Shown in pieces: positions 1 to 23,914 of a stretch of DNA of 23,914 bases. The notes under the pieces were generated by a model, which did no database searches, had not been told where the DNA came from, and saw only the letters and a list, made by a program, of their open reading frames with translations. The DNA lies in the IMG/VR virus record IMGVR_UViG_3300031659_000095, positions 1-23,914 of that record; one strand, 5' to 3'. The translations under genes and the position numbers were made by a program. Each line of letters opens with the position of its first letter. Within the stretch, counting starts at the first letter, position 1. This DNA comes from a virus.

Positions 1-1
1 C

Positions 2-136
2 AACGTGGTCGGTACATTGACGCGCAAGGGTAGCAACAAAAAGGAACGTGCAAGCGACAATCTACGGTCTGATTCGTTCTTTGTGACTAGTGCTAATGTG
101 CTAGAATTCAATGATATAATAGCAGTGGGGGGATAA
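2..136 (+). CDS. C-terminal end of an unrecognised gene (partial)
   Basis: An open frame enters from the left edge and ends at the TAA at 134-136, leaving the last 44 residues of a protein whose start lies outside the window. The fragment is polar in its first half (several Lys, Arg, Ser, Asn) and ends in a more hydrophobic stretch. No motif is visible and I assign no function. The stop lies one base before the ATG at 138, the same tight packing as in the rest of this cluster, which supports it as a real gene end. The purine-rich GGGGGG just before the stop would serve as ribosome binding site for the next gene. Confidence 0.55.
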   Translation, partial: NVVGTLTRKGSNKKERASDNLRSDSFFVTSANVLEFNDIIAVGG

Positions 137-137
137 T

Positions 138-284
138 ATGAAAAACAAAATAGAAACGCTATACCTTGATTGGTTCAATAACTTTTTGACCGTTGAACGA
201 TTCGCGGAATACTACGGGATGCCAGTAGCTAAAGCTCATAGAGTTATACGTATTGGTCGATACTTAAATCACAGGAGAGAGTAA
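138..284 (+). CDS. Small early protein with a helix-turn-helix-like segment (copy 1)
   Basis: A 48-residue protein starting at ATG 138 behind a GGGGGG ribosome binding site. The half starting near residue 18 (LTVERFAEYYG, then VAKAHRVIRIGRYLNH) resembles the short helix-turn-helix-like modules seen in small phage proteins. This is recognised by eye from residue pattern, so a DNA-binding role is inference. Its last A of TAA is the first base of the next ATG (TAATG). The DNA from 203 to 275 is nearly identical to 788-860, so the protein shares its C-terminal part with the 38-residue product of the gene at 753. Early expression is inferred from position. Confidence 0.6.
   Translation: MKNKIETLYLDWFNNFLTVERFAEYYGMPVAKAHRVIRIGRYLNHRRE
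203..275 (+). repeat. 73-bp direct repeat, copy 1
   Basis: This segment matches 788-860 with only two differences. Both are C to T changes at third codon positions (tac/tat, cac/cat) and leave the encoded protein unchanged. It encodes the C-terminal half of the 48-residue protein at 138-284. The second copy lies 585 bp downstream behind a different N-terminal coding segment. Confidence 0.95.
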
Positions 285-454
285 TGAAAGATAAAGAGTT
301 AACCGAATTAGATATGAAGCTGAATGAATTAGCACTGTTTGCAGAAGATAATGCAGAGCTAGGGCGCATTATGCGAGAGCAGGTGTTAGGATACATTACG
401 CGCATTGCTACAGACGATGCAGAAAATGAATATGACGAAGGGGGTAGAGTATGA
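284..454 (+). CDS. Unrecognised acidic small early protein
   Basis: A 56-residue protein beginning at ATG 284, which overlaps the preceding stop as TAATG. GGAGAG 5-10 bases upstream is a good ribosome binding site. The product is acidic and looks largely helical (repeated Glu/Asp with Leu, Met and Ile at helix-like spacing), without cysteines or a hydrophobic segment. It ends at TGA 452-454, inside the ATGA that starts the next gene at 451. I recognise no family. Small acidic helical proteins in phage early clusters are often host-directed, but nothing in the sequence shows that here. Confidence 0.6.
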   Translation: MKDKELTELDMKLNELALFAEDNAELGRIMREQVLGYITRIATDDAENEYDEGGRV

Positions 455-756
455 GAATCTTAACAGACAGTGAGATATTGGAGTTTGTAAAAAATAACAT
501 CGGGCTTACGTATGATGAAGATTGTTCGGGGGTTGTTATAGGTGGAATTCGCGGTAGTGTTAAAGGTAATATCCGCGGTAATGTTTACGGTGATGTTCAA
601 GGTAGTGTTATCGGTGATGTTCAAGGTAGTGTTATCGGTGATGTTCAAGGTAGTGTTGTCGGTGATGTTTACGGTAATATTCGCGGTAATATTCGCGGTA
701 GTGTTAAAGGTGATGTTGGCGGTAATGTTGAAGGTGATATAAGGGGCAGAGCATGA
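451..756 (+). CDS. Tetrapeptide-repeat protein, probable beta-solenoid
   Basis: A 101-residue protein read from ATG 451, overlapping the previous stop (ATGA), with GGGGG upstream. Residues 1-26 are an ordinary mixed head (MRILTDSEILEFV and onward). From about residue 27 to the end the chain is a strict four-residue repeat, Gly-[Asp/Asn/Ser]-[Val/Ile]-x, run about 18 times. Regular Val/Ile every fourth residue with Gly and small polar residues between suggests a narrow beta-helix or solenoid, by analogy with pentapeptide-repeat and bactofilin folds; this is inference. The DNA is a 12/24-bp tandem repeat, so copy number may vary. Pentapeptide-repeat proteins can mimic DNA, but this repeat is four residues long and not notably acidic, so function is unknown. 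Confidence 0.7.
   Translation: MRILTDSEILEFVKNNIGLTYDEDCSGVVIGGIRGSVKGNIRGNVYGDVQGSVIGDVQGSVIGDVQGSVVGDVYGNIRGNIRGSVKGDVGGNVEGDIRGRA
541..741 (+). repeat. 12/24-bp tandem repeat encoding the tetrapeptide array
   Basis: Units of the form ggtrrtrttnnn recur every 12 bp throughout. The core is three consecutive 24-bp units at 589-612, 613-636 and 637-660; the first two are identical and the third differs by one base (atc/gtc). The unit length is a multiple of three, so gain or loss of units keeps the gene in frame. It also explains why two other frames stay open across this stretch. Confidence 0.9.
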
Positions 757-869
757 GTATTGACGATTATATGCGCGGTGAGAACGACGCGGAATACTAC
801 GGGATGCCAGTAGCTAAAGCTCATAGAGTTATACGTATTGGTCGATATTTAAATCATAGGCGGGGTTGA
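753..869 (+). CDS. Small early protein sharing its C-terminus with the gene at 138 (copy 2)
   Basis: A 38-residue protein from ATG 753, overlapping the stop of the repeat protein (ATGA), with AGGGG about 8 bases upstream. The N-terminal dozen residues (MSIDDYMRGEND) are unrelated to the gene at 138, whereas the next 25 residues are identical to its C-terminal part. The helix-turn-helix-like segment is therefore retained, but the residues that would form its first helix (LTVERF) are replaced. This could be a working paralogue with a new head or a remnant of a local duplication. The intact frame, start overlap and synonymous-only differences favour an expressed gene. Confidence 0.5.
   Translation: MSIDDYMRGENDAEYYGMPVAKAHRVIRIGRYLNHRRG
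788..860 (+). repeat. 73-bp direct repeat, copy 2
   Basis: Second copy of the segment at 203-275, in the same orientation, 71 of 73 bases identical, and in frame as the C-terminal coding part of the gene at 753-869. The left border is sharp, because no similarity is visible upstream of the cgcggaat at its start. Confidence 0.95.
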
Positions 870-872
870 ATC

Positions 873-974
873 ATGGCAGTAATGAGTGTACTATTAATAG
901 CCTCAGGACTCTATGCAGTATGGGAGTCAGAGAAAATTATCCAAGAAAAACACGACAAAAGGAATAAAAAATGA
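873..974 (+). CDS. Very small single-span membrane protein
   Basis: A 33-residue reading frame from ATG 873 with GGGG 8 bases upstream. Residues 2-17 (AVMSVLLIASGLYAVW) form one short hydrophobic span, followed by a strongly charged tail rich in Lys, Glu, Asp and Arg. This would give a tiny inner-membrane protein with a cytoplasmic tail. The stop overlaps the next ATG (ATGA at 971-974), which supports translation. I know no family; role unknown. An antiholin-type or host-membrane-directed function is possible but has no direct evidence. Confidence 0.5.
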   Translation: MAVMSVLLIASGLYAVWESEKIIQEKHDKRNKK

Positions 975-1135
975 ATAAAGCAAAGATATTGATGGACAAG
1001 CGAGAAGCTCACAGAGAGGCACGTAAGACGTTTATAGTCGATGCGGTAGGTTGGGCACTCTTAAGCCTTGGAACGGCTGTAATAGCCCTTATATTGTACA
1101 CAATGGCAGTTGTAGTGCTTGGGGGTGACTTATGA
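971..1135 (+). CDS. Small single-span membrane protein
   Basis: A 54-residue protein starting at ATG 971 (ATGA overlap), preceded by AAGGAA. The first 20 residues are strongly basic and polar (MNKAKILMDKREAHREARKT), and residues 21-51 are almost entirely hydrophobic with scattered Gly and Ala. It therefore looks like a membrane protein with its positive N-terminus in the cytoplasm and one long or two short spans. It follows directly on another tiny membrane protein gene, suggesting a paired role. No family is recognised. The ends overlap both neighbours, supporting the call. Confidence 0.55.
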   Translation: MNKAKILMDKREAHREARKTFIVDAVGWALLSLGTAVIALILYTMAVVVLGGDL

Positions 1136-1302
1136 GTGGTTGGAATGATGATGCACGGGACTGGCTCCACGGTGACGACCTACACGACACCCAAGAGTTG
1201 CCCGATGCATACGAGTATGAACCTATGCAGAAATGGGAGATAGACGCGGCTATAGCGTCCCTCAAAGCTAAAGCAATGTTAACGGAGGCGAACAATGTTT
1301 AA
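1132..1302 (+). CDS. Unrecognised acidic, Trp-containing small protein
   Basis: A 56-residue protein from ATG 1132 (ATGA overlap with the preceding stop), behind a GGGGGTGA ribosome binding site. The first half is very acidic with several Trp and His residues (GWNDDARDWLHGDDLHD), and the second half (residues 33-54) looks helical with alternating Ala, Lys and Leu. No cysteines or membrane segment. The stop at 1300-1302 lies inside the next gene, which starts at 1295. I cannot assign a family. Confidence 0.55.
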   Translation: MSGWNDDARDWLHGDDLHDTQELPDAYEYEPMQKWEIDAAIASLKAKAMLTEANNV

Positions 1303-1516
1303 TTGTAAAATAGGTAAGAATACCCTTAATATTGAACTTAGATCAGGCACGGGCATAGATATAGAATTCGCTGATAGTCGGCCTGTATGGGTCTACAATA
1401 CAAACAGCGGGGAAATATCTGCTTTACCCTTCAAAGGTACTGTGATATTGTTACCATTACTGACCATTACTTTTGGTTATGTCTACACCACTGAGGAACT
1501 AGATTATTATGAGTAA
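1295..1516 (+). CDS. Unrecognised 73-residue early protein
   Basis: Starts at ATG 1295 with a strong GGAGG 7 bases upstream (gGAGGcgaacaATG) and overlaps the previous gene by 8 bp. The residue pattern is alternating polar and hydrophobic (NCKIGKNTLNIELRSG, then VWVYN), suggesting a small beta-rich fold. A hydrophobic stretch around residues 47-62 (KGTVILLPLLTITFGYVY) could be a membrane span or a buried strand pair. The end overlaps the next start by 8 bp. No family is recognised. Confidence 0.6.
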   Translation: MFNCKIGKNTLNIELRSGTGIDIEFADSRPVWVYNTNSGEISALPFKGTVILLPLLTITFGYVYTTEELDYYE

Positions 1517-1727
1517 AATAAAGGAAGAGTTAATAGGCTATGAATACGAGCCTAGCGAGTGGATAGAGCCAGAGGCACAGAACATGGTCAATGAGCTTAT
1601 AGAGTATCAAGTATACTGTATGCCCCTCTCTGAGCTAATGGCGAGAGTAACTAAGCAAATGACGGATGAGTATTATAATAATTCATATGAGAATATGACA
1701 AAGAGATATAACGAGGTGTTCAAATGA
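1509..1727 (+). CDS. Unrecognised acidic helical early protein
   Basis: A 72-residue protein from ATG 1509, with GAGG about 13 bases upstream. It is rich in Glu, Tyr and Asn and looks mainly helical; an acidic first third (KEELIGYEYEPSEWIEPEAQ) is followed by a more neutral helical part. One Cys is present and no membrane segment. It overlaps both neighbours (stop at 1725-1727 inside the ATG at 1724). The YEYEPSEW stretch faintly resembles the YEYEPMQKW stretch of the gene at 1132, which may hint at distant relationship but is too short to rely on. Confidence 0.6.
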   Translation: MSKIKEELIGYEYEPSEWIEPEAQNMVNELIEYQVYCMPLSELMARVTKQMTDEYYNNSYENMTKRYNEVFK

Positions 1728-1924
1728 GTAGATGCAAAGCGTGCGATGTGATTATGAATGAATACGAGCTAAAGCGTATTGACAGAGTTACGGGGGATTA
1801 TTCAGAGTTATGCTCTAACTGCCTTAGTGCGTCCACGGAGGCATTAAGAGAAGACAGCCCTATGCATACGATTCTTGAAAAGCTAGACAACCCATTAGAA
1901 CTATTAGCAGACTTGGAGGGTTAG
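1724..1924 (+). CDS. Small zinc-ribbon-like protein
   Basis: A 66-residue protein from ATG 1724 with GAGG 8 bases upstream. It opens with Cys4-x2-Cys7 (CKAC) and has a second pair Cys30-x2-Cys33 (CSNC). This CxxC...CxxC spacing is that of a small zinc-binding ribbon. The stretch between (DVIMNEYELKRIDRVTGDYSEL) would form the loop, and the C-terminal half is an acidic helix. Metal binding follows from the four cysteines; DNA, RNA or protein binding is not determined. It is the last gene of the cluster, directly before the intergenic hairpin. Confidence 0.65.
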   Translation: MSRCKACDVIMNEYELKRIDRVTGDYSELCSNCLSASTEALREDSPMHTILEKLDNPLELLADLEG

Positions 1925-1935
1925 GTATTTATTAT

Positions 1936-1984
1936 ATGAATAACGGGCATAACTTTAAATGATTGAGGTTATGCCCTAATTCAT
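1936..1984 (+). terminator. Long hairpin downstream of the early cluster
   Basis: GGGCATAAC at 1945-1953 pairs perfectly with GTTATGCCC at 1968-1976 around a 14-base loop. The stem can extend outward through ATGAAT (1936-1941) with ATTCAT (1979-1984) across a small internal loop. It lies 20 bp after the last early stop. No clear run of T follows, so it is not a textbook intrinsic terminator. It may act as a weak terminator or attenuator, protect an RNA end, or be a protein site. Confidence 0.5.
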
Positions 1985-1992
1985 GTTATACT
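1963..1992 (+). promoter_or_regulatory. Candidate extended -10 promoter for the replication operon
   Basis: TTGAGG at 1963-1968 is followed after 18 bases by TATACT at 1987-1992, with TG at 1984-1985 giving an extended -10 (TGtTATACT). A second TATACT overlaps at 1992-1997. The site lies in the only sizeable plus-strand gap, about 100 bp upstream of the SSB gene. Its -35 falls within the hairpin above. The match is by eye and not proven. Confidence 0.45.
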
Positions 1993-2050
1993 ATACTTAT
2001 GTATTAAAGGGAAAATATTTAATATATAATTATAGTATTAACCAAACGAT
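1981..2050. other. AT-rich intergenic segment, possible origin or control region
   Basis: By hand count only 13 of these 70 bases are G or C (about 81% AT), well above the surroundings. It sits between the early cluster and the SSB gene. A short palindrome, GATCC (2048-2052) and GGATC (2061-2065), follows. AT-rich stretches next to replication genes can be melting regions of origins. No iterons are visible, so this is a suggestion only. Confidence 0.25.
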
Positions 2051-2090
2051 CCTAAGGTATGGATCATAACCACAAGAGAAGGAAGTAATT

Positions 2091-2456
2091 ATGTCAGTAT
2101 TAGAAGGTTTATTAGCGTTTGAGAATCTTGATGAGCATGAAATGTATCAGGGCCAATCAACTGGTAAGTTCTCTATTGTATTGTCTTTAGATGATACCAC
2201 CGCGGATGATCTATCCTCTAAGGGTGTCAAGATGCGAGAGTATGAAGGTGTCAAACAGCGCAAGTTTAGCACTAAGTATGATGTGCCTGTCTTGGACGCT
2301 GAGGGGTCGCCCTTTAAGGGTCGAATAGGTCGAGGGTCTAAGGTACGAGTCTTGTATGCTGAGGGTCAAGAGCATCCTGTACACGGTGTATCAACCTATC
2401 TGAACAAGATCAAGGTCTTAGAGGTAGCGGAAGATACTGGTGGAGGGGAGTTTTAG
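2091..2456 (+). CDS. Phage single-stranded DNA-binding protein (T7 gp2.5-type)
   Basis: A 121-residue protein starting at ATG 2091 behind AGAAGGAAG. It would coat single-stranded DNA at the fork and help recruit the polymerase and primase-helicase. Evidence is a predicted beta-rich OB-like body with basic residues between residues 50 and 85 (KQRKFSTKYDVP, FKGRIGRGSKVRVLY) and a short C-terminal tail ending EDTGGGEF. An acidic tail with a terminal Phe is the mark of T7 gp2.5. The length is about half that of gp2.5 (232 residues), so it is a compact version. Position, just ahead of the primase-helicase and polymerase, agrees. Sequence similarity to gp2.5 itself is not obvious, so the call rests on tail, size and context. 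Confidence 0.65.
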   Translation: MSVLEGLLAFENLDEHEMYQGQSTGKFSIVLSLDDTTADDLSSKGVKMREYEGVKQRKFSTKYDVPVLDAEGSPFKGRIGRGSKVRVLYAEGQEHPVHGVSTYLNKIKVLEVAEDTGGGEF

Positions 2457-2458
2457 AA

Positions 2459-4075
2459 GTGTCATCCACTTTTGTTAAACATGAGCCATGCCCTGCGTGT
2501 GGCTCACAGGACAACCTAGCAAGGTACTCCGATGGTCACGCCGTTTGTTTTACAGGCGGTTGTGACCACTACGAGAGAGGCACGGGTCAGGTTATAAATG
2601 TAACACCAAGTAGAGCGAGGCGATTAGAGATGACAGGAGTAGTAGCGGCAATCCCTGACAGGCGAATCAGTCAAGCCATAGCACAAAAGTATGGCGTAAC
2701 GGTTGAGTACAGCGCACAGGGGCAAATTGTCAAGCACCACTATCCATACCATGACAAGGACTCAGGTACGCCCATAGGCACTAAGGTTCGAATTGTGGAC
2801 AACAAGGGTTTTTATGCAACAGGGGAGTTTGGCAATGTTGGGTTGTTCGGTCAACAGGCTTTCAAGGGTGGCGGTAAGTACGTTACGATCACAGAGGGCG
2901 AGGCAGACGCACTTGCAGTTCACGAAATGTTCGACGGTAAGTGGCCCGTTGTCTCCATTAGAAGTGGCGCAAGCGGAGCATCAAAGGACATTAAAGAAAA
3001 CCTTGAATGGTTAGAGTCCTTTGATAATGTTGTAATCTGCTTTGACAATGACAAGGCAGGACAGGAGGCGGCCAAGTCAGTCCTTGATTTATTCACCCCC
3101 AACAAGGCTAAGAATGTCACCTTGCCCATGAAGGACGCAGGGGATATGCTCAAGGCTAACAAGGTGCAGGGCTTTGTCAAAGAGTGGTGGAACGCTAAGA
3201 CGTACCAACCCGATGGCATTGTGTCAGGCAGTGATACTTGGGACATGATAATGGAACAGGCTGATGTTAAGTCCATCCTGTACCCTTGGGGCTGTCTCAA
3301 TGAGATGACCCACGGCTTCCGTAGGAAAGAGCTTGTCACCATTACGTCAGGCTCTGGCATGGGTAAATCTCAGATAGTCAGGGAGCTAGAGCATTACCTG
3401 CTAGGTGCTACTGAGGACAACATTGGCATCCTAGCCTTGGAGGAGGACATCCCCAAGACAGCGTTGGGTATCATGTCCATTGAGGCTAACAAGCAGTTAC
3501 ACCTAGACAAGACTGTCAGCAAGGAAGAGAAGAAGGGCTATTGGGACAGGACGTTAGGTTCAGGCCGTATCTTCTTGTTTGATCACTGGGGTTCCACAAG
3601 CGAGGACAACCTGTTAGGCCGCATACGTTACATGGCTAAGGGCTTGGACTGCAAGTGGATTATCCTAGATCACCTCAGCATTGTGGTTAGCGATCAGGAC
3701 AATGGGGACGAGCGTAAGGCTATCGACAGCATTATGACTAACCTTAGAAAGCTAGTACAAGAGACAGGTGTAGGGCTATTCCTAGTATCACACCTGCGTA
3801 GACCTAGCGGCTCAAAGGCACACGAAGATGGCGGTAAGATCAGCTTGGGAGAACTCAGAGGATCAGCGGCAATCGCGCAACTTAGCGACATTGTTATTGG
3901 ACTTGAACGAGATCAGCAACACAAAGACCCTGAGACACGGAACACAACAACTGTTCGTGTACTCAAGAATCGGTTTGTTGGACTCACTGGCCCTGCTTGC
4001 TACCTTTATTATGACAAGGACTCAGGACGTATGGTGGAAACAAGCTGTCCAATGGGTGAGGAGTCGGACTTTTGA
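2459..4075 (+). CDS. Bifunctional DNA primase-helicase (T7 gp4-like)
   Basis: A 538-residue protein from GTG 2459, close to the 566 of T7 gp4, with GGAGGGGAG upstream. Domains in order: a zinc ribbon with Cys11, Cys14, Cys30 and Cys35; a TOPRIM primase domain with Glu146 (TEGEADA) and Asp196/Asp198 (CFDNDKAG); then a DnaB/RecA-type helicase domain with Walker A SGSGMGKS (Lys303) and Walker B WIILDHL (Asp404), followed by LFLVSHLRRP and a GELRGSAAIAQLSD segment typical of this helicase family. It would unwind DNA 5' to 3' as a hexamer and make RNA primers for the polymerase encoded next. The acidic C-terminus (GEESDF) ends in Phe, as in T7 gp4, where the tail contacts the polymerase. Stop and next start overlap (TGATG). 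Confidence 0.95.
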   Translation: MSSTFVKHEPCPACGSQDNLARYSDGHAVCFTGGCDHYERGTGQVINVTPSRARRLEMTGVVAAIPDRRISQAIAQKYGVTVEYSAQGQIVKHHYPYHDKDSGTPIGTKVRIVDNKGFYATGEFGNVGLFGQQAFKGGGKYVTITEGEADALAVHEMFDGKWPVVSIRSGASGASKDIKENLEWLESFDNVVICFDNDKAGQEAAKSVLDLFTPNKAKNVTLPMKDAGDMLKANKVQGFVKEWWNAKTYQPDGIVSGSDTWDMIMEQADVKSILYPWGCLNEMTHGFRRKELVTITSGSGMGKSQIVRELEHYLLGATEDNIGILALEEDIPKTALGIMSIEANKQLHLDKTVSKEEKKGYWDRTLGSGRIFLFDHWGSTSEDNLLGRIRYMAKGLDCKWIILDHLSIVVSDQDNGDERKAIDSIMTNLRKLVQETGVGLFLVSHLRRPSGSKAHEDGGKISLGELRGSAAIAQLSDIVIGLERDQQHKDPETRNTTTVRVLKNRFVGLTGPACYLYYDKDSGRMVETSCPMGEESDF

Positions 4076-5805
4076 TGAAACAGTTTGTACTTGATATTGA
4101 AGCCAATGGCCTTGAACCCGATACGGTGTGGTGTATTGTTGTGCGACAGATAGGACACAGTGATTCCCTAACTTGGTCAGGAGACAGATTGCCAGAGTTT
4201 ATAACGTGGTTACAAAAGCAGGACGAGTGCGAGTTGATTGGGCATAACCTTATAGGGTACGACATCCCTGTATTGGAAAGACTATTAGATGTAGACTTTA
4301 GCAAGTGTAAAATAACTGACACACTGGTAATGTCTCGTTTAGCAAACCCCTCAAGAGAGGGCGGTCATTCCTTAGATAACTGGGGGACTATGCTTAATTG
4401 CCCCAAAGGAGATCACAATGTTTGGGATGTATTTTCGTTTGATATGTTGGAGTATTGCATACAGGATGTTAGGGTTAATACGTTGGTGTACGAGAGATTA
4501 CTTTTACAGCTTAAGGATTTTAAGCCTGAAAGCATTGACCTTGAGCATCAAGTACAGCATATTATTAGCAAGCAAATCAAAACAGGATGGCTCTTAGATC
4601 AAGAGAAGTCATATAATTTATTAGCTAGATTAAAGGAGAAGAAGAATGACCTTGAAGATGAAGTACATAAGGTTTTCAAACCGTTACCGACATTTATCAA
4701 AGAGATTGCTCCTAAGATTAAGAAGGATGGTACGCTCTCTGTTGTTGGACTCAAGTTCCTTGGTGAGCAATGGCAAACAGCAGTAGCACCTTTTAGCCGC
4801 ATAGACTTCCCTGTGTTCAATCTAGGGTCACGACAGCAGATAGGTAGACACCTACAGTATTACGGTTGGAAACCTAAGCAATTCACTGAGACAGGACAGG
4901 CCATCGTTGACGAGGCAGTGCTAAGTACAGTGAAGGGAATACCAGAAGCCTCGTTGATTGCTGAGTATCTTATGATACAGAAGCGTGTGGCACAGGTACA
5001 GAGTTGGTTGGAGGCTGTTAAGGACAACGGGCGGGTGCATGGGTATGTTAATTCCAACGGTGCTGTGACGGGCCGCATGACACATAGTAGTCCGAACATG
5101 GGTCAAATTCCTGCGGTGTACTCACCTTACGGCAGAGAGTGCAGGGACGTTTGGATTGTGCCAGAGGGTTACAAACTGGTAGGTATGGACGCAAGCGGCT
5201 TGGAATTGCGAATGTTAGCACACTACATGAATGACGAGGGATACACAAATGAAATTCTCACGGGAGATATTCACACGGCAAATCAGTTGGCTTCAGGCCT
5301 TGAAACTAGAGATCAGGCAAAGACTTTCATATACGCTTTCCTTTACGGGGCAGGAGATGCCAAGATCGGAAGTATCGTTGGAGGAACTAGACAGGATGGT
5401 AAGAGACTTAAGGACAAGTTCCTTAGAAATACGCCATCTCTTGGAAGATTACGAGAACGAGTTGGCATGGCGGCAGGAAGAGGTTATGTTTATGGCTTGG
5501 ATGGAAGAAGGGTCTATGTACGGTCAGAACACGCGGCACTGAATACCTTGTTGCAATCAGCAGGTGCTATCGTAATGAAAAAAGCGTTGTGCTTACTTAA
5601 CGAATATGCTATACTATGGGGTATAGACTATAACTTTATAGGAAACATACACGATGAAATCCAGACAGAGGTTAGAGAAGAGAAAGCAGATGTCTTTGGG
5701 AGACTTGCCACAAGCTGTATGCAAGCCGCAGGACTCCATTTCAAACTCAACTGCCCCCTTGCAGGAGACTTTAAAGTTGGAAATAGTTGGGCAGACACAC
5801 ACTAA
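4075..5805 (+). CDS. Family A DNA polymerase (T7 gp5-like)
   Basis: The replicative DNA polymerase, 576 residues from ATG 4075. A TTG one codon upstream is also open, but the ATG overlaps the previous stop (TGATG) and has GAGGAG 11 bases upstream. The N-terminal 3'-5' proofreading domain shows Asp7/Glu9 (LDIEANG), an Asp in the DTLVMSRL segment, and DVRVNTLVYERL. The polymerase domain has motif A at Asp372 (DASGLELR), motif B from Arg412 to Gly425 (RDQAKTFIYAFLYG) and motif C His526-Asp527-Glu528. Motif B nearly matches T7, and Tyr420 is at the place of T7 Tyr526 (Phe762 in E. coli Pol I). It is shorter than T7 gp5 (704), mainly between domains, so a thioredoxin-binding loop may be reduced or missing. 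Confidence 0.97.
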   Translation: MKQFVLDIEANGLEPDTVWCIVVRQIGHSDSLTWSGDRLPEFITWLQKQDECELIGHNLIGYDIPVLERLLDVDFSKCKITDTLVMSRLANPSREGGHSLDNWGTMLNCPKGDHNVWDVFSFDMLEYCIQDVRVNTLVYERLLLQLKDFKPESIDLEHQVQHIISKQIKTGWLLDQEKSYNLLARLKEKKNDLEDEVHKVFKPLPTFIKEIAPKIKKDGTLSVVGLKFLGEQWQTAVAPFSRIDFPVFNLGSRQQIGRHLQYYGWKPKQFTETGQAIVDEAVLSTVKGIPEASLIAEYLMIQKRVAQVQSWLEAVKDNGRVHGYVNSNGAVTGRMTHSSPNMGQIPAVYSPYGRECRDVWIVPEGYKLVGMDASGLELRMLAHYMNDEGYTNEILTGDIHTANQLASGLETRDQAKTFIYAFLYGAGDAKIGSIVGGTRQDGKRLKDKFLRNTPSLGRLRERVGMAAGRGYVYGLDGRRVYVRSEHAALNTLLQSAGAIVMKKALCLLNEYAILWGIDYNFIGNIHDEIQTEVREEKADVFGRLATSCMQAAGLHFKLNCPLAGDFKVGNSWADTH

Positions 5806-5824
5806 TCTTTTACCTGCTAATCCT

Positions 5825-6382
5825 ATGGGTGATAAGATAAAAAAACCTGAGAGATACAAGTTTGAAGGAGGAGAGTGGTGGTATTATTATCCAGAAAGCG
5901 GAACTAGTATTGAATCAGGAAATCATATTAAAGAAAGAGCAACCACTTTAAGACGTAAGCTAGATAAGATTAATTCAGAAAAGAAAAAGCATATGTATGT
6001 AAATGGTGAAAGGATTGCTGATACTCACCCCCTGTACAAGGCAGGAAGATACAAAGGGTTTGAGGAAGCGGCCTTTAGTTCTTTGGAAAACTACAAAGAC
6101 AGTGCGGAAGGTGAGGTTTACATAATTACTAACAAAGCGTGGCCTGAGTGGGTAAAGGTAGGCATGGCTGTAGACTCACAGGACAGGCTTAAGAATTATC
6201 AAACGTCCTCGCCCTTTAGAGATTATGTTTTACTGTACGTTTATGAAGTAAACGATAGGAGAGCAGGGGAATCAGCGGCACACACAAGACTAGCCAAGGA
6301 GTGCGACAACATTAACGAGTGGTTTAGAATCCCACCTGCTATAGCTAACGAGCTAATACTGGAAGTGATACATGAATACTAA
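5825..6382 (+). CDS. GIY-YIG nuclease of the T5orf172 type
   Basis: A 185-residue protein if begun at ATG 5825. The C-terminal 90 residues carry a GIY-YIG-like nuclease domain of the T5orf172 type: VYIITN in place of GIY, then VKVGMAVDSQDRLKNYQTSSP with the catalytic-type Arg, then AHTRL and NEWF. The N-terminal part is charged, with a WWYYY aromatic cluster and a Lys/Glu-rich helix. It would cut DNA; the target is unknown. Such genes are often selfish inserts, and this one sits between polymerase and exonuclease genes. The start is uncertain: ATG 5825 lacks a ribosome binding site, while TTG 5777 has AGGAGA 8 bases upstream and would overlap the polymerase end by 29 bp (201 residues). The end overlaps the exonuclease gene by 11 bp. 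Confidence 0.85.
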   Translation: MGDKIKKPERYKFEGGEWWYYYPESGTSIESGNHIKERATTLRRKLDKINSEKKKHMYVNGERIADTHPLYKAGRYKGFEEAAFSSLENYKDSAEGEVYIITNKAWPEWVKVGMAVDSQDRLKNYQTSSPFRDYVLLYVYEVNDRRAGESAAHTRLAKECDNINEWFRIPPAIANELILEVIHEY

Positions 6383-7127
6383 ACCAAAAGGTAAGCCCTT
6401 TGACAAATGTTTTATTGATGCTGATTCAATTATCTATCGGATAGCAATGAAGGACATTAGTTTAGAGACAGCTAATAAGTATTATGATGAGGAGATAGAG
6501 AAGATAGGGTGGGACACTTGTAGTAGTGAAGTGTTCGTAGCTATCAAAGGCTCAGGTAACTTTCGTTATGAGATAGCTGAGGATTATAAGAACAACCGCA
6601 AACAACAAGGCGAAGAAGACCCTGATCCCAAGCTTACGGAAAGACGCAAGGCAATTAATGAGTACGCCTACAGCTTAGGCCACCATAAGTCAGACGGTTG
6701 TGAGGCAGATGACATAGTAAGCATTTGGGCGCAGGAAGCATTGGACGCTGAGGAACACTTTGTCATAGCTCACATAGATAAAGACATTGACATGGTAGAA
6801 GGTTGGCATTATAACTTCAACAAAGAAACTTTATACCACATTTGTAAAGACCAAGGCTATTATAAAATGTGCATACAGATGCTTACAGGAGACTCTACTG
6901 ATAAAATTCAAGGTCTTGTAGGCATTGGCGTTAAGAGAGCAGAGAAGCTTCTAGCTGATGTCCGTAAGCCTGACATGCTTGCTAAGGTACAAGAGGCATG
7001 GCAAAAGGCTCACCCTGAGGATTGGCAGGACAGGCTAGAGGTATGTTGGAACTTGATCTACATGCGTAGGGATTGGGGTGGCTTTCGTAGGCTAACGATA
7101 GAGGATACTTTAGATGTCTCAGTTTAG
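6372..7127 (+). CDS. 5'-3' exonuclease (T7 gp6 / FEN family)
   Basis: A 251-residue nuclease from ATG 6372 with GGAAGTG upstream. It would remove RNA primers and 5' flaps and may break down host DNA. Visible marks of the family are the N-terminal metal ligands in FIDADS (Asp16, Asp18), the GCEADDIVSIWA acidic cluster, the IDKDIDM acidic pair, and the helix-three-turn-helix TGDSTDKIQGLVGIGVKRAEKLL that grips DNA. The order and spacing match RNase H/FEN-type phage exonucleases, and length is near the 300 of T7 gp6. It lies in the replication operon and overlaps both neighbours (11 bp and 14 bp), implying coupled translation. Confidence 0.93.
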   Translation: MNTKPKGKPFDKCFIDADSIIYRIAMKDISLETANKYYDEEIEKIGWDTCSSEVFVAIKGSGNFRYEIAEDYKNNRKQQGEEDPDPKLTERRKAINEYAYSLGHHKSDGCEADDIVSIWAQEALDAEEHFVIAHIDKDIDMVEGWHYNFNKETLYHICKDQGYYKMCIQMLTGDSTDKIQGLVGIGVKRAEKLLADVRKPDMLAKVQEAWQKAHPEDWQDRLEVCWNLIYMRRDWGGFRRLTIEDTLDVSV

Positions 7128-7491
7128 ATCAGGACTTGAGAAAAACTTATCAGAGAAGTTAGACGGTCAGTATAAGTTTGAGCCTTACAGCTTACCTTAC
7201 ACGACACACAGGAAGTACATACCTGACTTTGTACATGAAGACAAGAAGGTATTGATAGAGTGTAAAGGGTTCTTTAGGGCGGGTGATACACAGAAGTATA
7301 CAGCGGTGCGAGATAGTCTCGACAACTGGGAACTAGTGTTTGTCCTCAGCAACCCAAGCAAGAAGGTAAGGAAAGGCGGTAAGATTACAATGGGCGAGTG
7401 GTGTGAGAAAAATAACTTTAAGCACTACACGGTTGCTACAGCAAAGGAAATGACAAAGTATATTAAAGGGAAGAAGAAGCCATGTCCTTAA
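7114..7491 (+). CDS. Endonuclease I, Holliday junction resolvase (T7 gp3-like)
   Basis: A 125-residue protein from ATG 7114. It opens MSQFRSGLE, matching the FRSGLE of T7 endonuclease I, and carries the full PD-(D/E)xK set: Glu9, Asp38 (YIPDF), Glu49 and Lys51 (IECKG). The later MGEWCEKNNFKHY matches the YGEFCEKHGIKF segment of T7 gp3. The enzyme resolves branched DNA and, in T7, also helps degrade host DNA, feeding nucleotides to the reductase encoded downstream. T7 gp3 has 149 residues, so this copy is slightly shorter at the N-terminus. It works as a domain-swapped dimer in T7. The end is basic (KGKKKP). It overlaps the exonuclease gene by 14 bp. Confidence 0.95.
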   Translation: MSQFRSGLEKNLSEKLDGQYKFEPYSLPYTTHRKYIPDFVHEDKKVLIECKGFFRAGDTQKYTAVRDSLDNWELVFVLSNPSKKVRKGGKITMGEWCEKNNFKHYTVATAKEMTKYIKGKKKPCP

Positions 7492-7667
7492 CACTTGAAG
7501 AACTTAAAGAAAAGATTATAATAAATGTAGATGAGTTATTGGTTCTTGAGTTGTTAGACATTAGTACCAAGGACTTGCTAGAAGCTTTTGAACATAGGCT
7601 TATCAGAAACTTTGATGAGATAGCTGAAGACTTTAAAGATGAGGAAATGATTGATGAGACTGAATGA
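7482..7667 (+). CDS. Unrecognised small acidic helical protein
   Basis: A 61-residue protein from ATG 7482 with GGAAGAAG upstream, overlapping the endonuclease gene by 10 bp and the next gene by 14 bp. It is very acidic and Leu/Ile-rich (LEELKEKIIINVDELLVLELLDIS and onward), probably two or three helices. Proteins with this look, placed in the DNA metabolism operon, are common in marine and T7-like phages, but I cannot name a function. The LELLDIS.KDLLEAFE pattern may be a helical hairpin for protein binding. Confidence 0.7.
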   Translation: MSLTLEELKEKIIINVDELLVLELLDISTKDLLEAFEHRLIRNFDEIAEDFKDEEMIDETE

Positions 7668-8055
7668 CGCAACACCTGCTGAGTGGGACAGACTACGTAA
7701 AGAACACCCTGCTATGGAAAAGGAGGAAAAAGTGCAAGACCCCCTTTATAACAAATGGATTGACGCGGCAATGGAGGAGGCACATGAGATGATAGTAAAG
7801 GAAAGTTGTACTCAAGACCTTGATTGGGGAGAGTGTGTGATCAACAGACCTATACACTACAACACAGGAAACATTGAGTGTATAGAAGCCATTGAAGAGT
7901 CCATGTCCTCAGTAGCTTTTAAGGGCTATCTCAAGGGCAACTGCATGAAGTACCTTTGGCGTTATGACTACAAGGGTAAGCAAGGGGAAGACTTACGGAA
8001 AGCACAGTGGTATTTAGACAAATTAACCATAATGGTTACAGAGGAGAACACTTAA
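7654..8055 (+). CDS. DUF3310 protein, T7 gp1.7-like nucleotide kinase family
   Basis: A 133-residue protein. ATG 7654 is chosen over the TTG one codon earlier because of the ATG and the GAGG 9 bases upstream. Residues from about 65 to 125 carry the DUF3310 signature: RPIHYNTGNIECIEAIE, then FKGYLKGNCMKYLWRYDYKGK, then EDLRKAQWYLDKL. DUF3310 includes T7 gp1.7, shown to phosphorylate dTMP and dGMP, so a role in dNTP supply fits its place just before the ribonucleotide reductase. The first 60 residues are a variable acidic region. Family is recognised with confidence; catalytic activity in this member is inference. Stop and next ATG overlap (TAATG). Confidence 0.88.
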   Translation: MRLNDATPAEWDRLRKEHPAMEKEEKVQDPLYNKWIDAAMEEAHEMIVKESCTQDLDWGECVINRPIHYNTGNIECIEAIEESMSSVAFKGYLKGNCMKYLWRYDYKGKQGEDLRKAQWYLDKLTIMVTEENT

Positions 8056-9932
8056 TGGATCAGTATCAACAGTTTATACACAAGAGCCGCTACGCACGTT
8101 GGATGCCAGAGCATAACCGTAGAGAGACATGGAGTGAGACAGTGTTTCGTTATGTACAGTTCTGGAGAGATCGTGAGCAGATTACAGTCAAGGAAGGACA
8201 GAAGCTATACGATGCAATACATAACCTAGAAGTTATGCCTAGCATGAGATGCATGATGACAGCAGGGGTGGCCTTAGACAAAGACAACGTAGCAGGGTTT
8301 AACTGTAGCTACTTGCACATAGACTCTCCACGCTCTTTTGACGAGCTTATGTACGTGCTTATGTGCGGTACAGGTGTGGGCTTTAGTGTTGAACGTAACT
8401 TTATCAATAAGCTACCAGAGATTGCTGAGACATTCCATAAGACCGACAGCCTCATTGTAGTGTCGGACAGTAAGATTGGATGGGCTTCCGCATTCCGTGA
8501 GTTGATCGCTATGCTGTACGCAGGTAAGATACCTCAGTGGGACGTAAGCAGAGTCAGAGGATCAGGTGAAAGACTTAAGACCTTTGGTGGTCGTGCGTCA
8601 GGCCCAGAGCCTTTGGTGGACTTGTTTAACTTCTGCATTGAAGTCTTCCAGAAAGCTAAAGGTCGCAAGCTGACATCCATTGAGTGCCACGACATCGTAT
8701 GTAAGATTGCTGATATTGTCGTTGTAGGTGGAGTTAGACGTTCAGCATTGATTAGCCTGTCTAACCTGTCGGATCAGCGTATGGCTAAGGCTAAGTCTGG
8801 TGATTGGGGGAGGAATGAAGGACAACGTGCATTGGCTAACAACAGCGTAGCGTACACAGAGAAGCCTGACTTTGAATCTTTCTTGTCTGAGATGCAGACT
8901 ATGTACGAATCTAAAGCAGGTGAGCGTGGTATCTTTAGTCGTGTAGCGGCACAGAAGATTGCAGGTCGCAATGGTCGTAGGGATGCAGAGCAGGACTTCG
9001 GGACAAATCCATGTTCGGAGATAATTTTACGATCTAACCAGTTTTGCAATTTATCTGAGGTGGTTGTACGTGCTGACGATACACTAAAGACGCTTAAGGC
9101 TAAGGTAGAAGTAGCGGCTATGATAGGCACACTACAGGCTACATTAACTGACTTTAGATACCTTAGGAATATTTGGAAGAAGAACACAGAAGAGGAAGCA
9201 TTGTTGGGTGTAAGCATGACAGGAATTATGGATCACCCTGTTATCGGCACAGCATCGGATAAAACCGTAGAGTGGTTAGAGGAACTAAAGAATGTTGCTG
9301 TTAAAGTTAATAAAAAATGGGCTGAAAAACTTGGCATTAATCAGTCTACAGCTATTACGGCTGTTAAGCCAAGCGGTACTGTATCTCAGCTTGTTGACAG
9401 TGCTTCTGGGATACACCCTCGTTTCTCTAAGCACTACATTAGAAGGGTACGTAGCGATAAGAAAGACCCACTTGCAGTCTTTATGGAAGCAAAAGGATTC
9501 CCAGTAGAGCAAGATGTTATGTCACCTAGCTCCTCTGTGTTTAGCTTCCCTGTGAAAGCACCTAAGTCTAGTACAACAGTTAAGCAAGTAGGTGCAATGC
9601 AACAGTTAGCCTTGTGGAAGACATACCAGAACCATTGGTGTGAGCATAAGCCAAGCATCACTGTTTATTATACAGATGATGAATTCCTGCAAGTTGCTCA
9701 GTGGATATGGGATAACTTTGACATCTGTAGCGGTATTAGTTTGTTGCCAGTGAGTGACCATGTTTATCAGCAAGCTCCTTATGAGGACATTACCGCTGAT
9801 GAATATAAAAAACTACTAGCAGAAATGCCTAAAGGTGTAGATTGGATTGATCTTGAACAGTTTGAACAAGAGGATAACACAACAGGCAGTCAAGAGTTAG
9901 CCTGTGCGGGTGGTACATGTGAAATAGTGTAG
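8055..9932 (+). CDS. nrdJ: Adenosylcobalamin-dependent (class II) ribonucleotide reductase
   Basis: A 625-residue enzyme that would reduce ribonucleotides to deoxyribonucleotides using vitamin B12 coenzyme, without oxygen or a second subunit. ATG 8055 overlaps the previous stop (TAATG) and has GAGGAG 8 bases upstream; the GTG at 8007 would add 16 residues but lies inside the upstream gene. All five functional cysteines of the Lactobacillus leichmannii RTPR type are present: Cys84 (FNCSYL), Cys320 (NPCSEI, thiyl radical site), Cys331 (QFCNL), and the C-terminal Cys617 and Cys622 (ACAGGTCEIV). The 11-residue and 5-residue spacings equal those of RTPR. GTGVGFSVE and AVKPSGTVSQ form the substrate site. 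It is shorter than RTPR (739). Last gene of the operon, before the terminator. Confidence 0.95.
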   Translation: MDQYQQFIHKSRYARWMPEHNRRETWSETVFRYVQFWRDREQITVKEGQKLYDAIHNLEVMPSMRCMMTAGVALDKDNVAGFNCSYLHIDSPRSFDELMYVLMCGTGVGFSVERNFINKLPEIAETFHKTDSLIVVSDSKIGWASAFRELIAMLYAGKIPQWDVSRVRGSGERLKTFGGRASGPEPLVDLFNFCIEVFQKAKGRKLTSIECHDIVCKIADIVVVGGVRRSALISLSNLSDQRMAKAKSGDWGRNEGQRALANNSVAYTEKPDFESFLSEMQTMYESKAGERGIFSRVAAQKIAGRNGRRDAEQDFGTNPCSEIILRSNQFCNLSEVVVRADDTLKTLKAKVEVAAMIGTLQATLTDFRYLRNIWKKNTEEEALLGVSMTGIMDHPVIGTASDKTVEWLEELKNVAVKVNKKWAEKLGINQSTAITAVKPSGTVSQLVDSASGIHPRFSKHYIRRVRSDKKDPLAVFMEAKGFPVEQDVMSPSSSVFSFPVKAPKSSTTVKQVGAMQQLALWKTYQNHWCEHKPSITVYYTDDEFLQVAQWIWDNFDICSGISLLPVSDHVYQQAPYEDITADEYKKLLAEMPKGVDWIDLEQFEQEDNTTGSQELACAGGTCEIV

Positions 9933-9956
9933 CGTATTGTTTCTTATAGTTTACAA

Positions 9957-9974
9957 TGTATACTGTAGTATACA
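9957..9974. promoter_or_regulatory. Perfect 7-bp inverted repeat beside the terminator
   Basis: TGTATAC at 9957-9963 and GTATACA at 9968-9974 are exact reverse complements around a 4-base spacer (TGTA). It adjoins the terminator stem with one base shared. It could be a second hairpin in the terminator, a protein-binding site, or chance in AT-rich sequence. Confidence 0.5.
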
Positions 9975-10007
9975 AAAGCCCCCTAGGGAAACCTAAGGGG
10001 CTTTTTT
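9974..10007. terminator. Strong bidirectional intrinsic terminator between convergent operons
   Basis: AAAAGCCCCCTAGG, then a GAAA tetraloop, then CCTAAGGGGCTTTTTT. The stem is 11 bp with one C/A mismatch, extended by A/T pairs, with a run of six T on the plus side and four A (T on the other strand) on the minus side. It can stop transcription from both directions. It lies 41 bp after the reductase stop and 3 bp before the end of the last minus-strand gene. Confidence 0.93.
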
Positions 10008-10010
10008 GTT

Positions 10011-11693
10011 TTATTCTGTCGCCTCCATATCGTCATCAGCACCTTCAGGAGCAGTGGGTAGTTTCATAATTTCTACTAACATAGCACGATCAGTTTGCAA
10101 AGCTTTACGCATTTCATTTCCAAGGCTTTTTTTACCTAAGACACTATCTACTTCTCTTAAGGCCGCTGAAAGACCTCTACGTAAGCTAGGGCTAACACTA
10201 CCGCGATACACTGCATAACCTAAAGTTCCTGTAGCGGCAAGTCCTGTTAAAGCAGGTAAAGCACCTACAAAAGCAGCGCCGCCTAATACAGAACCAACTA
10301 TACCTACGTTAGCTACTTTACCTACCATAGTTTTAGGCATTGACAAATCAAGAGCATTGCTTACGTTTTGTGCAGTACGTCCTATGCTAGTATCTGCTTC
10401 TTGTGCCGCTTTAGGCAACACACGGTCTTTAGTTCTTAAAAGCAAGTGCTGTCTACGTAGTTTTTCTAAAACTTTAGTGTTTGGCACAGCTTCTGCAACA
10501 GACTCGTTTAAAAAATCCCTTACTAATCGCTGAGATACTGTCCAAGCATTTTCAGTTCCATCATAAGATGACTTACCTGCTTTTTTAGACCAATCGTCTA
10601 ACTGTCTACGAACGTCCATTATACTAGCAGGAGAGCCGTCTGCTTCTTTTAAAAGCCTTAATGCTTTGTTATATATTTTAGTAGCCACAGCCTTAGCATC
10701 CCCAATTAACACAGGGTTGTCATTTAAATCTATGTCTATTTTAACTTTAAGATCAGACTCAAGCTTTTTTTTATTAAATTTAAACTTAGATTTACGTAAT
10801 AACTTATTTAAACTATTGTGTGTAGTATTCACTTCTTTTTCTAGTACTTCTTTTATAGCAACAAAAGATTTTTTAGAGTTTATATCCTCAATACTTGATA
10901 GCACGTTGACCATCTCAACTTCAGTTTCTGTAGGAATGTAGGAATTACGCCCTTTTTCATCCTGAGTCATTCGTTCTGCTCTTTTTAGATCGTTAGCTGT
11001 TGTTGAGATAGGCTCAATAACTGTATTTAAGTAATCTCTTCTTTGACCTGTTTCTAAATGTATTGATCTTGCATACTGTTCGTCAGCTAGTGTACGTATA
11101 AGTGACGTATCCCTAACAGGCTTCCTTGTTAACGGAGGAGCAAACAACTCAGCGGTGTTAAAAACACCTTCCATTGCCCTACCAGTGCGGGGGTTAGCCT
11201 CTTTCCATTCCATGTAAGCATTAAAACTTGACTTAGCCGCTTCTAGCCCTGCACTTATTAAAGGGTTTTCTGCAACAACCCTCGCTGTTTCAGACAGGCT
11301 ATCAACTATTTTCTTTTCAACAGTATCAGGTATCATGTCGCTATACTGCATAGCTGAAAGTTTAACGCCTTGTCCTAGTAGGTCTAAGCCTGTACCTAAT
11401 AAACCACGCTTAGAAGCACCAAAAGCAAAAACTTTTTCAGGATTAGCAGGATCATCAAACTCTTGACCTAGTTCTTTTGCAAAAACAGGCACATCAGCAA
11501 TAGTTGCACCCATAGCACCAAAGGTTTTATTATAGTTTTTACCAGAAGTAAAAGCGGTAGGGTCATATCCTTCTACTGGAGCGGAGGCTTCTAAAGCATC
11601 TAACATGCCTACAAGTTCATCAACAGCCAATATGTCTTCTGCTTTATTTGCATCATCTAAAGCAGTAAGTAATTGTTCTTTTGTATAATCCAT
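10011..11693 (-). CDS. Probable virion/ejection protein with C-terminal membrane-like segment
   Basis: A 560-residue protein from ATG 11693 with AGGGA 7 bases upstream. No catalytic domain is recognised. The first half is Ala/Leu/Glu-rich and helical (EQLLTALDDANKAED near the start), the middle (about 270-340) is basic and coiled-coil-like, and residues 460-498 are a Gly/Ala/Val-rich hydrophobic stretch able to enter a membrane, followed by a charged helix and an acidic end (DDDMEATE). It is the last gene of the late operon, after the adaptor, nozzle and two other helical proteins. That position matches T7 gene 16, so a DNA-ejection role is inferred, although no transglycosylase motif is seen. 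Confidence 0.7.
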   Translation of the reverse strand: MDYTKEQLLTALDDANKAEDILAVDELVGMLDALEASAPVEGYDPTAFTSGKNYNKTFGAMGATIADVPVFAKELGQEFDDPANPEKVFAFGASKRGLLGTGLDLLGQGVKLSAMQYSDMIPDTVEKKIVDSLSETARVVAENPLISAGLEAAKSSFNAYMEWKEANPRTGRAMEGVFNTAELFAPPLTRKPVRDTSLIRTLADEQYARSIHLETGQRRDYLNTVIEPISTTANDLKRAERMTQDEKGRNSYIPTETEVEMVNVLSSIEDINSKKSFVAIKEVLEKEVNTTHNSLNKLLRKSKFKFNKKKLESDLKVKIDIDLNDNPVLIGDAKAVATKIYNKALRLLKEADGSPASIMDVRRQLDDWSKKAGKSSYDGTENAWTVSQRLVRDFLNESVAEAVPNTKVLEKLRRQHLLLRTKDRVLPKAAQEADTSIGRTAQNVSNALDLSMPKTMVGKVANVGIVGSVLGGAAFVGALPALTGLAATGTLGYAVYRGSVSPSLRRGLSAALREVDSVLGKKSLGNEMRKALQTDRAMLVEIMKLPTAPEGADDDMEATE

Positions 11694-11695
11694 GT

Positions 11696-13054
11696 TTATT
11701 CCCTATTGAGGAGATTTAGATATTTTGCCGCGTTTGGAGGAGTAGAGTACCCTTTTCTAGCAGGTAATGGAATATAATAGCTTTCAGCTAATTCAGGAGA
11801 TAACCCTCCTTTACCTATTGCAACAGACCTTTCAAGTGCTGTGTTACTTTTTGTTATTAAATCACGAGCATATTTTTCTTCTAATCTAAGCAAAGCACGT
11901 AAAGCGTTTTCGTCCATGCTTATGTCTCTTAAAGCAATTTTAGAAGCTACTTCCCTATCTGAATCCGAAAGGCCAGAACCTGCTCCAAAAGCGGGCATAA
12001 TTTTCATTAACTGTTCTGCTCTAAGTATTAGATATTGCTCAGTAGCCGCAATATTATCCATATCTTTAGGAACCATTCCTAATTCTTTAGCTACGCGAGA
12101 CACATTAAGGAAAAACTCAGCACCAAAACCTGTTTTAATGCCTCCCTCTCTATCTAACAAAGCCACAGACTCTTTATTAGTTCTTAGTATTTCTTCAGCA
12201 TCGCGAGCTTTTGAATTAAGCTCTAAGAAATTTGAAGCGGCACCTACAGTTAAAGCTTTAGCATAAGCATTAGATTCTGATAACTGTTTAGTAACCTGAG
12301 GAGCTTGTGTCAAACCTAACTCAGAAGGGAACGCCCATTTTTTAGTTTCGTCGTTCCAAACTTTACCCGCTTTATTAATACGAAAAGGTCTAGAAACACC
12401 CTTAGCATCATTAAAGACTTTAAGGTCAGCTTCTTCACCTGATATTGTACTAATAAACTCTGACACAGACAATCCATCATACTCGCCCCTATCAATAGCT
12501 TTTTCAATAGCTTCTCCTGCGTTTCTTGACTGAGCGACGGCTTTTTTACCTCTGCGTCCTTGCTGAGATACAACATCTTTTTCTTCCTGCTTTCTTATTT
12601 GTTCTGCGGCTTTGTCCATATCGCCACCGTTTTGCAACAACTCAGAAGTAGATGTTAAACCTAAATCTAATGCGGCTTGTATTAAAGTAGACCTACGCTC
12701 GTCTTGTGCTATTGCACCTTCTTGTTTTGCTTTAAATTGAGCTTCTATTTCAAAAGCTTTTTGTTGATCAATTGTACTTAAAAGCTGAACAATTTTAGGT
12801 TGGTCTTTTGGGTCTTTAGGGTTTAGTTTTTTTAACTCTTCCTGTACTTTTTGAGAAGGACTACGTAAATCCTTACCCATTAGTCCTCCCATCCCTTCAC
12901 GCGCCATTTCACGATACATAGGCCGACCTGCTTGAACGGCTTGTCCAATAGGCCCCATGCCTGAAGCATTTTTACTTAGCAAAGCTGTTGCTTGCTGATT
13001 AGGGTCTTGGGAAATACCTGTAAGCATTCCTGCATAATCTATTGAATCAGCCAT
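11696..13054 (-). CDS. Probable internal virion/ejection protein, helical
   Basis: A 452-residue protein from ATG 13054, whose ribosome binding site GGAGGAGGTG is coded in the Gly-rich end of the upstream gene, with stop and start overlapping (TAATG). It has a Gly/Met-rich N-terminal part (about 30-65: GMGPIGQAVQAGRPMYREM), a charged Lys/Gln/Glu helical region with coiled-coil look (about 65-190), a short domain with aromatic residues (about 190-245), and a long helical C-terminal part ending LPARKGYSTPPNAAKYLNLL. No enzyme motif, signal peptide or membrane span is visible. Placed between two other probable ejection genes; analogy to T7 gp15 is by order only. Confidence 0.65.
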   Translation of the reverse strand: MADSIDYAGMLTGISQDPNQQATALLSKNASGMGPIGQAVQAGRPMYREMAREGMGGLMGKDLRSPSQKVQEELKKLNPKDPKDQPKIVQLLSTIDQQKAFEIEAQFKAKQEGAIAQDERRSTLIQAALDLGLTSTSELLQNGGDMDKAAEQIRKQEEKDVVSQQGRRGKKAVAQSRNAGEAIEKAIDRGEYDGLSVSEFISTISGEEADLKVFNDAKGVSRPFRINKAGKVWNDETKKWAFPSELGLTQAPQVTKQLSESNAYAKALTVGAASNFLELNSKARDAEEILRTNKESVALLDREGGIKTGFGAEFFLNVSRVAKELGMVPKDMDNIAATEQYLILRAEQLMKIMPAFGAGSGLSDSDREVASKIALRDISMDENALRALLRLEEKYARDLITKSNTALERSVAIGKGGLSPELAESYYIPLPARKGYSTPPNAAKYLNLLNRE

Positions 13055-14013
13055 TATTCACCTCCTCCACCAAATAAACCTGATAACCAACCACTAGAAC
13101 CAAACGGGTCTAAATCTTTTAGCCATTGGGGGGTATCATACAACTGGTCTAAAAAACTATCATTTGTAAACGGATTAGAGTTTGAGCCATCTTGACCACT
13201 ACCACCCGTTAGTAAGCCACCTACAGCATTGGTTCCTGAGCCACTACCTAAAAGTAGGCTTGTTAAATCTTGATTCCTTCCTTGTCTCATAGCCCCTGCG
13301 TTTTGCTGTGCCTGTAGCAAAGCTTGTAAACCAGACTGACCTAACTGTGCTTGTAGCTGTGCGCCAGTTCTACCACCTGTGCTTGCAAGATTAGCCATGT
13401 TTCCACCCATACCTAAAGCCGCCAGTTGTTGTTGCTGTGGTACATAGCTTTGACCTAATAATCCTGTACCTAAACCTAACTGCTGTTGTTGCTCACCTAA
13501 AGCTTGTGATCTAGCTTGGTATGCCGCGGCATTCTTTGCTTCCTCTTGAGCTTTAGACAACGCAAATTGCTCTGGAGTTCCACCGTATTGTGAAGTACGT
13601 AAACCACCCCTACCTTGGGCTTGTAGCTGTTGGTTTAGCATCTGTTGCCTACGTTGTTCCTCAGGCATCTGTAAACCTCTAATTTGACCGTACAGGTCAC
13701 TAGAGGCTTGGGACACATCACCAGTTACATTACCAAACAAAGTGTTTGCTTGGGCTTGCATGGCTTTTTCCTGTGCCAACTGCTGAGGATTTAAACCTAA
13801 GTTAAAGCCCCCAGTAGCATCAACGGCTGTGCTACCTGTTCCCGTGGTTACAGCAAAAGGTTTAAAAGCAGACGTACCTATCGCTGTTTGTCCCATTTCC
13901 GTAGCCGCACCTAAAGCTCCTCTACCTATGTCTAACGCATCACCGATTCCTTGTTGCGAAGAATAATAACCTGCTCCCGCTTTTAATAAATCAGTTAAAA
14001 ACCCATTTGCCAT
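13054..14013 (-). CDS. Gln/Gly/Ala-rich probable internal virion protein
   Basis: A 319-residue protein from ATG 14013, overlapping the nozzle gene stop (TAATG), with GGGAG upstream. Composition is striking: long Gln runs (QQLQAQGRG, EQQQQLGLG, PQQQQLAALG), much Gly and Ala, few acidic residues until the end. It opens with a short amphipathic Gly/Ala helix (FLTDLLKAGAGYY) and ends with Asp/Pro/Trp-rich residues (DTPQWLKDLDPFG) and Gly-rich GLFGGGGE. This is the style of small podovirus ejection proteins such as T7 gp14, and gene order agrees. No domain is recognised, so the role is inference. Confidence 0.68.
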   Translation of the reverse strand: MANGFLTDLLKAGAGYYSSQQGIGDALDIGRGALGAATEMGQTAIGTSAFKPFAVTTGTGSTAVDATGGFNLGLNPQQLAQEKAMQAQANTLFGNVTGDVSQASSDLYGQIRGLQMPEEQRRQQMLNQQLQAQGRGGLRTSQYGGTPEQFALSKAQEEAKNAAAYQARSQALGEQQQQLGLGTGLLGQSYVPQQQQLAALGMGGNMANLASTGGRTGAQLQAQLGQSGLQALLQAQQNAGAMRQGRNQDLTSLLLGSGSGTNAVGGLLTGGSGQDGSNSNPFTNDSFLDQLYDTPQWLKDLDPFGSSGWLSGLFGGGGE

Positions 14014-15533
14014 TATATCAATCTCCCAAGTAGTGCTAATATGTCAATTTTTTGTATAGAAAAAGCCGCGTCATTAATTTGCGCCTCAATGCCAAAGGTA
14101 ACAACGCTTCCGCTACCTGATCCGTTTACTTTTGGTGTTTGTATTATAATAGATGAGGAATATTCAGCGGCTTCATTATATTCTGCAATACCATACTCAG
14201 CTAGATTACTTGTTCCAAAATTAAATGATTGTTTGCTGTAATCTGTTAAATAATCATAACCCCAGTTTAAAGCAGTTTCTGTGTTTTGACCACCAATAAT
14301 TGTCAAGTTAAATTTCTTCAAAAACTTTAAGTTAGAAGAATTACCAAAATCTACAGGATTACTAAAATAACGCATTTGGAATTTCTCTGCGTTGTCTAAG
14401 TATCCGCTGTACTCAACAATACCTGTTGGTTTACCTATGTAAGTATTACCATTAGCTGTTAAAGCGTAACACAGTGGATTAATAACAGACCATGTTGTTA
14501 CTCTGTGTGAGCCATCTTGTAATGCAGACCGCATATCAAAACAATAAACAATCTCTGACGTTTCAAGAGATAACAGATAAAAAGCTTCATCAGCACTGTA
14601 ATGTGCTTTGATAGGTGAGTTCTGTATTTTAACTAAAGACGTTAGCTCACTACGCACGTTTTTGCTTATGTCTCGCATAGGCATTGATTTTTCTTGTACA
14701 ACACGTTGGAAGCTACGCACACCATCTTCAGATAAAAATACTAAATCAACACCTGTGTTTTTAACAGAGTCTCTTGCAATACAACCAACACCTGCAATTG
14801 TATCCGCTAAGGTCATGTTTGCAGGAACGCTTGCTCCACTGTAAACAAGAATAGACCGCTTGCCAAAGATAATTAAAAAATCATTGTGTGCCGCTATTGA
14901 TGTTATTTCGTCATAACCTGTAGGCCATACACTAGTAACATCAAGGCTACCTGAAGAACCACCAGACCACTTACGCCCATGTAGTAAGTCACTAAAATAA
15001 ATAGTGTGTTTGTCTCCTGTTACATCAGCAACCCAAAGCCTACCAAAAGCCGCTAATACTTCATTACCTTGTGGTTGTGTGCCTGAGGCGTTAGAAGCGT
15101 CTTCCGCTTCTGTTAGTGCGCTTCCATCATAAAGTAAAGGTTTGTGCGCTCTTTGATAAAAAAACAAATTATTGGCTAGAGATACTATCTTCCAATTGTT
15201 TGCTGTAATGTTTGTACCGCTAGGTGTAACATCAGTAAGCGTGGTTGTCCCTGTAAATATTTTATTGTTTCCCGCTGAAAAAACAGTAATAGAACCGTCA
15301 TATTCAGTAAACTCAAATATAGTCTCAATGCCTTTACTTGTGCCTAAAACACTAGCACCGTTTGTTGTTACAGGCTCATAGCCTTTACGCGCGCCTACAC
15401 GACCTAATTGGTCAATAACACAGTTGTCTGCAATTGACGCAAAGGAAGGATCAAGACCAATAGGTGAGTCCTGTGTGTTTATCCCCGCAAATCCTGGGGC
15501 CGCAATTGTTAGCGGTTGTAGTTGTTGAGCCAT
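14013..15533 (-). CDS. Podovirus tail tube (nozzle) protein, gp12/gp10-like
   Basis: A 506-residue protein from ATG 15533, which overlaps the adaptor gene stop (TAATG); a TTG five codons upstream is open but less likely. The start AQQLQPLTIAAPGFAGINTQ, followed by DNCVIDQLGRVGARKGYEPV, is characteristic of podovirus tail-tube proteins. The rest is rich in Thr, Ser, Asn and aromatic residues in repeated strand-turn units (FGRLWVADV, NDFLIIFGKRSILVYSG, CFDMRSAL), as expected for a beta-propeller such as P22 gp10 (472 residues) or the core of T7 gp12. It would lengthen the short tail below the adaptor ring. Neighbours (adaptor before, ejection proteins after) support this. Confidence 0.8.
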   Translation of the reverse strand: MAQQLQPLTIAAPGFAGINTQDSPIGLDPSFASIADNCVIDQLGRVGARKGYEPVTTNGASVLGTSKGIETIFEFTEYDGSITVFSAGNNKIFTGTTTLTDVTPSGTNITANNWKIVSLANNLFFYQRAHKPLLYDGSALTEAEDASNASGTQPQGNEVLAAFGRLWVADVTGDKHTIYFSDLLHGRKWSGGSSGSLDVTSVWPTGYDEITSIAAHNDFLIIFGKRSILVYSGASVPANMTLADTIAGVGCIARDSVKNTGVDLVFLSEDGVRSFQRVVQEKSMPMRDISKNVRSELTSLVKIQNSPIKAHYSADEAFYLLSLETSEIVYCFDMRSALQDGSHRVTTWSVINPLCYALTANGNTYIGKPTGIVEYSGYLDNAEKFQMRYFSNPVDFGNSSNLKFLKKFNLTIIGGQNTETALNWGYDYLTDYSKQSFNFGTSNLAEYGIAEYNEAAEYSSSIIIQTPKVNGSGSGSVVTFGIEAQINDAAFSIQKIDILALLGRLI

Positions 15534-16180
15534 TAAACAGCCGTCCAAATAGTTTCATCAGGGAATTGTGCGGCATCAAAAGCCACTGCATCAGCTATAG
15601 CTCTGTCAGCTAAACCAAACTGCTCTACAGCACTAGTACCGCCTGTTTCTCCTCGCTCTCTAGCACCTAACGCAGTTGCAAGTAAAACAACAGGGTGGTT
15701 AGGTATTGTTATTCTATCCGTATCCGCTGACAAATCAGGAGTACGCTGTACAACATTAAAATTAAGAGAATAGACACCATCAGGAGCAGGATAGACATCA
15801 AACGTATTATCTCCGTTACTGTCTACGCTTTTGTACGTATAATAAAGAGGAGACCCTTCAGGAGCATCTTGATTCAAATATACGTTACGCATCCAACTAG
15901 AGCCTCTGCGTTGCATAAATGTATTACTTGTATCATTAATAAGATCAAGTATTTTCATTTGATTTTGAGAGCCAGTAATTGTGTAGGTATATGTACCTTG
16001 AGAAGTGTTGATAGCCTTAGTAGTCCTAAGTGCTGTCCAATCCCAAGTTTGCTCTATTGTTTGCTTGGCTTCATTTACAAGCTCCCCAACAAGTTTAGAA
16101 TAAGCGTTTTGTGAGACAGCGGATACTTCGTCTTCCCGTAGTCTTCTTAAAACACTGTTTACTAGTTGTAGGTAAGTCAT
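15533..16180 (-). CDS. Tail adaptor (head-tail connector) protein, T7 gp11-like
   Basis: A 215-residue protein from ATG 16180, overlapping the stop of the giant gene (ATGA). The N-terminal helices MTYLQLVNSVLRRLRED, then LVGELVNEAKQTIEQTWDWTALR, followed by Thr-rich strands (QGTYTYTITG) and a C-terminal helical part, match the layout of podovirus adaptor proteins (T7 gp11, 196 residues; P22 gp4, 166). These form a dodecamer under the portal and hold the nozzle. The gene order adaptor then nozzle is typical. Exact family membership is by eye. Stop overlaps the next start (TAATG). Confidence 0.82.
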   Translation of the reverse strand: MTYLQLVNSVLRRLREDEVSAVSQNAYSKLVGELVNEAKQTIEQTWDWTALRTTKAINTSQGTYTYTITGSQNQMKILDLINDTSNTFMQRRGSSWMRNVYLNQDAPEGSPLYYTYKSVDSNGDNTFDVYPAPDGVYSLNFNVVQRTPDLSADTDRITIPNHPVVLLATALGARERGETGGTSAVEQFGLADRAIADAVAFDAAQFPDETIWTAV

Positions 16181-19100
16181 CCTCTATTCCTTTTTTCTGT
16201 ATATAAAAAATCAACAAGTTCTTGAGTATCTTCAATCTTTGTATCAAACTCAAACATATCTCCAAACAAATCATCTGTAGTTCTTGAGGCTAACTTTGTA
16301 AGTCTTTCTGCTTCTGCGGCTTGTAACATACTGTCTGCGGTTGCACTAGTAGCTCCTAATATACCACCTAAGCCACCTAATGCTAAACTTAACATGTCTT
16401 CTAAGGCATCACCTGTTCCGCTCAATAGCTCTTCAAGGGTCTGACCTGTAGCATTAGATAGGTCATCTAAGTTAGACTCTGCTGTACCGACTAAACCATC
16501 AATAGACTCTCCAGTAACGTCTATTAGGTCTTCTAGCGTACCTGAGGTTCCATTAATTAAATCGTTAATAGATGACCCTGTTGCTTCCGCTAAGTCTTCT
16601 AAACTAGTTCCGGCGCTTTCTAATAACTCTTCAATTGTTTGACCAGTAGCCTCAGCTAAGTCCGCTAAACCACTTTCTGCACCCCCTAACAAATCTTCTA
16701 TAGACTGACCAGTAGCTTCAGCCATGTCAGATAAAGTAGTACCCGTGCCGCTTATAAGGTCTTCAAGACTTTCCCCTGTAGCGTTAGATAAGTTATCTAA
16801 AGTAGTAGCGGCTTCGGTTGTTAAGTTTTCCAACGTGCTTGTAAGCTCACCAATAGCTTCTTCAGTTGTGTCTAACATGTCCTGTAAAGAAGTACCTGTA
16901 ACACCTATTAAATCATCTAAAGTTTCTTCGGTAGCGTCAGCTAAATCTTGTAGATTAGTTTCAGCAGTGCCTACTAGGTCTTCTATAGATTGTCCAGAAG
17001 CATCAACCAAATCTTGTAAGCTTCCTGCCGCACCGCTAGTTAAGTCAGCTATTGTTTCGCCTGTAGCATCGGCTAAGTCTTGTAAGCTGATGTTTGTGTT
17101 TGACAATAAATCTTCTAACGACTGACCAGTAATGTCTAATAAGTCAGCTAAACTAGCGTCAGCACCTCCTAATAAATCTTCTATAGAAGTACCCGTGGCT
17201 TCAGCTAAATCATCTAAAGAAGTACCCGCGCCTGTTATTAAATCTTCTATACTTGTACCTGTAGTAGTAGATAGTAAATCTAACAACTCAGCGGCAGTGT
17301 TTGTTAAGTTAGTTAAGTCTATTTCTGCTGATTCTGTAAGGTCTGTTAAAGCAGTATCAGTTTCGTTAATTAAATCAGTTAAAGCTGTACCTGTTTGACC
17401 TAACAAGTCATCTATAGTCTGACCTGTAGCATCAGCCAAGTCTTGTAAGTTAGTCCCTGCTCCGTTTACTAAATCTTCTATACTAGTGCCTGTAGCTGTA
17501 GCAAGTTCCGCTAAGGTAGTACCAGAGCTTTCTAGCATGTCTTCTATAGTCTGACCTGTAGCATCGGCTAAGTTTTGTAGACTAGTTCCTGCACCGTCAA
17601 TAAGATCATCAATGCTTGTACCTGTAGCATCAGCAAGGTCAACTAGATCGCTAGATGCTTGGTCACGTAACTCTGCTAAGTTAGTCCCTGCTGTAGTTAA
17701 TAAATCATCAATTGTAGTACCTGTGGCTTCAGCTAGTTCATCTAAAGAAGTACCCGCTCCATTTACTAAATCGTCTATACTAGTGCCAGTAGCGGTGGCT
17801 AAGTCTGCTAAGTTAGTACCTGCATTATCTAAAAGCTCTTCTATAGTCAAGCCCGTAGCATCAGCTAGGTCTTGTAGATTAGTACCTGCTCCTGAAACTA
17901 AGTCATCTATTGAAGTGCCTGTTGCTTCAGCAAGAGCATCTAAATTAGTAGCCGCTGTATCTGTTAAGTCAGTAATTGCTGTACTGGTAGAACTGAACAA
18001 ATCCTCTAAAGTTGTACCTGTAGCAGTTGCTAGGTCATCTAAGTTTGTACTAGCAGTACCTACTAAATCTTCAAGAGAGGTGCCAGTTTGAGACATTAAA
18101 TCATCTAAGCTTCCTGCCGCTCCACTAATAAGCTCATCAATAGAAGTACCCGTAGCAGTAGCTAACTCTTCTAAGCTAGTCCCTGCATTGTCTAACAGTT
18201 CTTCTATAGTTTGACCTGTAGCATCAGCAAGGTCAGACAAGCTAGTCTCAGCGCCACCTAGTAGCTCCTCAATAGACACACCAGTAGCGTCAGCTAACTC
18301 ATCTAATGTAGTCCCTGCACCACTTATTAAATCTTCAATGCTTAAGCCTGTGGCGGTAGTTAAAGTATCAAAAATACCTTCAAACGTGTTATAAAGCTCT
18401 TCAACATTAGCGTCTACACCATCTACACCATCTACACCATCTACACCATCTACACCATCTACACCATCTACACCATCTATGCCGTCTATGCCGTCTATGC
18501 CTATTCCATCTACACCGTCTACACCATCTATGCCGTCTATTCCGTTTGCAGGTATAGTTGAAACATCTGGAGGTGTAAAGTCTGGCTCTTGATCAAACAG
18601 ATCAGTAATGTCAGAGTAAAAATTGCTAAGTTGATTGTACATTTGCTGTTGTTCTTGAGGTGAAGCTTCTAACCACTCAGCAAAAGAAATACCTGCCGCA
18701 TCCATTATTGTTTCAAGAGTATCGCCTGTAGCGTTGCCTATGTTGACAACCAAATCTTCCATTGTTAAGCCAGATTGGTCATCAGTAAAGTTACCTAATA
18801 AAGACATAGCTCCGCTTGTTACTGCGCCTAGACCATCAGCTACAGCGTCAGTTAACGTACCTGTAATGTCAGAGAAACCTTCAATCATTTCTTCTATGGG
18901 TAACGCGTCTGCAACGTTGCCTACTGTTTCTAGGAAAGGTGCTAATACACTGCCATCTAAAGCGTCTCCCCAACCTTCCAACATAGTACTTAGGCCGTCT
19001 ATACTGTTTAATAATGATTCGCTAAGTTCTCCGTTGTTTTGGAAGTCTTCAATAAGAACCTCTACACCACTGTTTAAAACAGCTTCCTCTAAGCTTATAC

Positions 19101-20454
19101 CCGTGGCTACGTCTGACAAAATACCTGTCAAACCTTGACTTATAGCGTCTGTAGTTAGGCCGCTTGCATCGGCCCACCCCTGTATAGTATCTTCATCAAA
19201 CCCTAAAGTACCTAATAAGTCTCCTCCAACCATAGTAGATATAACACCACTAAAGTCTCCTGCTCCTGCGGCTGATATAATAGCTTGTGTTTGTTCGTAA
19301 GTTGTACCCATTAAACCCGTGCCGCTAACTGCTACACCGCCTGCATTTACCGAAGGAGGTTTAATAATACCTGATGCTTCCAAACCCCCTGCAACTAAAC
19401 TAGCCCAATCAGAAGCGTGAAGAGTATGCCCACTAGCCGCTTTAATCGCAGTAAGTGCCGCAGTGCCAAAAGGTATGCCCATAGCAATAATGTTAGTTAT
19501 AGGATTATTTAAAAAAGTATCCCACGTACTTTCCTCTGGAGGGTCTTCAAACCACATCATGGTGTACTCACCTACACCCGCTGCGCCCCCTGAAATATCA
19601 AGGAAATACCCGCGATCTTGTAAATCTCTGTACTGCTCTCTATCTTCATCGCTAAAGCCTTGGTACATGTCCGTGTTACCACCCGTTTCAGGGACTTTCA
19701 TGTACAAGTTATCACCGTCATAGTCGTAAGGGTAATCAACTTCAAAAGTAGTCGCTGTAGGACTGCTTTGTGCTAGACTGTGTTCACGAACTAGCTCTAA
19801 AAAAGGTAAACCAATTAACTGATCTCTTGCCCAACCTTCAAAGTTTGTCCCCGCTAGCTCTCCACGGTTAGGATCAAAGTTGTTAAAGGCGTAGTCCATT
19901 TTAATCTGAAGTTGAGATTCGAAATCTTCCCCACCTAATACACCAGAATGCCAATCAACAATGTTAAAAACATCTTCTTCAGCGGATGGTTGCGTGTCTT
20001 CAATAGGCTCAGAGCCTTCCATAACTCCTGAACCGTCATCTGTAGTAGGTGCAGTAGTGTCCTCAAAGATAGAAGGGTCATTATTAGGGACTGTGTAAGG
20101 GTCAGTAGGCTTAGGCGCTGTAGTCTGTGAATCATCCCAAGGGTCTATAGGAGTGGGCTTAGGTGTAAGGTTTGAAAACAAACCGTCTGTTGTTCTTGTT
20201 GGTAAAAGTATAGGAGCTACAGGAGCTACAGGAGCTACAGGAGCTACAGGAGCTACAGGAGCTACAGGAGCTACAGGAAGCTTAGGTGTTGTTCTAGGAG
20301 CTACAGGAGGATTACTATCATCATAAGGCGCAGGTGCTACAGGTTTAGGCGTAGGTGTAACTATAGGAGAAGGCCTGACTTCAAACTCAGGCTCGTCAAA
20401 AGTACTAGCAAAAGGATTATTAGTTCCGTTAAAACTTTGTGGAAACCTTGCCAT
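16177..20454 (-). CDS. Giant repetitive fibrous protein with collagen-like and 11-residue repeats
   Basis: A 1425-residue protein from ATG 20454 (ATGA overlap with the holin stop). In order: Pro/Thr-rich N-terminus with a Pro-Val-Ala array (about 61-81); acidic Thr/Asp/Pro linker; mixed domain with aromatics (about 165-300); a Gly/Ala-rich hydrophobic helical region (about 315-350); Asp/Gly/Leu-rich part to about 635; collagen-like Gly-(Val/Ile)-Asp (638-681); 59 units of 11 residues plus one 7-residue insert (701-1356), mostly in pairs like ATGTSIDDLVS/GAGTNLQDLAD; and a C-terminal Gly/Leu segment with a charged end. No enzyme motif. Collagen-like tracts and long repeats are typical of trimeric phage fibres, and it lies just before the tail genes, so a fibre or other virion role is inferred. 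I do not recognise the family. Confidence 0.85.
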   Translation of the reverse strand: MARFPQSFNGTNNPFASTFDEPEFEVRPSPIVTPTPKPVAPAPYDDSNPPVAPRTTPKLPVAPVAPVAPVAPVAPVAPVAPILLPTRTTDGLFSNLTPKPTPIDPWDDSQTTAPKPTDPYTVPNNDPSIFEDTTAPTTDDGSGVMEGSEPIEDTQPSAEEDVFNIVDWHSGVLGGEDFESQLQIKMDYAFNNFDPNRGELAGTNFEGWARDQLIGLPFLELVREHSLAQSSPTATTFEVDYPYDYDGDNLYMKVPETGGNTDMYQGFSDEDREQYRDLQDRGYFLDISGGAAGVGEYTMMWFEDPPEESTWDTFLNNPITNIIAMGIPFGTAALTAIKAASGHTLHASDWASLVAGGLEASGIIKPPSVNAGGVAVSGTGLMGTTYEQTQAIISAAGAGDFSGVISTMVGGDLLGTLGFDEDTIQGWADASGLTTDAISQGLTGILSDVATGISLEEAVLNSGVEVLIEDFQNNGELSESLLNSIDGLSTMLEGWGDALDGSVLAPFLETVGNVADALPIEEMIEGFSDITGTLTDAVADGLGAVTSGAMSLLGNFTDDQSGLTMEDLVVNIGNATGDTLETIMDAAGISFAEWLEASPQEQQQMYNQLSNFYSDITDLFDQEPDFTPPDVSTIPANGIDGIDGVDGVDGIGIDGIDGIDGVDGVDGVDGVDGVDGVDGVDANVEELYNTFEGIFDTLTTATGLSIEDLISGAGTTLDELADATGVSIEELLGGAETSLSDLADATGQTIEELLDNAGTSLEELATATGTSIDELISGAAGSLDDLMSQTGTSLEDLVGTASTNLDDLATATGTTLEDLFSSTSTAITDLTDTAATNLDALAEATGTSIDDLVSGAGTNLQDLADATGLTIEELLDNAGTNLADLATATGTSIDDLVNGAGTSLDELAEATGTTIDDLLTTAGTNLAELRDQASSDLVDLADATGTSIDDLIDGAGTSLQNLADATGQTIEDMLESSGTTLAELATATGTSIEDLVNGAGTNLQDLADATGQTIDDLLGQTGTALTDLINETDTALTDLTESAEIDLTNLTNTAAELLDLLSTTTGTSIEDLITGAGTSLDDLAEATGTSIEDLLGGADASLADLLDITGQSLEDLLSNTNISLQDLADATGETIADLTSGAAGSLQDLVDASGQSIEDLVGTAETNLQDLADATEETLDDLIGVTGTSLQDMLDTTEEAIGELTSTLENLTTEAATTLDNLSNATGESLEDLISGTGTTLSDMAEATGQSIEDLLGGAESGLADLAEATGQTIEELLESAGTSLEDLAEATGSSINDLINGTSGTLEDLIDVTGESIDGLVGTAESNLDDLSNATGQTLEELLSGTGDALEDMLSLALGGLGGILGATSATADSMLQAAEAERLTKLASRTTDDLFGDMFEFDTKIEDTQELVDFLYTEKRNRG
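16387..18354 (-). repeat. Array of 59 eleven-residue repeats (66-bp paired units)
   Basis: Counted by hand, the coding strand runs through 59 units of 33 bp with one 21-bp insert (16816-16836), all in frame. Most form 66-bp pairs coding the alternating halves [A]TGxSIxDLxx and GAGTxLxDLAx. Units are diverged in codon use, so the array is old enough to have drifted rather than recently expanded. Unpaired single units occur, for example TAATNLDALAE and QASSDLVDLAD. Confidence 0.92.
18412..18543 (-). repeat. 9-bp tandem repeat encoding a collagen-like tract
   Basis: Fourteen 9-bp units plus one 6-bp unit. On the plus strand seven consecutive units read (a/g)tctacacc, six of them identical (18421-18474), then three (a/g)tctatgcc, tattcc, and four more. 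They code 14 Gly-(Val/Ile)-Asp triplets with one Gly-Ile break. Identical short units are prone to slippage, always in frame. Confidence 0.93.
20212..20274 (-). repeat. 9-bp tandem repeat encoding a Pro-Val-Ala array
   Basis: Seven exact copies of aggagctac on the plus strand (gtagctcct on the coding strand), with another copy of the same unit near 20296. They code repeated Val-Ala-Pro near the N-terminus of the giant protein. An extended, stiff linker is expected, and copy number may vary in frame. Confidence 0.92.
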
Positions 20455-20837
20455 CAGTTATTTCTCGCTACGTTATTTTTCTTTTCATAAGAACGCATGG
20501 CTCCTAGACCTAACATACCCATAAGTACGCTAGTGAGCAATGAACTATCTACAGGAGGGACAGTGAACCAGATGCCTAAGATGGGTGCTAAGATTGTAGA
20601 GTAAAGTAAAGCTAATCCACATATCCAACCAATCGCAGGTCGCCATCCAGAAACAAACAAACTCTTATGTGCCGCTTCAACTTTATTGACCTCTAACTGA
20701 CCTTTGGCTAACTCTTGAGCATGACGCTCTGCCATAGTCGCTAGTTCAAAGGCTATGTTGTTTTTAGTGTCTTTGTCTTCAATAACTTTATCTAAAAGAC
20801 TAGTTATAGGACTTATCAATGAAGTTAAAATACTCAT
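20454..20837 (-). CDS. Holin of the GTA/3TM type
   Basis: A 127-residue protein from ATG 20837. A GTG at 20849 overlaps the previous stop (TAGTG) and would add four residues; the ATG gives the usual family start (MSILTSLISPITSLLDKV). After a charged helix (residues 20-55, including ELATMAERHAQELAKGQLEVNK) comes the family hallmark GWRPAIGWICGLALLY, a first span, then a Pro-rich turn, a second hydrophobic segment and LTSVLMGMLGLGAMRSYEKK. This is the pattern of the GTA_holin_3TM family, which makes inner-membrane holes for lysis. It follows another holin-like gene and overlaps the giant gene (ATGA). Function by family is likely; lytic activity is unproven. Confidence 0.85.
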   Translation of the reverse strand: MSILTSLISPITSLLDKVIEDKDTKNNIAFELATMAERHAQELAKGQLEVNKVEAAHKSLFVSGWRPAIGWICGLALLYSTILAPILGIWFTVPPVDSSLLTSVLMGMLGLGAMRSYEKKNNVARNN

Positions 20838-20840
20838 ATT

Positions 20841-20869
20841 ATTATACACTATTTTTTGTTAGAAGTCAA
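20841..20869 (-). promoter_or_regulatory. Near-consensus sigma70 promoter inside the lysis genes
   Basis: On the minus strand TTGACT (20869-20864) is followed by exactly 17 bases and then a perfect TATAAT (20846-20841). It spans the end of the 61-residue holin-like gene. Transcription would begin near 20834, just past the ATG of the 3TM holin, so a transcript from here would serve the giant gene and the genes beyond rather than the holin itself. It may be a real internal promoter or a chance match. Confidence 0.5.
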
Positions 20870-21034
20870 GTCTTTTCCAAAAATAATTTTCTGTACTGTG
20901 TCAGATTCATAAATACGTAAGCCTAACCAAACAATAGTAAACAAGGAAGCAGTCGGAGGAAGCCACGCGGCTAAAGTCAATACCGCAGTTGAAGCCGCGG
21001 CTACGTCTACCATTTCTTTAGTTTCTTCAATCAT
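20849..21034 (-). CDS. Small holin-like membrane protein
   Basis: A 61-residue protein from ATG 21034 with AAGGAAAG 5-12 bases upstream. After an acidic N-terminus (IEETKEMVDV) there are two hydrophobic stretches, about residues 11-24 (AAASTAVLTLAAW) and 28-41 (TASLFTIVWLGLRI), separated by a PP turn, then a charged end with lysines (GKDLTSNKK). Two short spans with a turn and a basic tail fit a class II holin; the PPxASLFxIVWLxxRIYES stretch is typical of small phage holins. Two holin-type genes side by side suggest a holin with a partner (antiholin or pinholin). Which of them sets lysis time cannot be told from sequence. Confidence 0.7.
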   Translation of the reverse strand: MIEETKEMVDVAAASTAVLTLAAWLPPTASLFTIVWLGLRIYESDTVQKIIFGKDLTSNKK

Positions 21035-21052
21035 TGTACTTTCCTTGTAATT

Positions 21053-21529
21053 TTATTTAAGCGGGTTGCTGAGGTAGTCTATTGCAGACCATAAATCTTC
21101 AACTTCTCTTTTAATAGCTATAGTTTTTGCTTCAAAGCCTGTTACTTTTTCTGTAACGATTTCTGCTTTTGCTACCGTTGCCTTCATTGCTTCAATTTCT
21201 TTGTCAAGCGAAGTAACATTGTCATCAATTAATAACAACTTTTGTTGCTGATCTATAATTGTTTGAAGGTTTACGCCTAAAGCCGCAAGCTTTCCTTGTA
21301 ACTGGGAGACATCATTAGCGAGTAACTCTTGCTCTATTAAAAGAATTTTCTCTTCTAGTGGCACAATGTTTGGGATGCTTACAACCTCTACAGCTTCTAG
21401 TCTCGCATACAGGCTACTAGCTGTCCACACACCACCGCCAAGAGTAGTCGCAAGGCTAAACAAGATAGCAATATAAACACCTTTGAAAGATGTGCCGCCA
21501 ATGTTTAGTTCAGTTTCAGCAAGACTCAC
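21053..21529 (-). CDS. Single-span membrane protein with long coiled coil (spanin-like or virion-associated)
   Basis: A 158-residue protein starting at GTG 21529, which overlaps the previous stop (GTGA). Residues 17-40 (GVYIAILFSLATTLGGGVWT) form one membrane span; the remainder is a charged helical region with Leu/Ile at heptad-like spacing (LEEKILLIEQELLAND and onward). A short N-terminus inside, one span and an outer coiled coil is the architecture of inner-membrane spanins (Rz), and it lies next to holin genes, so a lysis role is reasonable. No partner lipoprotein is clear. Similar proteins occur in marine phages without known function. Confidence in topology is high, in role low. Confidence 0.6.
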   Translation of the reverse strand: MSLAETELNIGGTSFKGVYIAILFSLATTLGGGVWTASSLYARLEAVEVVSIPNIVPLEEKILLIEQELLANDVSQLQGKLAALGVNLQTIIDQQQKLLLIDDNVTSLDKEIEAMKATVAKAEIVTEKVTGFEAKTIAIKREVEDLWSAIDYLSNPLK

Positions 21530-22380
21530 GTTTCATCGCCTACGTCACAATCAGTTTGATACATAAAGCAATTAAAACCCAATGCAGTAGGGCCACTGTT
21601 ATAAAACATGCTTTCATAGCCAGTATTTAAGATAGTAGTTTCAGTTGCGTAAATGTCTAAGCCGTAATCACCTTGGCCGTTTAGATAAATACTGCTTACT
21701 GTGTCGTTGTTAGCCCATGCCATTTCTACAACTTGATTTGCAGAGCTATAAGTTAAAGCGTTATCTTCGACGCGAGTGTTGTTAGCCATTGCACCTTCCA
21801 TTAGAAACGCAACAGCTTCTGGGTTTCCTGCTACAGCTAAGAAAGCTCCTGCGGCATTGGCGTGGTTTTCTATATCGTCAAGACTCTGGTTGTAGGTATC
21901 AGCATCATCTTGGCTAACAGACAGATCATTCTGAGCTACATAGTCTTGCACTTCAGCTTGGTCATCTGGAGTCTCTGCGGCTTCAGCACGTTCCGCTACT
22001 TCTTGGACTGACAGCATGTCAACAACGACAGTCGTAAAGTCTTCAATAGCCGCTTCCATTTGCTCAATTTCATTTTGAGCTTGTTGATTCGCGTAATCTT
22101 CTGCCGATCCATACGGCATATAATTGACCATGCCTGTTAGTGCCGCATTGTAATTAGCTACTTGCTCGTTAGAAATGTAGTAGTTACCTGAAAGTTGACC
22201 GCTAGAAATACCCATGCCTGTTTGAGCCGCGTTAATTGAACCACCAACAAACATAATGCCGCTGTTAATCTGATCTACAATCGCGCTACTAGTTGCTATC
22301 AGCGTATCAAGCTCACTTGATTGAACGCCTGAACATATCAGAAACAGACTTGTCAGAGCCGCTTTCTTCATTTTCTTCAT
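21526..22380 (-). CDS. Exported protein of unknown function, acidic
   Basis: A 284-residue protein from ATG 22380, with GGAG 9 bases upstream. It starts MKKMKKAALTSLFLICSGVQSSE: two Lys pairs, a hydrophobic core and small residues, a typical secretion signal with likely cleavage after GVQS or nearby. The mature part is acidic, rich in Ala, Asn, Gln, Asp and Tyr, with a Glu/Ala-rich helix (about 95-155). Its only mature cysteines are near the end (NCFMYQTDC) and could pair. The start lies inside the upstream gene, giving a 68-bp overlap that encodes the signal peptide. I recognise no enzyme motif. A periplasmic or envelope target late in infection is inferred. Confidence 0.7.
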   Translation of the reverse strand: MKKMKKAALTSLFLICSGVQSSELDTLIATSSAIVDQINSGIMFVGGSINAAQTGMGISSGQLSGNYYISNEQVANYNAALTGMVNYMPYGSAEDYANQQAQNEIEQMEAAIEDFTTVVVDMLSVQEVAERAEAAETPDDQAEVQDYVAQNDLSVSQDDADTYNQSLDDIENHANAAGAFLAVAGNPEAVAFLMEGAMANNTRVEDNALTYSSANQVVEMAWANNDTVSSIYLNGQGDYGLDIYATETTILNTGYESMFYNSGPTALGFNCFMYQTDCDVGDET

Positions 22381-23044
22381 TTTCTGTCACTCCAATTCCT
22401 AGTATTTGGTTGTACCACTTTTGCGTTGGTGTGTATTTTGGAAACTTTGGTCTTTTCGTTATTAGCGCATGTTTTGACATATGCACCTCACCGTAATCTG
22501 GGATGTATAGGTTTGGCTGTGTTTTCATCAAAAGAAAAGCGCGTTTACCTACTATTAGTTTCCCACTGGCGATCACTGGGCAGGGTGTAGCCGACATCAT
22601 CATGGCTCTAAATGTTTCAACTGAACCCTGACAAAGGCGGCTGATCGCGGCTACTTTCATTCCGAGGTCACTTAGGAGCTTGGCATCACGCCTACGGTTA
22701 CAGTCCACATCCTTTTCATAAGAGCCATCTGTATATCCAATTAGCCCTGTTTGAATACTGCGCCCACTTCCTTGTAGGCACGTTTCCATCCCATTAGACA
22801 TATAGGAAGGGGCAATAGCAGAGCCTACTGGCATTGAGGAGCTAGACCCTGCACCGTTATAAGTGTTGCTTACTGAATCATCTTTGCTGTTGTTATTACT
22901 ACTTACAGTTGAGCCAACAGTGTTTGTATTCAAAGAGCCATCTTGATTGTTCGTTGAGTCGGTATCGCCCATTGGCTCTGTTTCTTGTGCTGTACAAAAA
23001 CAAGTAACGACAAACAATAAGAAACATTTTAGAATCAAACGCAT
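22313..23044 (-). CDS. Exported cysteine-rich protein of a marine phage type
   Basis: A 243-residue protein from ATG 23044, directly after the previous stop. Residues 1-20 (MRLILKCFLLFVVTCFCTAQ) are a secretion signal; the TxxC/CFC cysteines lack a good lipobox. Residues 21-75 are an Asn/Ser/Thr-rich linker. The core, about 85-180, has ETCLQGSG, DCNRRRDAKLLSDLGMKVAAISRLCQ and ATPCPVIASG, with four cysteines likely to form disulfides in the periplasm. I have seen this CLQGxG/DCxRRRDAxxL pattern in marine phage genomes, where function is unknown (from memory). The C-terminal part is basic then acidic. It may act on the envelope or be a virion part. Overlaps the next gene by 68 bp. Confidence 0.7.
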   Translation of the reverse strand: MRLILKCFLLFVVTCFCTAQETEPMGDTDSTNNQDGSLNTNTVGSTVSSNNNSKDDSVSNTYNGAGSSSSMPVGSAIAPSYMSNGMETCLQGSGRSIQTGLIGYTDGSYEKDVDCNRRRDAKLLSDLGMKVAAISRLCQGSVETFRAMMMSATPCPVIASGKLIVGKRAFLLMKTQPNLYIPDYGEVHMSKHALITKRPKFPKYTPTQKWYNQILGIGVTENEENEESGSDKSVSDMFRRSIK

Positions 23045-23206
23045 TTAGTTTTTAGCTTTATTGCCTAAGAATGCAAACTGCTCTAAAACCTTATAAGCTT
23101 TAGCAACCCATACGTCATCCTTTGGAGTTTCTGTGTAATTACATATAACACTAGCCACGCTGACTAGGCTTGTTGCAAGTACGTACAGGTCTAATAAATA
23201 CTCCAT
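23045..23206 (-). CDS. Small conserved phage protein with hydrophobic N-terminus
   Basis: A 53-residue protein from ATG 23206, overlapping the previous stop (TAATG) with GGAG 10 bases upstream. The first 22 residues are hydrophobic (MEYLLDLYVLATSLVSVASV) and probably form a single membrane span, followed by TPKDDVWVAKAYKVLEQFAF and a basic end (GNKAKN). The xTPKDDxxVxKxYKxL pattern with a hydrophobic lead is one I associate with small proteins near lysis and tail genes of marine phages; function unknown. Location beside holin genes suggests a membrane or lysis role, without proof. Confidence 0.65.
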   Translation of the reverse strand: MEYLLDLYVLATSLVSVASVICNYTETPKDDVWVAKAYKVLEQFAFLGNKAKN

Positions 23207-23502
23207 TACCAAGGTACTCCAGTGGCTACAGCAGGAGCCTTAGACGCTTCTATCTGTGAGGCTATAGAGGCTTCAATAGCGTCAGCATCTACGTCAGCTT
23301 TTACCCAGACAATAGCCTGAGCTTCTGTGATGTCTGCATAGAGCGTAAAGCCTTCTGCGTCTACATCAGGTGTAAAGCCACAAGTGCCATAGCTACTGCC
23401 TGAGTGTTCGCCATCTACGTCTGAGGCGCGCCAATGTGCTACAACTACACCGTCATCAGATGAGTTGCGTTCTAGTGTTGAGATTGTCCAAGTTACTGCC
23501 AT
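23206..23502 (-). CDS. Conserved marine phage protein of unknown function
   Basis: A 98-residue protein from ATG 23502 with AAGG 10 bases upstream. It opens AVTWTISTLERNSSDDGVVVAHWRASDVDGEHSGSSYGT, a distinctive pattern common to small proteins in cyanophage and other marine phage genomes (recognised from memory; role not established). The chain is acidic and beta-rich at first, then helical (DADAIEASIASQIEASKA) and ends TGVPW. Two cysteines at most; no signal peptide. It is found with the next small gene, near tail fibre and lysis genes, so a virion or tail-associated function is possible. Confidence 0.72.
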   Translation of the reverse strand: MAVTWTISTLERNSSDDGVVVAHWRASDVDGEHSGSSYGTCGFTPDVDAEGFTLYADITEAQAIVWVKADVDADAIEASIASQIEASKAPAVATGVPW

Positions 23503-23504
23503 GA

Positions 23505-23753
23505 TTAAATACCTTCTTCTAATGAAGCGTTGTAGGCCGCCACTACCGCATCAGTATGCACAGCCGCACAGATTGCTTGGACTTCTGTAGATTCATTGCT
23601 GTAGTCCTGTCCTGCCATTACAACGTGTCTGTGGAATGAGCGTGATAACTCTACGCCATCCTCTTTGATGACTGTGGCTGTCCTTACTTGTACTGACTTA
23701 AAGTCACCTACGATCTCAATCTTGTCTTCTGCTACTGTTTTAGTTAATGCCAT
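23505..23753 (-). CDS. Conserved small phage protein of unknown function
   Basis: An 82-residue protein from ATG 23753 with AGGAG 8 bases upstream. It begins ALTKTVAEDKIEIVGDFKSVQVRTATVIKEDG, with alternating strand-like residues, then SRSFHRHVVMAGQDYS and a short acidic helix with EVQAICAAVHTDAV. This pattern recurs in marine phages, usually next to the gene that follows here. It has no recognised domain. Strands at the start and histidines in the middle hint at a compact fold that may be a minor virion component, which is inference from location after a fibre-type gene. Confidence 0.72.
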   Translation of the reverse strand: MALTKTVAEDKIEIVGDFKSVQVRTATVIKEDGVELSRSFHRHVVMAGQDYSNESTEVQAICAAVHTDAVVAAYNASLEEGI

Positions 23754-23806
23754 TTGTGTTGCTCCTGTCTGTGCCTACCGTCCGGTGGGCGTATGGTTTG
23801 GTGTGT

Positions 23807-23914
23807 TTATGCTGCGCTGTAGGTTAGTGAAATATAAAATACTGTGTTGGCTGTTAAGTCAGCACCTACTATATTTTCGTGTCCTGATGCTGCGGTGTTT
23901 TTACCTACTGTGAT
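23807..23914 (-). CDS. C-terminal end of a probable tail fibre or other virion protein (partial)
   Basis: The minus-strand frame runs from the right edge to TAA at 23809-23807 and gives 35 residues. The text reads like the end of a fibre-type beta-structure protein: Gly/Ala/Thr/Asn-rich, with strands (ITVGKNTAASGHENIVG, then NTVFYISLTYSAA). Ends of this style, close to GxxNTVFYISLTYS, are usual in phage virion fibres. The start lies outside the window. It is 53 bp upstream of the next gene's ATG and probably co-transcribed with it. Role is inferred from composition and place. Confidence 0.55.
   Translation of the reverse strand: MTVGKNTAASGHENIVGADLTANTVFYISLTYSAA

Follow-up and report, generated by a model that had tools for sequence, protein, structure and literature searches.

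The building of phage proteins from eleven-residue repeats is a principle already known. Siphophage tape measure proteins carry variable numbers of such repeats, blocks of which are duplicated or lost as a whole and among which spacings of 11 and 18 residues are mixed, with orthologous units closer to each other than paralogous ones (PMC3271669). In the tailless phage phiX174, the virion protein H assembles as a decamer into a tube whose lining consists mainly of amide and guanidinium groups; the long alpha-helices of H combine hendecads (11,3) with heptads (7,2), the hendecads being three in number (PMC7354561). Steps of eleven residues also occur in a bacterial surface adhesin, the trimeric autotransporter NadA, whose oligomeric coiled-coil stalk distances the head domain from the surface and contains only two undecads among its heptads (PMC6191539). 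Phage SU10 has six long tail fibres of about 70 nm docked on its adaptor, and its nozzle is plugged by a tail needle (PMC9509320).

The window considered here is the whole of a virus fragment of 23,914 bases (IMG/VR record IMGVR_UViG_3300031659_000095). Its minus strand holds an open reading frame for a protein of 1,425 residues (16177..20454), termed protein X in the following, which has positional homologues in relatives and carries a long array of hendecads. X is likely a virion rod, either an adaptor-linked fibre or needle or a component of an ejection tube, and its array probably fixes how long a virion fibre or spacer is. The start of the gene overlaps by 1 base the stop of the gene directly upstream, which encodes a three-TM holin (GTA_holin_3TM; 20454..20849, minus strand; Pfam PF11351, 59.3 bits; PHROG 3427), and its stop overlaps by 4 bases the start of the gene directly downstream, which encodes a head-tail adaptor of the SU10 type (15533..16180, minus strand; Pfam PF24175, 55.4 bits over nearly its full length). 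The window and SU10 have this adaptor family in common while their gene order differs (PMC9509320), and family searches gave no sequence relation of X to the SU10 fibre or needle. Beyond the adaptor, the minus strand encodes a nozzle or head-closure (Hc3-like) protein (14013..15548; PHROG 3287 and 578, and relatives) and three proteins of 319, 452 and 560 residues (10011..14013), which are without family match and are assigned to the podovirus ejection-protein position by position only. Upstream of the holin lie two minus-strand genes (21526-23044) for proteins of 284 and 243 residues with apparent N-terminal signal peptides.

The array itself (16387-18354, minus strand; residues 701-1356) measures 656 residues, or 59 x 11 + 7. 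A first, sequence-only reading had laid it out as 59 consecutive units; a dynamic-programming register search retains the 59 units and gives up the single register, placing 46 units in strict register (residues 701-1206; 16837..18354), a seven-residue insert, TLENLTT, which corresponds to two turns and preserves the hydrophobic stripe (residues 1207-1213; 16816..16836), and 13 further units (residues 1214-1356; 16387..16815), all on the minus strand. Self-identity of the array is 0.31 at lag 11 and 0.45 at lag 22, compared with 0.115 ± 0.012 (maximum 0.16) in 2,000 composition shuffles. That the array is acidic and nearly free of basic residues, as the same reading stated, is borne out by its composition of 0 Lys, 1 Arg, 80 Asp and 57 Glu (137 acidic residues), with 0 Trp, 1 Phe and 0 Pro; Lys and Arg together account for 9.2% of the other minus-strand proteins of the window. 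Also confirmed is the hydrophobic character of unit positions 6, 9 and 10 (65/66, 65/66 and 57/66, counted over the 66 units found across the whole of X), which together with Thr/Ala at position 2 fits the a-d-e-h set of a hendecad. Gly, Thr and Ser are concentrated at positions 2-5, with Gly at position 3, and the Thr/Ser-x-x-Asp capping pattern seen earlier is present in the 59 array units, 88% of which have S/T/N/D at position 5 and 90% D/E at position 8; an N-cap-like residue at 5 is combined with an acid at 8 in 80%. Plus-strand open reading frames of 133, 88 and 159 residues within the array were discounted as arising from the repeat.

The hydrophobic period of the window array is 3.67 residues (power 68-79) and is coherent along the array; in the relatives L006 and L008 it is 3.62 over 520-625 residues (power 101-114). 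Steps of 7 and 47 residues, found in the window and in relatives, preserve the helical phase, as do the spacings in L006/L008 that are not multiples of eleven (18, 25, 29, 36 and 40 residues; R=0.88, n=13, drawn from only two sequences that are related to each other). Register shifts in short-form members (15, 19, 23 and 30 residues) lie one residue off the 7/11 series, a point against the rod. By its periodicity and its phase-keeping register changes the array is alpha-helical in character, and these features point to helical rods; the a-d-e-h pattern and the helix-compatible register changes are also those of an oligomeric coiled-coil fibre.

Several features count against one uninterrupted helix: unit positions 3-5 form a stretch poor for helix, the Gly/Thr/Ser cluster at positions 2-5 disfavours a continuous helix, and Pro is present in the repeats of short-form relatives. 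An AlphaFold monomer model of a 297-residue array fragment (pLDDT 65, pTM 0.23) gave helices mainly of 8, 19 and 30 residues (mostly 11n-3) broken at ATG, which is neither a single continuous helix nor a confident fold. With this model, the PDB chains selected by Foldseek gave no match above Z 4 and BFVD gave none at E below 0.001; a PDB sequence search returned weak matches only, to a designed repeat (8vd6), a DARPin and apolipoprotein A-I. The model of the short-form homologue L038 (pLDDT 54) yielded only generic long-helix matches (Z up to 6.5), its BFVD matches to internal virion proteins being below significance. The period, the register changes and the podoviral synteny uphold the proposal that a phage virion-module protein contains a helical repeat of 11 residues, whereas of the coiled coil of about 98 nm envisaged as one helix the hendecad periodicity holds and the monomer model does not show the continuity.

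Outside the array (all coordinates on the minus strand), X opens with the motif NPFASTFD (residues 13-20; 20395..20418), one of the [SDN]PF[ADETV] motifs of its family, followed by a proline-rich (PVA)n repeat encoded by a perfect 9-bp tandem repeat (residues 60-81; 20212..20277) and by RTTDGLF (87) and DPWDDS (104). The exchangeable N-terminal module and the conserved family core defined by alignment A1 and by module exchange extend over residues about 160-640 (18535..19977), with a domain at about residues 160-290 and a conserved Gly-rich hydrophobic segment, NPITNIIAMGIPFGTAALTAIKAASG, at residues 317-342 (19429..19506). This segment is only mildly hydrophobic, with a median of 1.28 for the best Kyte-Doolittle mean over 21 residues. 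A collagen-like (G-[IV]-D)n linker, again a 9-bp tandem repeat (residues 638-682; 18409..18543), scores 19.0 bits against Pfam Collagen, under the cut-off of 27.2, and is not conserved, being absent in L002 and L004, the latter of which has an unrelated acidic linker instead. A trimer inferred from this linker was rejected because of that lack of conservation. The C-terminal tail (16180..16386) contains the conserved motif RTTDDLFGDMFEFDTKIEDTQELV at residues 1391-1414, and an RTTDxLF-like motif lies near the C-terminus in 34 of 46 full-length family members. Across these 46 members [SDN]PF[ADETV] occurs 8.9 times per 1000 residues in the first 100 residues, 6.5 times in the last 60 and 0.07 times between; the terminal motifs may resemble docking peptides. 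L018, L019 and L044 also have an NPFA motif close to the N-terminal end of their putative first ejection protein, and the 11 residues PTMMADPRQQV are common to X of L056 (residues 27-37) and a putative ejection protein of that locus (ORF at 6517, residues 12-22). A further module of ~70 residues (NAQVDANGNPVYATYSYDPQNDTYTA...) is N-terminal in the L004 protein at 1719-5705, where it forms a tandem pair at residues about 77-225; it occurs once in L002 and was not seen in the window.

Three rounds of searches in uncultured viral contigs (4, 28 and 61 loci) place X in a family without annotation that comprises about 60 contigs. In nearly all contigs that cover the neighbours, the member sits between a holin-like gene and an adaptor starting MTYL. 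The window (15533-20849) shares the features by which we define this holin-X-adaptor family, namely a three-TM holin on one side of the gene and an SU10-type adaptor on the other, the conserved core of alignment A1 and the C-terminal RTTDxLF motif. Members carry the hendecads between the core and the C-terminus. Usual ones have 490-670 residues and a few hendecads; longer ones are L050 and L054 (about 890 residues), L006/L008 (1,149-1,284), L002/L004 (1,322-1,328) and the window protein (1,425), the number of units rising from a few in most members to 47-59 in the group of the window. Short-form units such as VTGDVVEDVAQ follow the same pattern as ATGTSIDDLVS of the window, and the window protein is an expanded form. 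In L024 and L030, the slot of X is occupied by proteins of 1,506 and 1,274 residues (L024:181-4701, L030:519-4343) with 15-residue YATPEQV repeats, long helical segments and a stripe near 3.6, for which no convincing homology to the rest of the family was detected.

The relatives L058 and L087 encode a portal, a scaffold, an N4-gp56-like capsid protein, fibre and spike proteins, an adaptor and a nozzle. In relatives spanning portal to last structural gene, neither a tail tube nor tail chaperones were recognised among the genes, four proteins there being without match, and on the strength of this gene content the lineage is taken to be podoviral. Since fibre and spike genes are encoded separately, X need not be the receptor fibre. 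Protein searches with five family members found no homologue in 50,697 cultured phage genomes, six isolate loci gave no match to the family profile, and a scan of bacterial and archaeal genomes gave no homologue. Judged by these searches, the cultured collection (50,697 genomes) has no match for the family, for its podoviral setting or for so extremely acidic an array. The initial remark that no phage fibre of this form is known needs qualifying, in that precedents exist for the repeat (PMC3271669; PMC7354561), with none for X itself.

Between related arrays, 46 window units align one-to-one, with 88% identity to L004 and 68% to L002, compared with 35-39% between non-orthologous units, so that orthologous units are closer than paralogous ones as in tape measures (PMC3271669). 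A lineage-specific block of 13 units plus the seven-residue insert (residues 1064-1213; 16816..17265, minus strand) is absent from L002, L003 and L004 and resembles units 1-13 and 48-59 of the window at 58-59%; L003 has a block of 9 units. Change between arrays comes in whole blocks, with 46 units remaining collinear. In the array, dN is 0.086 and dS 0.313 against L004 (dN/dS 0.28), and dN is 0.267 and dS 1.404 against L002 (dN/dS 0.19); with dN well below dS in both comparisons, the array is under purifying selection. Against L004, dS is uneven, at 0.06 in the adaptor, 0.31 in the array and 0.87 in the core, a sign of mosaic descent. The window domain at about residues 200-290 has no counterpart in L004, whose region there matches the short-form loci L014 and L010, and the adaptors of window and L004 are 98.6% identical despite the differing N-terminal modules. 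Likewise, L038 and L067 have 68% of the core in common and not the N-terminal module.

How should the array then be read? The best PHROG match of X is a tape measure family (E=7e-34), and a tape measure of a long-tailed phage, with the units as ruler for tail length, would agree with the published variable repeat numbers and 11-11-18 pattern and with the look-alike block duplications and mixed 11/18 spacings of X (PMC3271669). We nevertheless hold this to be very improbable, and the label was rejected, the rival being largely refuted, on the Trp/Phe test and gene content: X has variable-number repeats but lacks the Trp/Phe marker at 11 or 11-11-18 spacing, the published patterns being absent from 46/46 members; adaptor and nozzle are podoviral; the long-tail module with tail tube and chaperones was not found in the window or in L058/L087, where four proteins are without match; basic residues are nearly missing; and the PHROG matches are spread over many tape measure families and driven by repeat composition. 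PHROG and Pfam matches to transcription regulators (HTH) were likewise rejected as an indication of function and reflect the local pattern LAxATGxS. Even less credible is a disordered acidic spacer in which only length or charge matters. The extreme composition, the low-complexity PVA and GVD repeats elsewhere in X and the only moderate confidence of the array model would suit it, but the exact helical periodicity, unit-by-unit orthology at 68% identity and a dN/dS well below 1 speak against it. A chain of short amphipathic helices, in which every unit or pair would be a helix with a T-G turn, making a solenoid or an apolipoprotein-like flexible belt, is unlikely, although several observations lean that way: the helices broken at ATG, the N-cap box with Gly at position 3, Pro in the short forms, helix-turn-helix profile matches and the weak similarity to 8vd6. 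The whole protein also scores 120.6 bits against Pfam Apolipoprotein (PF01442; cut-off 90), repeat composition being weak evidence of descent, and apolipoproteins A1/A4/E share with X amphipathic helical repeats of 11/22 residues, their 22-mers resembling the modelled 19-residue helices with 3-residue turns. On the other side, profile matches to many unrelated helical families indicate compositional bias rather than homology, the model has a pTM of 0.23 and no fold match, and a solenoid would not require the phase-preserving 7- and 47-residue steps. Having no Lys and a single Arg among its 656 residues, the array lacks the interface basic residues of a class A lipid-binding helix and is therefore not typical of that membrane-binding class; X further differs in its viral context and in having no Pro punctuation, and the missing basic residues and Pro argue against apolipoprotein membership, with no evidence of shared descent.

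The main rival is an ejection (pilot) protein, by which X would be stored in the head and exit with the DNA, and its hendecad helices would form an alpha-helical barrel across the periplasm, akin to phiX174 H or the T7 core proteins, with the hydrophobic segment in the membrane and an acidic lining that stops DNA sticking. This has a real yet rather low probability in our view. H provides a hendecad/heptad tube for DNA passage, and X resembles it, by sequence pattern only, in its hendecad/heptad alpha-helical region (PMC7354561); the core of X conserves its Gly-rich hydrophobic segment, PTMMADPRQQV and NPFA recur in putative ejection proteins, and no beta-structured fibre tip was found. Against this, X is encoded apart from the genes downstream of the nozzle that are presumed to form the ejection-protein cluster, its strong acidity contrasts with the amide and guanidinium lining of H, the hydrophobic segment is mild and internal virion proteins are matched in BFVD without significance. 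H moreover has 3 hendecads compared with 59, and no sequence match between it and X was found.

We favour, tentatively, the view that X is a virion-assembly protein of uncultured marine podoviruses and that its array is a lengthened alpha-helical rod, acting as adaptor-linked fibre or needle. In favour of this rod are the 3.67 period, the phase-keeping steps, the whole-block indels, purifying selection, the holin-X-adaptor synteny and the podoviral module, and also the exchange of N-terminal modules beside near-identical adaptors, the end-enriched terminal motifs and the helical repeats that L024 and L030 have in the slot. The positions 6, 9, 10 and 2 (a, d, e and h) would line up as a hydrophobic stripe and so let chains join into an oligomeric, near-straight coiled-coil rod, whose length would follow the unit number, from roughly 10-18 nm in short forms to about 98 nm in the window if continuous; the monomer model, in breaking the helices at ATG, does not display such continuity per chain. 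The rod would keep the exchangeable N-terminal module at a distance from the tail, comparable to the stalk of NadA, the terminal motifs would dock on the nozzle or the adaptor, and the rod, being negatively charged throughout, would stay soluble and extended. The word fibre in the sequence-only reading names only one of the two virion roles considered. A Lys/Arg-free podovirus hendecad rod of ~100 nm with unit-counted length, be it an adaptor-anchored needle or an acidic alpha-helical DNA conduit across the envelope, is a speculative and improbable version of these ideas.

The analysis brings out a widespread, unannotated gene family in the virion module of marine phages together with one extreme member. 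Should the rod be virion-exposed or form an ejection channel, the array lengths from a few to 59 units would offer a natural series for podovirus fibre or channel length. Length control has been studied mainly in long-tailed phages, and a unit-counting rod, if real, would be a ruler-like element in a phage group without a tail tube to measure. The near-absence of basic residues across 656 residues makes the array a test case for the stability of helical rods in seawater ions.

The plus-strand half of the window encodes a primase-helicase, a DNA polymerase A, a 5'-3' exonuclease, an endonuclease I, a DUF3310 protein and a B12-dependent ribonucleotide reductase, the last of which (8007-9932) matches the B12-dependent ribonucleoside-triphosphate reductase model TIGR02505 with 332.3 bits, just below the cut-off of 340.05. 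On the same strand, tetrapeptides of the form G-[DSN]-[VI]-x (GDVQGSVIGDVQGSVIG...) make up most of a protein of 101 residues (451-756); in the DNA they correspond to a 12/24/48-bp tandem repeat, and the only match of the protein, to a glycine zipper, is sub-threshold. A T5orf172/MUG113 (GIY-YIG-like) gene (5654-6382, plus strand) has its listed start ~150 bases inside the 3' end of the DNA polymerase gene.
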